Shown here: one piece after another, positions 1 to 64,000 of the stretch
How positions within the stretch are numbered: the stretch's first letter is position 1
Layout: each line of letters begins with the position of its first letter
Source: Lysobacter sp. 5GHs7-4
Lineage (GTDB): Bacteria > Pseudomonadota > Gammaproteobacteria > Xanthomonadales > Xanthomonadaceae
DNA: 64,000 bases
Direction of reading: 5' to 3'
Assembly: GCF_021284765.1 (NCBI RefSeq)
Contig: NZ_CP089924.1
Location: 4,482,001 to 4,546,000 of the forward strand
Translations under genes and position numbers: made by a program
Notes under the pieces: generated by a model
What the model was told of the DNA's origin: nothing
Databases searched by the model: none
What the model saw: only the letters and a program-made list of their open reading frames with translations

Positions 1-462
1 ACCGCCGACCAGGCCGCCGATTTGCTTCGGTTGGGCGTCCACCAGGGCGAACGCGAAGACCGCCAGCATCAACAGCAGCGCCGACCAGGTGCCGTGACGC
101 CAATAGCGCAGGCTGGCGTTGACCCGGCCGATCTCCAGCTCCAGCATCGCCGCCACGTCCAGACCGTCGTCGCGCAGTTGCCGGCGGCGCAGCCACAGCG
201 ACCACAGCTGGAAACCGATCGAGATCGGGATCATCGCCACCAGGATCGTCCTCATCGGATCGCCGGTCTCGGTCTGGACTATCAGCCAGACCAGCGCCGC
301 CAGGATGGCCAGGGTCAGCAAGACCTCGCCCAGCAGGGCGCGCCGCAGGCTGCGCCCGCGCTTGCGCACGTCCGCGCGCAGGCGCTCGACGTCGATGCCG
401 GCGTCGGGCTGCGCGCGCCACTCGTCGCCCAGTGCGGCCCAATCGAAATTCGTGTCGCTCAT
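1..462 (-). CDS. Putative membrane protein paired with the ECF sigma factor (3' end outside window)
   Basis: The reading frame starts MSDTNFDWAALGDEWRAQ and stays open to the left edge, so the C-terminus is missing. A basic stretch (KRGRSLRRALLGE) precedes a hydrophobic segment at about residues 50-75 (LLTLAILAALVWLIV), and a second one follows near residues 125-145. Its ATG overlaps the TGA of the sigma-factor gene (ATGA at 459-462), so the two are translationally coupled. Genes placed immediately after ECF sigma factors are often membrane anti-sigma factors. The N-terminal W-x-x-L-G-D-E-W region could be the sigma-binding part, but no zinc-binding anti-sigma motif (HxxxCxxC) is visible, so the anti-sigma role is inferred from context only. 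Confidence 0.7.
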   Translation of the reverse strand, partial: MSDTNFDWAALGDEWRAQPDAGIDVERLRADVRKRGRSLRRALLGEVLLTLAILAALVWLIVQTETGDPMRTILVAMIPISIGFQLWSLWLRRRQLRDDGLDVAAMLELEIGRVNASLRYWRHGTWSALLLMLAVFAFALVDAQPKQIGGLVGG

Positions 463-1037
463 GCCGACTCTCCCCGACCGTCCGCGCCCAGGCCATCGCG
501 CAGCTCGCGGCGTGCGCGGCTCAAGCGTTGCGCGACGGTGTTTTCTTCCAGCCCCAGCGAACTGCCGATCTCGCGCAGGGAAAATCCTTCCAGGGCCAGC
601 ACCACCACCTGGCGCTGGCCCAGCGGCAGGCGCCGCACCGCGGCCAGCAGGTTGCGGCGACGCTGCTGGGCCTCGGCGTGGCGCAGCGGGTCGTCGCCTG
701 GATCGGGGTGGTCTTCGTCCAGTTCGTCCTCCACCCGGCGGTGGCGGGCGAGGTAGTCGATCGCGCGGTTGTGCGCGACCCGCGCCACGAAGGTGCGCAG
801 CGACGCGTCGCCGCGCCAGCTCGGCAAGGCGCGCCACAGCGCCAGGCTGATTTCCTGCAGCAGGTCTTCGCGCCGTCCCGGCTCGGCCTGATAGCTGCCG
901 GCGATGCGGCCGAGCATCGGTCCGTGTTCGCGCAGCACCGCGTCGAAATTCGCTGTCGCAGCCCCGCCCGCGCGCCCCTGCACTTGCGCGGCGCCGTCGC
1001 CACTCTGCGTCGAAACCGCTTTCGCGGTGTTGTCCAT
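459..1037 (-). CDS. ECF-family RNA polymerase sigma factor
   Basis: The 192-aa product has the two-domain layout of an extracytoplasmic-function sigma factor. Region 2 lies at about residues 30-100 (GRREDLLQEISLALWRAL, then TFVARVAHNRAIDYLARHRR). Region 4 lies at about 125-180, with the helix-turn-helix LREIGSSLGLEENTVAQRLSRARRE. A longer than usual Ala/Gly/Gln-rich N-terminus (about 28 residues) precedes region 2. It is followed with an ATGA overlap by a membrane protein that may be its anti-sigma factor. The regulon cannot be read from this window. Confidence 0.92.
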   Translation of the reverse strand: MDNTAKAVSTQSGDGAAQVQGRAGGAATANFDAVLREHGPMLGRIAGSYQAEPGRREDLLQEISLALWRALPSWRGDASLRTFVARVAHNRAIDYLARHRRVEDELDEDHPDPGDDPLRHAEAQQRRRNLLAAVRRLPLGQRQVVVLALEGFSLREIGSSLGLEENTVAQRLSRARRELRDGLGADGRGESA

Positions 1038-1288
1038 ACCGGTCTTCCTGGCTCCCCTGCCTGCATAGTCTGCCGGGCCGCGGAAAACCTGACACGTCCG
1101 CTCAGGCTACCGCGGCGCCGGTCGAGGCCCGAGCCTACACCCTCGGCAACACGAGCGAGTTACCAGCGCGAATCATCTATTCGCACCAATATTTCACGCG
1201 TCGCAGTTAATCGAACCCTAGTTGCATCGCAGGGTGAGATTACCGCGTAACTCGGCGACGAGGACGGCCGTGCGCCGAATCCGTCCAC

Positions 1289-1294
1289 TATAAT
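1289..1294 (+). promoter_or_regulatory. Candidate -10 element of the orphan gene
   Basis: A perfect TATAAT stands out in a region where A/T runs are rare. It lies 60 bases before the ATG at 1355, but only 9 bases before an alternative in-frame ATG at 1304, which favours the later start. No good -35 hexamer is visible at the expected distance. Confidence 0.35.
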
Positions 1295-1354
1295 ATTCTC
1301 AGAATGGAGCGGGTCAGAGATGGCCTGGAGAATGCGACAGGTTCCGAGATTGCG

Positions 1355-1792
1355 ATGAAGATCGTTTACACACTCTTGCAAGACCTGAAAGACAACCCGG
1401 CGCGAGCAGACCGTATCCACGCGACGACTCTCGACGACTCCAAACCCTATCTCGGACTGGCGGGGACGCAGGGGTTGTTCGCGAGCAAAGAGTGGTGGCG
1501 CGCGATCATCGACGGCGATCTTGAGGTGATGTTCTTTTCAGGGACGATACGTCGCCTGTTCATCCCCGGAATGCCGGGCGATGCCATCTCCGAACCCGAT
1601 TTCGAATGCGTGTCCGACGATGGCGAAGTTCGCATCTCGAGCCGGTATGCGAATGACCCCAACGACCTGGCGCTGTTTCAGGTCGGAAAGAGAGTGAAGA
1701 TGGCCTATGTACTGGATCAACTGAAGGCGCCTCGTTCCGACGGCACAACGAACTATGCGGACATCCTGCTCGAACTGTCGTTAGAGGAGTGA
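1355..1792 (+). CDS. Hypothetical protein, orphan
   Basis: This 145-aa soluble protein (MKIVYTLLQDLKDNPARAD...) has no signal peptide or membrane segment and I do not recognise its family. It is rich in acidic and aromatic residues (SKEWWRAIIDGDLEVMFFSG, then PDFECVSDDGEVRISSRY), with a mixed alpha/beta look. An in-frame ATG at 1304 would add 17 residues. I chose 1355 because a TATAAT box at 1289 would leave the earlier start almost leaderless. Codon use and base composition are clearly less GC-rich than the neighbours, as are the 250 bases on each side, suggesting recent acquisition or relaxed selection. Confidence 0.6.
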   Translation: MKIVYTLLQDLKDNPARADRIHATTLDDSKPYLGLAGTQGLFASKEWWRAIIDGDLEVMFFSGTIRRLFIPGMPGDAISEPDFECVSDDGEVRISSRYANDPNDLALFQVGKRVKMAYVLDQLKAPRSDGTTNYADILLELSLEE

Positions 1793-2103
1793 GCGGCGAT
1801 CGCAATAGGTAGCGTGGAATTCGTGACGCTGCAATTTACGAGATCGAGCGTGGACAGCCCAAGCTGTCGTCTGGATTCTGATGGCAGCGCTATTTCTCAG
1901 CAACATTATCGCGGCCGGCAAAATCAGCGACGCCAGGCAGAGAAAATCTGCACAGGCACCCTGGCCGCGACCGTGCTTATCTATCTGTTTTACGAGACAT
2001 TTTGTGGGGCACCTGAATCACTCCCCGAGGACCCACCACGGATCAGACACTTTCGTGCCTGATCCGTTGAATGGACAACGCGACGCAGCCATCGCGCAGC
2101 GCG
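1793..2103. other. AT-richer intergenic region without a convincing gene
   Basis: About 310 bases separate the orphan gene from the convergent hslU. Short open frames exist but carry no conserved-looking protein. Composition is closer to 55% GC than to the surrounding roughly 70%. The only structure seen is the hairpin at 2038-2067. Confidence 0.5.
2038..2067 (-). terminator. Hairpin 3' of hslU, possible terminator
   Basis: ACGGATCAG (2038-2046) pairs perfectly with CTGATCCGT (2059-2067). An inner CAC/GTG pairing closes a 4-base loop. It lies 36 bases past the hslU stop, between two convergent genes. There is no T-run, so intrinsic termination is only a possibility. Confidence 0.4.
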
Positions 2104-3474
2104 TTACAGGATGTAGCGACTCAGATCGGGATCCTGCACCAGCTCGCCCAGATGGGCATCGACGTAGGCGCGGTCGATCACCACGGCCTGGCCGTCGCGG
2201 TCGGGCGCCTCGTAGCTCAGCGTATCGAGCAGGCGCTCCAACACGGTGTGCAGGCGGCGCGCGCCGATGTTCTCCTGGCGCTCGTTGACCTGGGCGGCGA
2301 TCTCGGCCAGACGATCCACCGCACCGGCGCTGAAGCTCAGGTTCACGCCCTCGGTGCGCAGCAGCTCGACGTATTGGGTGGTCAGCGCGGCCTTGGGCTC
2401 GGTCAGGATGCGCACGAAATCGTCCTTGCTCAGCGCGCCCAGTTCGACCCGGATCGGGAAACGGCCCTGCAACTCGGGAATCAGGTCGCTGGGCTTGGCC
2501 AGGTGGAACGCGCCCGACGCGATGAACAGGATGTGGTCGGTCTTGACCGCGCCGTACTTGGTGCTCACGGTCGAGCCCTCGACCAGCGGCAGCAGGTCGC
2601 GCTGCACGCCTTCGCGGCTGACGTCGCCGCCGCCGACGTTCTCCGAACGCTTGGCGACCTTGTCGATTTCGTCGATGAAGACGATGCCGTGCTGCTCGCA
2701 GGCTTCGATCGCGGCCTCGCGCACCTCGTCCTCGTTGACCAGCTTGCCGGCCTCCTCCTCGATCAGCTGCGGACGCGCGGCCTTGATGGTGAGCTGGCGC
2801 TTGTGGGTCTTGCCGCCCGACACCTGCGAGAACATCTGCCGCAGCTGCTGGCCCATCTCCTCCATGCCGGGCGGCGCCATGATGTCCACGCCCAGGTTGA
2901 CCGCGGTTTCGATCTCGATCTCGCGCTCGTCCAGCTCGCCGGCGCGCAGCTGTTTGCGCAACTTGGCGCGGGTGTCGTTGTCGGGCGCCTGATGGTCCTG
3001 CGCCGGCGTGTCGGCGCCGAAACCGAAGCCGCCCGGAATGCGCTTGGGCAGCAGCGCGTCGAGGATGCGGTCCTCGGCGCGGTCCTCGGCCTGGGTGCGC
3101 ACGCGGTGCTTGGCCTGCTCGCGGTACAGCTTGACCGCGGTGTCGGCCAGATCGCGCACGATCTGCTCGACGTCCTTGCCGACGTAGCCGACCTCGGTGA
3201 AGCGCGTGGCCTCGACCTTGACGAAGGGCGCGTTGGCCAGCGTCGCCAGGCGGCGCGCGATCTCGGTCTTGCCGACGCCGGTGGGGCCGATCATCAGGAT
3301 GTTCTTGGGCATCACCTCGTTGCGCAGATCCGGCGCGAGCTGCATGCGCCGCCAGCGGTTGCGCAGCGCGATCGCGACCGCGCGCTTGGCCGCGTGCTGG
3401 CCGACGATGTGACGGTCTAGCTCCTGCACGATCTCGCGCGGAGTCATGGTGGCGTGGCTGTTATCGGGTTTCAT
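2104..3474 (-). CDS. hslU: ATP-dependent unfoldase HslU of the HslUV protease
   Basis: The 456-aa product is the AAA+ ring that unfolds substrates and feeds them to HslV in the cytoplasm. Walker A is GPTGVGKT near residue 60 and Walker B is IVFIDEID near residue 265. The pore motif GYVG is near residue 92, and the sensor/box VII arginine region [15 protein letters not shown] is near the C-terminus. The C-terminal tail DLSRYIL matches the peptide HslU docks into HslV. The intermediate I-domain (about 110-240) is present. It starts at [17 protein letters not shown] and lies 56 bases behind hslV on the same strand, as in the usual hslVU operon. Confidence 0.98.
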
Positions 3475-3530
3475 AGGGGGGAGAAATGAGTAGGGTGAGC
3501 GAATGGCGGATGGTTGCAGGGCGGACGCCC

Positions 3531-4082
3531 TTACAACTCCTCCACCACCACGTTCCGATTGGTGTAGATGCAGACGTCGCCGGCGATGCCGATCGCCTCG
3601 GTGGCGAGGGTGCGGGCGTCGAGTTCGGTGTGCTTCATCAGCGCGCGCGCGGCCGACAGCGCGTACATGCCGCCGGAACCGATGGCGATGATGCCGTCCT
3701 CGGGCTCGATCACATCGCCGGTGCCGCTGATGATCAGCGAGGTTTCGCGGTCGGCGACCGCGAGCAACGCCTCGAGCTTGCCCAGGCGGCGCTCGGTGCG
3801 CCAATCCTTGGCCAGCTCGACCGCGGCGCGGGTGAGCTGGCCGTGTTTCTCGAGCTTGGCTTCGAACAATTCGAACAGGGTGAAGGCGTCCGCGGCCGCA
3901 CCGGCGAAACCGGCGAGCACCTGGCCCTCGCGGCCGAGACGGCGCACCTTGCGCGCGTTGGCCTTCATTACGGTATGCCCCAAGGTCACCTGTCCGTCGC
4001 CGGCGACCGCGACGCGGCCGTTGCGGCGCACCGAGACGATCGTGGTGGCGTGAAAGGTGTTGGGGTTCTGACTCGGGTCCAT
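3531..4082 (-). CDS. hslV: Peptidase subunit HslV of the HslUV protease
   Basis: This 183-aa proteasome-beta-type threonine peptidase forms the double hexamer capped by HslU. The catalytic core [21 protein letters not shown] is intact. In the usual enzyme the nucleophilic Thr follows the initiator Met directly. Here the frame starts [18 protein letters not shown], so about 12 extra residues precede the Thr pair and no ATG, GTG or TTG abuts it. The extension must be cut off or the Thr would be blocked. Other conserved parts are [17 protein letters not shown] and the C-terminal CIYTN region. It is transcribed ahead of hslU. Confidence 0.97.
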
Positions 4083-4220
4083 ACGGCCTCCGGGGTACGA
4101 ACTCCCTTGATGGGGTCGGCCGGCGCCGGCGCAAGGGGCGCCCGAGGCCACGCGCGTGCGGCCGGCGCGGCGGCTAGTATGGCCGCACGCCGCGCCACCC
4201 CGCGGACACAGGACATCGCG

Positions 4221-5444
4221 ATGCCCGCCACGCCCCGCCCTTCCGACGCCCACCCGTTGCCGTTGCACGCGATCGGCTGCGCCTTGGCGCTGTCGCTGAA
4301 CCTGCTCTGGCCGCACAGCGCATCTGCGCAGACCGATGTCGCGCCGCAGGTCGCGCTGGCACCGGTCGAGGTGCGCACGCCGTGGGCGCCTGCGGCGGTC
4401 GTCGGCGGCGATGGCCGCAGTCATCTGGCTTACGAACTGCACGTGAGCAATTTCTATCGCGACACCGGCGTGCTGCGCCTGCGCCGCATCGCGGTGTACG
4501 CCGATGCGCAGAGCGCGCCGCTGGCGAGTTTCGAAGGACAGGCGCTGGCGCAGATCGTGCAAGCGCAGCCGGCCGACGACGCCGCCAGTGATGGCGTGCT
4601 GGTAGCGGCCGGCATGCGCGCGATCGCGTTCGTATGGCTGACCCTGCCGGCGGGCACGGCGGCGCCGCACACGCTGCGCCATCGGTTGGAGTTCGTCGAC
4701 GCCAAGGGCGCGCTGCAACTGGTCGACGGCGCGCGCGTGGCGGTCGACGCGACACCGCCGGTGCGGCTGGGCCCGCCGCTGCGCGCGGGGCTGTGGCTGG
4801 CGAGCGAAGGGCCGGGCAATTCGCGCTCGCACCATTGGGGCAGCCTGGTCGCGGCCAACGGCCAGGTCACCATTCCGCAGCGCTACGCGCTGGACGTGTT
4901 CGGCCTGGACGACCACGGCCGCGCACTGCGCAACGGCGCGCTGGACCTGCGCAAGAGCAAGCGCGAGGACTGGATCGGATACGGCAGCGACGTGCTCGCG
5001 GTCGCCGACGGCGTGGTGCGCGACGTGCGCGACGGCCAGCCGGACCACTCGCCGCTGGAGGCGCAGCCGGAACCCGAATCGCTGACCGCTGCCGGCCTGT
5101 ACGGCAACTACGTGGTGCTGGAGATCGCGCCGCAGGTGTTCGTGCATTACGCGCATCTGCAGCCCGGCAGCGTGGGCGTGAAAGTCGGCCAGAAGGTGCA
5201 GCAAGGCGCCACGCTGGGTCGCATGGGCCAGTCGGGCAACACCAACGGGCCGCACCTGCATATCCATGTGTCGAACGCGGCGACGTTCGAAGGCTCCGAA
5301 GGGCTGCCGTTCGTGTTCGAACGCTACGCTTCGCCCGGCGACTGGACGCTGACCCAGGCGATCGACCCGGCATCCACGTTCAGTCCCAAGCGCGAACCGC
5401 ATCGCGATCAGATGCCGCTGGACGGCGAGGTGATGGGGTTCTGA
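4221..5444 (+). CDS. Secreted M23-family metallopeptidase (LytM-like)
   Basis: The 407-aa protein begins with a signal peptide (hydrophobic segment [14 protein letters not shown], cleavage likely after HSASA near residue 37). A beta-rich domain of about 170 residues follows, then a C-terminal M23 peptidase domain at about 200-385. The zinc motif GPHLHIHV is clear, and HYAHL plus [23 protein letters not shown] match the fold. The first ligand pair is unusual: the position normally reading H-x-G-x-D is RYALD, and the likely His is in SHHWGSL about 18 residues earlier. It is probably a periplasmic peptidoglycan endopeptidase or a related factor. It converges on the M16 pair with a 33-base gap. 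An alternative ATG at 4180 would lengthen the signal region. Confidence 0.85.
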
Positions 5445-5477
5445 GCGGGCGCGCCAGCCGCGCCAGCGCAGGCACGG

Positions 5478-6755
5478 CTAGCCGTCCTCGTACGGCCCTG
5501 CGATGCAGGTGCTCCAGCGCTGCGGCTGCAGGCCCTCGCCGATCGCGCGATTGAGTTGTTCCAGCGTGAGCGCGGCCATGCGCCGCTCGTAGCCGCGCAG
5601 ATCGCCGGGTGATTCGCCCCGCTCGGCCTCCGCCAGGATCGCCGCGCTCAAGCCGTCCAGCGTGGCCAGGCCGATTTGATAGGCGCCGATCGCCGCGCGG
5701 CGCGCGCTCTCGAACTCCGGCGCCTGCACGCCCGACGCCGCCAGTTCCGCGATGGTCTCGCGCGTCACGGCCACCGCATCGTCGAGCTTGTCGGGACTGG
5801 CCGACAGCGCGACCTGCCAATGACCGCTGCCACGCGGCGCGTCGACCAGCGTGGAACGGATCGCGTAGCTGAGGCCGCGCTGTTCGCGCACGCGCGCGAC
5901 CAGACGCGAGGCGTAGGCGCCGCCGAGGATACGGTTGGCCAACTGCAGGGCGGTATGGTCCGGATGCGCGCGACCGACGGCCAGGCGCTGGCCCATCGCC
6001 ACGCCGTAGCTCTCCTGCTCCGGCAAGCGCATGCGCACCCGCTGCGCCGTCGCGTCAGGCGTCACCCGATCCTCCTCGGCCGGCAGCGCGCACGGCGTCC
6101 ACGGCGCCAGCTCGCGTTCGACCAGACGCGCGGCCTCGTGCGGATCGACGTCGCCGACCACCGCGATGCGCAGCTCGTTGGCGCCGTAGCGCTCGCGATG
6201 ACAGCGGCGCACGTCGGCGATGCCGTAGCGTTCCAGCTGTGCGATCTGCTCGTCGGTGCCGGGCTCGTAAGCGGGATGCGCCGGCGGATACAGCGAACGC
6301 GTGAGCGCGCTGGCGGCGGCATGGCCGGGATCGATCGCGCGGTACTGCAACTCGGCGATCATGCGCGCGCGTTCGGCGTCGAGCAGGGCCTGATCGAACT
6401 CGGGTTCGCGCAGGCAGGCCAGGGTCCAGGCCAATACCGGTTCCAGATCGCTGGCGCAGGCGCGCGCGCTGAAGCGCAGGCCGTCCGCGTCGGCTTCGAC
6501 CGCGTACGAGGCGCCGCGGCCTTCCAGCAACTCGGCGATCTCGCAGCCATCGTGGCGCGCGCTGGCGCAACCCACCAGAGCCGCGACCAGGCGCTGCAGC
6601 ATGACCTCGCCGGGCTGCGATGCCGGCCCGGTGCGCAAGCGCCCGCTGACGGCGACGATGGCTGGCGTGCCCGCGCGCAGCCCGTAGTAATCCGCGTGCG
6701 CCAACGGCAAGGCGAGGACCGACGGCGGCATGTCGGAACGCAGCTGCGCGTTCAT
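5478..6755 (-). CDS. M16 peptidase-like subunit lacking the zinc site (RiPP cluster)
   Basis: The 425-aa product is the second half of a split M16 (insulinase/PqqL-type) pair. It lacks the HxxEH zinc motif (the equivalent helix reads EVMLQRLVAALVGC). It keeps the Arg/Tyr substrate-binding motif of the C-terminal M16 domain in GGAYASRLVARVREQRGLSYAIRS. Its ATG overlaps the TGA of the catalytic subunit (ATGA 6752-6755), which favours equimolar production and heterodimer formation. Known heterodimeric bacterial M16 enzymes divide the zinc and R/Y motifs between subunits in this way. It is the last gene of the precursor/P450/MATE operon, so I infer that it helps degrade or trim the leader of the four WRW peptides. 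Confidence 0.88.
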   Translation of the reverse strand: MNAQLRSDMPPSVLALPLAHADYYGLRAGTPAIVAVSGRLRTGPASQPGEVMLQRLVAALVGCASARHDGCEIAELLEGRGASYAVEADADGLRFSARACASDLEPVLAWTLACLREPEFDQALLDAERARMIAELQYRAIDPGHAAASALTRSLYPPAHPAYEPGTDEQIAQLERYGIADVRRCHRERYGANELRIAVVGDVDPHEAARLVERELAPWTPCALPAEEDRVTPDATAQRVRMRLPEQESYGVAMGQRLAVGRAHPDHTALQLANRILGGAYASRLVARVREQRGLSYAIRSTLVDAPRGSGHWQVALSASPDKLDDAVAVTRETIAELAASGVQAPEFESARRAAIGAYQIGLATLDGLSAAILAEAERGESPGDLRGYERRMAALTLEQLNRAIGEGLQPQRWSTCIAGPYEDG

Positions 6756-8101
6756 GCCGACACCGCCTGCGGCGCGCGCGCGTCGAACGTATCGACGAGA
6801 TAGGCCACGGTCAGCCCGCGATCGCTCAGGTAGCGCTGCGCGACCCGCTCGACATCGGCGGCGCTCACCGCCGCGATGCGGTCGGCCGCCGCCGCGTAAC
6901 CGCGCCAATCGCCGCAGGCGATGGCCTCGTTCAACTGCATCGCCACCGCCAGCGGTCCGTCGCGCGAGGTCAGCAGGCTGCCGCGGATGCGCGCCTTCGC
7001 GCGCGCGACTTCCTCGTCGCCGACGCCGTCGCGGCGCAACTCGTCCAACGCGGCGCGCAGGGCCTGTTCGACCTGCGCGTGTTCGCACTCCGGATGCACG
7101 ACCGCGCCCAGTTGCAGCAGCCCCGGACAGCGCAGGCGCGCCAGGCTGGGCCAGACCTCGGTGGCCAGACCCGCCGCGATCAGCCGGCGGTGCAGGCGCG
7201 ACGCGCGGCCGCCGGCCAGGACCAGGCCCAGCACCTCCAGCGCGTCCAGGTCGGGATCCACGCCCGCAGGCGTGCGGTAGGCCAGCATCACGATGCCCGG
7301 CGCGCCGGCGGATTCGACGACGGTCCGGCGCTCGCTCTCCTGCTCGGGTTCGGGCGTTTCCGCGAACGCCGCTTGCGGCCGTGCCGGCAGCGCGCCGAAA
7401 TGGCGTTCGGCCAGCGCCCAGGCTTCGTCGCGCCCGACGTCGCCCAGTACGGTCAGGGTGGCGTTGTCGGGCCGATAGTGGCGACGGTAATGCGCCAGCA
7501 AATGATCGCGCTGGAAACCGGCGATGTCCTCGCGCACGCCCAGCACCGGCACGCCATAGGCATGCCGCGCGAACGCGGTACGCCAGACCGCCTGGTGCAG
7601 CAGCTCGACGGGGTCGCCGAGATGGCGGTCGAACTCGTTGAGCACCACCGCCTTCTCGGTCTCCAGCTGCGCCGGATCCAGGTTCAGATGGTTCATGCGG
7701 TCGGCCTCGATCTGCGCGACCAACTCCAGGCTGTCGCGCGGCACCAGACTGAAATAGTGCGTGCGGTCGTACCAGGTGGTGGCGTTGGCCTGCGCGCCCA
7801 GCGGCAGCAGCAGATCGAGGATGCCGTTGCCGCGCCGCGGATCGAAGGCCGCGCTGCCTTTGAACATCATGTGTTCGAGCATGTGGCTGGCACCGCGCAC
7901 GCCGTCGGCCTCGTGACGGCTGCCGACGTCGTAGGTCAGCATCAGCAGCGCCACCGGCGCGGTGCGCATCGGCAGATGCAGCACGTTCATGCCGTTGCCG
8001 GCCAGCCGATGCGCCTGCCATCCGCCGCCGTCGCCCGATGGCGGCGACGCGGACGCGGCGCTGCTGGCGTCGAAGCTCGATCGTGCTGCCGTCGCATCCA
8101 T
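6752..8101 (-). CDS. M16 zinc metallopeptidase, catalytic subunit (RiPP cluster)
   Basis: The 449-aa protein carries the inverted zinc motif HMLEH at residues 73-77 (GASHMLEHMMFKG). The third zinc ligand is probably Glu156 in ETEKAVVLNEF. There is no signal peptide; a Ser/Ala/Gly-rich N-terminus precedes the domain, so it should be cytoplasmic. It lacks the R-x-n-Y motif, which is supplied by the overlapping downstream gene. The gene lies 16 bases after the MATE stop and has an AGGA about 10 bases before its ATG. In this context a leader-processing role before or during export is likely. A PQQ-type role is less likely because no pqqA-E genes are nearby. Confidence 0.9.
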   Translation of the reverse strand: MDATAARSSFDASSAASASPPSGDGGGWQAHRLAGNGMNVLHLPMRTAPVALLMLTYDVGSRHEADGVRGASHMLEHMMFKGSAAFDPRRGNGILDLLLPLGAQANATTWYDRTHYFSLVPRDSLELVAQIEADRMNHLNLDPAQLETEKAVVLNEFDRHLGDPVELLHQAVWRTAFARHAYGVPVLGVREDIAGFQRDHLLAHYRRHYRPDNATLTVLGDVGRDEAWALAERHFGALPARPQAAFAETPEPEQESERRTVVESAGAPGIVMLAYRTPAGVDPDLDALEVLGLVLAGGRASRLHRRLIAAGLATEVWPSLARLRCPGLLQLGAVVHPECEHAQVEQALRAALDELRRDGVGDEEVARAKARIRGSLLTSRDGPLAVAMQLNEAIACGDWRGYAAAADRIAAVSAADVERVAQRYLSDRGLTVAYLVDTFDARAPQAVSA

Positions 8102-8117
8102 CCGTACGGTCCTGTCG

Positions 8118-9509
8118 TTATCGGGTCGCCGGCAGGCTTGCGGCCGCCAGACCGTCGTCGGCCGCCAACGGCGCCGGTTCCGCCGGACGGCCGAACTCGC
8201 GCCGCAGGAACCACCAGGCCATCAGCGCCTGGGTGGAGCCGGCGGCGACCATCGACCACCAGATCCAGACCGGACGGAAACCGGCCAGCATCGACAAGCT
8301 GCCGGCCACGCACACCAGCAGCACCATATGCAGCAACTGCGCGATCAGGCCGGCGCGGGTATTGCCCATGCCGGACAGCACGGCGAACGCGGTGTTGGCC
8401 AGGCACAGCGGGATGAAGTCGATCGCCGTGATGCGCATGAACGAAGCGCTGGCCGCGACCACCTGCGCATCGTCGGAGAAGCGACTGCCGATCCAGGGCG
8501 CCAGGCTCTCGAACACCAGCAGCAGCACCGGCACCAGCACGCAGGCGAAGACAAGGCCGGTGCGCAAGGTTTCGTTGACGCGATCGCGCAAGCCGGCGCC
8601 GTAGTTCTGGCCGACGATGATGCAGATCGCACCGGTGAGCGCGGTCAGCGGCATCAGCCCGGCCTGGAACGCACGCTGTCCGACCGCGAAGCCGGCCTGC
8701 TCGACCGGACCGAACGGACGCAGCATCAGGCCGATCGCCAACAGCGACACCGCCACCACGCCGCTGCCGATGCCGGCGGGAATGCCGATCTTGATCGCCG
8801 ACCACAGCTCCTGCGGCCAGGCGAACCACAGGCGCGGCCGCATGCGCAGGTAGGCGTCCTTGCGCGCCAGATAACCCAGCAAAGCCAGCATGACCAGCGA
8901 GCAGGCCAGCAACGAACCGGCGCCGTTGCCGTCCACACCCATCGCCGGCATGCCCAGCCAGCCGAACATCAGCACCGGCGTCGCCACCGCGCCCAGCGCC
9001 ACCGTGCCGACCTGGGCGAGCGCGCCGGCCCTGACGTTGCCGGTGAACTCCAGCATCGTGGCCAGCACCAGCATCGGGATCTGCACGGCGATGGAAGGAA
9101 TGAACCAGCCGTAGTACGAGGCGATCGTCGCCGCGGTGGCGGCGTCGGCGGTCATGACGTGGCTCAAGGCGTCGCGGCAGCTCCAGGCGACCAGCGCCAC
9201 CAGCGCCGACACGATCAGCGACGCGCCGAACGCCTCGTTGAAGATGCGGTCGACGCGGCCGTGATCCTTGGCGCCCACCGCATGCGACAGCAGCACGCCG
9301 GCGCCCATGCTCAGCACCGGCATCAAGGTCAGCGCCAGCATCATCGGCATCGCCGCCAGGGTCACCGCCGCCTGCGCGGTCGGTCCCAGCCGCCCCAGCC
9401 AATAAAGGTTGATCAGCGCGAATACCGTCGAGGCCAGCGCGTTCAACAGCAGCACGCCGCCCATCTTCAACAGATGGCGCGCGATCGGGCCTTCGGTCAG
9501 ATCCTGCAT
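8118..9509 (-). CDS. MATE-family multidrug/peptide efflux transporter (RiPP cluster)
   Basis: The 463-aa protein has about twelve hydrophobic segments in two similar halves, as in the MATE (MatE) family. The N-terminal half contains LINLYWLGRLGPTAQAAVTLA and GVLLSHAVGAKD, and the second half contains AGFAVGQRAFQAGLMPLTAL and CIIVGQNYGAGL. MATE proteins exchange Na+ or H+ for organic compounds across the inner membrane. The gene sits between P450-1 (25-base gap) and the M16 pair (16-base gap) on the same strand. I infer export of the finished WRW-type peptide, and possibly self-protection. Confidence 0.92.
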   Translation of the reverse strand: MQDLTEGPIARHLLKMGGVLLLNALASTVFALINLYWLGRLGPTAQAAVTLAAMPMMLALTLMPVLSMGAGVLLSHAVGAKDHGRVDRIFNEAFGASLIVSALVALVAWSCRDALSHVMTADAATAATIASYYGWFIPSIAVQIPMLVLATMLEFTGNVRAGALAQVGTVALGAVATPVLMFGWLGMPAMGVDGNGAGSLLACSLVMLALLGYLARKDAYLRMRPRLWFAWPQELWSAIKIGIPAGIGSGVVAVSLLAIGLMLRPFGPVEQAGFAVGQRAFQAGLMPLTALTGAICIIVGQNYGAGLRDRVNETLRTGLVFACVLVPVLLLVFESLAPWIGSRFSDDAQVVAASASFMRITAIDFIPLCLANTAFAVLSGMGNTRAGLIAQLLHMVLLVCVAGSLSMLAGFRPVWIWWSMVAAGSTQALMAWWFLRREFGRPAEPAPLAADDGLAAASLPATR

Positions 9510-9534
9510 GGCCTTCCTCCGCGGCGGGCAGCGG

Positions 9535-10770
9535 TCACGGACGCACCACGGTGCCGGTGAAATCCATCGGACGGATCACCGAGGCGATCGCCATCTTCGC
9601 CCGCTCGGGCTCGGACACCTGCAGGCGGTAACGGGTGCTGAGCAGGTGCGCCATCAGGATCAGCTCGCCCAGGCCGAGGTTGGCGCCGATGCAGGACTTG
9701 GGCGCCCAGCCGAACGGCACGTAGCTGCCGTGCGGGCATTGCTCGCGGCTCTCGGACAGCCAGCGATCGGGATCGAACACGTCCGGGTTCGACCATTCGC
9801 GGCCGTCGTGATGGGTGAAGAAGGAACTCAACACATAGACCTGACCGGCCTTGAGCTGGGTGTCGCCATGGCAGATGTCGGTGCGCACGTTGCGCGTGAC
9901 GATAGGCGGCGAACTCCAGATGCGCAGCACTTCCTTGATGAAACGCGTGGTGGTCGGCGCCAGGCGTGCCGGCGATTCGCACAGGGCGTCCAGGGAAAGC
10001 GCCGACAACTCGGCCATCATGCGTTCGCGCCATGCATCCTGGCGATGCCATTCGTACAGCAGGCAGGCCGCGGACGCGCCCGGCGAGCTGGTGATCGCGG
10101 TCAGCAATGCGGTCACCGCGTCGGCGGCGCGGTCCAGGCCCAACGCCGGCATCATGTCCACCATCGGATCGGTCAGATCCTGCTGGCGCGGGCGGCTGCC
10201 GTTGGCACGCCCCTTCAACTCGCGCCGGACCACCATCCCGACCTGGAACTGGTACGCCCACATCCGCGGCTTGTGCATCGGCGGACAGCGGTGCTCGTCG
10301 ATGTCCGACAGCACCAGCGCCACCTTCGACATCACTTCGCGCACCACCCGCTTGTGCGCGCGCGGCGACAGGCCGGCGATGATGGCCGGCACCAACGGCT
10401 CCAGCATGGCGCGCTCGGCCAGCCAGACCAGGTCCTGGTCGCGCCCGACCTCCGCGTCCAGCAGTTCCTGCATGCGCAGGCTCAGGCGCTTGAAGCCCTC
10501 GGCGCTGGTGAGGTTGCGCATCTGCCCCAACCAGCCGGCGCGCACCTGGTGCCAGGACACCGGTTCGCTGCTGCGGCCGCGGATCACGTCGGAGAAGCCG
10601 TCGAGCATGGTCAGGTCGGCGTAGTTCGCCGCCTCGACGCGTTGCGCGGTCTCCGCGTCGACCACGGCCAGGGCCTGCTCGCCCTTGAGCCAGAACACTG
10701 TGCCGTCCTCCTCCATGCGCCGACGGAACGCCTGCACGGTGGGAATTTCCAATACCTTCGTGTCCTGCAT
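9535..10770 (-). CDS. Cytochrome P450 with divergent heme and I-helix motifs (RiPP cluster, P450-1)
   Basis: The 411-aa protein is a soluble bacterial-type P450. The K-helix ExxR is in FIKEVLRIWSSPP. The heme loop is PFGWAPKSCIGANLG with the axial thiolate at Cys360. The usual FGxGxHxCxG is degenerate here: the second Gly is Ala and the His is Lys. The I-helix reads ITSSPGASAACLLYEWHR, so the acid/Thr pair used for ordinary oxygen activation is missing. P450s that form C-C, C-O or C-N links between aromatic side chains often diverge at these places. It lies 76 bases downstream of precursor 1. Its likely substrate is the W-R-W-V-x-Y-H-N-I tail of the precursors. Confidence 0.93.
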   Translation of the reverse strand: MQDTKVLEIPTVQAFRRRMEEDGTVFWLKGEQALAVVDAETAQRVEAANYADLTMLDGFSDVIRGRSSEPVSWHQVRAGWLGQMRNLTSAEGFKRLSLRMQELLDAEVGRDQDLVWLAERAMLEPLVPAIIAGLSPRAHKRVVREVMSKVALVLSDIDEHRCPPMHKPRMWAYQFQVGMVVRRELKGRANGSRPRQQDLTDPMVDMMPALGLDRAADAVTALLTAITSSPGASAACLLYEWHRQDAWRERMMAELSALSLDALCESPARLAPTTTRFIKEVLRIWSSPPIVTRNVRTDICHGDTQLKAGQVYVLSSFFTHHDGREWSNPDVFDPDRWLSESREQCPHGSYVPFGWAPKSCIGANLGLGELILMAHLLSTRYRLQVSEPERAKMAIASVIRPMDFTGTVVRP

Positions 10771-10814
10771 CGTCCGCGTCCCTGGGTGGATGAGCTACAG
10801 CGCATGGAAACCGA

Positions 10815-10834
10815 AGGGCGGCGCGTCCCGCCCT
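10815..10834 (-). terminator. Hairpin after precursor 1
   Basis: AGGGCGG (10815-10821) pairs perfectly with CCGCCCT (10828-10834) across a 6-base loop. It lies 12 bases after the precursor 1 stop and before P450-1. There is no T-run, so it is more likely an attenuator or mRNA-stabilising stem than a strong terminator. Confidence 0.4.
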
Positions 10835-10846
10835 CGGCGTTACCGC

Positions 10847-10948
10847 TCAGATGTTGTGGTACTGCACCCAGCGCCACGAGGTGATGCCGCAGCCCGAGGC
10901 GCCGCGCACGCCGAAAGCGGCTCGCATCGCGCAAATGACCTTCTTCAT
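10847..10948 (-). CDS. RiPP precursor peptide 1 (core ...WRWVQYHNI)
   Basis: This is a 33-aa peptide. Residues 1-19 are MKKVICAMRAAFGVRGASG, the part shared by all four paralogues. Residues 20-33 are CGITSWRWVQYHNI. AGGAGA lies about 8 bases before the ATG. The last nine residues hold two Trp, a Tyr and a His in fixed positions (W25, W27, Y30, H31) with variable position 29. This fits a modified core flanked by two P450 genes. The short leader has no double-Gly/Ala protease motif other than the GASG segment. It is a RiPP precursor by inference from paralogy and context; I do not match it to a named family. Confidence 0.85.
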   Translation of the reverse strand: MKKVICAMRAAFGVRGASGCGITSWRWVQYHNI

Positions 10949-10980
10949 GTCGTCTCTCCTGTTGGACTGGCGAATGCCGA

Positions 10981-11082
10981 TCAGATGTTGTGGTAGGCGA
11001 CCCAACGCCACATGGTGATGCCGCAGCCCGAAGCGCCGCGCACACCGAAGGCGGCACGCATCGCGCAAATGACCTTCTTCAT
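10981..11082 (-). CDS. RiPP precursor peptide 2 (core ...WRWVAYHNI)
   Basis: This 33-aa peptide is identical to precursor 1 through residue 23, including the CGIT segment. It ends MWRWVAYHNI, so only positions 24 (Ser to Met) and 29 (Gln to Ala) differ. AAGGAGA precedes the ATG by about 7 bases. Only 32 bases separate it from precursor 1, against about 230 bases between the other copies. The 1-2 pair therefore looks like the youngest duplication or one that lost its spacer. Confidence 0.85.
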   Translation of the reverse strand: MKKVICAMRAAFGVRGASGCGITMWRWVAYHNI

Positions 11083-11279
11083 TTCGTCTCTCCTTGTTGG
11101 GATGGTGGGTATCGACTGCGTTTACGCCACGGCGCCGTCGCGATGTCCGGCCACGGCTCGTGGAGTCTGGTTGCGACGGCCGCTTCGGACCGCCGCGGAA
11201 TTCCGATCGCACCTGCGGAGGAACCGAAGGCCGGGGGTCGCGCCGTGCGCGCCCGCGAGCCGATGCCCTCCCGGTCTAA

Positions 11280-11306
11280 GCCGGAGGCGGCAACGCCGCC
11301 TCCGGC
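11280..11306 (-). terminator. 12-bp perfect hairpin after precursor 3
   Basis: GCCGGAGGCGGC (11280-11291) is followed by a 3-base loop and then its exact reverse complement (11295-11306). It lies 8 bases past the precursor 3 stop. The very stable stem lacks a following T-run on the coding strand. The same hairpin recurs after precursor 4, so it was copied with the gene and may set precursor mRNA levels. Confidence 0.6.
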
Positions 11307-11314
11307 ATCGCGAC

Positions 11315-11422
11315 TCAGATGTTGTGGTAATGCACCCAACGCCAGAAGCCGATGCCGACGTTGGCACCGGAAGCACCGCGCACGCCGAAGGCGGCCCGCA
11401 TCGCGCAAATGACCTTCTTCAT
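11315..11422 (-). CDS. RiPP precursor peptide 3 (core ...WRWVHYHNI)
   Basis: This is a 35-aa peptide. The 19-residue leader-like part is identical to that of precursors 1 and 2. It is followed by ANVGIGFWRWVHYHNI, with two extra residues compared with the CGIT forms. The invariant W27, W29, Y32 and H33 keep the same distances to the C-terminus, so the anchor for processing is the C-terminal end. AAGGAGAAG lies about 7 bases before the ATG. Confidence 0.85.
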   Translation of the reverse strand: MKKVICAMRAAFGVRGASGANVGIGFWRWVHYHNI

Positions 11423-11624
11423 ATCGCACTTCTCCTTGTTGATATGTGGGTTTACCGCGTCACGCCACGACGCCGGGCCCTGCCTCGGCCTTCGCGCCTT
11501 GGAGTCCTTGCTGCACCGGTCGCGTTGCGGCCGGCGCGAAATGGGGAGGTATCGGTACTGCCGCGATGTCGACGATGGGCGATCGGGGATACGGCTGCGA
11601 TTCGCATCGGCGCGGCATCGCTAA

Positions 11625-11651
11625 GCCGGAGGCGGCGGTGCCGCCCCCGGC
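11625..11651 (-). terminator. Hairpin after precursor 4
   Basis: GCCGGAGGCGGC (11625-11636), a 3-base loop and GCCGCCCCCGGC (11640-11651) form the same stem as after precursor 3, with one mismatch. It begins 8 bases past the precursor 4 stop. Confidence 0.55.
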
Positions 11652-11659
11652 CCCACCAC

Positions 11660-11767
11660 TTAGATGTTGTGGTAGGTCAGCCAACGCCAGCCGCCGATGC
11701 CGATGCTGGCGCCGGAAGCACCGCGCACACCGAAGGCGGCCCGCATCGCGCAAATTACCTTACTCAT
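11660..11767 (-). CDS. RiPP precursor peptide 4 (core ...WRWLTYHNI)
   Basis: This 35-aa peptide is the most divergent copy. It starts MSKVICAMRAAFGVRGASG (Lys2 to Ser) and continues ASIGIGGWRWLTYHNI (Val to Leu and a Thr before Tyr). The two Trp, the Tyr, the His and the terminal Asn-Ile are kept. Its stop is TAA where the others use TGA. GGAGTGA lies about 7 bases before the ATG. It is the first precursor after P450-2 (gap 148 bases). Confidence 0.85.
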   Translation of the reverse strand: MSKVICAMRAAFGVRGASGASIGIGGWRWLTYHNI

Positions 11768-11915
11768 ATCGAATCACTCCATGTGGATATGTGGGTACTG
11801 ACTGCGTTTACGCCACGATCCGCGCGGCCACTCCTGCCGCGCGCGCCGTGGAGCCCTTGCTGCGGCGCTCGCCGGGCGAGCGCCACGAATGCTGGATCGT
11901 GATCGGTGTGCGTCC

Positions 11916-13055
11916 TCAGCGCGACGGTCGGACCTGCAGCGTGAACGGCGGCGGCGCCATCGCCGCGGCCACCGTCGGACGGTCGCCGTGCGCAACCACG
12001 TCGACCTCGCCCAGCGCGAGCACGCAGCGCAGCATGTCGGCGACCAGTTGCGTGGCCAGATCGGCCGCGACGCAACGGTGCGCGCCATGGCCGAACGGGA
12101 TGAAGGCCGGATTGCGCCAGGCCTGCTCATCGGCCCAGCGCTCGGGACGGAACTCGGCCGGCTGCGCCCAATGCGCGGCGTTGCGCTGCACCAGATACGG
12201 ACACACCACGACTTCGTCCGACACCTCGACCTGCACGCCCGACAGTTCGTGCGCCTGGGTCGGATGGCGCCCCAGCTGCCAGGCCACCGGCCACAGCCGC
12301 AGCGCTTCCTGCACGATCCATTCCGCCGGCACGTCGCGGCGCGGATGCGTGCCCCACAAGTACAGCGACCACGCCAGCACGAAGCCCACCGAACCCGACA
12401 CGGCGAACAGGAACGACAGGTAGACCTCGGTCAGTTCGTCCTGGCGGCGCTGGGGCCCGTCCGAGTTCGCCACCACGTCGAGCATGTCCCGCGGCGGATC
12501 GCGCGGCGCGCGCTGGCAGTCGCCGATCGCGCCGGACAAGCGCAGCGTGGTGTTGAACTGCAGCCACATGCGCCGCCAGCGCGGCTGCCGCGCGCGCGCG
12601 CCGGCGAGCACGGAACGCTCGACGATCCGGTCGAGCAGACGGCGCAACGCCGGCGGACGCTCGGGCGCCAGCAACACCGGCAGCAGGTAGCGATAGCTCA
12701 GCCAGTTGCCGGCGTCGGGCCAGCGACTGGTCGCTGGCACTTGCTGGGCGATGAAATCGCGCAGCGCATCCGGGCCACGCGACTGCAGGAATTCGCGCAG
12801 CAGACCGCGCGCTTCGCGGCGCATCTTCAGCTGCGCCGAACGCGGTTCGAAATAACCGTAGCGGGTGTGGAAGAAATCGGAATGCTCGGCGTAACTGCCG
12901 TCGGCGTTGCTGAGCACCAGCCGCGCGGCAGCGGCATTGCCGAGGCTGTACTCGTTGCGTCCGGTCTGGACGATATCGCCGGCGCCGGATAATTCCCGGT
13001 CCAGAAATCCAAGCGGGTCCCGCTGAAAGCCGGACCAGGCTTCTTCTTTCAACAC
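11916..13055 (-). CDS. Cytochrome P450 (RiPP cluster, P450-2)
   Basis: The 379-aa protein has a canonical heme loop FIPFGHGAHRCVAADL with the thiolate at Cys328, and ExxR in QEALRLWP. The I-helix reads LFAVSGSVGFVLAW: the conserved acid/alcohol pair is replaced by Ser-Gly-Ser-Val, which fits a cross-linking rather than a hydroxylating enzyme. It starts with GTG at 13055, supported by GGAGGG five bases before it. It shows little obvious similarity to P450-1 outside the motifs, so the two enzymes probably do different steps. It is the first gene of the operon, about 100 bases from the predicted promoter. Confidence 0.92.
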   Translation of the reverse strand: MLKEEAWSGFQRDPLGFLDRELSGAGDIVQTGRNEYSLGNAAAARLVLSNADGSYAEHSDFFHTRYGYFEPRSAQLKMRREARGLLREFLQSRGPDALRDFIAQQVPATSRWPDAGNWLSYRYLLPVLLAPERPPALRRLLDRIVERSVLAGARARQPRWRRMWLQFNTTLRLSGAIGDCQRAPRDPPRDMLDVVANSDGPQRRQDELTEVYLSFLFAVSGSVGFVLAWSLYLWGTHPRRDVPAEWIVQEALRLWPVAWQLGRHPTQAHELSGVQVEVSDEVVVCPYLVQRNAAHWAQPAEFRPERWADEQAWRNPAFIPFGHGAHRCVAADLATQLVADMLRCVLALGEVDVVAHGDRPTVAAAMAPPPFTLQVRPSR

Positions 13056-13150
13056 ACGCCCTCCGATCCTGAAATCACGGGTGCTGATGCTGGGTTGTAC
13101 GACGGCCGCGCCGCCTGGAGCTGCAAATCGCGGTGAAATCCTTCACCTGC

Positions 13151-13164
13151 ACTCGACGTCGAGT
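13151..13164. promoter_or_regulatory. Perfect 14-bp palindrome, candidate operator
   Basis: ACTCGACGTCGAGT is its own reverse complement. It overlaps the last bases of the predicted -10 box and covers the expected transcription start of the P450-2/precursor operon. That is where a repressor dimer would block initiation. No obvious regulator gene is adjacent, so the binding protein is unknown. Confidence 0.5.
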
Positions 13165-13191
13165 ATGGTCACCGTGAATGTGCCTCGTCAA
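13162..13191 (-). promoter_or_regulatory. Candidate sigma-70 promoter of the RiPP operon
   Basis: On the minus strand TTGACG (13191-13186) and CATACT (13167-13162) are separated by 18 bases, with five and four or five matches to consensus hexamers. The predicted start is near 13155, giving a leader of about 100 bases before the GTG of P450-2. Confidence 0.5.
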
Positions 13192-13444
13192 GCACGTTTC
13201 TGCATGATTTCAGTGCGCCTTGTCGGCAGCTCGGCACCACCATGTCGTGGCTATGTCGCGGGCGATTCCGTCGCCGATACGTACGCGTACGGCATGGCGG
13301 ACAGGCGCATGACAGCGACCGTTCGTCGGCGCGGCGCGCGGTACGACCGAACCGTGCACCGTTGCTGGAGGCTGTATCCGATCGATGGCGGGGCCGTGAT
13401 GCGCCGACCTGGCGATGCGCTCGCGACGATCCGCCGCAAGCGGC

Positions 13445-14335
13445 TCAATCCTGCGTGGGCTTGCGCCTCGCGCGCGGGTGCGCGGCGTCGTAGACCTTGG
13501 CCAGGTGCTGGAAATCCAGATGGGTGTAGATCTGGGTGGTGGCGATGTCGGCGTGGCCCAGCAGTTCCTGCACGCCGCGCAGATCGCCGGAGGATTCCAG
13601 GATGTGGCTGGCGAAGGAATGACGCAGCAGGTGCGGATGCACGCGCTTGAACAGGCCCTGGCGTTGCGCGAGCTGGCGCAACCGCAGCTGCACCGCGCGC
13701 GGACTGATCGGCGCGCCGCCGCGGCCCGGAAACACCGGCGCTTCGTTGACCGCGCCGGTGGATGCACGCCACTCGGCCAGCGCCACGCGCGCGTGCGAAC
13801 CCAGCGGCACGCTGCGTTGCTTGTTGCCCTTGCCCAGCACGTTGACCAGGCCGTCGGACAGATCCAAATCGCGCCAGCGCAAGCCGCATAGTTCGCTCAG
13901 GCGCAGGCCCGAGGAATAGAACAGCTCCAGCAGCGCGCGGTCGCGCAATCCCAGCGGCGCATCGGTGGGCACTTCGACCAGGGCCTTGGCCTCGTCCGGG
14001 TCCAGCACCTGCGGCAGCTTGCGCGGCGCCTTGGGCGCGCGAATCGCGGCGGCCGGGCTGCTGTCGACGCGGCCCTGCTTCAGCAGCCAGCCGTAGAAGC
14101 TGCGGCAGGCCGACAGACGCCGCTGCAGGCTCTTGGGCGTGAGGCCGCGGCGGTGTTCAGCGGCGATGAAGGCGCGCAGTTGTTCGGCATGCAGGGTCAG
14201 CAAGTCGAAACCCTGCGCCTGCACCCAATCGCTCAAAGCGAGCAGGTCGCGACGGTACGCGTCCAGCGTGTGCGCGGACATGCGCCGCTCGACGTGCAGA
14301 TGGGCCAGAAAGTCTTCGATCGGTCCGACGGACAC
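13445..14335 (-). CDS. xerC: Site-specific tyrosine recombinase XerC
   Basis: The 296-aa protein is a full-length Xer recombinase that resolves chromosome dimers at dif. The SAM-like N-terminal domain (about 1-90) precedes the catalytic domain. The latter has Arg in SSGLRLSELCGLRW, HLLRHSFASHIL, the GHADIATTQIYTHLD segment with the nucleophilic Tyr, and a basic tail. It follows DUF484 by 165 bases in the order lptM-dapF-DUF484-xerC known from many gammaproteobacteria. It is core machinery and not the integrase of an island, although the RiPP cluster lies directly downstream. Confidence 0.96.
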   Translation of the reverse strand: MSVGPIEDFLAHLHVERRMSAHTLDAYRRDLLALSDWVQAQGFDLLTLHAEQLRAFIAAEHRRGLTPKSLQRRLSACRSFYGWLLKQGRVDSSPAAAIRAPKAPRKLPQVLDPDEAKALVEVPTDAPLGLRDRALLELFYSSGLRLSELCGLRWRDLDLSDGLVNVLGKGNKQRSVPLGSHARVALAEWRASTGAVNEAPVFPGRGGAPISPRAVQLRLRQLAQRQGLFKRVHPHLLRHSFASHILESSGDLRGVQELLGHADIATTQIYTHLDFQHLAKVYDAAHPRARRKPTQD

Positions 14336-14440
14336 GAGGCGGGCGCTCCGAGGTTCAGCGGCGATGCTGGACGCCCATGCATCTTGCGAGCGTGTCGAGA
14401 CGATGTCGAGCGCGTCGCTTGCGCGGCAAGCGCGGTGTCG

Positions 14441-14469
14441 CGGTCGCGGCTTGCGCCGCTCCTGCCCGA
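14441..14469. repeat. Interspersed GCGGTCGCGGCTTGCGCCGC-type repeat, copy 1
   Basis: CGGTCGCGGCTTGCGCCGCT plus CCTGCCCGA lies between DUF484 and xerC. A near-identical sequence is at 22275-22300 (GCGGCTCACGCCGCTCCTAC). Short dispersed elements of this kind are common in Xanthomonadaceae intergenic DNA. Confidence 0.5.
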
Positions 14470-14500
14470 AGCGGCAGGCGCGGCGTGGATGCGGCCGGCC

Positions 14501-15175
14501 TCAGGCCGCGAAACGCTGCAGCGCCACCGCCAGCGACTCGCCCATCATGCGCAGGAACAGCGTGCCCATGCCGGGGAAGAAACGGTTGGGATCGCGGCTG
14601 CCGACCGCGATCATGCCGACGCCGGGCAGCGGCAGCAGCGCGGTGGATTGGACTTCGTCGGCCTGCTCGCCGTACAGCAGCGCGTGCTTCTCCGGCTGCA
14701 GGCGGCCGCACAGCGGCTCGCCGTCGGCCAGACAGTCGCGGAAGGGTTGCAGGCGCGCGTCGGCGGCGGCGATGGTCTGCAGCCACTCGGTGTCGCCCAG
14801 GCCGTCGACGGCACGGAACATCACCAGACGCACGCGGTCGCCGTTGAAATCCTCGGCCAGGCTGGCGGCCATCGCGCGCAGCGTGTCGGCGGCGCTGGTC
14901 TGGCGCATCAGCGCCAGGGTCAGCTGGTGCGTGCGCACCGACAGGCGCTCGTTTTCCTGGGCGTTGCCGAACAACTCCTGCAGGCGCCGCGACAGCTCGC
15001 GGTTCTTGTCGCGCAGCACTTCCAGTTGGTAGCTGGCCAGCGAGGCGGCCGAGCCTTCCTCGCGCGGCACCACCAGGCTCAGCGCCAGATCGGGAAACTG
15101 CTGCAGGAAACGCGGGTGACGACGCAGCCAGGCCGCGACTTCGTGCGCGCCCAACTTGTCCAAAGTTTCGTTCAT
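14501..15175 (-). CDS. DUF484 family protein
   Basis: The 224-aa protein opens with the typical [21 protein letters not shown] and [20 protein letters not shown] heptad-rich helix (about 45-80) and a GAF-like domain with [21 protein letters not shown] follow, ending in a [13 protein letters not shown] helix. The function is unknown; the family is almost always encoded between dapF and xerC, as here. Its ATG overlaps the TGA of dapF (15172-15175). Confidence 0.93.
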
Positions 15176-16002
15176 TGCGCCCATTCCCCCTCGTAGACGA
15201 AAGCGGCCGGCCCCGACATGGACAAGGGAGCGTCGTCGGCCGGCCAGACGATGCGCAGCTCGCCGCCCGGCAGGGCCACGGCCACGTCGCGATCGACGCG
15301 GCCGCGCCGCATCAGCACCGCGGCCGCCGCGCAGGCCCCGCTGCCGCAGGCCAGCGTTTCGCCGGCGCCGCGCTCGTACACGCGCAGGCGGATGCGCGTG
15401 CGCGACTCGACCTGGGCGAAGCCGACGTTGACCGACTCCGGAAACGCCTCGTGCGACTGCAGCAGCGAGGCGATGCTGTCGACCGGCGCGGCGGCCACGT
15501 CGTCGACCTCGATCACCGCGTGCGGATTGCCCATCGACACCGCACCGAAACCGATCACGGTGTCGTGGATGTCGAGCACGTACTGGTCGCGCTGGCCCGG
15601 GAAGCCGTGCAACGGAATCGCATCGGGGTCGAAGCGCGGCTCGCCCATGCCGATGCGGTAGTGGTCCTGCGACAGGCGTTCGACCTGGTGGGTGTCGCCC
15701 GGGCTGTCGAGCGCGAAATCGCCATCGCCCGCGGCGCCGTCGCGTACCAGCCAGGCGGCGATGCAGCGCGCGCCGTTGCCGCACTGCTGGGAGGACGAGC
15801 CGTCGGCGTTCCAGATCCGATAGCTGGCGACCGAGCCGGGCTCGCGCGGGTCTTCGACGGTGAGGATCTGGTCACAGCCGGCGCCGAAGTGGCGGTCGGC
15901 GAGCTGGCGGCAGTGCGCGGCCGCGGGCGGCGCAAGGCCGCCGCGCAGGTCCAGCACGACGAAGTCGTTGCCGGCGCCGTGCATTTTGCTGAAACGCTGC
16001 AT
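15172..16002 (-). CDS. dapF: Diaminopimelate epimerase
   Basis: The 276-aa enzyme interconverts LL- and meso-diaminopimelate for lysine and peptidoglycan synthesis. The two catalytic cysteines are in [16 protein letters not shown] and [13 protein letters not shown]. The start [14 protein letters not shown] was chosen because GGAG lies seven bases before it and the family starts this way. An ATG at 16026 overlapping the lptM stop would add eight residues. Confidence 0.97.
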
Positions 16003-16022
16003 CGCTCGCTCCGCGGCGGGGA

Positions 16023-16310
16023 TCATCGGCCGCCGTCGGCCGGCGGGGTCGGATCGGCGGTGCCGTCGCCGGCCTGGCCGTCGTCGGTCGCCGGTTCCGC
16101 GGCGGGATCGGCGGCCGCCGGCTCGGCCGACTTCTGCGGCAGCGACGGCGGCGTGGCTTCCGGCGCCATCTGCACCGGCACCTCGCCCGCGGGCTGGGCC
16201 GGCGCGGTCACCGGAACCGGCTTGGTGGGCAGGACCAGGGGGCCCTTGTTGCCGCAGGCCGAGACGGCCAGCGACAGCGCGATCAGACTCAGGACGAGGC
16301 GTGCATTCAT
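16023..16310 (-). CDS. lptM: Small lipoprotein LptM (YifL)-like
   Basis: This 95-aa protein has a lipoprotein signal with the lipobox SAC at residues 17-19, followed immediately by the family signature GNKGPLVLP. The remaining part is a Pro/Ala/Asp-rich tail of about 65 residues, much longer than the tail of the enterobacterial protein. LptM in E. coli helps LptD mature in the outer membrane. It lies just ahead of dapF, the usual place. Confidence 0.88.
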
Positions 16311-16347
16311 GGCCGCAGTGTAGCCCGCGCGCGCGACCGAACGAAGC

Positions 16348-16845
16348 TCAGCGCGGCGGCGGTTCAGGTCGCGCCCAGAGCCAGATTGCGACCACGGTCA
16401 TGAAGCCGGTGCCGGTGGCGGCCATCCACCATTTGGGGGCGGTCAGGAACATGATCACGGCGCAGACCGACATCATCCCCACCGCCAGCCGTTTGGCGCG
16501 GCGGCTGACCGCGCCGTGCGCCTGCCAGTCGCGAATCATCGGCCCGAACTGACGGTGCGCGAGCAGCCGGGCGTGCAGGCGCTGCGAGCCGCGCGCGGCC
16601 GCGAAGGCCGACAGCAACACGAAGGGAACGGTGGGCAGGCCGGGCACCACGATGCCGACGATGCCCAGGCCCAGGCTGGCGTAGGCCAGCAGCCACCAGG
16701 CCCAGCGGAATCTGCTGCGTGGCGCCGGGCTGGGCGCAGACGGATCGGTCGAAGCCGGGCTGGTTGACGCTGGACCGGTCGAAGCCGCGCTGCTCGGAGC
16801 CGGAGGAGCCGGAACGGGATCTTCGGGCGGCGACGGCTCGGTCAT
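16348..16845 (-). CDS. DUF454 (YbaN-like) inner-membrane protein
   Basis: The 165-aa protein has an N-terminal Pro/Ser/Ala-rich extension of about 45 residues. The DUF454 domain follows: WWLLAYASLGLGIVGIVVPGLPTVPFVLLSAFAAARGS, then LLAHRQFGPMIRDWQAHGAVSRRAK and two hydrophobic segments. Three to four membrane segments are expected. The family function is not known. The extension repeats ST/PA motifs (AST-GPAST-SPAST) and looks disordered. Confidence 0.88.
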   Translation of the reverse strand: MTEPSPPEDPVPAPPAPSSAASTGPASTSPASTDPSAPSPAPRSRFRWAWWLLAYASLGLGIVGIVVPGLPTVPFVLLSAFAAARGSQRLHARLLAHRQFGPMIRDWQAHGAVSRRAKRLAVGMMSVCAVIMFLTAPKWWMAATGTGFMTVVAIWLWARPEPPPR

Positions 16846-16894
16846 GGCACCAGTATGCGGCCGCGGCGTGTGCCGCGACCGCACCGGCGATGCG

Positions 16895-19087
16895 TCAGTG
16901 CGTTGCGGTGGCGGCACCGCCGCCGGCCAGGCCCAGCTGGCCGAGCATGAAGGCGAACATTTCCGCTGACTCGCGGTAGCGCTGGAAGCGGCCGGACTTA
17001 CCGCCGTGGCCGGCTTCCATGTTGGTGCGGAACACCACCGGATACGCGCCGGTGTTCAGATCGCGCAGGCGCGCCACGTACTTGGCCGGTTCGAAGTACT
17101 GCACCTGCGAGTCCCACAGGCCGGTGCCGACGAACATCGCCGGATAGGCCTGCTTGGACAGATTGTCGTAGGGCGAGTACGACAGCATGTAGTCGTAGTA
17201 CTTCTTCTGCTCCGGGTTGCCCCACTCGTCGTACTCGTTGGTGGTCAGCGGGATGCTGGCGTCCAGCATCGTGGTGACCACGTCGACGAAGGGCACCTGC
17301 GACAGGATCACGCGATACTTGTCCGGCGCCATGTTGGAGATCGCGCCCATCAGCAGGCCGCCGGCGCTGCCGCCGTAAGCGGCGACGCGGTCCGGTGCGG
17401 CATAGCCGGCCTTGACCAGGTAGTCGGTGACGTCGATGAAGTCGGTGAAGGTGTTCTTCTTCTTCAGCAGCTTGCCGTCGTCGTACCACTTGCGGCCCAT
17501 TTCCTCGCCGCCGCGGATGTGCGCGATCGCGTAGACCATGCCGCGGTCGAGCAGGCTGACGTTGGTGACGCTGAAGCCCGGGTCCATCGAGGCGCCGTAG
17601 CTGCCGTAACCGTACTGCAGCAGGGCGGCCTTGCCGTTCTTCTCGAAGCCGCGCTTGTAGACCAGCGAGACCGGAATGCGCGCGCCGTCGCGCGCCGGCA
17701 CCCACACACGCTCGGTCACGTACTGATCGGCGTCGTAGCCGCCCAGCACCGGCTGACGCTTGAGCAAGCGGCGCTCGCCGGTGAGCACATTGAGCTCGTA
17801 CACGGTCGCCGGGGTGGTCAGCGAGGTGTAGCTGTAGCGCAGCCACGGGGTGTCGGTTTCGGGGTTGGAGGACAGGCCCATCGAGTACGCAGGCTCGTCG
17901 GCCTTGACGTACTCGGAGCTGCCGTCGGCCTTGAGCACGCGCACGCGCTCCAGCGCGTCGGAGCGCTCGGCCACGGCGGTGTAGCCCTCGAACAGCTCCA
18001 CGCCCTCGATGTAGACGTCGTCGCGGTGCGCGATCCAGTCCTTCCATTCCTTGCGCGAGGTGGCGCCGCTGGGCGCGGTGACGACCTTGAAGTTGGTGGC
18101 GCCGTCGGCGTTGGTGCGGATCACCCAGCGGCCGTCGAAATGGTCGGCGTCGTACTCGACGTCGCGCGCGCGCGGGGCCAGCACGGTGAACGCGGCGGGA
18201 TCGGCGGCGGGCGCGTAGCGCAGCTCGTCGGAGACCGTGCTGCTGACGCCGATCACGATGTACTTGTCGTCGCGGCTGCGGTCGATGCCCATGTAGAAGC
18301 TGTCGTCCTTCTCCTCGTACACCACCGCGTCCTGCGCGACCGGGGTGCCGAGCACGTGCTTCTTGACGCGCTTGGTCAGCAGCGTCTCCGGGTCGTTCTC
18401 GACGTAGAACAGGGTCTTGTTGTCGTCGGCCCAGACCAGGTTGGCGGACACACCCTTGATCTCGTCGGGATAGCTTTCGCCGGTGACCAGATTCTTGAAG
18501 CGGATGGTGTACTGGCGGCGGCCGTTGGTGTCGTCGGCGTAGGCCAGCAGGGTGTTGTCCTGGCTGATCTCGTAATCGCCGACCTGGTAGTACTTCTTGT
18601 CCTTGGCCAGGGCGTTGACGTCCAGCATCACCGTCTCGCCGGCGAAGTCGCGATCGGCGTTGGCCTTCTGAATGGCCGCGGCGTCGAGGCCGGGGCCGTC
18701 CTTGCGGCGCGCGTAGACCGGATAGTCCTGGCCGGTCTCGAAGCGGCTGTAGTACCAATAGCCGCGCTCGCGGCTGGGCACCGAGCTGTCGTCCTGCTTG
18801 ATGCGGCCGACGATTTCCTCGTAGAGCTTGTTTTCCAGCGGCTTGAGCGCGGCCATCTGCGCGTCGGCGTAGGCGTTCTCGGCGCCGAGATAGGCCAGCA
18901 TCTCCTTGTTCTCGCGCTTGTCGTCGCGCAGCCAGTAGTACTCGTCGTCGCGCTGCGCGCCATGCGGCGCCTTGACCACGTGCGGCTTCTTGGCCACGTC
19001 GGGCGGCTGCGGGGCGTCGGCGGCGGAGGCGTTGGGGGTCGTGGTCATCAGGAGCGTGGCGGCCAGCAGGAGGGAGGTCGGTTTCAT
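16895..19087 (-). CDS. Exported S9A serine peptidase (oligopeptidase B-like)
   Basis: The 730-aa protein has a signal peptide (TSLLLAATLLMTTTPNASA, cut near residue 22). A beta-propeller of about 400 residues and an alpha/beta-hydrolase domain follow. The nucleophile is in YGGSAGGLLMGAISNMAP, the Asp region is in MFVGTGLWDSQVQYFEPAKY and the His is in NMEAGHGGKSGRF. The opening PHVVKAPHGAQRDDEYYWLRDD and the GAISNMAPDKYR segment match oligopeptidase B (cleavage after Arg/Lys). E. coli PtrB has no signal peptide, so this one is a periplasmic or secreted version. A second S9A gene lies just upstream on the same strand. Confidence 0.92.
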   Translation of the reverse strand: MKPTSLLLAATLLMTTTPNASAADAPQPPDVAKKPHVVKAPHGAQRDDEYYWLRDDKRENKEMLAYLGAENAYADAQMAALKPLENKLYEEIVGRIKQDDSSVPSRERGYWYYSRFETGQDYPVYARRKDGPGLDAAAIQKANADRDFAGETVMLDVNALAKDKKYYQVGDYEISQDNTLLAYADDTNGRRQYTIRFKNLVTGESYPDEIKGVSANLVWADDNKTLFYVENDPETLLTKRVKKHVLGTPVAQDAVVYEEKDDSFYMGIDRSRDDKYIVIGVSSTVSDELRYAPAADPAAFTVLAPRARDVEYDADHFDGRWVIRTNADGATNFKVVTAPSGATSRKEWKDWIAHRDDVYIEGVELFEGYTAVAERSDALERVRVLKADGSSEYVKADEPAYSMGLSSNPETDTPWLRYSYTSLTTPATVYELNVLTGERRLLKRQPVLGGYDADQYVTERVWVPARDGARIPVSLVYKRGFEKNGKAALLQYGYGSYGASMDPGFSVTNVSLLDRGMVYAIAHIRGGEEMGRKWYDDGKLLKKKNTFTDFIDVTDYLVKAGYAAPDRVAAYGGSAGGLLMGAISNMAPDKYRVILSQVPFVDVVTTMLDASIPLTTNEYDEWGNPEQKKYYDYMLSYSPYDNLSKQAYPAMFVGTGLWDSQVQYFEPAKYVARLRDLNTGAYPVVFRTNMEAGHGGKSGRFQRYRESAEMFAFMLGQLGLAGGGAATATH

Positions 19088-19141
19088 AGATAGGGTCCGT
19101 TCGCGGAGAGCGCAATGGCCGGCGGGCCGCGGGTCGCCGAA

Positions 19142-19171
19142 AGGCGCCCGCCCGAAGCAGGACGGGCGCCT
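19142..19171 (-). terminator. Hairpin after the second S9A gene
   Basis: AGGCGCCCG (19142-19150) pairs perfectly with CGGGCGCCT (19163-19171) across a 12-base loop. On the minus strand the stem is followed by TTTC. It lies 23 bases beyond the stop of the upstream S9A gene and may separate the two peptidase transcripts. Confidence 0.5.
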
Positions 19172-19193
19172 CGCGGCGCCCGTCGCGGCCGTC

Positions 19194-21335
19194 TTACTTG
19201 GACAGCTTTTCCCAGAGGAAGGTGTAGGCCAGCGCGCTCATGTGCGCGGCCTGGGCGTTGTTGGCCGAGCCGCCGTGGCCGCCTTCGATGTTCTCGTAAT
19301 AGCGCACGTCCTTGCCGGCCTCCATCATCTTGGCCATCATCTTGCGCGCGTGGCCCGGGTGGACGCGGTCGTCGCGGGTCGAGGTGGTGAACAGGGTCGG
19401 CGGATAGTCGCGCTTGGCGTCGAACAGGTGGTAGGGCGAGAAGGTCTTGATGAAGTCCCAATCGGCCGTGTCCGGATCGCCGTACTCGGCCATCCACGAG
19501 GCGCCCGCCAACAGATGGCTGTAGCGCTTCATGTCCAGCAGCGGCACCTGCACCACCACCGCGCCGAACAGCTCCGGGTACTGGGTCAGCATGTTGCCGG
19601 TGAGCAGGCCGCCGTTGCTGCCGCCCTGCACGCCCAGGCGCTTGGGCGAGGTCACCTTGCGCGCGATCAGGTCCTGCGCGACCGCGGCGAAGTCCTCGTA
19701 GGCCTTGTGGCGGTTGGCCTTGAGCGCGGCCTGGTGCCAGCGCGGGCCGTACTCGCCGCCGCCGCGGATGTTGGCGACCACGTACACGCCGCCCTTCTCC
19801 AGCCAGCCCTTGCCGACGCTGCCGGAGTAGCCCGGGGTCATCGAGACCTCGAAGCCGCCGTAACCGTACAGCAGGGTCGGGGTGTTGCCGTCCAGCTTGA
19901 GGTTCTTCGGCCGCACCATGAAGTAAGGCACCTTGGTGCCGTCCTTGCTGGTCGCGAAGTGCTGCTCGATCGTGTCGTTCGACCCGTCGAAGAAGGTCGG
20001 CATGGTTTTGAGCGTTTCCGGCTTCTGCCCCAGCGTGGCGATCGACAGCGTGCTCGGGGTCAGGTAGTCGGTGGCGGTCAGCCAGACGTCGTCGTTGGCG
20101 TCGTCGTCCACCGCCGACACGCCGATGCTGCCGAAGGCCGGCGCGCCGACGAACTCGCTGCGCTGCCAGCTGCCCGGGGTGAGCACGCTGAGCTTGTACT
20201 TCACGTCCTCCATGACGTTGAGCACCAGCTTGTTGCGGGTCCAGGTGGTGCCGGCCAGCGAGCTGCGCTCGGTCGGCTCGAACAGCACGGTGAAATCGCG
20301 CTTGCCGGCCATGAAATCGTCGAAGCGGGCGACGATCAGGCTGCCCGGCTTGTAGGTCTTGCCGCCGGCCGTGTACGGCTCGCGCAGCTCCAGGGTCAAC
20401 CACTCGCGGTGCACGCCCTTCTCGGCCGAATTAGGCGCGTCGATCTTGGTCAGCTTGCCGTCGGCGCCGCGCAGGTAGAGCTCGTTGTTGTAGAAGGCGA
20501 TGGTGCGCGAGACGAAGTCGCGCTCGAAACCTTCGGTGGCGTCGTGGCCGGCGGCGATGTACATGTCCTGCGCCGTGCCTTCGTAGACCACGGTGGCGGC
20601 GCTGAGCGGCGTGCCGCGCTTCCACTGCTTGACGATGCGCGGGTAGCCCGACGAGGTCATGCTGCCGGCGCCGAAATCGGTGAACACGTAGACGTTGTCC
20701 TGGTCGATCCAGCCCAGGCCGCCCTTGGCTTCGGGACGGAAGTAGCCGTCCTTGACCCAGGTCTTGCTGGCCAGGTCGAACTCGCGGGTGACGTCGGCGT
20801 CGGCGCCGCCGCGCGACAGCGCGATCAGGCAGCGCTGGTACTGCGGCTTGAGGCAGTCGGCGCCGTGCCACACCCAGTTCTCGCCCTCGGCCTTGTTCAG
20901 CGCGTCCAGGTCGATCACGGTTTCCCAGGCCGGCTTGTCCTTGCGGTACTCGGCCAGACTGGTGCGGCGCCACAGGCCGCGCTGGTGGTTCGCGTCCTTC
21001 CAGAAGTTGTAGTAGTGGTCGCCGATCTTCATCACGCCGGGAATCTTGGCGTCGGAATCGAGGATGGCGCGGATGTCGGCTTCCAGGGTCTTGAACGCCG
21101 GCGTGGCGGCCAGTTCGGATTCGGCTTGGGCGTTGCGCTCGCGCACCCAGGCGAGCGGACGCTCGCCCTGCACGTCTTCCAGCCAGGCGTAGGGATCGGA
21201 CCCGTCGGTGGTCATTTTGGCGGCCTCCTCGGCAGCGGCGGCGGTGGCGACCGGCGCCACCAGGCCGGCGATGCCGATGGACAGCATTCCTACCGAAACG
21301 AGCAACGGCTTACAGGCCTTGGACAGCGTGGACAT
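19194..21335 (-). CDS. Exported S9A prolyl oligopeptidase family serine peptidase
   Basis: The 713-aa protein has a signal peptide (PLLVSVGMLSIGIAGLVAPV, cut near residue 35) and the prolyl-oligopeptidase opening DPYAWLEDVQGERPLAWVRE. The propeller spans about 80-440. The catalytic domain has Ser in VQGGSNGGLLTGNMLTQYPE, Asp in TSTRDDRVHPGHARKM and His in IEGGHGGSANN. It should cleave peptides in the periplasm or outside the cell. It and the downstream oligopeptidase-B-like gene are paralogous in architecture but clearly different in sequence. The start at MSTLSKAC was chosen for the clean signal peptide. Confidence 0.93.
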   Translation of the reverse strand: MSTLSKACKPLLVSVGMLSIGIAGLVAPVATAAAAEEAAKMTTDGSDPYAWLEDVQGERPLAWVRERNAQAESELAATPAFKTLEADIRAILDSDAKIPGVMKIGDHYYNFWKDANHQRGLWRRTSLAEYRKDKPAWETVIDLDALNKAEGENWVWHGADCLKPQYQRCLIALSRGGADADVTREFDLASKTWVKDGYFRPEAKGGLGWIDQDNVYVFTDFGAGSMTSSGYPRIVKQWKRGTPLSAATVVYEGTAQDMYIAAGHDATEGFERDFVSRTIAFYNNELYLRGADGKLTKIDAPNSAEKGVHREWLTLELREPYTAGGKTYKPGSLIVARFDDFMAGKRDFTVLFEPTERSSLAGTTWTRNKLVLNVMEDVKYKLSVLTPGSWQRSEFVGAPAFGSIGVSAVDDDANDDVWLTATDYLTPSTLSIATLGQKPETLKTMPTFFDGSNDTIEQHFATSKDGTKVPYFMVRPKNLKLDGNTPTLLYGYGGFEVSMTPGYSGSVGKGWLEKGGVYVVANIRGGGEYGPRWHQAALKANRHKAYEDFAAVAQDLIARKVTSPKRLGVQGGSNGGLLTGNMLTQYPELFGAVVVQVPLLDMKRYSHLLAGASWMAEYGDPDTADWDFIKTFSPYHLFDAKRDYPPTLFTTSTRDDRVHPGHARKMMAKMMEAGKDVRYYENIEGGHGGSANNAQAAHMSALAYTFLWEKLSK

Positions 21336-21665
21336 CGGCGCTCCGCGATACAGGGAAAGGCCGAACGCTAGCACAGGCCCGGGGGAGGCCCGCCTGTCCG
21401 AAGTCATAGGGGGAGTCGGCCGCGCTGGCGCGTTGCGCTGCGGCGGTGTGCCCGATATCGCTACGTTTTGCCTACTTTGGCGGCACGAACGAATGGGGCG
21501 TGGCTCTAAGGCGGCGCGCGCCCCGCGGCGCCATCGCGCGCCGCAGCCCCGGCACGGGGCGGTCAGAGCCGCATCGTCCCGAGCGGATGACCGCGGACCG
21601 CACGCGCCTGAGCCGGGCGGCCCGGAGGTCTCCGGCTCCGAGCGAGCCGGCCGGGGCGACCAGGC
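21336..21665. other. GC-rich intergenic region, no gene supported
   Basis: About 330 bases lie between the S9A promoter side and the small membrane protein. Composition is extremely GC-rich with short inverted repeats such as GGCGCGCG/CGCGCGCC around 21513-21545. Frames through it read as Arg/Ala/Pro-rich noise. Confidence 0.4.
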
Positions 21666-22004
21666 TCAAGCCGCGCGGGCAGCCGACGCCACGCCGGCCG
21701 CGAGCGGTCGTGCGCGGCGCCGGGCTTGCGCGCCCGCGCGGCGGCGGCGCGCGGACGCGGGCGACGCCTCGTCCTGAGCGCGCCACGGCAGGCGGAAGCG
21801 GTGCAGCGCCCACCAGGCGGTCAGCGGCATGACCAGCAGCCACAGCGGCAGCCAGCCGATCTGGGCGCTGAAGGCGCGCGCCGCCGGCAGCAGCAGCACC
21901 AGGACGGCGCCGATCGCGACGACGTAGCGCAGGGCCTGTTCGACGCGCGGGTCGACGGCCGGGTCGGCGGAGGGGCGGTTCGGGTGGGCGGCGGACAGGC
22001 GCAT
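21666..22004 (-). CDS. Small hypothetical membrane protein
   Basis: This 112-aa protein has a polar N-terminus (MRLSAAHPNRPSADPAVDP). Two hydrophobic segments follow at about residues 26-45 (LRYVVAIGAVLVLLLPAARA) and 50-68 (LPLWLLVMPLTAWWAL), then a strongly basic Ala/Arg-rich tail. The hydrophobic pattern makes it more credible than overlapping frames. No family recognised. Confidence 0.55.
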   Translation of the reverse strand: MRLSAAHPNRPSADPAVDPRVEQALRYVVAIGAVLVLLLPAARAFSAQIGWLPLWLLVMPLTAWWALHRFRLPWRAQDEASPASARRRRAGAQARRRARPLAAGVASAARAA

Positions 22005-22152
22005 GGCGAGGACTCCGAGTGTTGGGCCACGGGTCCGTGGACCCGACGGCCCTACCTTGGTCCGGCCTTGTCTCAGAGGCTGCGACCTTGCACAAACGCC
22101 GCTGTCGAACCGGTCCGGCCATGGTTACGTGGGCTGCGGAACGTGCCCTTTT

Positions 22153-22256
22153 CCGTCATTCCGGCGAAAGCCGGAACCCATGTTGCCTTCGCTTTTAACC
22201 CGGCCTCCGCATCAACCCACGAAATCATTGGGTTCCGGCTTACGCCGGAACGACGG
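22153..22256. repeat. 104-bp inverted-repeat element (CATTCCGGCGAAAGCCGGAA family)
   Basis: The two arms are 28 bases each (22153-22180 and 22229-22256) and are reverse complements with two mismatches. Each arm is itself a small hairpin, with CCGGCGAAAGCCGG on the left and CCGGCTTACGCCGG on the right. The 48-base centre is unrelated. A single arm-like unit is also found at 31335-31364. It looks like a non-coding dispersed REP/BIME-type element. Confidence 0.75.
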
Positions 22257-22274
22257 TTTGGGGAATGTGGGGAT

Positions 22275-22300
22275 GCGGTCGCGGCTCACGCCGCTCCTAC
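22275..22300. repeat. Interspersed GCGGTCGCGGCT-type repeat, copy 2
   Basis: GCGGTCGCGGCTCACGCCGC followed by TCCTAC matches the copy at 14441-14469 with two substitutions in the centre. It lies next to the 22153-22256 inverted repeat, as if elements accumulate here. Confidence 0.5.
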
Positions 22301-22327
22301 CCCGAGGCGTGTCGCAGGGCGTTGGGC

Positions 22328-23338
22328 TCAATAGCCCGCGGCATCCAAGGCCTTGTCGGCTTCGGCGCGGCCCAGCGCGATCAGTTCGCGCGCGCGCCAG
22401 AATTCGTAGAACTGGCAGGCGTCGCGCGGGATGCGGATCACCAGTTCCGGCGGGTCCAGCGCCAGCTGCACGCGCGCGATCTGCGCCTGCATGGTGTCCA
22501 GCGAGCGCGCCATCAGCTCGCTAAAACCCAGCTCGTGTTCGCCAGCGTCCTTCGCTTCTTCGATATTGCGGCGGCGCCAGCGTTCGCCGAACCAGTGCAG
22601 CAGGCCGGCGCCGCGCGCATCGGTGTCGTCGCCGGCCCCGGCGACGACGATGCCGGCTTCGCCGCGCGGCGCGATCGCCGCGGGCGCGTCGCCGGCTTCA
22701 TCGCCTGCGTCTCGCGCCGCCGCGCCGTTGCGCTTGGCCGGCGTGCCCGGCGGGCGGTCGGGCCAACCGTGCATGTCGACCGCGATCAGGCGATGGGCGT
22801 CGGACAAACGCGTCGCCGCGATCGGCAGCGGCGCCAGCAGGCCGCCGTCGACCAGTTCGCGGCCGTGCACTTCATACGGGGTGAACACGCCGGGGATCGC
22901 GATCGAAGCGCGCACCGCATCCCACAAATCGCCTTCGCGCAGCCAGACTTCGCGCTGGCGCATCAGGTCCACCGCGACGGCGGTGAACGCGATCGGCAGA
23001 TCCTGGATGCGCGGTTCGCCGGCCAGCTCGCGCAAGGCGTGCATCAGGCGCTCGCCGCGGAACAGCGAGGCCTGGCCCAACGCGGGATCCAGCAGCCGCA
23101 GCATGTCGGTGCGGCTGAGGCCGTACAGCCAGTCGCGATACACCTCGAGCTTGCCGGCCGCGTACAGGCCGCCGACCAGGGCGCCGCTGGAGGAACCGGC
23201 CACCGCGACCACATTGAGCGAACGCGCCTGCAGCGCTTCGATCACGCCGATCTGGGCCAGGCCGCGCGCGCCGCCCGCGCCCAACACCAGCGCGACGGGC
23301 TCGTCGCTGCGGATGCGCGGAGCGTCGGCGGCCGCCAT
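22328..23338 (-). CDS. Patatin-like phospholipase (RssA family)
   Basis: The 336-aa protein has the oxyanion motif GAGGARGLAQIG near residue 21, the nucleophile elbow GSSSGALVGG near residue 50 and the catalytic Asp in DGGLLAPLP near residue 170. This is the Ser-Asp dyad of patatins. Inserted after about residue 200 is an Ala/Asp/Gly-rich segment of about 60 residues before the C-terminal helical part (LGFSELMARSLDTMQAQIAR). No signal peptide is present, so it should act in the cytoplasm on membrane lipid or acyl esters. Its ATG overlaps the stop of the WYL regulator gene (TGATG). Confidence 0.92.
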   Translation of the reverse strand: MAAADAPRIRSDEPVALVLGAGGARGLAQIGVIEALQARSLNVVAVAGSSSGALVGGLYAAGKLEVYRDWLYGLSRTDMLRLLDPALGQASLFRGERLMHALRELAGEPRIQDLPIAFTAVAVDLMRQREVWLREGDLWDAVRASIAIPGVFTPYEVHGRELVDGGLLAPLPIAATRLSDAHRLIAVDMHGWPDRPPGTPAKRNGAAARDAGDEAGDAPAAIAPRGEAGIVVAGAGDDTDARGAGLLHWFGERWRRRNIEEAKDAGEHELGFSELMARSLDTMQAQIARVQLALDPPELVIRIPRDACQFYEFWRARELIALGRAEADKALDAAGY

Positions 23339-24306
23339 CAGCGGTCGTAGTTGGCCAGCGCCAGCGACAGCATGCTCTTGGCCTGCTCGCGCAGCACGGT
23401 CGGCTCGACGATCTCGGCTTCGCTGCCGTAATGCATCACGTCCATCAGCAGTTCGCGGCCGGCGCTGTAGGGCAGCTTGAGCTCGTAGCGGCCGTCGGGC
23501 AGGAAGCGGCCCTGCTGCTGCGAATGCCAGTGCTCGTCGGCGACCCAGCGCGCGGCCTTGGCACTGAACACGATCGTGGCCCAGCCCTTGGGCGTGCCGG
23601 AGAAGATGCCGTAGCTGGACGCGAGGTGGCGGTCGAGTTCCTCGTCGGGCACGTCGCGGGCTTCGGTTTCGCCGATGCGCGCGCCGCTGATGCGGTCGAC
23701 CGAGAAGCTGCGCAGCGCGTCGCGCTCGTGGTCCCAGGCGTCGAGGTACCAGTTCTCGCGGTAATGCGTGAGGCGCTGCGGCGACACGTTGCGGCGGGTG
23801 CGCTCGTCGGTGGAACGGGCGCGGTACTCGAAGCTCAGCGCCTTGCGGTCCAGCACGGCGGTGGCGACGGTGCGGAACGCGGTTTCGTCCAGGCGGCGGG
23901 TGCGGTGCGGGATCACCCGCACGCGTTCCACCGGCACGCGGCGGCCGCCGGCGTGTTCGTCCAGCAGTTTCTCGATGCGGTGCTGCAACGGCGCCAGCGC
24001 GTTCGACAGCACGCCGCCGCCGCTGCGCAGTAACAGCTGCTGCGCGGCCAGCAAGGAATGCAGCTCTTCCGAGCTCAACCACAGGCCAGGGAGTTCGAAA
24101 CGGTCGCCCTCGCTGCTGTCGTAGCGGAAGCCGGCCTCGCCGTTGCCGACCACCGGCGCCATCAGGTAGTCGCGCAGATAGGCCAGGTCGCGATAGACCG
24201 TCGCGCGCGAGCACTCCAGGTCTTCCTGCAGGCGCTGCACGGTCACCGGGTAGCGCGCGGCGGTCAGGATGCGGTGCAGGGCGTGGATGCGTTCGATGCG
24301 TTCCAT
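23338..24306 (-). CDS. WYL-domain transcriptional regulator (YafY-like)
   Basis: The 322-aa protein has an N-terminal winged helix-turn-helix of the DeoR/HTH_11 type (RIHALHRILTAARYPVTVQRLQEDLECSRATVYRDLAYL). A WYL ligand-sensing domain follows at about 140-215, with HYRENWYLDAWDHERDALRSFSVDRI, then a C-terminal WCX extension. Such proteins respond to nucleotides or DNA damage and often regulate themselves. It is translationally coupled to the patatin gene, so the two probably act together. Confidence 0.93.
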   Translation of the reverse strand: MERIERIHALHRILTAARYPVTVQRLQEDLECSRATVYRDLAYLRDYLMAPVVGNGEAGFRYDSSEGDRFELPGLWLSSEELHSLLAAQQLLLRSGGGVLSNALAPLQHRIEKLLDEHAGGRRVPVERVRVIPHRTRRLDETAFRTVATAVLDRKALSFEYRARSTDERTRRNVSPQRLTHYRENWYLDAWDHERDALRSFSVDRISGARIGETEARDVPDEELDRHLASSYGIFSGTPKGWATIVFSAKAARWVADEHWHSQQQGRFLPDGRYELKLPYSAGRELLMDVMHYGSEAEIVEPTVLREQAKSMLSLALANYDR

Positions 24307-24807
24307 GGCGATTGGGCGGCCGTGTCTGGCGAGTCGGGGGAGATTCCCAGCTAAGCATGGCATCGCCCGATGCGCGGCCGCTACTGCCGGAAGGCCCATG
24401 AACGTGATCGGGTGCGCAAGAAGCTTGCCGTGCTTGGCTGCCGGCCTGTTGCAGATGCCGCTCGGGCCGGTGTCCGCCAGCAGTCGAACCGCCCCGGTCG
24501 GTACGAGAACGCGCGAGCATGCACGGCCGCGGCGAACGTCCGATGCGCGGCGAAGGCGATCGCAGCCCATGCGACGGCCAACGCGTATGCGTCGTCCGAC
24601 AGGGTCAGACCATGATCGGCGCCGTCGCCTCGGCGCCCAACCGCTACGTCGTGCACCGAACCGCGGCCGTCTCGGTGCGAGTTCCGCCGACCTGTAGCTA
24701 AACGCCGATGCAACGACTGGTCGACGCCGTTGCGTGCTGCGTAGCGGCTAACGGACGTTTAACCACCCGCCCACGCAAGATGCGTCGCCCCGGAACGGAA
24801 GCCGACG
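24307..24807. other. 500-bp gap without a supported gene
   Basis: Several frames are open here but give Arg/Ala/Pro-rich products with no hydrophobic or motif pattern and compete on both strands. The region should carry the promoters of the WYL regulator and of the downstream membrane protein. I saw no clear promoter hexamers. Confidence 0.4.
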
Positions 24808-25425
24808 ATGCGGACCAGAAAATGGTGGTGCGAGCAGACCCTGATCGGCTCGATCGTGATCGCTACGCACCTGCTGATGGGACTGGCGCTCAACCGCTTC
24901 CTCCGCTTCGATCCCTCCACGTCCGAGACGGTTGCGGACGAACCCTTGCAGGTCGTGTTCCTGCCGCCGCCGCGCACGCAGCGCGAGTCGCCGCCGCCCC
25001 CCGCCGCGCCGCGCGTCGAAACGCCGAAGCCTTCCGCACCTCGCACCCCAAACGCGCCGCCGCCGACCGTCGTCGCGGCGCCGGTCGCCGCAACGCCAGA
25101 ACTCGAGTCCGGCCGCCCCCTGTCGGCGGTCTATGTGCAGCAGGCCGGCCGCGAACGCGAGCGGCCGCCACCGGGGATGCGCGAGGAGCGCGACCTGTTC
25201 GCCAACCGCGCGCCGCGTCTGCCGGGCGAAGGCGCGACCCTGGGCGTGGCGATGCGCGAGCCGATCAGCGCCGCGGCGGTGATCGAGAAAGTCGGCAGCC
25301 TGTTCGGCGGGCGCAGCTCGCCGTGCCCGGACAACCGCAAGGACATCGCCGCGCTGGCCACCACCGGCGATCGCGCCGCGCTGGAGCGCGCGGTCGACTA
25401 CGAACGCCGCTACTGCCGTCCCTGA
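24808..25425 (+). CDS. Hypothetical proline-rich membrane-anchored protein
   Basis: The 205-aa protein has a basic N-terminus and one membrane segment (about residues 9-30, EQTLIGSIVIATHLLMGLAL). A proline-rich linker spans about 50-105 (PPPRTQRESPPPPAAPRVE). The C-terminal region has ISAAAVIEKVGSLFGGRSSPCPDNRKDI, ending YERRYCRP. The layout (anchor, Pro-rich spacer, small periplasmic domain) recalls TonB or blaR-associated proteins but lacks a TonB C-terminal domain. The two Cys in the C-terminal domain could pair in the periplasm. Confidence 0.7.
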   Translation: MRTRKWWCEQTLIGSIVIATHLLMGLALNRFLRFDPSTSETVADEPLQVVFLPPPRTQRESPPPPAAPRVETPKPSAPRTPNAPPPTVVAAPVAATPELESGRPLSAVYVQQAGRERERPPPGMREERDLFANRAPRLPGEGATLGVAMREPISAAAVIEKVGSLFGGRSSPCPDNRKDIAALATTGDRAALERAVDYERRYCRP

Positions 25426-25495
25426 GCGCGCCGCGGCGACGCGGACGGATCGACGCGGTCCACCGGCTCGCCAGGAGCCGGCGCGCGCAGGCACA

Positions 25496-28408
25496 ATGCG
25501 CGCCATGCCCTCGCCCGCTCCCAAAGAGCCAGCCCTGAACCTCTCGCCGTCGCCTGGAGACGAGGTCAAGACCACGACCTGCTACATGTGCGCCTGCCGT
25601 TGCGGCATCAAGGTGTGGCTGGCCGACGGCAAGATCCGCTACATCCAGGGCAACCCCGAGCATCCGGTCAACCAGGGCGTACTCTGCGCCAAAGGCTCGG
25701 CCGGCATCATGCAGCACTACTCGCCGGCGCGGCTGGACAAGCCCTTGCTGCGCGTGGGCGAGCGCGGACGCGGCGAGTTCAAGGAAATCGAGTGGGACGA
25801 GGCGCTGCGCATCGCCACCGACTGGCTGGCGCCGATCCGCGCACGCAACCCCGACGAGTTGGCCTTCTTCACCGGCCGCGACCAGTCGCAGGCGCTGACC
25901 GGCTGGTGGGCGCAGCAGTTCGGCACGGTCAACTACGCCGCCCACGGCGGTTTCTGTTCGGTCAACATGGCCGCCGGCGGCCTGTACACGCTGGGCGGTT
26001 CGTTCTGGGAATTCGGCGAGCCCGACTGGGAGCACTCGCGCTATCTGATGCTGTGGGGCGTCGCCGAAGACCACGACTCCAATCCGATCAAGCTGGGCCT
26101 GGGCAAGCTGAAGGCGCACGGCGCCAAGATCGTCGCGGTCAACCCGGTGCGCAGCGGCTACGGCGCGATCGCCGACGAGTGGATCGGCATCCGTCCCGGC
26201 ACCGACGGCCTGTTCGCGTTCGCGCTGATCCACGAACTGCTCAAGGCCGATCGCATCGACCTGGACTATCTGGTGCGCTACGCGAATGCGCATTGGCTGG
26301 TGATCGACAACCCCGGCGGCGCGGACGATGGCTTGTTCGCGCGCGATGGCGAGGGGCGGCCCCTGTGCTGGGTGCGCGGCCCTGACCCCAGCCCCCTCCC
26401 GCCAGCAGGAGAGGGACAGAGCGAGGGCAGCGCGCAACCCGCCGACGCCATCGGCATCTCGCCCGCCATCGTCGGCGAGTACACCCTCGCCGACGGCCGT
26501 CGAACGCGGCCGGTGTTCCATCTGATCGCCGAGCGCTATCTCGATCCGCAATACGCACCCGAGGCTGTCAGCGAACGCTGCGGCATTCCGGCCGACACCA
26601 TCCGCCGCATCGCGCGCGAGTTGGCCGAAGCCGCATTCGATAATCCGCTGACCCTGCCGATCGCCTGGACCGACGCCTACGGGCGCGAGCACAGCGAGAT
26701 GGTCGGCCGGCCGGTCAGCATGCACGCCATGCGCGGCATCAGCGCGCACAGCAACGGTTTCCATACCTGCCGCGCGCTGCATCTGCTGCAGATGCTGCTG
26801 GGCGCGGTGGATACGCCGGGCTCGTTCCGCTATCAGCCGCCGTTCCCCAAGCCGATCGCGCCGCCCAACCGGCCCGGCAAGCAGCGCCAGGCCAACGGCG
26901 TGCTCGATGCGGCGCCGCTGGGTTTCGTGCACGCGCCGGAGGATCTGGTGGTGGACGCAGACGGTCAGCCGCGCCGCATCGACCACGCCTATTCCTGGGC
27001 CTATCCGCTGTCGGCGCACGGCATGATGCACAGCGTGATCCGCAACGCCTGGGCCGGCGATCCGTACAAGATCGACACGCTGATGATGTTCATGGCGAAC
27101 ATGAGCTGGAACTCGTCGATGAACACCACCCAGACCATCGGCTGGCTGACCGACAAGACCGAGGACGGCGAATACCGCATCCCGCGCATCATCTACGCCG
27201 ACGCCTACGCCTCGGAGATGGTCGCCTACGCCGATCTGGTGCTGCCGGACACGACCTATCTGGAGCGCTTCGACGCCATCAGCATGCTCGACCGCCCGAT
27301 CTCCGACGCCGACAGCGCGATCGACGCGATCCGGCACCCGGTGGTCGACGCCAAGGAGCAGCGCGAGGGCCGCGACGTGCGCGGCTTCCAGTCGGTGCTG
27401 ATCGAACTGGGCGCGCGCCTGGGCCTGCCCGGCCTGGTGCACGAGGACGGCAGCCCGCGCTATCGCGACTACGCCGACTACATCGTGCGCCACGAGCGCG
27501 CGCCCGGCGTCGGCCTGCTCGCCGGCTGGCGCGGCGAGCACGGCGAACTGGAGGCCAAGGGCCCGCCGAATCCGCAACAGCTGGAACGCTACATCGAGCA
27601 CGGCGGCTTCTGGCGCAGCCACATCCCGGAGCATGCGCGCTATTTCAAGATGGCCAACCGCGGCTATCTGGACTGGGCGCAGAAGATGGGCTTCATCGGC
27701 CACGCCGATCCGATCGTGCTGCAGCTGTATTCGGAAACGCTGCAGAAGTTCCGTCTGGCCGCGCAGGGCCACGGCGAGCACCAGCCGCCGGCGCAGCATC
27801 GCGAGCGCGTGGCGACCTATTTCGACCCGCTGCCGATCTGGTACGAGCCGTTCGAGGGCGCGCAGGTGGCCGACGCCGACGTGCGCTATCCGCTCAGCGC
27901 GGTGACCCAGCGGCCGATGTTCATGTACCACGCCTGGGGTTCGCAGAACGCGTGGCTGCGGCAGATCACCGCGCGCAATTATCTGTACCTGCACCCGGAC
28001 ACCGGTGCGCGCCACGGCATCGCCGACGAGGACTGGATCACGGTGGAATCGCACCACGGCCGCATCACCGTGCAGGCGAAATTCGCCGGCAACGTGCAGC
28101 CCGACACGGTCTGGACCTGGAACGCGATCGGCAAGCGCAAGGGCGCTTGGCGCCTGGCCAAGGACGCGCCGGAAGGCCGCAAGGGCTTCCTGCTCAACCA
28201 TCTGATTTCCGACATCACCCCGCGCGGCGACTATGCCAACGCCGACCCGGTCACCGGCCAGGCGGCGTGGTTCGACCTGCGCGTGCGCATCGCCCGCGCC
28301 GAACCGGCCGAGGAAAGCGCGCCGCAATTCCCGCCGCTGCCGCTGGGCGAGGCCGACAACCGACCGCTGCGCTACGGCGCGAACTTCCGCGACAAGGCGA
28401 ACCGATGA
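25496..28408 (+). CDS. soeA: Molybdopterin oxidoreductase, SoeA-like sulfite dehydrogenase catalytic subunit
   Basis: The 970-aa protein is a DMSO-reductase-superfamily subunit. The [4Fe-4S] motif is CYMCACRCGIKVW ... GVLCAKG (about residues 32-70). GRDQSQALTGWWAQQFGTVN and HGGFCSVNMAAGGLYTLGGS line the cofactor site. The molybdopterin-dinucleotide-binding domain is at the C-terminus (WLRQITARNYLYLHPDTG). These strings and the gene order with a four-cluster ferredoxin and a DmsC-like anchor fit SoeABC, which oxidises sulfite to sulfate on the cytoplasmic side and gives electrons to quinone. There is no Tat signal, as expected for SoeA. About residues 295-315 look like an inserted repeat. The alternative start MPSPAPKEP at 25505 is possible. 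Confidence 0.85.
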   Translation: MRAMPSPAPKEPALNLSPSPGDEVKTTTCYMCACRCGIKVWLADGKIRYIQGNPEHPVNQGVLCAKGSAGIMQHYSPARLDKPLLRVGERGRGEFKEIEWDEALRIATDWLAPIRARNPDELAFFTGRDQSQALTGWWAQQFGTVNYAAHGGFCSVNMAAGGLYTLGGSFWEFGEPDWEHSRYLMLWGVAEDHDSNPIKLGLGKLKAHGAKIVAVNPVRSGYGAIADEWIGIRPGTDGLFAFALIHELLKADRIDLDYLVRYANAHWLVIDNPGGADDGLFARDGEGRPLCWVRGPDPSPLPPAGEGQSEGSAQPADAIGISPAIVGEYTLADGRRTRPVFHLIAERYLDPQYAPEAVSERCGIPADTIRRIARELAEAAFDNPLTLPIAWTDAYGREHSEMVGRPVSMHAMRGISAHSNGFHTCRALHLLQMLLGAVDTPGSFRYQPPFPKPIAPPNRPGKQRQANGVLDAAPLGFVHAPEDLVVDADGQPRRIDHAYSWAYPLSAHGMMHSVIRNAWAGDPYKIDTLMMFMANMSWNSSMNTTQTIGWLTDKTEDGEYRIPRIIYADAYASEMVAYADLVLPDTTYLERFDAISMLDRPISDADSAIDAIRHPVVDAKEQREGRDVRGFQSVLIELGARLGLPGLVHEDGSPRYRDYADYIVRHERAPGVGLLAGWRGEHGELEAKGPPNPQQLERYIEHGGFWRSHIPEHARYFKMANRGYLDWAQKMGFIGHADPIVLQLYSETLQKFRLAAQGHGEHQPPAQHRERVATYFDPLPIWYEPFEGAQVADADVRYPLSAVTQRPMFMYHAWGSQNAWLRQITARNYLYLHPDTGARHGIADEDWITVESHHGRITVQAKFAGNVQPDTVWTWNAIGKRKGAWRLAKDAPEGRKGFLLNHLISDITPRGDYANADPVTGQAAWFDLRVRIARAEPAEESAPQFPPLPLGEADNRPLRYGANFRDKANR
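26379..26430. repeat. Intergenic-type repeat embedded in the soeA coding sequence
   Basis: GCCCTGACCCCAGCCCCCTC followed by CCGCCAGCAGGAGAGGGAC resembles the GCCCCTCGCCCCGCGTGCGGGAGAGGGGC element at 42595-42623. Here it is read in frame as GPDPSPLPPAGEGQSEGSAQ. It interrupts a loop between LCWVRG and DAIGISPAIVGEY. Confidence 0.55.
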
Positions 28409-28623
28409 AACGATCCCTACGCATGCTGGTCGGCTGGTGCTGCGTGGCGCTGAGCTTCGCGCTGGTGATCCTGATCGGCGCCGGCATCTTCGATCCGGTC
28501 GGCAGCGTCGCCGGCCGCAGTTCGCTGACGCCGGTGCTGATGGGCCTGCTGCCCAGCGTGAGCTTCGGCATCGCGCTGTTCGCATTGGGCGTGTGGCTGA
28601 TCAGCACGGGACGCAAGAAATGA
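28405..28623 (+). CDS. Small two-segment membrane protein in the soe operon
   Basis: The 72-aa protein (MKRSLRMLVGWCCVALSFAL...) has two hydrophobic segments, residues 7-26 and 44-66, and ends STGRKK. Its ATG overlaps the soeA stop and its own TGA overlaps the soeB ATG, so it is translated in register with the complex. The standard soeABC operon has three genes. This may be an accessory subunit or assembly factor in the membrane. Confidence 0.75.
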   Translation: MKRSLRMLVGWCCVALSFALVILIGAGIFDPVGSVAGRSSLTPVLMGLLPSVSFGIALFALGVWLISTGRKK

Positions 28624-29411
28624 CCGCCCTGCCGCCGCCCAGCCCCAAGAAGATGGGCCTGGTCATCGACCTGGACACCTGCGTGGGTTGCCATGCCTGC
28701 GCGGTGAGCTGCAAGGAATGGAACGCCGGCGGCTTCGCCGCGCCGCTGACCGACGAGCAGCCTTACGGCAAGGATCCGTCCGGGGTCTGGTTCAATCGCG
28801 TGCACAGCTACGAGGTCGCCGCGCAGGCGCCGGCATCCGGCGGTTGCGGCACGGCCGCCGACGCCACGGCGCCGCAACCAGCGATGACGCTGCACTTTCC
28901 GCGTTCGTGCCTGCACTGCGAGACGCCGGCCTGCGTGACCGTATGCCCGACCGGCGCCAGCTACAAGCGCGCCGAGGACGGCATCGTGCTGGTGGACGAG
29001 GACAAATGCATCGGCTGCAAGCTGTGCTCCTGGGCCTGCCCTTACGGCGCGCGCGAGTACAGCCAGGTCGAGGGCGTGATGAAGAAATGCACGCTGTGCA
29101 TCGACCGCATCTACAACGAACACCTCGAAGAAGCCGAGCGCCAGCCGGCCTGCGTGCAGGCCTGTCCGACGCGCGCGCGCCACTTCGGCGACCTGGGCGA
29201 TCCGGAATCGAAGGTCTCGCAACTGGTCGCCGCGCGCGGCGGCGTCGACCTGATGCCGCAGTTGGGCTATCGGCCGACCAACAAGTATTTGCCGCCGCGT
29301 CCGCGACGCGCGGGGGAGGCCACGACCGCCGCGCCCGCGCCGGCCGAAACGCTGGACGCCGCCGCGCTGCCGCCGGTGCTGCGCTGGTTGGACAAGGTGC
29401 TGTCGCGATGA
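28620..29411 (+). CDS. soeB: Four-cluster 4Fe-4S ferredoxin-type electron transfer subunit, SoeB-like
   Basis: The 263-aa protein has the DmsB/NrfC-type cysteine groups CVGCHACAVSC, CLHCETPACVTVC, CIGCKLCSWACPYGAREY and CTLCIDRI...CVQAC, enough for four [4Fe-4S] clusters. It passes electrons from SoeA to the membrane subunit. Two Cys-containing loops (SGGCGTAADA) and a proline-rich C-terminal tail are extra. It overlaps the preceding small membrane gene by ATGA. Confidence 0.88.
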   Translation: MTALPPPSPKKMGLVIDLDTCVGCHACAVSCKEWNAGGFAAPLTDEQPYGKDPSGVWFNRVHSYEVAAQAPASGGCGTAADATAPQPAMTLHFPRSCLHCETPACVTVCPTGASYKRAEDGIVLVDEDKCIGCKLCSWACPYGAREYSQVEGVMKKCTLCIDRIYNEHLEEAERQPACVQACPTRARHFGDLGDPESKVSQLVAARGGVDLMPQLGYRPTNKYLPPRPRRAGEATTAAPAPAETLDAAALPPVLRWLDKVLSR

Positions 29412-29457
29412 GTGCGGGCCGCAACGCAACGCCCTCCCCTATGCTTCCGGTGCGCTG

Positions 29458-30447
29458 ATGCATCCCGCGTTCTCGGTCATCCTGTTCACCACGTTGTCCG
29501 GTGCCGGTTACGGTCTGCTGGCGTGGCTGGGCGTCCTGCTGGCCAGCTCGCGCCTGTCGTCGCTGCATGCGATCTCCGACGATGCCCGCATCACGACGGG
29601 GCTGATGCTGTTGGTGCTGGCGCTGGGTCTGGTTCTGGCCGCGATCGGCCTGCTCGCCTCCACCTTCCATCTGGGCAAGCCGCTGCGTGCCTGGCGCGCG
29701 TTTTCGCAGTGGCGTACCTCGTGGCTGTCGCGCGAGGGCGTGCTGTCGCTGGCGACCTTCGTGCCGGCGTTGGCGCTGATGGCGTTGGCCTGGCTGGCCT
29801 GGCGCGGCAATGCGGTCGCGGTGACGCGGCTGCTCGCATGGATGCCGTGGTTGGGCGCCGCACTGTGTCTGCTGTCGCTGCTAACGGTGGTGTGCACGGC
29901 GATGATCTACGCCTCGCTGCCGCCGATTCCGGCCTGGCGCCATCGTCTGGTGGTGCCGGTGTACCTGGGTTTCGCCCTGCTCACCGGCGGGACGCTGCTG
30001 GCCGCGCTGTCGCCCTGGTTCGGCGCATCCGCGGGCGCGCTGCGCTGTCTGGCCTTGGCCCTGGCCGTGCTGGCGGTGGCCGTGACGGCGATGAAGCTGC
30101 GCTATTGGCGCGCCATCGACACCGCGCCGCTCACCGTCACCCGCGCCGACGCGGTCGGCATGGCCGGGCGCGAACTGAGCGTGTTCGAGCGCCCTCACAC
30201 CGAAGACAACTACCTCACGCGCGAAATGGGCTACGTGCTCGCGCGCAAGCACGCGCGCAAGCTGCGCATGATTGCGCTGCTGCTGTTCGGCGCGGCGCCG
30301 GTGCTGCTGGCGGCACTGGCCTGGCTGCTGCCGAACGCGGCCTGGCTGCTGTTTCCGCTGGCCGCATTCGCGGCGCTGATCGGCGCATTGGTCGAACGCT
30401 GGCTGTTCTTCGCCCAGGCGCGGCATCTGGTGACGCTGTATTACTGA
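29458..30447 (+). CDS. soeC: DmsC-family membrane anchor, SoeC-like
   Basis: The 329-aa protein opens MHPAFSVILFTTLSGAGYGL and has eight or nine hydrophobic segments, as in DmsC/SoeC quinone-binding anchors. ASTFHLGKPLRAWRAFSQWRTSWLSREG is the conserved periplasmic/quinone-site loop. It should complete the complex in the inner membrane. The 46-base gap to soeB contains no other feature. Confidence 0.88.
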   Translation: MHPAFSVILFTTLSGAGYGLLAWLGVLLASSRLSSLHAISDDARITTGLMLLVLALGLVLAAIGLLASTFHLGKPLRAWRAFSQWRTSWLSREGVLSLATFVPALALMALAWLAWRGNAVAVTRLLAWMPWLGAALCLLSLLTVVCTAMIYASLPPIPAWRHRLVVPVYLGFALLTGGTLLAALSPWFGASAGALRCLALALAVLAVAVTAMKLRYWRAIDTAPLTVTRADAVGMAGRELSVFERPHTEDNYLTREMGYVLARKHARKLRMIALLLFGAAPVLLAALAWLLPNAAWLLFPLAAFAALIGALVERWLFFAQARHLVTLYY

Positions 30448-30544
30448 GCCCTGGCGGCGCCTGCGCGGGCGGTTCAGCCCCGGTCTTGGGACTGTAATCG
30501 CTTCCATGGCATGATTTAGGCACACCCTGGCCCTGACCACGACG

Positions 30545-31216
30545 ATGTCCGCTTTGCTCGGGCTCGCCCTGTTGGGCGGCCCATTCGTCACATTGCCGAT
30601 GCCGGTCTACGGCGACCCCACGCTGATGGCGCTCGCCAGCGATCCGGCGCAGATGCGGCTGTACTGTTTCTCGACGCGTTGCGGCGACGAGGAATGGCGG
30701 CTGGCCTTGGCGCCGCCGCCGGTGCGGGCGCGCGAGCCGGCCGGGCTCGGGGCGCAGTCGCGACGGCCGCTGCGCCTGCCGGGTTCGCAGCGTTATATCG
30801 GGCTGAGCGCGCCGGCGACGCCGCGCGAGAGCCGCGGTTCCTATTCCAACGATTTCCGCATCGGCACCCGCTACGGCGTGCAGGCGCTGCGCGACGGACC
30901 GACCCAGTTGGGTCTGCAATTCGGCGCTGGCTATCGCCTCGCGCCGCTGTACGACGACGGCATCAACCGTCCGGGCGCGGTGATGCGCGGCGAGCTCAAC
31001 TTCGGGCAGAAGATCGGCGACCGCGCGCGCTGGACCCAGCGCGTGTTCGTGGAAAGCGGCGGCGGCGACACCTTCGTCAAGCAGACCGTGCAGTTCGATG
31101 TCGCGCTGTGGCCGGACTGGACGCTGGAGACGGATTTCGCGATCCGCCACGATTCCAACGGCGGCGGCGGCAGCGAGTCGGCGGAAAGTTCGATCGAGTT
31201 GCGGCGGCGGTTTTGA
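30545..31216 (+). CDS. Hypothetical exported protein, probable outer-membrane beta-barrel
   Basis: The 223-aa protein has a hydrophobic N-terminus (MSALLGLALLGGPFVTLPMP) that may be a weak signal peptide. From about residue 95 there are alternating strands with aromatic ends: NDFRIGTRYGVQAL, TQLGLQFGAGYRLAPLY, AVMRGELNFGQKIG, WTQRVFVESGGGDTFVKQTVQFDVALW and WTLETDFAIRHDSNG. It ends IELRRRF, with a C-terminal Phe as in outer-membrane barrel proteins. No named family is claimed. Confidence 0.65.
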   Translation: MSALLGLALLGGPFVTLPMPVYGDPTLMALASDPAQMRLYCFSTRCGDEEWRLALAPPPVRAREPAGLGAQSRRPLRLPGSQRYIGLSAPATPRESRGSYSNDFRIGTRYGVQALRDGPTQLGLQFGAGYRLAPLYDDGINRPGAVMRGELNFGQKIGDRARWTQRVFVESGGGDTFVKQTVQFDVALWPDWTLETDFAIRHDSNGGGGSESAESSIELRRRF

Positions 31217-31334
31217 GTCGCCGCATTCGCGCATCGGCTGTCGCTGGGTGCGATGCAGCCGGCACCGCCACTGCGGCTTAAACGCGGACCCATACCGCAC
31301 CGTCATTGCGGCTTAAACGCGAACCGACCCCACG

Positions 31335-31364
31335 CCGTCATTTCGACGAAAGCCGGAATGACGG
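31335..31364. repeat. Single-unit palindromic repeat related to 22153-22256
   Basis: A 30-base imperfect palindrome with arms CCGTCATTTCG and CGGAATGACGG surrounds GACGAAAGC. Just before it TGCGGCTTAAACGCG occurs twice (around 31269 and 31306), a short direct repeat. The element lies between the barrel protein and hemC. Confidence 0.6.
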
Positions 31365-31446
31365 TGTTTGGGAGTGACGGTGTTCGGAAATGCCAGCGCG
31401 GTGCAGGCGCGCGCGCACCTAAGCCCGATAGGTCAAGCTCGAACGC

Positions 31447-32361
31447 CTACAGCGCAGCAGCGATGAAATCACCGGCGCCTTGCGCCAGCAGCGCTTGCGC
31501 GACTTCCAGGCCCAGGCATTCGGGCGCGTCGCCGCGGCCTTCGCCGTGGGCGCGCACTTGGCGACCGTCGGCGGCGCCGACCAGGCCGTCCAGGCGCAGG
31601 TGCTGGCCGTCCAGGCGCGCGTGCGCGGCCACCGGCACATGGCAGCTGCCGTGCAGGGCGCGGTTCATGGCGCGCTCGGCCTCGACGCAGGTGCGGGTGT
31701 CGCTGTGATCCAACGCGGCGCACAGCGCGCGCGTGTCCAGATGATCGCTGTGGCATTCGATCGCGATCGCACCCTGCGCCGGCGCAGGCAGCCACTGCGG
31801 CGCCTGCAGGCGATCGCGCACGCGTGCGCCCAGGCCCAGGCGCTCCAGGCCGGCCACCGCGAGCACGATCGCGTCGTATTCGCCGGCGTCGAGCTTGGCC
31901 AGGCGGGTGTTGACGTTGCCGCGCAGGTCCAGCAGTTGCAGGTCGGGGCGCAGCGCGCGCAGCTGGGTCTGGCGCCGCAGCGACGAGGTGCCCACGCGCG
32001 CGCCCTGCGGCAGGGCGTCGATGCGCGGGTAATGCGGGCTGACGAAGGCGTCGGCGTAGTCGGCGCGCTCCAGGATCGCGGGCAGGGCGAAGCCCGGCTC
32101 CAGCTCCATCGGCACGTCCTTGAGCGAATGCACGGCGCAGTCCGCCTCGCCGCGCTGCATGGCGACTTCCAGCTCCTTCAGGAACAGGCCCTTGCCGCCG
32201 ATCGCGGCCAGCGAGCGGTCCAGCACCTCGTCGCCGCGGGTGCTCATCGGCACCAGCTCTACCTCCAGTCCGGGGTGGGCGGCGCGCAGGCGGGCGGCGA
32301 CGTGCTCGGTCTGCCACAGGGCGAGCGGGCTTTTGCGGGTGGCGATGCGCAGGCGGGTCAT
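31447..32361 (-). CDS. hemC: Hydroxymethylbilane synthase (porphobilinogen deaminase)
   Basis: The 304-aa enzyme joins four porphobilinogen units in heme synthesis. The N-terminus [34 protein letters not shown] and [11 protein letters not shown] are diagnostic. The dipyrromethane cofactor Cys is in [14 protein letters not shown] near residue 240. It lies downstream of algZ-algR, the same neighbourhood as in Pseudomonas. hemD does not follow it. Confidence 0.97.
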
Positions 32362-32377
32362 GGGGGAATTTTAGAAG

Positions 32378-32581
32378 CAAATCCCCCTTAATCCCCCTTT
32401 TTCGAAGGGGGAGACTGCCTCCGCGGGCACAGGGTTGGCTGTTCCCTCTTTGAAAAAGGGGGAGACCGCATTCGCAGACACGGGCGTTGGCTACCCTCCT
32501 TTGAAAAGAGGGGCACAGCATTCGCGGAGGTAGGACGCTGGCTGTTTCCCCCTTTGAAAAAGGGGGGCTAGGGGGGATTTG
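32378..32581. repeat. Composite hairpin-repeat element between algR and hemC
   Basis: The roughly 204-base element has inverted ends (CAAATCCCCC ... GGGGGGATTTG) and four copies of a CCCCTTT-GAAAA-AGGGGG-like hairpin. They are centred near 32403, 32450, 32502 and 32557. The spacers alternate similar text (GACTGCCTCCGCGGGCAC, GACCGCATTCGCAGACAC, CACAGCATTCGCGGAGGTAG). It is AT-rich in the loops, unlike its surroundings. It resembles a non-autonomous dispersed element, and the hairpins could also end algR transcription. Confidence 0.75.
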
Positions 32582-32600
32582 CTCTTGCCCTGCTCCTGCC

Positions 32601-33341
32601 CTACAGGTGCTTCAACGTCTCCCGCAGCGCCGACACGCAGCGGCGGCTGACTTCCAGCGGCTGCTTGCCGTGGCGCAGCACCGCCTGGACGTGGCCGTCG
32701 GGGCTGCGCTTGAGCTCGACGATTTCGTGGCGGGCGACCAGGCAGTTGCGGTGGATGCGCACGAAGCGCTCGCCGAACTCGTCTTCCAGCGACTTCAGCG
32801 ATTCCTCGATCAGGTCTTCGCCGCGCGCGTGGTGCACGATCACGTACTTCTCTTCGGCGTGCAGGTAATGCACGTCCTCGATCGGGATCAGCCGCAGGCT
32901 GCCGCGTAGGCGCGCGCACAGGTGGGTGCGGCGCTGGCCCGGCGCGACCTCGCCACCGCGCTCGCGGCCGGCGGCGAAGGTGCGCACGCGTTCCAGCGCG
33001 GCGCTGAGGCGCTCGGCGCGCACCGGCTTGACCAGGTAATCGATGGCCTCGGCCTCGAACGCCGACAGCGCGTGGGCGTCGTAGGCGGTGCAGAACACCA
33101 CCGCCGGGCGCGGCTCGAACGCGGCCAGGTGGCGCGCGGCCTCCAGGCCGTCGATGCCGGGCATGGCGATGTCCAGCAGCACCAGGTCGGGCTGGTGTTC
33201 GGCGCAGGCGTGCAGGGCGTGCTGACCGTCGGCGGCTTCGGCGACGACCTCCACCCCGTGCTGCTCAGCCAGCAGCGTGCGCAGGCGCTCGCGCGCCAGC
33301 GGCTCGTCGTCGGCGATGACTACTCGCATTGCGGCCTTCAT
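32601..33341 (-). CDS. algR: LytTR-family response regulator, AlgR-like
   Basis: The 246-aa protein has a receiver domain (VVIADDEPLARERL, phospho-Asp in DLVLLDIAMPGIDG, Lys in YLVKPV). It is joined to a LytTR DNA-binding domain at about 140-240 (IPIEDVHYLHAEEKYVIVHH, RIHRNCLVARHEIVEL). It pairs with the kinase gene upstream by an ATGA overlap. In Pseudomonas AlgR controls alginate, pili and virulence genes; the target set here is unknown. A start at MRVV (33329) would shorten it by four residues. Confidence 0.92.
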   Translation of the reverse strand: MKAAMRVVIADDEPLARERLRTLLAEQHGVEVVAEAADGQHALHACAEHQPDLVLLDIAMPGIDGLEAARHLAAFEPRPAVVFCTAYDAHALSAFEAEAIDYLVKPVRAERLSAALERVRTFAAGRERGGEVAPGQRRTHLCARLRGSLRLIPIEDVHYLHAEEKYVIVHHARGEDLIEESLKSLEDEFGERFVRIHRNCLVARHEIVELKRSPDGHVQAVLRHGKQPLEVSRRCVSALRETLKHL

Positions 33342-34399
33342 CGGTACAGCGCCTCCACCCCGGTCGGCACGTGCAGTTCGCACAGATAGTAGTCCTGCCC
33401 CCAGCCCGCGGTCATCCGGGCCTGTGGGCCGTAGGCGTAGCGCAGGCGCTGGCCGATGCTGCGCTGGGCGTGGCGGGTGCCTTGGCCGGGCCCTTCGGGC
33501 GGCGGCGGGGCCGGATTGCGCACCCGCAGCAGCAGCGAGGGGCCGCTCACCACCAACTCGATTTCCAGGGTGCCGCCGCCGGACAGGCGCGAAATACCGT
33601 GCAGGACCGCGTTTTCGACCAGCGGCTGCAGCACCAGGCGCGGCATCGGCAGGGTCCAGGGCAGCGGCTCGTGCTTGCGCCATTCCACCGTCAGCCGCTC
33701 GCCCAGGCGCAGTTGCTCGATCGCCAGGTAACGCTCGGCCAGCTCGACCTCCTCGGCCAGGCTGGAATCCGATTCGCCGGCGCCCAGCGCGGCGCGGAAC
33801 AGGTCCGACAGGTCCAGCACCGCGCGCTCGGCCACCACCGGGTCGCTGCGCACCAGGCCGGCGATGGTGTTCATGCTGTTGAAGAGGAAATGCGGCTTGA
33901 TCCGCGCCTGCAGCGCGTCGACCTCGGCGCGCGCGCTGGCGCGCACCTGCGCCTTCCAGCCGTCGTTGACGTAGAGGTAGCGCAGCACCACGCCCACCGC
34001 CAGCATGGTCACCGCGGCGGTGCCGAGGCTGAAGCGCGCCAGGGTGACCCCGGGCGGCACCAGGCTGGCGCCGACGGCGTGGTCGATGGAATGGGTGATG
34101 GCGGCGAACAGCGCGCCCAGCAGGGCCGCGGCAGCGGTCGCGATCACCCCGCCCAGGCTGGCCGGCAGGCGCAGCAGGCGTTCGCGCGACACGCACAGCA
34201 GCACCGACACGGTCAGTGCCAGCCACAGGGCGAAGGTGCTGCCGGACACGAAGCGCTGCCAGTCCCAGGGCGCGCCGCCGTCGGGCGCCAGCGCCAGCAC
34301 GACGACGATCAGCTCGGCCATGCTCAGCATCACCACCAGCCGCGGCAGCCGGCACAGGTCGGGCAGCCAGGGTTCGCGCTCGCTGCCGGCCATGGCCAT
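33338..34399 (-). CDS. algZ: Membrane histidine kinase of the LytS/AlgZ type
   Basis: The 353-aa protein has four hydrophobic segments in the first 145 residues. The His_kinase domain follows, with the phospho-acceptor in ALQARIKPHFLFNSMNTIAGLV near residue 172. The N-box is RLVLQPLVENAVLHGI. The G-box is degenerate, with a Pro-rich segment (NPAPPPPEGPGQGTRHAQ) where the ATP lid normally lies. It is the sensor of the AlgR-like regulator encoded directly downstream. Confidence 0.92.
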   Translation of the reverse strand: MAMAGSEREPWLPDLCRLPRLVVMLSMAELIVVVLALAPDGGAPWDWQRFVSGSTFALWLALTVSVLLCVSRERLLRLPASLGGVIATAAAALLGALFAAITHSIDHAVGASLVPPGVTLARFSLGTAAVTMLAVGVVLRYLYVNDGWKAQVRASARAEVDALQARIKPHFLFNSMNTIAGLVRSDPVVAERAVLDLSDLFRAALGAGESDSSLAEEVELAERYLAIEQLRLGERLTVEWRKHEPLPWTLPMPRLVLQPLVENAVLHGISRLSGGGTLEIELVVSGPSLLLRVRNPAPPPPEGPGQGTRHAQRSIGQRLRYAYGPQARMTAGWGQDYYLCELHVPTGVEALYR

Positions 34400-34401
34400 G
34401 C

Positions 34402-35088
34402 TCAGGCGGCGAAGCGCCGCGACATCCAGTCGCCCAGGTCGCGGATCTGCTCGATGCAGACCTGATGGGCCATGGGATAGGCGTGCCAGTCTGGGCTCAG
34501 GCCCAGCGCGCGCAGGCGCGTGGCGCTGAGCTCGCCGGCCGCATACGGCACCACCGGGTCGTGGCGGCCGTGGGCCATGAACAACGGTTGCGCGCGGGCG
34601 CCCTCGCGCGCCTCGCGGGCCAGGCGTTCGGGCATCGGCAGATAGGTCGACAGCGCGATCAGACCGCCCAGCGGCTCGTCGCGGCGCAGGCCGGCGGCCA
34701 GCGCCACGGCGCCGCCCTGCGAGAAGCCGGCCAGCAGGATGCGCGAGGCCGGCACGCCGCGCTCGGCTTCGCGCGCGATCAGCGCCTCGATCTGCGCCAC
34801 CGATTCGTCGACGCCGGTTTCGTCGGCGCGGTTGTTGAGGTCGCTGAAGTCGCGGATGTCGTACCAGGCGCGCATGCGCACGCCGTTGTTGATCGTCACC
34901 GCGCGCACCGGCGCATGCGGGAACACGAAGCGCAGCGCCGGCCAATCCGGACGCAGCAGCTCCGGCACGATGGGGGCGAAATCGTTGCCGTCGGCGCCCA
35001 GGCCGTGCAGCCACAGCACGGTCCAGGTCGGCGACGGGCCGGTTTCGTGTTCGACGGTGTCCAGCAAGGGGGTGGTGGCGGTAGTCAT
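34402..35088 (-). CDS. Alpha/beta hydrolase, carboxylesterase type 2
   Basis: The 228-aa protein is a typical single-domain carboxylesterase/lysophospholipase: VLWLHGLGADGNDFAP (oxyanion), nucleophile in LAGFSQGGAVALAAG near residue 120, and Asp in HGRHDPVVPY and His in YPMAHQVCIEQI. It is cytosolic, without signal peptide. It ends two bases before the algZ start on the same strand, so it probably shares the algZR transcript. Confidence 0.94.
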   Translation of the reverse strand: MTTATTPLLDTVEHETGPSPTWTVLWLHGLGADGNDFAPIVPELLRPDWPALRFVFPHAPVRAVTINNGVRMRAWYDIRDFSDLNNRADETGVDESVAQIEALIAREAERGVPASRILLAGFSQGGAVALAAGLRRDEPLGGLIALSTYLPMPERLAREAREGARAQPLFMAHGRHDPVVPYAAGELSATRLRALGLSPDWHAYPMAHQVCIEQIRDLGDWMSRRFAA

Positions 35089-35146
35089 CGCCGCATTGTG
35101 CGCTGCCGCCCCGGCGAGCCGCCAGCATCGGCGTCGCGGGTCCGCC

Positions 35147-36088
35147 TCAGCCCTTGGGCAGGCGGAAGCTCAGGGTGCGGCTGGTCGGCACGCGCTCGCC
35201 GCCGGCCTCGAAGCGCCAGCGCGACACCGCGGCCAGCGCGGCCTCGTCGAACACGCCCGGCGGCGTCGACGACAGCAGGCGCACCGCGGTCACGCTGCCG
35301 TCGGGCTGGATCACGAACGCGATCTGCACGCTGCCCTCGATGCGGCGGTTGAGCGCGCTGAGCGGATAGCGCGGCGCCGAATCGCTGATCAGGCGCGGCA
35401 AGGGGCGCGATACCGGCGTTGCGGTGCGCGGCGCAGGCGCAGGCGCAGGCGGCGGCGCGATCGCAATCGGCTCGGCCACCGGCGCCTGCGAGGCGGCCGC
35501 GCTGGCGACCGGCGGCGGCGCGCCCGCGCTGGCCGGCGCGGGCGCCGATGCCGGCGGTGGCGTGGGCTTGGCGGCGGACGCGAGCGCACGCTGCTGCGCC
35601 AGCCGCAGCTCGTCGACCTGCTGCGCGGCCAGGCGCTGCGCCTGTTCGGTCTGCGCGGCGTGCGCGGCCAGCAGGGCCTCGCGCAGGCGCGGCAGCGCGG
35701 GTGCCTGCGCGTCCGCGCGCGCGAGCAGGTCCAGCATCCGTTGCGCTTCGTTCAGTTCGCCGCCGGCCAGCGCTTGCTCGCCCGCGATCAGCAGATACGG
35801 CTGCAACTCCTGCAGGGCGTTGGCGGTGGTGGCGTCGCCGGGCGCCTTGTCGCGCAGCGCCAGGTAGTACTCGACCGCGTTGTCGCCGGCCGGCGCGTAC
35901 ATGCGCTGGCTGGCCAACGCCTGCGCCGCGAGACCGCGCAGGCGCTGCGCGTCCAGGCTGGACAAGGCCGGACGCGCCGGCGCCGTCTCCAGCGAGGAAG
36001 CGGTCTGCGGGCGCGCGGGCGGCGGCTCGCCGCAGGCCGCCAACGACGACAGCACGGCCACGGCCGCGCAGCTGCGAACCCAGTTCAT
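35147..36088 (-). CDS. TonB-domain lipoprotein-like protein
   Basis: The 313-aa protein begins MNWVRSCAAVAVLSSLAACGE with a lipobox (LAAC, Cys19) instead of the uncleaved N-terminal helix of classical TonB. A helical region of about 140 residues with TPR-like character follows (DNAVEYYLALRDKAPGDATT). A Pro/Ala linker spans about 165-220. The C-terminal TonB domain has RYPLSALNRRIEGSVQIAFVIQPDGSVTAVRLLSS. If lipidated it could not couple directly to ExbBD in the ordinary way, so its role is uncertain. Confidence 0.85.
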   Translation of the reverse strand: MNWVRSCAAVAVLSSLAACGEPPPARPQTASSLETAPARPALSSLDAQRLRGLAAQALASQRMYAPAGDNAVEYYLALRDKAPGDATTANALQELQPYLLIAGEQALAGGELNEAQRMLDLLARADAQAPALPRLREALLAAHAAQTEQAQRLAAQQVDELRLAQQRALASAAKPTPPPASAPAPASAGAPPPVASAAASQAPVAEPIAIAPPPAPAPAPRTATPVSRPLPRLISDSAPRYPLSALNRRIEGSVQIAFVIQPDGSVTAVRLLSSTPPGVFDEAALAAVSRWRFEAGGERVPTSRTLSFRLPKG

Positions 36089-36208
36089 GACACGCCCCCT
36101 GTAGACGAGGCGCGCAGTCTGGCCAGGGCATGTGACGGCCGTGCGGCACGCGCTTTGCGCGGTTAGCGCAATTGTGTATCGCCGCGCCTGGCCCGTACCC
36201 TAGCGCCC

Positions 36209-36580
36209 ATGTCCGGTCTGCCGCCCCTGTCGTCGATCCTGCGCTGCCTGGTGTTCGGCGTGCTCATGGCGATGGCCGTGGTGCGGCCGGCGCTGGCGTT
36301 CGCCGAGGAAGCGCGCGAGATCGCGATGATCGACGCCGCCCAGACCGAATCGGTGTTGGGCGAGCACGGCCACGACCACCCGCCCGGCCAACCCGGCACC
36401 GCCGGCGACAGCGACAACCGTTGGCACCTGAGCCATTGCTGCGGCCCGCAGGCCGCGATGCTGCCGCGCTACGAACTGCGCGTGCTCGCACCCGAAGCGC
36501 GCGCACCGATTCCGCCGCGCGCGTTCGCCTTCGTGCCGGCACCGCTGCCGGCACCGTTCCGTCCCCCGATCGCGGGCTGA
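36209..36580 (+). CDS. His-rich exported protein at the head of the czc operon (CzcI-like)
   Basis: The 123-aa protein has a signal peptide (ILRCLVFGVLMAMAVVRPALA) and a short metal-friendly region (GEHGHDHPPGQ then WHLSHCCGPQ). A proline-rich C-terminus follows. It precedes czcC by 56 bases. Small periplasmic proteins at this place are called CzcI and modulate metal efflux. The assignment is by position and composition only. Confidence 0.6.
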   Translation: MSGLPPLSSILRCLVFGVLMAMAVVRPALAFAEEAREIAMIDAAQTESVLGEHGHDHPPGQPGTAGDSDNRWHLSHCCGPQAAMLPRYELRVLAPEARAPIPPRAFAFVPAPLPAPFRPPIAG

Positions 36581-36636
36581 GGCTTACGCCGGCATCGCCG
36601 GCCGCACCTTCCTGATCCCGATTCGGAGTACGTCCC

Positions 36637-37962
36637 ATGCGGTTGCTTCCAGCGGCTACGGCCGTCCTGGCGGCTGCGCTGTGCTTTCCCGCACTAGCGC
36701 AGTCGCCGTCCAATGCGCCCGTCGCAAAACCGTCCGCCGCGCCCATGCGCCCGGCGGTGTTCACCCTTGACGATGCGCTCGCGCGCATCGATGCCTCCCA
36801 CCCCGACCTGCGCCTGTTCGGCAGCCGCCGCGATGCGCTCGCGGCCGAACTCGACCGCGCCGGCCAGCGCCCGGCCCTGACCGCCGGCGCCACGCTGGAG
36901 AACGCATTCGGCAGCGGTCAGCTCAGCGGCCTGCGCGGCGCCGAGTTGACGCTGACCCTGGCCTCGGTGTTCGAACGCGGCGGCAAGCTCGACGCGCGAC
37001 GCGCGCTCGCGCAGAGCCGGATCGACGCGCTCGCGGTCGACCGCGAAGGCCGGCGCCTGGATCTGCTGGCCGAAGCGGCGCGGCGTTATCTGGCCATCGT
37101 CGCCGCGCAGCGGCAACACGCGGTCGCCGAGCTCGACATGGGTCAACGCCAGCGCGCCGTCGCCGCCGCGCGTCAGCGCCTGCAAGCCGGCGCGTCTCCG
37201 GAATCGGTGGTGCTGACCGCACAGGCGGCGCTCGCACGCGCCGAGCTCGAACGCGACCGCGCCGCGCAGCGCCAGCTGGCCGCGCGCCGGCACCTGGCGG
37301 CGCTGTGGGGCGAACGCGACCCGGGCTTCGCCACCGTCGCCGGCGATCCCTTGGTGCTGCCGGCGATCGAGGACTTCGATGCGCTCGCGGCGCTGCTGGA
37401 ACGCAGCCCGGAGATCGCCCGCTTCGTCGATCAGGCCCGCATCGGCGAGGCGCGACTGCGGCTCGCGCGTGCCCAGGCGACGCCGGATCTGGAGTGGCAG
37501 CTAGGTGTGCGACGCCTGCAGGATGGCGGCGACCAGGCGCTGCTGGGCGGCGTGGCCTTGCCGCTGGGCGCGAACCGGCGCGCCGCCCCGGATATTCGCG
37601 GCGCCGAAGCCGAGCTGACGATGCTGGGCATCGAACGCGAAGCGCAGGGGCTGTCGCTGTACTCGACCCTGGCCGATGCGCACGGTCGCTACCAGGTCGC
37701 CTCGCTGGAAGTGCGGCGCCTGAACGACGACGTGCTGCCCAAGCTCGCGCGCGCCGAAGCCGCGGCCGAACGCGCCTACCGCGCGGGCGCCATCAGCCAC
37801 CTCGAATGGGCGCAGCTGCAGTCCGAACGCACCAATGGACGCAAGCAACAGTTGGAAGCCGCGCTCGAAGCGCAACGCGCCCTGATCGAAATCCAGAGGC
37901 TCACGGGCGAGGCCTTCGTCGCCGCGCCGGCCGCCTCCCCCGCACAAGGAACCGCCCCGTGA
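36637..37962 (+). CDS. czcC: Outer-membrane efflux channel of the RND metal pump, CzcC-like
   Basis: The 441-aa protein has a signal peptide (LLPAATAVLAAALCFPALA) and the TolC-family helical repeats (FTLDDALARIDASHPDLRLF in the first half, VRRLNDDVLPKLARAEAAAERAYRAGAISHLEWAQLQ in the second). It links the periplasm to the outside for the CzcBA pump. The stop overlaps the GTG start of czcB. Confidence 0.9.
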   Translation: MRLLPAATAVLAAALCFPALAQSPSNAPVAKPSAAPMRPAVFTLDDALARIDASHPDLRLFGSRRDALAAELDRAGQRPALTAGATLENAFGSGQLSGLRGAELTLTLASVFERGGKLDARRALAQSRIDALAVDREGRRLDLLAEAARRYLAIVAAQRQHAVAELDMGQRQRAVAAARQRLQAGASPESVVLTAQAALARAELERDRAAQRQLAARRHLAALWGERDPGFATVAGDPLVLPAIEDFDALAALLERSPEIARFVDQARIGEARLRLARAQATPDLEWQLGVRRLQDGGDQALLGGVALPLGANRRAAPDIRGAEAELTMLGIEREAQGLSLYSTLADAHGRYQVASLEVRRLNDDVLPKLARAEAAAERAYRAGAISHLEWAQLQSERTNGRKQQLEAALEAQRALIEIQRLTGEAFVAAPAASPAQGTAP

Positions 37963-39218
37963 AGATCGCTCACCTCAGCACCGCATTGGCCTTGACCCTG
38001 CTGCTGGCCGCGTGCGGCGGCAGCCAGACCGAATCCACCGAACACGCCCACGGCGAAGGCGAGGAACACGCCGAAGCCGAAGCGCCGCGCAAGGGCGAAC
38101 ACGGCGGGCGAGTGCTCGAACAAGGCGACTATTCCGTCGAACTGGCGATCGCCGAGGACGGAACGCCACCGAAGTACCAGGCCTGGCTGTACCGCGACGG
38201 CAAGCCGCTGCCGGCCTCGGCCGGCACCGTCGAGGTGCGGCTCAAGCGCCTGGGCAATGTCGCCGAAAGCCACGTCCTGAAGCCTCAGACGGACGGTAGC
38301 TTGATGGCCGCGACCGTCGTGGGCGAGCCGCATTCCTTCGACGTCGAAGTCGTGGCCCGGATCGCCGGTACCGCGCTGCGCTGGGCCTATCCCAGCTACG
38401 AAGGCCGCACCCGGATCGACGCCAAGGTCGCGCACGACGCCGGCATCCGCGTCGCCCCGGCCGCGGCCGGCGTGATCGCCGACGAACACGAGGTCCAGGG
38501 CCTGCTCACGCCGGTCGAAGGACGTGTGGCCAAGGTCGCGGCGCGCTTTCCGGGCCCGGTGCGGCGACTGAACGCGAACGTCGGCGACCAGGTTCGCGCA
38601 GGCCAGGTGCTGGCCAGCATCGAAAGCAACCTCAGCCTGACGAGCTACACCGTCGCCTCGCCGATTCCCGGCGTGGTGCTCGCACGTACAGCCGCGGTGG
38701 GCACGGTGGCCAGCGAAGGCGCGGCGCTGTTCGAAGTCGCCGACCTGTCCTCGCTGTGGGTGGACCTTCATGTGTTCGGCGCCGACGCTCAGCACATCCG
38801 CCCAGGAGTACCGGTTACGGTCACCCGCATGAGCGACGGCGCCACCGTCGACACCACGCTCGAGCGCGTGCTGCCCGGCACCGCCACCGCCAGCCAGAGC
38901 ACCGTGGCGCGCGCCACCATCGCCAACGCCGACGGCCTGTGGCGCCCGGGTTCGGCGGTCAAGGCGCGCATCACCGTGGAGCAGCAGCCGGCCAAGTTGG
39001 TGGTACCGCTCGCGGCGCTGCAGAGCTTCCGCGACTGGGACGCGGTGTTCGTGCGCCACGGCGATATTTATGAGGTGCGGCCGATCGAGTTGGGGAAGCG
39101 CGATGCGCAACGGGTGGAGGTGCTCTCGGGTCTGAACGCCGGCGACCAGGTGGTGGTCGAGCAGAGCTACCTGGTGAAGGCGGACATCGAGAAGTCCGGC
39201 GCATCCCACGACCACTAA
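37959..39218 (+). CDS. czcB: Periplasmic adaptor of the RND metal pump, CzcB-like lipoprotein
   Basis: The 419-aa protein starts with GTG at 37959, supported by AAGGA 9-12 bases before it and the GTGA overlap with czcC. The lipobox LLAAC is at residues 14-18. A His/Glu-rich metal-binding segment (HAHGEGEEHAEAEAPRKGEHGG) follows. The membrane-fusion-protein core has the lipoyl halves VAKVAARFPGPVRRLNANVG and YTVASPIPGVVLARTAAVG. The C-terminus ends SHDH. Confidence 0.9.
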   Translation: MKIAHLSTALALTLLLAACGGSQTESTEHAHGEGEEHAEAEAPRKGEHGGRVLEQGDYSVELAIAEDGTPPKYQAWLYRDGKPLPASAGTVEVRLKRLGNVAESHVLKPQTDGSLMAATVVGEPHSFDVEVVARIAGTALRWAYPSYEGRTRIDAKVAHDAGIRVAPAAAGVIADEHEVQGLLTPVEGRVAKVAARFPGPVRRLNANVGDQVRAGQVLASIESNLSLTSYTVASPIPGVVLARTAAVGTVASEGAALFEVADLSSLWVDLHVFGADAQHIRPGVPVTVTRMSDGATVDTTLERVLPGTATASQSTVARATIANADGLWRPGSAVKARITVEQQPAKLVVPLAALQSFRDWDAVFVRHGDIYEVRPIELGKRDAQRVEVLSGLNAGDQVVVEQSYLVKADIEKSGASHDH

Positions 39219-42488
<3,270 letters not shown>

Positions 42489-42536
42489 TGTCGGTGCGGC
42501 CGCGACGCGCGGCCCTCGCCCCAACCCACACCCCGG

Positions 42537-42557
42537 CCCGACCGCTTAGCGGTCGGG
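42537..42557 (+). terminator. Hairpin downstream of czcA
   Basis: CCCGACCGC (42537-42545), loop TTA and GCGGTCGGG (42549-42557) form a perfect 9-bp stem 49 bases past the czcA stop. A GCGGCG...CGCCGC pairing lies just after. No T-run follows directly, but it belongs to a larger repeat-rich segment ending at 42626. Confidence 0.5.
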
Positions 42558-42594
42558 CGCTCGGTGCGGCGCGAGCCAATGGCTCGCAAACGCC

Positions 42595-42626
42595 GCCCCT
42601 CGCCCCGCGTGCGGGAGAGGGGCTTT
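42595..42626 (+). terminator. GCCCCTC/GAGGGGC stem followed by TTT
   Basis: GCCCCTC (42595-42601) pairs with GAGGGGC (42617-42623), with CCCGC/GCGGG pairing inside, followed by TTT. This is the best terminator-like structure after the czc operon. The same text in altered form is embedded in soeA (26379-26430), so it is also a dispersed repeat. Confidence 0.55.
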
Positions 42627-42652
42627 GAAACGCGGCGGATTTCGAGAACGTA

Positions 42653-42684
42653 GGATGCGGTAAGCCGCAGGCGCACCGCATCGG
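42653..42684. repeat. GGATGCGGTAAGCCGCAGGC repeat, copy 1
   Basis: GGATGCGGTAAGCCGCAGGC followed by GCACCGCATCGG is an imperfect palindrome (GATGCGGT...ACCGCATC). A second copy with two or three changes is at 56536-56566. Confidence 0.6.
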
Positions 42685-42749
42685 ATGCCGCGAACGGCGA
42701 CGATGCTGTTATCGCCGCGTCCCACGTTGCCGGCTCGACGCGACTTGCC

Positions 42750-43319
42750 TCACGACGCCGGGCACGGCCCGCCCGCATCCGCCCACAGCTTGAACTGGGC
42801 GACGAACTGCGCGTGCGGCACCGCCACCGGCGCGCGGTCGCCGCCGGGTTCCCAGCCCCACAGCACCAGCTTGTCCTCGCTGACGTGCTTGAGCAGCGCG
42901 GCGAAGTCGCGTCCGCCGTTGCTCTTCTTGTCCTGGATCATTTCGCACAGCTGTTTCGGCGGCAGGCCGATCCAGGCCATCTTGTGTTCCGGCGGCGGCA
43001 GCTGCCAATGCGGCGCGCCCGGCGGCGCGTGCGGACCGTAGCTCGCGGGCAGGTTGCTTTCGCCGTGGCAGGCCGCGCACGGCAGGCCGGCCGCGCCCTT
43101 GCCGTCGGGGCCGCGCACCACGCCCATCGCATGCGGCAGGCCCTGATCGAACTGCAGCGGCTGGTCGCCGGGGATGTGGCAGTTCTGGCAGCGCGGGTGC
43201 TGGAACACCTGCTGCACGGTGGCGAACGCCGCCACCGCTTTTTCGCGTTGCTCGGGACTGGGCCGCGGTCCGCAGGCCGCGAGCGCGAGGATCAAGCCGC
43301 CGATAAGCACGATGCGCAT
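42750..43319 (-). CDS. Diheme c-type cytochrome lipoprotein
   Basis: The 189-aa protein has a lipobox (LILALAAC, Cys16) and two heme-binding motifs, CQNCH and CAACH. Several Met/His candidates for axial ligands follow (PHAMGVV, EHKMAW). It is encoded 10 bases after the large molybdenum-enzyme subunit gene. It probably accepts electrons from that enzyme in the periplasm and passes them to the respiratory chain. Confidence 0.85.
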   Translation of the reverse strand: MRIVLIGGLILALAACGPRPSPEQREKAVAAFATVQQVFQHPRCQNCHIPGDQPLQFDQGLPHAMGVVRGPDGKGAAGLPCAACHGESNLPASYGPHAPPGAPHWQLPPPEHKMAWIGLPPKQLCEMIQDKKSNGGRDFAALLKHVSEDKLVLWGWEPGGDRAPVAVPHAQFVAQFKLWADAGGPCPAS

Positions 43320-43329
43320 ACGGTCCTCC

Positions 43330-45507
43330 TCAAGCCTTCAATCGCAGCGGCAGTTCGCGCAGGCGCTGGCCGGTCAGGGCGAACACCGCATTGGCCACGG
43401 CCGGCGCGATCGGCGCGGTGCCGGGTTCGCCGGCGCCGCCCATGCGCTCGGTGCTGGGCACGATGTGCACCTCGACCTGCGGCATCTCGCTGAGCCGCAG
43501 CACCTGGTAGTCGTGGTAGTTGGACTGCTGCACGCGCCCGTCCTGGAAACTCAGCGCGCTGTGCAACGCCGCGCCCAGGCCGAAGGCGATGCCCGACTCC
43601 ATCTGCGCGCGCACGCCGTCGGGATTCACCGCCAGGCCGCAATCGATCGCGCACACCACCTTGTGCACGCGGATCGCGCCGTTCTCCACCGAGACCTCGG
43701 CGATCTGCGCCAGGTAGCTGCCGAAGGATTCGTGCACGGCCACGCCGCGCCCGCGCCCTTTTTCGGCGGGCGTGCCCCAGGCGGCCTTTTCGGCGGCCAG
43801 GTTCAGCGCCGCCAGGTGGCGCGGATGCGCCTTGAGCAGCGCGCGACGGTACTCGACCGGATCCTTGCCCGCCGCGTGCGCGAGCTCGTCGATCAGGCCC
43901 TCCATCACGAAGGCGTTGTAGCTGTGGCCGACCGACCGCCACCACAGCACCGGAATGCCGGTCTTGGGCGAATGCAGTTCCACGCGATGGTGCGGCACGT
44001 CCTTGAGATACGGCGAATCGGCCACGCCCTCGACCGAGGTGGCGTCGATGCCGTTCTTCACCATCGCCGCCTCGAACGGCGTGCCGGTGATGATCGACTG
44101 CCCGACCATGCGGTGCTCCCAGGCCGCCGGATAGCCCTGCGCGTCGAGCGCGACGCGCGCCCGCTGCAGGTACATCGGCCGGTAATAGCCGCCGCGCACG
44201 TCGTCCTCGCGCGACCACACCGTCTTGACCGGCTTGCCCGCGGCCTTGGCCACCTGCACCGCTTCGGACACGAAGTCCGAGGTCGGCGTGGCGCGCCGGC
44301 CGAAGCCGCCGCCCAGGAACATGGTGTGGATGCGCACCTGCTCGGGCTTGAGGCCGAGGATGCCGGCGGCGACCTGCTGGTCGACGGTCTGGAACTGGGT
44401 GCCGGTCCAGATGTCGCAGCCGTCGCCGTCGATCTTGACCGTGCAGTTCAGCGGCTCCATCGGCGCATGCGCCAGATAGGGCACGTTGTACTCGGCCTCG
44501 AAGGGCTTGCCGGCCTTAGCCAGCGCGCCGGCCGCATCGCCGGCCTGCGCGGCGACGGCGCCCGGCGTGGCGGCAAGCTTGCGGAATTCCTCGCGCAGCT
44601 TGGCTGTGTCCAGGCCTGCGTTCGGGCCCAGGTCCCAGTCCACTTTCAGCGCGTCGCGGCCCAGCTTGGCCGCCCAGTAGTGGTCGGCGATCACCGCCAC
44701 GCCGCTGGGCACCTGCACCACGTCGCGTACGCCGGCCACGGCCTTGGCCGCGGCGGCATCGAAGGATTTGACCGTGCCGCCGAACACCGGCGAGCGCGCC
44801 ACCACCGCGGTCAGCAGGCCGTCGAACTGCACGTCCATGCCGAACTTCGCGCGGCCGGTGATCTTCTCCGGCGAATCCAGGCGCTTGGTCGGCTTGCCGA
44901 TCAGCTTCCAATCCTTGGCGTCCTTCAGCGTCGGCGCGCCCTTGGGCGCGGGCAGCTCGGCCGCGGCGGCCGCGAGCTCGCCATAACGCGCGCGCTGGCC
45001 GCCGGCGCTGGCGACGCCGTTGGCGGTGCTCACATCCGCCGCCGCCACGCCGAAGCGCTGCGCCGCCGCGGCGACGAGCAACTGGCGCGCGGTCGCGCCG
45101 GCCTGGCGGTAGCGGTCGAACTCCGACCACGTGCTGGTGGAACCGCCGGTCATCTGCGCGCCGAACGCGGTGTGCGCATAGGCGGGCGCGGCCGGCGCGT
45201 GTTCGACCTTGATCTTCGACCAGTCCGCGTCCAGTTCCTCGGCGATCAGCATGGCCAGGCCGGTCCACACGCCCTGCCCCATCTCCGAATGCGCGAGCAG
45301 CACGGTCACGCTGTCGTCCTCGCCGATGCGCAGGAACGCGTTGGGCACGAACGATGCGGCAGCTGCAGGCGCAGCGGCCGCGGCGGCTTGCGCAGCCAAA
45401 GCCTGGCGACGCGCGCCGGGCACCATGAAACCGATCACCAGGCCGCCGCCGAGCACGGCACCGGCCTTGAGGAATCGACGTCGGGAAGGCTGAGGCACAG
45501 CGCTCAC
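43330..45507 (-). CDS. Molybdopterin-binding large subunit, isoquinoline 1-oxidoreductase/aldehyde dehydrogenase type
   Basis: The 725-aa protein carries a twin-arginine signal (SRRRFLKAGAVLGGGLVIGF) and the xanthine-oxidase-family molybdenum domains. Recognisable parts are FLRIGEDDSVTVLLAHSEMGQGVWTGLAM, MFLGGGFGRRATPTSDFVSEA, VLWWRSVGHSYNAFVMEGLIDELA and the C-terminal MGGAGEPGTAPIAPAVANAV with the catalytic Glu. The start was placed at GTG 45507 because GGAGGTG lies seven bases before it. It oxidises an aldehyde or N-heterocycle in the periplasm; the substrate is unknown. Confidence 0.9.
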   Translation of the reverse strand: MSAVPQPSRRRFLKAGAVLGGGLVIGFMVPGARRQALAAQAAAAAAPAAAASFVPNAFLRIGEDDSVTVLLAHSEMGQGVWTGLAMLIAEELDADWSKIKVEHAPAAPAYAHTAFGAQMTGGSTSTWSEFDRYRQAGATARQLLVAAAAQRFGVAAADVSTANGVASAGGQRARYGELAAAAAELPAPKGAPTLKDAKDWKLIGKPTKRLDSPEKITGRAKFGMDVQFDGLLTAVVARSPVFGGTVKSFDAAAAKAVAGVRDVVQVPSGVAVIADHYWAAKLGRDALKVDWDLGPNAGLDTAKLREEFRKLAATPGAVAAQAGDAAGALAKAGKPFEAEYNVPYLAHAPMEPLNCTVKIDGDGCDIWTGTQFQTVDQQVAAGILGLKPEQVRIHTMFLGGGFGRRATPTSDFVSEAVQVAKAAGKPVKTVWSREDDVRGGYYRPMYLQRARVALDAQGYPAAWEHRMVGQSIITGTPFEAAMVKNGIDATSVEGVADSPYLKDVPHHRVELHSPKTGIPVLWWRSVGHSYNAFVMEGLIDELAHAAGKDPVEYRRALLKAHPRHLAALNLAAEKAAWGTPAEKGRGRGVAVHESFGSYLAQIAEVSVENGAIRVHKVVCAIDCGLAVNPDGVRAQMESGIAFGLGAALHSALSFQDGRVQQSNYHDYQVLRLSEMPQVEVHIVPSTERMGGAGEPGTAPIAPAVANAVFALTGQRLRELPLRLKA

Positions 45508-45565
45508 GGCACACCTCCGTTGTTCGCATGGCGGCCGTCGCACGCGACGGCCGGATCGGTCCGCC

Positions 45566-46021
45566 TCAGGCCTTGCCCAATCCTGCCGCGCGCTTCACTG
45601 CCGCGCGGATGCGCGGGTAGGTGCCGCAGCGGCAGATGTTGCCGGACAGGGCCTGGTCGATATCGGTGTCGGTGGGTGCCGGCACCTTCGCCAGCAACGC
45701 CGCGGCCGACATGATCTGGCCGGACTGGCAGTAACCGCACTGCACCACGTCCAGCTCGGCCCAGGCGCGCTGGACCGGATGGCTGCCGTCGGGCGACAGG
45801 CCTTCGATGGTGAGGATGGTCTTGCCTTCCACCGTCGACACTGGCGTCACGCAGGCGCGGCGCGGGGCACCGTCCACGTGCACGGTGCAGGCGCCGCACT
45901 GGGCGATGCCGCAGCCGAACTTGGTACCGGTGAGTTGCATCAGGTCGCGCAGGACCCAGAGCAGGGGCATGTCGGGTGGCGCATCCACCTCGTGCTCGCT
46001 GCCGTTGACATGCAGTTTCAT
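45566..46021 (-). CDS. 2Fe-2S small subunit of the molybdenum oxidoreductase
   Basis: The 151-aa protein has the plant-type [2Fe-2S] motif [21 protein letters not shown] and the second, helical cluster motif [10 protein letters not shown] ... CRCGTYPRI. This is the standard IorA/CoxS-type partner of the large subunit encoded 58 bases downstream. It lacks its own signal peptide and would be carried out with the Tat-tagged large subunit. Confidence 0.93.
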
Positions 46022-46177
46022 GCGTCCCTCGCGGCGGCTGGGGAAGACCCAACATACGCCGCAGCCGGCCCGGCCGCCAATGCCTAAAACGCCAGACCTG
46101 CGACCGGCCGTCGGCGCGTTGCGCCGCGTCATGGCGCGGCCGCATGATCGGCTGTCCGCCGTGCCAGGGAACCCGTC

Positions 46178-47182
46178 ATGCCCGACAGCCCGTCCGCCGC
46201 GATTCCCGCCCTGCCCGCCGCCGGCGGCGTGCGCGGCATTCTGGAAGCCGCGGTGCGCGCGCAGCAGCGCGGCGATCCGGCCGCGCTGGCGGTGGTGCTG
46301 GAAACCGAAGGCTCCACCTACGTGCATCCCGGCGCGCTGGCGCTGTTCGGCGCACGCGAAGGCCAGGCCGGCTGGCTCAGCGGCGGCTGCATCGAACCGG
46401 AGATCGAAACCCAGGCCGCGATCGCCGCGCGCTACGGCCGCGTCGAATGGATGGACATCGACACCCGCAGCGACGAGGACCTGTTCGACGGTTCGGCGAT
46501 CGGCTGCCGCGGCCGCCTGCGCCTGGCGCTGTTGCCGCTGGCCTCGCTTCGCGAGCTGCCGGCGCTGGTCGACGAATGGCGGCGCGGCCACGGCGATCTG
46601 CGCCTGGACATCGAACTCAACGGCGCCATGCGCGCGCGCGTCGGCGACGAACGCCAGCCCTGGACGCTGCCGGTGGCGACGCCGTCGTGGCTGGGCCGCG
46701 GCGCGAGCGCTTGGCAGCTGGAGATCGCGCGGCCGCCGTCGGTGCTGGTGTTCGGCGCCGGTCCGGAATCGCCCAGCCTGCTGCCGCTGCTGCGCGCGCT
46801 GGGCTGGGTCGTCAGCGTGGTCGAACGCCGCCCGCGCTGGCTCGCGCACGGGACCCATGCCGACCACGCGATCGCGCGCACGCCCGCGCAAGCGTTGGCG
46901 ACCGCGCGCGCGCACGACGCCGCGCTGGTCATGCACCACCATTTCGAACTCGACCGCGAAGCGCTGGAAGCGCTGGCCGCCAGCGAGATCGGTTTCATCG
47001 GCCTGCTCGGACCGCAGCAGCGCCGCGAGGATCTGTTCCGGGTGCTGCCCGAGGCCGCGCGCGCGTCGCTGGCGCCGCGCCTGCATTCGCCGATCGGCCT
47101 CAAGCTGGGCGGCGACGGACCGGAAGCGATCGCGCTGAGCATCGCCGCGCAGTTGCAGACGCTGCGCTACGCGGCCGTATGA
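46178..47182 (+). CDS. XdhC/CoxI-family molybdenum cofactor insertion protein
   Basis: The 334-aa protein has the N-terminal XdhC domain ([32 protein letters not shown]). The C-terminal Rossmann domain has [22 protein letters not shown] and [17 protein letters not shown]. Such proteins bind and sulfurate the cofactor for xanthine-oxidase-type enzymes. It is divergent from the molybdenum enzyme genes and overlaps the next gene by ATGA. Confidence 0.92.
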
Positions 47183-47802
47183 GCGCGGCCGGCGCGAATC
47201 ACGCCGCGCTGATCCTGGCCGCCGGCGGCAGCCGCCGCCTGGGCCGCGCCAAGCAGAGCCTGCGCCGCGACGGCGAAACGCTGCTGCACCGCGCCGTGCG
47301 CCTGGCCGCGCAGACCGCGCCAAGCCGCCTGCTGGTGGTGTTGGGCGCGCAATCCGAGGCCCTGCGGGACGGCATCGCCGACCTGGGCGCGGACATCCGC
47401 ATCAACGACGACTGGGAGCGCGGCCTGGCCAGCAGCCTGCAAACCGGAGCGGCGGCGCTGTCCGCGCACACGGGGCCGGTGCTGATCCTGGCCTGCGATC
47501 AGCCGGCACTGGAGCTGGCGCACCTGCAGGCATTGCTCAGCGGCGCCGCGCGCTCGCGCTCGGGTTGCGCCGCGACCCGCCACGACGGCGCGCCCGGCAT
47601 TCCGGCGGTGGTATCGGACGAACTGATGACGCAGGCGCGCGCCTTACGCGGCGATCGCGGCTTCGGTGCGTTGCTGGCGCGCCTGCCGCCGCACGAACTG
47701 GCCTGGGTCGACGATCCCGCGCTGGGCTGGGACATCGATGTGGAAGCCGACGTCGAACGTGCCGTCGCGCTGGGCTTGCTGGATGGCGGCGCGAGCGCCT
47801 GA
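47179..47802 (+). CDS. MobA-like nucleotidyltransferase for molybdenum cofactor
   Basis: The 207-aa protein begins with the nucleotidyltransferase signature [20 protein letters not shown]. It has [19 protein letters not shown] (metal-binding Asp) and a C-terminal [12 protein letters not shown] motif. It belongs to the MocA/MobA-like group that makes the cytosine dinucleotide form of the cofactor for xanthine-oxidase-type enzymes. The XdhC overlap and the divergent enzyme genes support this. Confidence 0.9.
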
Positions 47803-47812
47803 GAGGCGCCCG

Positions 47813-47849
47813 CGCCGCCCGGAGCGCTCGTCCAACGTTCCGGGCGGCG
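47813..47849. terminator. Strong hairpin between convergent genes
   Basis: CGCCGCCCGGA (47813-47823) pairs perfectly with TCCGGGCGGCG (47839-47849), and GCG/CGT extends the stem to about 14 pairs over a 9-base loop. It lies between the MobA-like gene and the convergent small gene, so it could serve both. No T-run is seen. Confidence 0.5.
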
Positions 47850-47865
47850 TGGGCTTCACGCGGGC

Positions 47866-48081
47866 CTAGGGGACCAGCGTGCCGAACACAGCCTGCGAGC
47901 GCGCATCGTAGATGCGCAGCCACAGTCCATTGCGCGATTGCTCCGCGTAGCGCTGCGCGAGCGGCAGCACTGTTTCCAGCGCGGCCTCGGGGCTGAGGTA
48001 GTCCTGCGCCAACTCCGCGATCGCGGTGGTCAGGGCCTTGCCTTCGTGTCCGTCGCGCAGCTTCAGTTCGACGCGAAACAT
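47866..48081 (-). CDS. Small hypothetical protein (71 aa)
   Basis: A compact soluble protein: MFRVELKLRDGHEGKALTTA, then IAELAQDYLSPEAALETVLPLAQ and NGLWLRIYDARSQAVFGTLVP. AAGGAAG precedes the ATG by about seven bases, which decides this start over upstream in-frame codons. The predicted alpha/beta pattern and even codon use suggest a real gene. The family is not recognised. Confidence 0.65.
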   Translation of the reverse strand: MFRVELKLRDGHEGKALTTAIAELAQDYLSPEAALETVLPLAQRYAEQSRNGLWLRIYDARSQAVFGTLVP

Positions 48082-48286
48082 GGCGCTTCCTTGCTCAGTG
48101 ATGAGGCGTCCCCGGCCCAGCTCCGACATAACCCTGTCTCGGCGTCCATCTCCGTGGCGCGGCGTCCTGCCGGTGCCTAAGGCCGTGCTGTCGGGGACGC
48201 GATCAATGTGCGCTTTTCGTGACGCAGATAACGTCATCCGACCGCTCGATCGCGTGTAGGACTTTTCCTACAGCCGCGCCGGCGCC

Positions 48287-49180
48287 TCAGCCGCGTCCGT
48301 CCAACCGCGGCTGCAGCTGCGCGTAGCCTTCGCGCATCGCGTCCAGAAACACTTTGACGCGTGCGCTGCGGCGCAGGTCGGGATGGGTCAGCAGCCACAG
48401 GTCCGAACGCAGCTCGGGGATCGGTTCGCCCACGCGCACCAGGCGCTTGTCGCCGTCGCACAGATGGCAGGGCAGCACCGCCATGCCGATGCCGGCCGCG
48501 ACCGCGTCGCGCAGCGCCAGCAGGCTGTTGCTGCGCAGCACCGCGCGCCGATGATGGCCGTGCCTGATACCCCACTGCGCCATCGCGATATGCGACAGGC
48601 TGTCGTCGGGCACCACCCAGTCCTGCTCGTCCAGCGCGGCATTCGCGCGCAGCTTCAGGCCGCGCGGCCGGTACACCGCCGCCGCGATGGTCGCGATCTT
48701 GCGGCCGATCAGGGTGTCCGGCGGTTGCCCGCCCGGGCGCAGCGCCACGTCGGCCTCGCGCCGGCTGAGGTCGCGCGCGGCGTTATCGGCGGCCAGCTCC
48801 AGCACGATGCGCGGATAGGCCTTGCGGAACCGCGCCAGCAGCGGCGGCATCAGGCCGTACAGCAGCGCCTCCACCGTGGTCACGCGCAGGGTGCCGGCCG
48901 GTTGCGCATCCAGTCCCGACAGCCGGCGTTCGGTGGCCTCGATGCGCTGTTCGATCTCGGCCGCCACCGCGATCACCTCTTCGCCGGTGGCGGTGGCGGT
49001 GTAGCCCTCGCGCGCGCGTTCGAACAAGCGTGCGCCCAGGCTGCGCTCGATCGCGTTGATGCGCCGGAACACCGTGGGGTGGCTGACGCGCAGCCGCTTG
49101 GCCGCGCCGTTGAGCGAGCCCGCGCGGCCTACGGCGAGGATGAAGCGGTAGTCGTCCCAGGCCAAGGATTGTTCATTCAT
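48287..49180 (-). CDS. LysR-family transcriptional regulator
   Basis: The 297-aa protein has the N-terminal LysR helix-turn-helix (WDDYRFILAVGRAGSLNGAAKRLRVSHPTVFRRINAIERSLG). The effector-binding domain from about residue 92 includes GIGMAVLPCHLCDGD. It is divergent from the carboxymuconolactone-decarboxylase-like gene with a 109-base gap, so it most likely controls that gene. Confidence 0.93.
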   Translation of the reverse strand: MNEQSLAWDDYRFILAVGRAGSLNGAAKRLRVSHPTVFRRINAIERSLGARLFERAREGYTATATGEEVIAVAAEIEQRIEATERRLSGLDAQPAGTLRVTTVEALLYGLMPPLLARFRKAYPRIVLELAADNAARDLSRREADVALRPGGQPPDTLIGRKIATIAAAVYRPRGLKLRANAALDEQDWVVPDDSLSHIAMAQWGIRHGHHRRAVLRSNSLLALRDAVAAGIGMAVLPCHLCDGDKRLVRVGEPIPELRSDLWLLTHPDLRRSARVKVFLDAMREGYAQLQPRLDGRG

Positions 49181-49289
49181 GCAATCACCGCTTGCATTCG
49201 TATCGGAATGCCTTTCATGGATGAACATCCTAACCTGCACGCCGGACGCCCTGCACGGCCGCCCCCCCTACTTCATCCGGAGCACCACC

Positions 49290-49745
49290 ATGTCGCAACG
49301 CCTCGATACCGACACCCTGCTGCCCAGCGGCCTGCAGGCCCTGCGCAGCCTGCACGCCGCGGTCCACGGCAGCGGCTTGGAAGCAGGACTGATCCACCTG
49401 ATCAACGTGCGCGCCTCGCAGATCAACGGCTGTGGCTACTGTCTGTGGCTGCACACGCGCGAGGCCATCGCCCATGGCGAGACGCCGGAGCGCCTGCAAC
49501 TGCTGCGGGTGCCCGAGGAGGGCCCCTTCAGCGAGCGCGAGCGCGCCGCGCTGGCCTGGACCGACGCGGTCACCCGCGTGGCCGACGCGCCGGTGAGCGA
49601 CGCGGTCTACGAGCGCGCACTGGCGGCGTTCGGTTTGCCGGACCTGGGCGCGCTCAACTATGCGGTGATCGCGATCAACGCCTGGAACCGGCTCGCGATT
49701 CCGTTCCGCAAGGCGCCGCCCGCCAAGCGCGCCGCGCAGGCCTGA
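49290..49745 (+). CDS. Carboxymuconolactone decarboxylase/AhpD-like protein
   Basis: The 151-aa protein has the AhpD-like redox motif CGYCLWLHTREA near residue 50 and the helical fold pattern (GLIHLINVRASQINGCGYC, ERERAALAWTDAVTRVAD, ALNYAVIAINAWNRLAI). Such proteins are alkylhydroperoxidase-like. It is transcribed away from a LysR regulator, which points to an inducible stress or detoxification function. Confidence 0.9.
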   Translation: MSQRLDTDTLLPSGLQALRSLHAAVHGSGLEAGLIHLINVRASQINGCGYCLWLHTREAIAHGETPERLQLLRVPEEGPFSERERAALAWTDAVTRVADAPVSDAVYERALAAFGLPDLGALNYAVIAINAWNRLAIPFRKAPPAKRAAQA

Positions 49746-49763
49746 CGCGCCGACGCCCTCGCG

Positions 49764-50516
49764 CTAGAAGCGATAGCGCGCCAGGCGCCCGAGCCGGCGC
49801 AGCCAGGTCCAGCGATCGTAGGTGCGGTACAGCCATTGCTGACGCGGCGGCAAGGCGGCCACCTCCGGCCGCTGCGCCAGGCGCGGCTCGTCGACGAAGC
49901 TCAGGCGCGGGTGCCAGGCTTCCATCTGACGCGGATCGTCGAAGCCCCAGTCGCCGAAACGCGCGCCGGTGCGGCGCGCGACCCAGGAGCGCTCCAGCAG
50001 GCGCACGGCGCAGCGGCTGTAGATGTCGCAGAGCCATTGCCCGCGCGGAAAGCGATCGACCACGCGCTGCACCAGCGCGCGCGCATCGGCCTCGCGCAGA
50101 TACGGCAACAGTCCCTCGCTGATCACCAGCACCGCGCGCCCGCCCGCGATCGGCGCCAGCCAGTCCGGATCGGAGGCGTCGGCGGCGAGCATGCGGTAGC
50201 TGCCGTAGCGCTCGGGCATCAGCTCGCGGCGCAGCTCGATCACTTCCGGGTAATCGACGTCGATCCAATCCAGGTCGGCCGGCGGATTGATCCGGAACAC
50301 GCGCGTGTCCAGCCCGCAGCCCAGGTGCAGCACGATGGTGTCGGGATGCTGCGCCAACCACTCGCGCGCCCAGTCGTCCAACACCCGCGCGCGCAGCGCC
50401 AACCCGGCGATCTGGCCGGGGTTGAGCGGAAAGCGACCGAAGTCGTAGTCGATCCGGCGCACGATCTCGTCGGCCAGCTCGTCGTGCAGCAGCGGCTGCG
50501 CCGAACGGTTGTCCAT
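49764..50516 (-). CDS. Class I SAM-dependent methyltransferase, LCM/TcmP family
   Basis: The 250-aa protein opens with NPGQIAGLALRARVLDDWAREWL and the SAM site VLHLGCGLDTRVFRINPP, followed by DWIDVDYPEVIELRRELMP and AVLVISEGLLPYLREADARALV. These are the hallmarks of leucine-carboxyl/TcmP-type O-methyltransferases. The start at MDNRSAQ was chosen because the domain begins there; longer starts are possible. It converges on the AhpD-like gene with an 18-base gap. The substrate is unknown. Confidence 0.85.
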   Translation of the reverse strand: MDNRSAQPLLHDELADEIVRRIDYDFGRFPLNPGQIAGLALRARVLDDWAREWLAQHPDTIVLHLGCGLDTRVFRINPPADLDWIDVDYPEVIELRRELMPERYGSYRMLAADASDPDWLAPIAGGRAVLVISEGLLPYLREADARALVQRVVDRFPRGQWLCDIYSRCAVRLLERSWVARRTGARFGDWGFDDPRQMEAWHPRLSFVDEPRLAQRPEVAALPPRQQWLYRTYDRWTWLRRLGRLARYRF

Positions 50517-50777
50517 GGCTTTGCCGTACAGGGTGATCAACAACGTCTGTTGGCTGCCTTGCAGTCGCACCGCGCGCCTCCCGTGCCGCGCGTCCGTTCG
50601 CAACGTCGTGCGGCAAGCCGATAGTGCGACTGTGCGTGTGAGGATCAGGCGTAGAAGCGCAGGCGGCGAACGGCCGTGGAGCGCCGCCGCGATCTCGTTG
50701 TGGACGCGGCGCGAACGGCGTAGCATGAGTCGCAAGCGCAGGGACAGACCCGACGCTACTCACCGTGAGGGAGCCTC

Positions 50778-51827
50778 ATGGACTACGACTACCTGGTTTT
50801 CATCGGGCGTTTCGAGCCGTTCCACAACGGCCACGCCGCGGTCGCCCGCCTTGCGCTGAGCAAGGCCCGCAAGATCGTCTTTCTGGTCGGCTCGGCCGAC
50901 ACCCCCCGCACCACCAAGAACCCCTTCACCGTGGCCGAACGCGCGGTGATGATCCAGTCCGCGCTCGCCGACGCGGCCGAGCGGCTGATCGTGCGGCCGT
51001 TGCGCGACCGTCTGTACAACGAGAGCCGCTGGATCGCCGGCGTGCAGCGCGCGGTGGCCGAGGCCATCGCCGCGGACGGCGGCGATGCGCAGGCACGGGT
51101 CGGCCTGATCGGCCAGGACAAGGACGCATCCAGCTACTACCTGCGCGAGTTTCCGCAGTGGGACCTGGTCGACGTGCAGCACACCGCCACCCTGTCGGCG
51201 ACCGAACTGCGCCGGTATCTGTACGAAGCCAACCAGCTCGACAGCCACGGCGGCCTGATGCTGATCCGCGCCAACGTACCGGCGCCGGTATTCGACATGC
51301 TGGAGGCCTTCCGCAAGAACTCGCCGGCGTTCAAGCAACTGGTCGCCGAGCACCAGTTCATCGATACCTACCGCGCGGCCTGGGCCGACGCGCCGTATCC
51401 ACCCACCTTCGTCACCACCGACGCGGTGGTCGTGCATTCCGGCCACGTGCTGCTGGTGCGGCGCCGCGCCGAGCCCGGCAAGGGCCTGTGGGCGCTGCCG
51501 GGCGGTTTCGTCGGTCAGGACGAAAGCCTGCTAGACGCCTGCCTGCGCGAGTTGCGCGAGGAAACCCGCCTCAAACTGCCGCTGCCGGTGCTGAAGGGTT
51601 CGATCCGTCACCAGCACGTGTTCGATCACCCCGACCGCAGCCAGCGCGGGCGCACCATCACCCACGCCTTCCACTTCGACTTCCCCAGCGGCGAGCTGCC
51701 CCACGTGCGCGGCGGCGACGACGCCGACAAGGCGCGCTGGATACCGGTCAGCGTGGCGCTGGAGATGGGCCCGCAACTGTACGAAGACCACCTGCACATC
51801 CTCGAGTTCTTCCTCGGCCGCGGTTGA
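50778..51827 (+). CDS. nadM: Bifunctional NMN adenylyltransferase/Nudix hydrolase
   Basis: The 349-aa fusion has an N-terminal NadM-type adenylyltransferase ([19 protein letters not shown], with the HxGH motif). The C-terminal Nudix hydrolase has [22 protein letters not shown], the GX5EX7REUXEE box. It makes NAD from NMN and cleans up ADP-ribose-type metabolites. The next gene encodes the enzyme that supplies NMN, 64 bases downstream, so the two form a salvage operon. Confidence 0.95.
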
Positions 51828-51891
51828 TCCGCCGGCCGCACCCGCCGGCGGACAGACCGCCGGCCATCCCGACGCGAAGGAGCTTCCCGTC

Positions 51892-53316
51892 ATGCAATGC
51901 CTGAACAACCTGCTGCTCAACACCGACAGCTACAAGGCCAGCCACTGGCTGCAGTACCCGCCCGGCACCGATGCCACGTTCTTCTACGTGGAATCGCGCG
52001 GCGGCGTCTACGACCGCACCGTGTTCTTCGGCCTGCAGGCCATCCTCAAGGAATACCTGGGCAAGCCGATCAGCCATGCCGACATCGACGAGGCGCGCGA
52101 TCTCTACGCCGCCCACGGCGAACCGTTCAACGAGGACGGCTGGCGCTACATCGTCGACCGCCACGGCGGCCTGCTGCCGCTGCGCATCCGCGCCGTCCCC
52201 GAAGGCACGGTGGTGCCGACCCATCAGGCGCTGGTCACGATCGAATCCACCGACCCGCAGGCCTATTGGGTGCCGTCCTACATCGAGACCCTGCTGCTGC
52301 GTCTGTGGTACCCGGTGACGGTGGCCACGATCAGCTGGCACGCCAAGCAGACCATCCGCCAGTTCCTGGAACGCACCAGCGACGACCCGGAAGGCCAGCT
52401 GCCGTTCAAGCTGCACGACTTCGGCGCGCGCGGCGTGTCCAGCGCCGAATCCGCCGCGCTGGGCGGCGTCGCCCACCTGGTCAACTTCATGGGCACCGAC
52501 ACCGTGGCCGGCCTGCTCGCCGCGCGCGCCTACTACCACGAGCCCATGGCCGGGTATTCGATCCCGGCCGCCGAGCACAGCACCATCACCAGCTGGGGCC
52601 GCGAGCACGAGGTCGACGCCTACCGCAACATGCTGCGCCAGTTCGCCAAGCCCGGCGCGATCGTGGCCGTGGTGTCGGACAGCTACGACATCTTCCACGC
52701 CATTCACGAGCACTGGGGCAAGACGCTGCGCGAGGAGGTGATCGCCTCCGGCGCGACCGTGGTGATACGCCCGGACTCCGGCGATCCGGTCGACGTGGTG
52801 CATCAGTGCCTGAGCCTGCTCGACGAGGCCTTCGGCCATACCGTCAACGGCAAGGGCTACAAGGTGCTCAACCACGTGCGCGTGATCCAGGGCGACGGCA
52901 TCAATCCGACCAGCATCCGCGCGATCCTGGAACGCGCGACCAGCTACGGCTACGCCACCGACAACCTCGCCTTCGGCATGGGCGGCGCGCTGCTGCAACG
53001 GCTGGACCGCGACACCCAGAAGTTCGCGCTGAAGTGCTCGGCCGCGCGCGTGAACGGCGAATGGATCGACGTCTACAAGGATCCGGTCACCGACAAGGGC
53101 AAGGCCAGCAAGCGCGGCCGCATGACCTTGCTGCGCCATCGCGAATACGGCCACTTCAAGACCGTGCCGGTGCCGGCCGAGGCGGCGACGTTGGACGAGA
53201 TGCAGCGCCCGGCCGGCTACGACGATGCCATGGTCACGGTCTGGGAGAACGGTCGCCTGCTGCGCGATTGGCGCTTCGACGAGGTGCGCGCGCTGGCGAA
53301 CGCGGCGCGCCTGTAA
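51892..53316 (+). CDS. nadV: Nicotinamide phosphoribosyltransferase (NadV)
   Basis: The 474-aa protein is a NAMPT-type enzyme: NTDSYKASHWLQYPPGTDATF, QLPFKLHDFGARGVSSAESA, IPAAEHSTITSWGREHEVDAY, VSDSYDIFHAIHEHWG and VVIRPDSGDPVDVVHQCL. It converts nicotinamide and PRPP into NMN, which the upstream NadM turns into NAD, bypassing the deamidating route. Confidence 0.95.
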   Translation: MQCLNNLLLNTDSYKASHWLQYPPGTDATFFYVESRGGVYDRTVFFGLQAILKEYLGKPISHADIDEARDLYAAHGEPFNEDGWRYIVDRHGGLLPLRIRAVPEGTVVPTHQALVTIESTDPQAYWVPSYIETLLLRLWYPVTVATISWHAKQTIRQFLERTSDDPEGQLPFKLHDFGARGVSSAESAALGGVAHLVNFMGTDTVAGLLAARAYYHEPMAGYSIPAAEHSTITSWGREHEVDAYRNMLRQFAKPGAIVAVVSDSYDIFHAIHEHWGKTLREEVIASGATVVIRPDSGDPVDVVHQCLSLLDEAFGHTVNGKGYKVLNHVRVIQGDGINPTSIRAILERATSYGYATDNLAFGMGGALLQRLDRDTQKFALKCSAARVNGEWIDVYKDPVTDKGKASKRGRMTLLRHREYGHFKTVPVPAEAATLDEMQRPAGYDDAMVTVWENGRLLRDWRFDEVRALANAARL

Positions 53317-53574
53317 ACCGCACCGTCTGGCCCGTCTGCTCTCCCGCTCGCGGCGCCCGAAGGGGGCCAGAAAGGAGCAGGTGCTCGATTGGCGGATGAG
53401 GGCGCGCGAATCGCGGCAGCCGGCGCGAGCCCGATGGCCCGCGAGCCCTCGCCCCCAAAGGCGCAAAGGCAGCAACGCTGCTTCTCACCGGCGCGGATTG
53501 CGCGTTGCCGTAGCCGGGCCGACACTGCCGACTTCGCCCGTGCGCCGCGCGGCGCGCCGTTGCGAGCCCCGCCG

Positions 53575-54492
53575 ATGGACATGCTGCTGCACCTGATCGA
53601 AAGCTACGGCCTGCTCGTGGTGTTCGTCGCCGTGCTGCTGGATCAGGGCGGCGTGCCGGTGCCGGCCTATCCGCCCATCATCGTCACCGCCGCGGTCGCG
53701 GTGGACCGCGGCGAAAGCCTGCTGGCGATCGTGCTGATCGCCTCGGCGGCGGCGGTGCTGGCCGACTGGCTGTGGTTCCTGGGCGGGCGCCGCTTCGGCG
53801 ATGCGCTGCTGCGGCTGATGTGCCGGCTGTCGCTGTCGCCGGACTCCTGCGTGCTGACCACGCGCGGCGTGTACGCGCGCTGGGGCGCGCCGTCGCTGAT
53901 CGTGGCCAAGTTCGTGCCCGGCTTCGCCGCCGTGGCGACCACCCTGGCCGGCGATACCGGCACCAGCGCGCGCCGCTTCCTGCTGTTCGATGCGATCGGC
54001 GCGCTGCTGTGGGCGTCGGTAGCGGTGGCGGTGGGCGCGGTGTTCCATCGCGCGGTCAACGAGGTGCTGGAACGCCTGGAGGCGCTGGGCCATTACGCCC
54101 TGCCGGTGCTGCTGGCGCTGATCGTGGCTTTGGTCGCCTACAAGTGGCTGCGCCGGCAGTGGTTCCTGCGCCAACTGCGCATGGCGCGGATCACGGTCGA
54201 CGAGCTCTACGGCATGATCGAAGGTGGCAGCGGCCCGACCATCCTCGACATCCGCCGCGCCGAAAGCCGCGCCGAGTCCGGCTGGATCCCGGGCGCGATC
54301 TTCGTCGCCACGCTGTCGGACGCGCCGCTGGTGCCGGCCGACGAAGTCATCGTGTACTGCGACTGCCCCAATGAAGCCTCGGCCGCGGTGTTGGCGCAGG
54401 AACTGCGGCGGCGCGGCTTCAAGCGCGTGCGCCCGCTCGCCGGCGGCTTCGCGGCTTGGGCGGCCCAAGGCCACGCGGTCGAGCGCGCCTGA
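53575..54492 (+). CDS. DedA-family membrane protein fused to a rhodanese domain
   Basis: The 305-aa protein has an N-terminal DedA/SNARE-associated domain with about five hydrophobic segments (FVAVLLDQGGVPVPAYPPII, GGRRFGDALLRLMCR, IVAKFVPGFAAVATTLAG). A C-terminal rhodanese domain starts at about 205 (ILDIRRAESRAESGWIPGAI) with the active Cys in VIVYCDCPNEASA. DedA proteins flip lipids such as undecaprenyl phosphate. The reason for the attached sulfurtransferase domain is not known. Confidence 0.88.
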   Translation: MDMLLHLIESYGLLVVFVAVLLDQGGVPVPAYPPIIVTAAVAVDRGESLLAIVLIASAAAVLADWLWFLGGRRFGDALLRLMCRLSLSPDSCVLTTRGVYARWGAPSLIVAKFVPGFAAVATTLAGDTGTSARRFLLFDAIGALLWASVAVAVGAVFHRAVNEVLERLEALGHYALPVLLALIVALVAYKWLRRQWFLRQLRMARITVDELYGMIEGGSGPTILDIRRAESRAESGWIPGAIFVATLSDAPLVPADEVIVYCDCPNEASAAVLAQELRRRGFKRVRPLAGGFAAWAAQGHAVERA

Positions 54493-54498
54493 GGCGTC

Positions 54499-54894
54499 TT
54501 ACTCCTGCGCGCGTTCGTACAGCTCCAGCGGCAAGCCGTCGGGATCGGCGAAGAAGGTGTAGCGGCGGCCGGTGTATTCGTCGATGCGCACCGGTTCCAC
54601 CGCCACCGCATGCGTCCGCAACTCGCTCACCGCGGCGTCGATGTCGGGCACTTCGAACGCCAGATGACGCAGGCCGCAGGCTTCGGGGTAGGACGGGCGC
54701 GGCGGCGGCTCGGGGAACGAGAACAGTTCCAGCTGGCTGCCGTCGGGCAGGGCCAGGTCGAGCTTGTAGGAATCGCGCGCGGCGCGGTAGGCCTCGGCGA
54801 TCACGCGCAGGCCCAGCACCTGGGTATAGAAGCGCTTGGAACGCGTGTAGTCGGAGCAGATCAGCGCGACGTGGTGTAGAGCGGAAAGCTGCAT
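54499..54894 (-). CDS. VOC-family (glyoxalase I-like) protein
   Basis: The 131-aa protein has the betaalphabetabetabeta repeat: LHHVALICSDYTRSKRFYTQ with the first metal His, GLRHLAFEVPDIDAAV, and GRRYTFFADPDGLPLELYE with the C-terminal Glu. It matches the YaeR/GloA2-type group. It converges on the DedA fusion with a 6-base gap. Confidence 0.9.
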   Translation of the reverse strand: MQLSALHHVALICSDYTRSKRFYTQVLGLRVIAEAYRAARDSYKLDLALPDGSQLELFSFPEPPPRPSYPEACGLRHLAFEVPDIDAAVSELRTHAVAVEPVRIDEYTGRRYTFFADPDGLPLELYERAQE

Positions 54895-55126
54895 GGCGAG
54901 GGTCGCGGGCGGGCGGCGGCGTCAGACGCCATTCTAGGACCGGCGCGCGCCTTCGCCTTCACGCCACGATCGGCACGGCGTTCCGACCGCGCGGGCGGAA
55001 TGGCGGCGCGGCCGCGTAGACATGGCCTGGACGGCGATCTGAGACAATTCCCACAGGACGAGCCGCTTCCCCCACGACACGCCCACCCTGTTCAACCGCC
55101 CCTGGTTCAACGCACAGGCTGTCGCA

Positions 55127-56176
55127 ATGCCGTCCACCACCTTCGCCTCCGACCTGACGCAATCGCGCCTGCGCTTCATCCGGCGCATCCGCCGCATGCG
55201 CAGCATCGGCCTGGGCATCGGCATGCTGTGCGTGGGCTCGGCCCTGTACGCCGCCCAGGCGCCGCCGGCGGTCTGGGCCCTGCTCGCCTTCAACGGCCTG
55301 GTCTGGCCGCACCTGGCCTATGCGCTGGCGCGCCGGCACGCGCACCCGGAACGGATCGAATTCCGCAGCCTGACCGTGGACTCGGCCATGGGCGGGGTGT
55401 GGATCGCGCTGATGCAGTTCAACCTGCTGCCGTCGGTGCTGCTGGCGGTGATGCTGACCATGGACAAGCTCAGCGTCGGCGGCCCGCGTTTCGCTTCGCG
55501 CGCGCTGCTGTGGATGATGGCGGCCTGCGCGGCCACCGCGGCCCTCAACGGGTTCGCGTTCGCGCCGCACAGCGGCCAGTTGGAGATCCTGGGCTCGCTG
55601 CCGCTGCTGATCGCCTACCCGCTGACCATCGGCATCGCCACCTGGGAACTCGGCCACAAGGTGCGGGTGCAGAACAAGCTGCTGCGCGAGGTCGCGGTGG
55701 TGGACTTCGCCTCCGGCCTGGCCAATCGCCGGCATTGGCTGGAAGTGGTGCGCGGCGAACTCGCGCGCCATCAGCGCACCCAGCGCCCGGCGACGCTGAT
55801 GATGATCGACATCGATCACTTCAAGCAGATCAACGACAGCCAGGGCCACACGGTCGGCGACCAAGTGATCGAGGAATTCGCCGCGCTGCTGCAGCGCTGT
55901 CTGCGCGAGACCGACACCGCCGGCCGCTACGGCGGCGACGAATTCGCGGTGGTGCTGCCCGGCTCGGACCTGCACGATGCCCAGCACGTGGCGCAACGCG
56001 CGCTGGAGCAGGTGCGCGAACGCCTGTTCGCGCAGGGCCTGCGCTGCTCGATCAGCATCGGCGCGGCCTCGGCCGGACCGTCCACACCCGATGCCGGGGC
56101 CTGGATCCGCAAGGCCGACACCGCCCTGTACCGGGCCAAGGCCGCCGGCCGCGACCGGGTCGAACTGGCGGAATGA
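55127..56176 (+). CDS. MASE2-GGDEF diguanylate cyclase
   Basis: The 349-aa protein has a MASE2-like membrane domain of five or six segments (about 20-170) and a C-terminal GGDEF domain (about 185-345). The substrate helix is DFASGLANRRHWLEV and the active site is AGRYGGDEFAVVLPG. An RxxD inhibition site upstream of GGDEF is not evident. It should make cyclic di-GMP at the inner membrane, like AdrA/DgcC. Confidence 0.92.
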   Translation: MPSTTFASDLTQSRLRFIRRIRRMRSIGLGIGMLCVGSALYAAQAPPAVWALLAFNGLVWPHLAYALARRHAHPERIEFRSLTVDSAMGGVWIALMQFNLLPSVLLAVMLTMDKLSVGGPRFASRALLWMMAACAATAALNGFAFAPHSGQLEILGSLPLLIAYPLTIGIATWELGHKVRVQNKLLREVAVVDFASGLANRRHWLEVVRGELARHQRTQRPATLMMIDIDHFKQINDSQGHTVGDQVIEEFAALLQRCLRETDTAGRYGGDEFAVVLPGSDLHDAQHVAQRALEQVRERLFAQGLRCSISIGAASAGPSTPDAGAWIRKADTALYRAKAAGRDRVELAE

Positions 56177-56240
56177 GCGCCCGGCCGACGCCCGCGCCGG
56201 GTCTTGTCCGATACTGTCGGTCTTCCCTCACGGATCGCGC

Positions 56241-56525
56241 ATGACCGTCTACGTCGACGATGCCGTCTGGCCCTGGCGCGGCGAGCGCTGGGCGCACCTG
56301 ATGGCCGATACCCTGGACGAGCTGCACGCCTTCGCGCAGCGTCTGGGCCTGCCGCGGCGCGCGTTCCAGGACAAGGCCAGCGGCGCGCACTACGACGTCA
56401 ACACGGCGCTGCGCCAGCGCGCGATCGCCCTGGGCGCGGTCGCGATCTCGCGCCACCGCGAACGCGAGCTGGTGCGCGCGGTGATCGCCAACGCCAAGGC
56501 GCAAGGCCGCGGCGAGCGGCCATAA
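56241..56525 (+). CDS. DUF4031 family protein
   Basis: This 94-aa protein starts MTVYVDDAVWPWRGERWAHL and has ELHAFAQRLGLPRRAFQDKA and HYDVNTALRQRAIALGAVAI, the characteristic DUF4031 strings. The function is unknown. It lies 64 bases after the cyclase gene. Confidence 0.88.
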   Translation: MTVYVDDAVWPWRGERWAHLMADTLDELHAFAQRLGLPRRAFQDKASGAHYDVNTALRQRAIALGAVAISRHRERELVRAVIANAKAQGRGERP

Positions 56526-56535
56526 CAGCGCCGCA

Positions 56536-56566
56536 GGACGCGGTGAGCCGCAGGCGAACCGCATCG
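56536..56566. repeat. GGATGCGGTAAGCCGCAGGC repeat, copy 2
   Basis: GGACGCGGTGAGCCGCAGGC followed by GAACCGCATCG matches 42653-42684 with a few changes. It lies between the convergent DUF4031 and ABC permease genes. Confidence 0.6.
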
Positions 56567-56593
56567 TCGCACCGCGCCCGATCCCACGCCTGC

Positions 56594-57351
56594 TCAGGTC
56601 TTGAGCTTGTACCCCGTGCGGAAGATCAACCAGATCGCCAGCAGGCACAGCAGCAGAAACGCCGCCGTCATGCCCACGCTGACCGCGATGCTGACGTCGG
56701 AAACGCCATAAAAGCTCCAGCGGAAACCGCTGACCAGGTAGACCACCGGATTGAACAGCGAGATCTTCTGCCACAACGGCGGCAGCATATGGATCGAATA
56801 GAAGCTGCCGCCCAGGAAGGCCAGCGGCGTGATCACCATCATCGGAATGATCTGCAGCTTCTCGAAACCGTCGGCCCACACGCCGATGATGAAGCCGAAC
56901 AGGCTGAAACTCACCGCGGTCAACACCAGGAAACCCACCATCCAGAACGGATGCGCGATCTCGAACGGCACGAACAGGCGCGCCGTGGCCAGCATGATCA
57001 GGCCCAGGATCACCGACTTGGTCGCCGCAGCGCCCACGTAGCCCAGCACCACCTCGACGAAGGAGATCGGCGCCGACAGGATCTCGAAGATGGTGCCGGT
57101 GAACTTGGGCATGTAGATGCCGAAGGAGGCGTTGGAAATGCTCTCGGTCAGCAGCGCCAGCATGATCAGGCCCGGCACGATGTAGGCGCCGTAGCGGATG
57201 CCGTCGATCTCGACCATGCGCGAACCGATCGCCGAACCGAACACGATGAAGTACAGCGAGGTCGACAGCACCGGCGAGGCGATGCTCTGCATCAGGGTGC
57301 GCCAGGTGCGGTGCATCTCGAAGTAGTAGATGGCGCGGATGGCATGCACGT

Positions 57352-57355
<4 letters not shown>
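56594..57355 (-). CDS. ABC-2 type transporter permease
   Basis: The 253-aa protein has six hydrophobic segments and the ABC-2 motif region ([35 protein letters not shown]). [18 protein letters not shown] lies near the end. It belongs to the YadH/NodJ-like group. Its ATG overlaps the stop of the ATPase gene. Confidence 0.94.
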
Positions 57356-58329
<974 letters not shown>

Positions 58330-58446
58330 GGCAACTCCGTCGGAATCGGGGCGCGCCGCCCGGGCCGGAACCCGGCGACGCGGCTGGTCGGGCTCACTCT
58401 ACCCGAGCCGTCCCGCGCACACTGTGCAGCGCGTGCGACGCTGTGT

Positions 58447-59556
58447 TCACGCCGCGATCGGCAAGACGCGCTCGGCGTCTCTCGCGCTCCGCGCTTGCAC
58501 GCCTTCCAGCACGCGGTCCAGCCAGACGCGCTCCAGCAGCGCGAGTTCGCTGGGCATGACCTCCGGCGCGGCTACGCGCGTAGGCGCCAGCGGCATCGGC
58601 TCGGATTGCAGGCAGCCCATCGCGTACAGCGTGTCGCGCACGGCGACATCGAGCGCGGTGCGCGGCTCCTCGCCGAGGAAATCGAGCAAGCGCCGGTTGT
58701 CCAGGCGCACCGGCTCCATCCACAGCCGGCGCTGCTCGGCGATGTCGCGCAGCATCGGCAGCAGCGGCGTGCTCATGCGCAGCAGCGACCAGGGGAAGCG
58801 CTTCACGCGCAGATCGGGATTGCCGATCGCGCGCGCGATCGCCGCGGTCATGGCGCGGCCGTCGGCATCCCAATGACCGCCGACATGGAAGCTTTCGTAC
58901 GCGCCCAGCCGTTCCTCGCTTTCGATCAGGCGCAGCATGGTCTCGGCCAGGTCGGGCAGGTAGCACCACTGATGGCCGATGCCGGCGCGGCCGGGATAGC
59001 GCACCCCGCTCACCGCGCGGCCCGGCTCCACCATCGCCTGCGAGAACCAGCTGTGGCCGGCGTGGGGCCCGAAGTGATCGCCGCTGCGCACGACCAGGGC
59101 GCGCGCGCCTTGCGCGACCGCATCGCGCAAGCGCCGCTCCATGTCCGCGCGCAGCGCGCCGCGGCGCGTGAGCGGTCGTTGCGGCGCGTCCTCGCCGGCG
59201 CCGGCCGTGGGACCGTAGTTGCAGGCCGCCGCGGGCAGCAGCACGCGCGCGCGGCCGGCGACGGCGGCGTCCAACGTGTGCTGCAGCATCGGCAGCGACT
59301 GCGTGTCGCCGTCCTGATAGACGGACGGACTGACCGCGTGCACGATCAGCGCGGCGCCCTTGGCCGCCTGCAGCACGTCGTCGCGATTCATCGCGTCGCC
59401 GCGCCACCAGTAGATGCCGTTGCCGCGGTGGCCGGCCATGCGGCTGCGGTGCTGCAGCGCATGCACTTCCCAGCCGCGCCGCACCAGCCGCACCGCGAGC
59501 TCGCCGCCGATTCCGCCGCTGGCGCCCAGGACCAGGGCACGTTTGTGGGTGTTCAT
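58447..59556 (-). CDS. NAD(P)-dependent epimerase/dehydratase-like protein
   Basis: The 369-aa protein begins with a Rossmann motif, [22 protein letters not shown]. It continues with typical extended-SDR elements ([24 protein letters not shown] in place of the YxxxK region, [11 protein letters not shown]). A canonical Tyr-x-x-x-Lys is not visible, so it may bind NAD(P) in an atypical role. The Leu/Arg-rich C-terminal 60 residues are extra. Confidence 0.85.
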
Positions 59557-59762
59557 CCTGTCCTCCCGGCCTGTCCCGGTCGCGACGGCGCCGGCATGGG
59601 GCTTACCTTGGCAGCGCGGCGGCGCGCGCGTAATTGACGAATGTCATCCGACGGGCATCGCATCGCGCATGCATGCGCCGTTGCGGCCCAGTGCCGGCCG
59701 CAACGGCTTTCTGTGGGAGCGGTGCCGCGTCGCCTGCGCGGGTTGGCGCAGGCGACATCGGC

Positions 59763-60476
59763 TCAGGCCGCTTGCGCCAACCGCGGCAACGTCTGCGCCA
59801 GTGCGATCTCGCCGCGGAAGCCGCCGCTGCTCACCGCCGGCGTCTGGTCCTCGATGGCGTGCGCGAACTTCACCGCCGGGTCGGCTTCCAGGGCCTCGTA
59901 CAGCCGCTGCAGCTTGGGGTAGTCGCTGCGGTCGACCACGTCGTGGTAGCGGGTCCAACGCGCGATGCCGATGAAGTAGGCATCGGCGATGCTGCGCTGC
60001 TCGCCCAGCAGCCACGGGCCCTCGCCGATCATCGCCTCGAGTTCGGCGTGCACCTTCTCGACCTTGGCGCGACCGTAGTTCACCAGCGCCTCGCGCTCGG
60101 CGTCCGTCACTTCATGCTCCAGCACGTACCACAGCGGCGCGAAGGCGTTGAAGAAGCTCGTGTTGAGGTAGGCCAGCATGCGGTTGAGGCGGTCGAAGTC
60201 GCGGCTGCCCTGGGCGTAGCCCAGGCCGCGCTCGCGGCCGCGCGCGGCGATGTGGTTGAGGATCGCCATGCTTTCGGTAACGACGGCGCCGTGTTCGTCC
60301 ATCAGCGCGGGAGTTTCGCCGACCGGATTGATGCGGCGGAACTGCGCGCTGGTCACGACCTCCGGCATCTCGATGCGGCTCAGGGCGTAGGGCTCGCCCA
60401 GCCATTCCAGGGCGACGATGGAACCGAAGGAGCAGCCCGAGGGCACGCCGTAGTAGAGGATGGGCAGCGGATTCAT
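59763..60476 (-). CDS. Glutathione S-transferase family protein
   Basis: The 237-aa protein has a thioredoxin-fold N-terminal domain (ILYYGVPSGCSFGSIVALEWLGEPY, INPVGETPALMDEHGAVVTESMAIL). The all-helical C-terminal domain includes GPWLLGEQRSIADAYFIGIARW. It is divergent from a LysR regulator (115-base gap), which probably controls it. Confidence 0.93.
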   Translation of the reverse strand: MNPLPILYYGVPSGCSFGSIVALEWLGEPYALSRIEMPEVVTSAQFRRINPVGETPALMDEHGAVVTESMAILNHIAARGRERGLGYAQGSRDFDRLNRMLAYLNTSFFNAFAPLWYVLEHEVTDAEREALVNYGRAKVEKVHAELEAMIGEGPWLLGEQRSIADAYFIGIARWTRYHDVVDRSDYPKLQRLYEALEADPAVKFAHAIEDQTPAVSSGGFRGEIALAQTLPRLAQAA

Positions 60477-60591
60477 AGCGTTCTCCAGTGAGGTTGGGGG
60501 CCGGTCTTGGCCTGGAGAAAGACTATTGGCGTGGACGCACAGCGAGTAGACTGCCAATCGTGGACCAATCGTCTACACCTATGGACTTTAC

Positions 60592-61506
60592 GTGCTGAAC
60601 CTCAACGACCTGATCCTGTTCGCCGCCGCGGTCGAGGACGGCGGTTTCGCCGCCGCCGGCCGCCGCCTGGGCGTGCCCAAATCCACCGTGAGCAAGCGCG
60701 TGGCCGAGCTCGAGGCCGGCCTGCAGGCGCGCCTGATCCATCGCACCTCACGCAGCTTCACCCTCACCGACGTCGGCCGCGACTTCTACGAGCATGCGCG
60801 CGCGGCGCTGATCGAAACCGAAGCCGCCGAGGCCAGCGTGCGCCGGCGCGTGGCCGAACCCAGCGGCCGCGTGCGCATCACCGCTTCGGTGCCCACCGCG
60901 CAGCTGTACCTGGCCGCGCAACTGCCGCGGCTGGCGCAACGCCATCCCAAGCTGCAGCTGCAGTTGGACGTCAGCGACCGTTTCGTCGACCTGGTGCAGG
61001 AGGGCTACGACATCGCCCTGCGCAGCCACTTCGCGCCGCTGCCGGATTCGGGTCTGGTGCAACGCGTGCTGACGGTGGAAACCGTGGTGCTGGTCGCCTC
61101 GCCGGGTTATCTGCAGGCGCAGGGAACGCCGGACGCGCCGGCGCGATTGACCGAACACGACGGCCTGCTCAGCGCCGCCGGTGCCGGCGTCTGGACCCTG
61201 CAGCATCGCGACGGCGGGCAGGCACAGGTCGCGCCGCGCGCACGCATGAGCGCCAACGAATCGGTCGCGCTGTTGCACGCCGCCAGCGCGGGACTGGGGA
61301 TCGCCTGCCTGCCGCAGGGGTTCTGCGCTCAGGCGCTGGACGAGGGCCGGCTGCAGCGGGTGTTGCCGGACTGGCATGCGGGCCGGGTGACGACGACGCT
61401 GGTGATGCCGCATCGGCGCGGGCTGCTGCCCGGCGTGCGTGCGACGGTCGAGTTTCTCGCCGACTGCCTGCGCCAGGCCCCGGACGGCGCCGGGGCCGAG
61501 GGCTGA
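60592..61506 (+). CDS. LysR-family transcriptional regulator
   Basis: The 304-aa protein opens MLNLNDLILFAAAVEDGGFAA and has the HTH segment AAGRRLGVPKSTVSKRVAELEAGLQARLIHRTSR. The effector domain from about residue 90 includes DLVQEGYDIALRSHFAPLPDSGLV. Divergent placement from the GST gene suggests it senses the compound that the GST handles. Its stop directly abuts the stop of the convergent ankyrin gene (TGATCA at 61504-61509). Confidence 0.94.
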   Translation: MLNLNDLILFAAAVEDGGFAAAGRRLGVPKSTVSKRVAELEAGLQARLIHRTSRSFTLTDVGRDFYEHARAALIETEAAEASVRRRVAEPSGRVRITASVPTAQLYLAAQLPRLAQRHPKLQLQLDVSDRFVDLVQEGYDIALRSHFAPLPDSGLVQRVLTVETVVLVASPGYLQAQGTPDAPARLTEHDGLLSAAGAGVWTLQHRDGGQAQVAPRARMSANESVALLHAASAGLGIACLPQGFCAQALDEGRLQRVLPDWHAGRVTTTLVMPHRRGLLPGVRATVEFLADCLRQAPDGAGAEG

Positions 61507-62106
61507 TCAGCGGCGCGCGCCGCGCGCGACCAGGTACTGACGCACCGCCGCGGTGCGCGCCTGGTTCAAGGGCGAACGCCACATCGGCGCCGCGCCCGCA
61601 TGGGCGCGCACCGACACGCCCAGATTCACGTCGGCGCCGCGTTCGACCAGGTACGCGACCGCGCGCACGTCGCCGCTGCGCGCGGCGTTGATCAGCGGCG
61701 TCTCGTCGTCCTCGACGATGGCGTCGACGTCGGCGCCGGCCTCGACCAAGCGCCGCAGCACGAGCAGATTGTCGGCTTGCGCGGCGGCCGCGATCAGGGC
61801 GTTGCCGTCGCCGCGCACGCTGCGGTCGACCTTGGCGCCCAGTCGCAGCAGTTCGGCGACCAGGGCCGCATCGCGACGGCGCGCGGCCTGGATCAAAGCG
61901 GTGCCGTCGCCGGACACCGCTGCGTCGATGTCGGCGCCGCGGCCGACCAGGTCGCGCACGGTATCGGCGCGGCCGGCCCTGACCGCGGCGATCAGCGCAT
62001 CGCCCTCGTCGGAGGACGCCTTGGCGGGGCCGAGCAACAGCGCCGCGGCCAAACCCACGACCAGCGCCACGTACAAGCCGGCGCGTATCGGATAGCGAAT
62101 CTTCAT
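61507..62106 (-). CDS. Exported ankyrin-repeat protein
   Basis: The 199-aa protein has a signal peptide or single N-terminal membrane segment (IRAGLYVALVVGLAAALLLGPAKA). Four ankyrin repeats follow: GDALIAAVRAGRADTVRDLVGRGADIDA, GTALIQAARRRDAALVAELLRLGAKVDR, GNALIAAAAQADNLLVLRRLVEAGADVDA and TPLINAARSGDVRAVAYLVERGADVN. It is a binding scaffold in the periplasm. It is the last gene of the right-edge operon. Confidence 0.9.
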   Translation of the reverse strand: MKIRYPIRAGLYVALVVGLAAALLLGPAKASSDEGDALIAAVRAGRADTVRDLVGRGADIDAAVSGDGTALIQAARRRDAALVAELLRLGAKVDRSVRGDGNALIAAAAQADNLLVLRRLVEAGADVDAIVEDDETPLINAARSGDVRAVAYLVERGADVNLGVSVRAHAGAAPMWRSPLNQARTAAVRQYLVARGARR

Positions 62107-62129
62107 GGCAACTCCGTGGCTTTGCGCGC

Positions 62130-63203
62130 TCAGCGGCGCGGACGGTTGGGGTCGTAACCGGCATCCAGCAGCACGCGCTGCACCGCGCGCTGCTCGTCGG
62201 CACTGGTGGCCTGGTGATAGAGCTTCATCACCACGCCTTCGTTGGATGCCACCAGCAGGCTCTTCAGCACTTCCTGGCGCAGCAGCGGCGCGCCGCGCAC
62301 GTTCGGGTACAGCGCCAGCAGATCGCGCGTGGCGTTGGCGGTGCCCAGCGCCTGGATCGCGGCGATGCGGGTGCCGGCATCGACCGAACTGTTGGCGACC
62401 TCGGCCAACACCTCGCTCTGTCCGGCCACGCCCAGCGCCTGCAGGGCGCCGGCGCGCAGGTGCGGCTCGGTGCTGTGGCGCGCGACTTCGGCCAGGTCCT
62501 CGTAGCTGCCGGCCACGCCCATGGCCTTGAGCACCAGCAGCTTGCGCTGCGGCTCGGGCACGGCGGCATAAACCTGGCGCAGCTCGTCGCCGGCGTTGGC
62601 CACGGCCAGCATGCGCACCGCGCGTTCGGACAGGGCGCGGTCCTTGCCGCGCGCGACCGCCGCCACCTGGGCCAGCGCGCCGGCATCGTCCATCTGGCTG
62701 AGCAGGAACAGCGCGCGCTGCTTCAGGCGCGGTGCGCCGGAACCGTTGAGGATGCCGACCAGTTTCGGGATCGCCTGCGCCGGCGGCTCCTGCAGCATGC
62801 CGGTCAGCGAATCTTCGCCGTCCACCGCCGCGGGCCTGCCCTTGCCGTGCAACAGCATCGCCGCATCGCGGTTCCAGCGGCTGCGCGGGAATTCGCTGCG
62901 CAGGCGCCGGACCAGCGCCGCCGCCTCCTGGTCGCGACCGCCGCGCATCAGCGCATAGGCCTGCCAGTACACCGCCGCGTCGACCGTGCTGGGCTCGTTC
63001 TGGCGCAGGCGCCGTTCCAAGTCGGCGAAGCGCAGTTGCGCCAGCTTCCAATCGCCGGCGCCCAGCGCGCTGTGGCCCTGCCAGTACAGCGCGTTCATTT
63101 CGCCGCCCGGATCCAGCGGCGCCGCCGCCAGCGGCGTGGCGAACAGCAAAGTCGTCAAAACCAGGGCGGCCAGGCGCGGACGCAAAGGGGTGTACCGGAT
63201 CAT
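62130..63203 (-). CDS. Exported HEAT-repeat protein
   Basis: The 357-aa protein has a signal peptide (LRPRLAALVLTTLLFATPLAAA). A TPR-like start follows (ALYWQGHSALGAGDWKLAQLRFADL), then HEAT-type helical repeats with recurring LKAMGVAGSYEDLAEVARHS and LQALGVAGQSEVLAEVANSS units. It is probably a periplasmic scaffold. Its ATG overlaps the stop of the upstream anti-sigma-like gene. Confidence 0.88.
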   Translation of the reverse strand: MIRYTPLRPRLAALVLTTLLFATPLAAAPLDPGGEMNALYWQGHSALGAGDWKLAQLRFADLERRLRQNEPSTVDAAVYWQAYALMRGGRDQEAAALVRRLRSEFPRSRWNRDAAMLLHGKGRPAAVDGEDSLTGMLQEPPAQAIPKLVGILNGSGAPRLKQRALFLLSQMDDAGALAQVAAVARGKDRALSERAVRMLAVANAGDELRQVYAAVPEPQRKLLVLKAMGVAGSYEDLAEVARHSTEPHLRAGALQALGVAGQSEVLAEVANSSVDAGTRIAAIQALGTANATRDLLALYPNVRGAPLLRQEVLKSLLVASNEGVVMKLYHQATSADEQRAVQRVLLDAGYDPNRPRR

Positions 63204-64000
63204 GTCGTCGCTCCTTCCTGCGTCGCGGCGGCGCCGCTGCGCTGTTGCAAACGCGCCTGCACCGCGCGCACCTGGAACACCAGATCGCTGCCGTCGACGT
63301 AGTCGCGCAACGCGTTTTCTTTTTCGATGCCCGCAGCGGGGCTGCGGTTAGCCAGTTCGATCAGGGTCGGTTCCAGCGAGTGCAGGAACCCGGCCAGCGC
63401 GCGGTCGCCGCGTTCGCTGGCCGCGGCGGCGTAGAGACGGTTGTCGTCGACCAGTTCGCGCACGTATTGCGGATCCATCGGCGCCAGCGCGCCGCCGTCG
63501 TTGTTGACCACGCTCAGCAGCAGGCCTTCGGTGCTGCGCAGATGGCCGGCGACGTAGGCGTCGAGCACGCGGTCGGCGCTGCCTGTGGCCGGATCGGCGG
63601 CCGCATCGGGAGCCGGCGCGGCGGGTTGCAGCGCGGGCTGCACCGCGACCGGTGCCGCCGGCTGCACCGCATCGCGCGGCCGCAGCGACCAGGTCACCGC
63701 CAGGCCCAGCACCGCGGTCGCCGCCAGGCCCGCGCCCCAGGCGCGCCAGCGGCGGCGCGGGCGCGCGTGCGCATGCGGGCGCGCGGCCGGGACTGTCGCC
63801 GTCGCCGCGGCCGGCGTTTCGTGCAGGCGCGGCTGCAGGCGTTGCCACAGGCGCTTTTCCAGGTCGGGATCGTACGGCGGCAGCGCGTCGGCATCGGCCG
63901 CGGCCAGGATCTGGCGCAGCGTCTGATAGCGCGCGGCCAGGGCCGGCGTGGCCGCCAGCGCCGCGGCGATCTCGCGCACGCGCTCCGGCGCCAGGCCGTC
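63200..64000 (-). CDS. Putative membrane anti-sigma-like protein (5' end outside window)
   Basis: The frame is open to the right edge, and the first codons seen encode DGLAPERVREIAAALAATPA, so the start lies outside. A helical cytoplasmic region (RYQTLRQILAAADADALPPYDPDLEKRLWQRLQPRL) precedes a basic stop and one membrane segment (WGAGLAATAVLGLAVTW, about 95 residues from the left end seen). A periplasmic region of about 160 residues follows. This one-helix layout resembles anti-sigma factors, and a sigma-factor gene may lie just beyond the edge. It overlaps the HEAT gene by ATGA. Confidence 0.8.
   Translation of the reverse strand, partial: DGLAPERVREIAAALAATPALAARYQTLRQILAAADADALPPYDPDLEKRLWQRLQPRLHETPAAATATVPAARPHAHARPRRRWRAWGAGLAATAVLGLAVTWSLRPRDAVQPAAPVAVQPALQPAAPAPDAAADPATGSADRVLDAYVAGHLRSTEGLLLSVVNNDGGALAPMDPQYVRELVDDNRLYAAAASERGDRALAGFLHSLEPTLIELANRSPAAGIEKENALRDYVDGSDLVFQVRAVQARLQQRSGAAATQEGATT

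Follow-up and report, generated by a model that had tools for sequence, protein, structure and literature searches.

What two cytochrome P450 genes, four tiny open reading frames, a transporter gene and two peptidase genes make together is the question raised by a locus of Lysobacter sp. 5GHs7-4, located in the 64,000-nucleotide stretch of DNA that is termed the window here. Aromatic bridges made by P450s are sought-after scaffolds, and their best-known makers are single enzymes, many of them from actinomycetes. As judged from sequence, the cassette is probably a RiPP pathway: its P450s would cross-link the tail of the precursors, the M16 pair would remove the leader and the MATE transporter would export the product. 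With two conserved P450s, a likely protease and exporter, and a near-fixed nine-residue tail, it offers a compact system to dissect the division of labour between P450s.

Gene layout and precursor peptides

The features of the locus are the following.

11916..13055, minus strand: P450A, 379 aa; Pfam p450, E 6.7e-22; heme loop FGHGAHRC; ExxR present
11660..11767, minus strand: precursor 1, 35 aa, tail WRWLTYHNI; GGAG upstream
11625..11651, minus strand: predicted GC-rich hairpin of precursor 1, without a T tract; absent from the terminator-like sites found
11315..11422, minus strand: precursor 2, 35 aa, tail WRWVHYHNI; GGAG upstream
11280..11306, minus strand: predicted GC-rich hairpin of precursor 2
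10981..11082, minus strand: precursor 3, 33 aa, tail WRWVAYHNI; GGAG upstream; without a hairpin
10847..10948, minus strand: precursor 4, 33 aa, tail WRWVQYHNI; GGAG upstream
10811..10838, minus strand: predicted GC-rich hairpin of precursor 4
9535..10770, minus strand: P450B, 411 aa; Pfam p450, E 1.1e-23; heme loop F-G-W-A-P-K-S-C-I-G
8118..9509, minus strand: MATE-family transporter, 463 aa; Pfam MatE, E 2.8e-34
6752..8101, minus strand: M16a, 449 aa, catalytic-type, HMLEH zinc motif; Pfam M16 and M16_C
5478..6755, minus strand: M16b, 425 aa, partner subunit without HxxEH; Pfam M16_C

The sequence-only reading had placed two P450s, four small reading frames, a MATE transporter and an ATGA-coupled M16 pair on one strand, and every element is present where it had been placed. 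The start of M16b overlaps the stop of M16a by 4 nt (ATGA), and a gap of 32 nt separates precursor 3 from the start of precursor 4. Pfam identifies no redox partner among the five large cassette proteins, and no Rfam family reaches its gathering score across positions 5000-14000. A single promoter-like site upstream of P450A (13162-13191; 0.3 expected) was too weak to use.

The same reading had described four peptides with 17 of 18 residues identical after Met1 and the tail W-R-W-[V/L]-x-Y-H-N-I. Both descriptions are accurate for the window; among relatives the tail is somewhat looser, with His2 and Thr8 occurring once each in 22 precursors. The tail over all 22 is W-[R/H]-W-x-x-Y-H-[N/T]-I, in which W1, W3, Y6, H7 and I9 are invariant, R2 and N8 are each kept in 21, and position 5 is occupied by eight different residues. 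These 22 precursors, 30-35 aa long and distributed over 10 genomes, display the arrangement by which RiPP pathways are recognized, namely short genes for precursors whose leader and core are conserved, adjacent to genes for modifying enzymes. At this length they probably escape routine annotation.

A chance origin of the small reading frames is ruled out by profile matches, a DNA pattern of the tail and pN/pS. Of 297 family genomes, eight, the window's own included, match the profile of the four window peptides at E <= 1.6e-10, and in each of them the precursors adjoin the same genes. At E <= 1 the profile matches 224 of the 297 genomes, 216 of them weakly; these were set aside, and the strongest (G124, E 1.7e-4) has a stop inside. 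The DNA pattern of the tail occurs in the window's genome alone among 398 phylum genomes, and its reversed control gave zero among the matches listed. In a scan of named genomes, four of ten tail-pattern matches (Holdemanella, Lederbergia, Bacteroidaceae and Chitinophagaceae) were dismissed as chance, having no in-frame leader and, in one case, a stop within the tail. The low pN/pS among 21 precursors (0.26 for the leader, 0.40 for the tail) indicates that the precursor reading frames evolve as proteins.

A hairpin of -23 kcal/mol or lower is predicted 3' of 20 of the 22 precursors, as compared with 104 of 2514 control windows (4.1%); this energy control replaced an earlier loose count of hairpin pairs, which 486 of 1540 control windows (32%) satisfied. 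The hairpins would keep the mRNA of the precursors more abundant than that of the enzymes.

Conservation of the gene set

The cassette is present in nine further Lysobacterales genomes, giving 10 in total with one to four precursors each. The gene order is kept in 9 of the 10 (eight of the nine relatives); the exception is a Luteimonas genome, where MATE-M16-M16 is present but inverted. P450B of at least 60% identity is found in 8 of 297 family genomes, exactly the eight with precursors at E <= 1.6e-10. P450A at E <= 1e-40 is found only in the window's own genome among 369 class genomes, with at most five first-look candidates scored per genome, and a plasmid collection held no P450B relative at E <= 1e-20. 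The sequence-only reading had named P450, MATE and M16 homologues that regularly lack the small reading frames as the observation that would count against it. Among the 10 genomes with a close P450B (at least 50% identity) and readable DNA, none is without precursors; the check covered genomes with readable DNA, and many more homologues are known as proteins alone. The original idea of a P450-modified RiPP-like pathway remains the best interpretation, and its conservation in 10 genomes supports it much more strongly than a single window could.

The same data bear on the alternative that the small reading frames encode an unmodified secreted peptide, such as a signal or a bacteriocin, while the P450s have some unconnected small molecule as their substrate. 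Genes for a transporter and a peptidase would be in keeping with a secreted peptide. The P450 genes, however, enclose the precursors in 10/10 genomes, the tail is fixed at the oxidisable W, W, Y and H and varies next to them, and none of the eight neighbouring ORFs scanned (window 459-28408) resembles a maker of another P450 substrate. We regard this alternative as very improbable.

For the M16 genes, the combination typical of a heterodimer, one subunit with HxxEH and one without, encoded together, is observed in all nine genomes checked: HxxEH is present in M16a and absent from M16b in each. The tenth genome (L088) has both M16 genes. We infer that the M16a and M16b proteins form a pair. The MATE transporter scores 136.7 bits against TIGR00797, under the cut-off of 147.4, and its sequence makes it a likely exporter.

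The two P450s and the proposed cross-linking

The P450s had at first been called unrelated-looking, which proved incorrect; each aligns to the other's counterpart in relatives with 20-34% identity (E 5e-12 to 6e-7). Monooxygenating P450s usually carry an acid-alcohol pair in the I helix. This pair is missing from both enzymes in alignments of 40 rows, where the I helix of P450A reads A-x-[AS]-G-S-V-G. P450A has a canonical heme loop, FG[HWY]GPHRC, in most of its 40 rows, and the F-G-W-A-P-K-S-C-I-G loop of P450B is unusual, its W and P being invariant in 40 rows. AlphaFold models have pLDDT values of 89.9 (P450A) and 87.6 (P450B), and a relative of P450A has a deposited structure, 9ulw. The structure matches, taken as the best 50 of about 1,650 for each enzyme, are diverse P450s of 13-20% identity, so the fold does not reveal a peptide substrate. 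The best NCBIfam model for both enzymes is ApyO, at 58.4 and 68 bits; the cut-off of this model lies at 525. Since these scores are far below the cut-off and the model also matches below it in 7 of 14 control genomes, the likeness is unspecific; no place in the whole genome scores above the cut-off.

More distant P450B-type genes (31-34% identity) have a different ORF of 32-33 aa just upstream in 7/7 genomes, and also stand without MATE or M16. Their small ORFs encode a weakly similar leader and different aromatic tails; in a single hhalign comparison, 13 peptides against 4, the leaders of the two groups show a modest likeness (probability 53%, E 1.3e-4). Because these lone genes adjoin small ORFs with a weakly similar leader, leader residues 1-16 would be the handle read by P450B.

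In the proposed sequence of events, the side chains of Trp, Tyr and His in the W-R-W-x-x-Y-H-N-I tail would be cross-linked by P450A and P450B. The first macrocycle would come from P450B, most likely as a W-x-x-Y bridge between the second Trp and Tyr, and P450A would then tie in the first Trp or the His through a second bond; two such bonds would leave tails 4 Da lighter than encoded. W-x-x-Y is the spacing that ScaB bridges in XaaA, according to the account in PMC12352619. After cross-linking, the leader would be cleaved off by the M16 pair close to the variable residue that precedes the first Trp, and the MATE transporter would export the leader-free product. As to the biological role, an antibiotic, a signal and a metal ligand are all conceivable, and our guess is an exported antagonist of other bacteria.

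A variant of this scheme assigns all cross-linking to P450B and another oxidation of the core to P450A, be it hydroxylation, dehydrogenation or a side-chain-to-backbone bond. No P450A is found beside the distant P450B-type genes in the 20 kb examined at 7/7 loci, the heme loop of P450A is mostly canonical, and a single P450 is described as installing all three bonds of tryptorubin A (PMC12352619). On the other hand, P450A too lacks the acid-alcohol pair and is as conserved as P450B, in 10/10 cassettes. We consider the variant rather doubtful and retain cross-linking by both enzymes as the preferred scheme.

Known pathways and wider distribution

The cassette resembles atropopeptide and biarylitide pathways in its working, yet lacks their tested defining features. 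As presented in PMC11450843 and PMC12352619, atropopeptides (tryptorubin, scabrirubin) likewise have a short precursor with an N-terminal leader and a C-terminal aromatic core beside a P450; PMC11450843 describes W-x-x-Y spacing and occurrence in Xanthomonas, often with proteases. The leader motif given there is KSLK or RSLK, ESLK, KSRK, KPLK or PSLK at residues 17-20. The cassette differs, when compared by precursor features and gene content, in having no KSLK-type motif and a longer invariant tail; it further has two conserved P450s, an M16 pair and a MATE gene that no cassette seen lacks, and as many as four precursors, the majority of them with a hairpin behind. A KSLK-x-Wxx[Y/W] DNA pattern was found in 3 of 297 family genomes, against at least 13 for the reversed control among the matches listed, and the three genomes have no P450 heme motif alongside in the 3 kb examined.

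The cassette might be an atropopeptide member that has lost the leader motif. The core spacing xWxxxx or xWxxYx is present as [R/H]-W-x-x-Y-H in 22/22 precursors; R-W-V-x-Y-H agrees with the xWxxYx cores that have been reported in Xanthomonas, and atropopeptide P450s frequently have proteases as neighbours in the account of PMC11450843. However, neither KSLK nor any listed variant occurs in the 22 precursors, and the cores of that family are mostly hexapeptides as presented in PMC11450843, whereas here W-R-W stands before and H-N-I after. Such a descent appears improbable.

Biarylitide systems (BytA/BytO, P450Blt, myxarylin), in the account of PMC13417212, also place a P450 beside tiny precursor genes, sometimes in several copies, with bonds between Tyr, His and Trp as in the predicted product. 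Their precursors are five residues long, or up to eight in mined examples, and carry an aromatic residue at each of positions 3 and 5, in contrast to the 30-35 residues with a conserved leader found here. Aminopyruvatides, as outlined in PMC13192836, combine, as is proposed here, a Gram-negative RiPP P450 (ApyO) with aromatic bonds in a C-terminal motif. They need three different metalloenzymes as described in PMC11117315, whereas the large cassette proteins are two P450s, MATE and two M16 proteins, neither P450 reaching the ApyO cut-off. The pes (nitrilobacillin) cluster of Peribacillus, as presented in PMC13060819, likewise has two M16 peptidases (PesP1/P2), two precursors and a transporter, but its modifying enzymes are MNIO and AS-like, with no P450s. 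The M16 pair is called the native protease there, and its cleavage in vitro was poor.

Among the open-access matches listed, titles and abstract beginnings hold no report of this cassette, and the open-access literature on Lysobacter, RiPP and P450 shows, in the portions available, nothing apparently related to it. To judge from its coding content, the product of the gene set is likely a family of exported peptides with cross-links that has not been described before.

A broader proposal, tentative though quite possible, is that P450B is a peptide macrocyclase with an F-G-W-A-P-K-x-C heme loop, recognises a 16-residue helical leader and defines a large undescribed RiPP superfamily, with the present cassette as the first branch to be noticed. 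The second P450 of the Lysobacterales would then yield doubly cross-linked W-x-W-x-x-Y-H nonapeptides, and the P450 pair would travel together in Acidobacteriota, Myxococcota and other phyla. If so, many kinds of two-P450 peptides await discovery. P450 pairs related to this one in other phyla point to a widespread family. In each protein search about 8,000 candidates were scored, and the best 120 of 284 (P450A), 167 (P450B) and 303 (9ulw) matches were considered. Among contigs of at least 10 kb, 27 of 45 (P450A) and 25 of 43 (P450B) have no partner in the other list among the matches listed. P450A-type and P450B-type matches (best 120 each) have 26 equal-sized longest contigs of at least 4 kb in common, against 0-2 in an offset control, which suggests that the two types of genes share contigs.

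Gene layout and precursor peptides

The cassette holds two P450 genes (P450A and P450B), four small paralogous precursor ORFs, a MATE transporter gene and two ATGA-coupled M16 genes, all on the minus strand and in the order that the sequence-only reading had described. The genome consists of one contig of 4.71 Mb. Neighbouring the cassette are an M23 peptidase at one end and, at the other end, a diaminopimelate epimerase and a recombinase of the Phage_integrase family (Xer-like). Two adjoining prolyl oligopeptidase-family genes lie outside the cassette (window 16895-21407).

Features of the cassette in the window, in transcription order
11916-13055, minus, P450A, first
11660-11767, minus, precursor 1, peptide MSKVICAMRAAFGVRGASGASIGIGGWRWLTYHNI
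11315-11422, minus, precursor 2, peptide MKKVICAMRAAFGVRGASGANVGIGFWRWVHYHNI
10981-11082, minus, precursor 3, peptide MKKVICAMRAAFGVRGASGCGITMWRWVAYHNI
10847-10948, minus, precursor 4, peptide MKKVICAMRAAFGVRGASGCGITSWRWVQYHNI
9535-10770, minus, P450B, after the four precursor ORFs
8118-9509, minus, MATE transporter, after P450B
6752-8101, minus, M16a, overlaps the M16b gene by ATGA
5478-6755, minus, M16b, last, overlaps the M16a gene by ATGA

The 22 precursors, taken from 10 genomes, have a tail that begins with Trp (22), Arg (21; His in one) and Trp (22), continues with Val, Leu, Gln or Tyr at position 4 and any of eight residues at position 5, and ends with Tyr (22), His (22), Asn (21; Thr in one) and Ile (22). 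Leader residues A7, A11, G13 and R15 are kept in all 22, and over 21 precursors leader codons 2-16 have a pN/pS of 0.26 and the tail one of 0.40. Nine kinds of residue precede the first Trp in 20 precursors, a variability that would suit leader cleavage near this point. The window, cf310 and Lysobacter silvisoli have the same paralogue kinds (WRWLT, WRWVH and the CGIT type) in common, and thus a single strain would yield a small range of products. The tail His codon is CAC in 22/22 precursors, and the five large genes of the window cassette have CAT 26 and CAC 24 times; this preference may come from the codon usage of highly expressed genes or from RNA pairing, as several precursors have GTGGT after the stop codon.

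The 45 nt after the stop codon reach a folding energy of -23 kcal/mol or below in 20 of the 22 precursors versus 104 of 2514 control windows drawn from the same loci (4.1%). A looser base-pair count did not discriminate (20/22 precursors versus 486/1540 control windows). Stem sequences vary from genome to genome. In the window the hairpins stand after precursors 1, 2 and 4, and a terminator scan requiring a T run found none at these hairpins. They probably act as RNA ends or stabilisers that hold the precursor message above that of the enzymes.

Relatives of the gene set

Searches with the precursor peptides, of the kind that the same reading had called for, and a protein search together recovered the set in 10 genomes, the window's included. 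A profile of the four peptides matched precursors in 8 of 297 family genomes, again counting the window's own (E <= 1.6e-10). A DNA pattern matched ten stretches in named-species genomes, of which six are real: Lysobacter sp. cf310, Root76 and CFH 32150, Luteimonas aquatica, a Lysobacterales MAG and Dokdonella fugitiva. Of 227 genomes in the Dokdonella family, one, probably D. fugitiva, has P450B at E <= 1e-40. Genomes G062 (probably L. silvisoli) and G013 also carry the cassette. The tenth genome, found by a protein search of 52 genomes (two matched, the second being L. aquatica), belongs to the genus of L. aquatica, and its P450B matches the Luteimonas sp. JM171 protein at 100% identity. Its precursor is MKRVMIAMKAAMGVRGGMCRGGLGWHWVMYHNI, with the tail WHWVMYHNI.

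The order P450A, precursors, P450B, MATE, M16a, M16b is kept in eight of nine relatives; the exception is the JM171-like genome, whose MATE-M16a-M16b block is encoded on the other strand from the P450s (L088, the stretch from this genome, 5998-12568). Here the P450s are down to 53-57% identity with those of the window and M16b to 28%, and therefore the set stayed together across a long divergence. In each of the FastTree trees (P450A, P450B, MATE, M16a), five genomes, namely the window, cf310, Root76, L. silvisoli and L. aquatica, form one side of a split with support >= 0.99 and the remaining five the other. The trees disagree on the branches within the latter side and on where the JM171-like genome belongs. 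One Luteimonas cassette lies on each side of the split, a hint of transfer.

Among the matches listed, P450A- and P450B-type proteins occur in MAGs of Kofleriaceae, Thermoanaerobaculia, Myxococcaceae, Acidobacteriota and Herpetosiphonaceae. With 120 listed matches per P450, clustered, 26 longest-contig sizes of at least 4 kb appear in both lists, versus 0-2 with offset sizes. For contigs of at least 10 kb, 18/45 (P450A) and 18/43 (P450B) of the matches listed are common to both. Both lists are cut short, and an unshared match does not imply gene absence: even cf310, with both genes by DNA, stands under its contig size in one protein list only. One Acidobacteriota MAG encodes QOH06_4232, of the P450A type (that of PDB entry 9ulw), and QOH06_4234, of the P450B type.

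The enzymes and the proposed pathway

The two P450s, taken at first to look unrelated, proved on sequence comparison to be distant relatives of each other. In 40-row alignments, P450A has E-x-x-R and FG[HWY]G[PAR]H[RTQ]C, and P450B has E-x-x-R and F-G-W-[ASP]-P-x-x-C with invariant Trp and Pro; in the heme loop of P450B the usual Gly is replaced by Ala (32/40) or Ser (7/40), and Lys or Arg follows the loop Pro in 35/40. The I helix of P450A is mostly A-x-A-G-S-V-G, and in both enzymes it is without the acid-alcohol pair. This pair is tied to monooxygenation in usual P450s. AlphaFold models (pLDDT 87.6 for P450B, 89.9 for P450A) have diverse P450s as PDB fold neighbours, at 13-20% identity among 50 listed for each. 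Among solved structures, the one close sequence relative of P450A is 9ulw (E 5.6e-74), with the molecule name only "Cytochrome P450"; no paper with this code was found among the open-access papers searched. The matches listed for the 9ulw sequence include proteins of Pseudoalteromonas (44% identical) and Shewanella (40%), so the P450A kind extends beyond Lysobacterales.

HxxEH is present in M16a in 9/9 genomes checked and in M16b in 0/9. PqqF/PqqG and AlbE/AlbF are M16 pairs in RiPP clusters. The pes cluster likewise contains an M16 pair, PesP1/P2, with poor cleavage in vitro (PMC13060819).

Given two P450s, an invariant W-x-W-x-x-Y-H, the M16 pair and a transporter, the cassette is probably a RiPP pathway, the P450s likely cross-linking the tail. 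The first bond would be W3-x-x-Y6, since the P450 ScaB joins the same spacing by a C-C bond in XaaA, a Pseudomonadota precursor (PMC12352619). P450B is the candidate for this bond, given that distant genes of the P450B type occur by themselves beside small ORFs; P450A would make the second, the M16 pair would remove the leader and the transporter would export the product.

As defined in PMC11450843, atropopeptides have a KSLK-type motif at residues 17-20 and an xWxxxx core; the cassette precursors have this core spacing and lack the motif. Biarylitide precursors are five residues long (PMC13417212), unlike those of the cassette. For both P450s the top-scoring NCBIfam model is that of ApyO, the aminopyruvatide P450 (PMC13192836), with a score far under its cut-off. 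The cassette thus appears to lie outside these three families, and it is filed with P450-modified RiPPs. The ApyO likeness itself says little, because the model also matches under cut-off in 7/14 control genomes, which counts against reading a peptide P450 from it. No report on this cassette was found among the open-access papers listed by the literature searches.

Lone P450B-like genes with a different small ORF

Seven further family genomes (Lysobacteraceae) carry a P450B relative at 31-34% identity, with no P450A, MATE or M16 match in the 20 kb analysed. Just upstream, each of the seven loci has a small ORF of 32-33 aa (five distinct peptides), with the core W-[KN]-[TV]-W-P-[LY]-W-V-E-F at four loci and I-R-S-K-Y-[RI]-Y-W-[NI]-[IL]-F at three, two of which start with GTG.

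Small ORFs of the second group, in the coordinates of each stretch
L070, 9066-9164
L071, 11083-11181
L072, 9426-9527, adjoined by a type IV secretion coupling protein gene
L073, 11011-11112
L074, 11154-11252
L075, 10809-10910
L076, 8858-8956

Folding energies after these seven ORFs, at the place of the cassette hairpins, are only -6 to -17 kcal/mol. ORF and P450B-like gene likely form a separate minimal P450-RiPP pair. The leaders of the two groups show a weak likeness (hhalign probability 53%, E 1.3e-4; 13 versus 4 peptides, the alignment being confined to residues 1-20) that, if real, would suggest that enzymes of the P450B type recognise the leader and accept differing aromatic tails. A weak match to the precursor profile, with an internal stop, lies at L077 207-287 (contig C8 of genome G124; E 1.7e-4), and this genome also carries a second-family pair.
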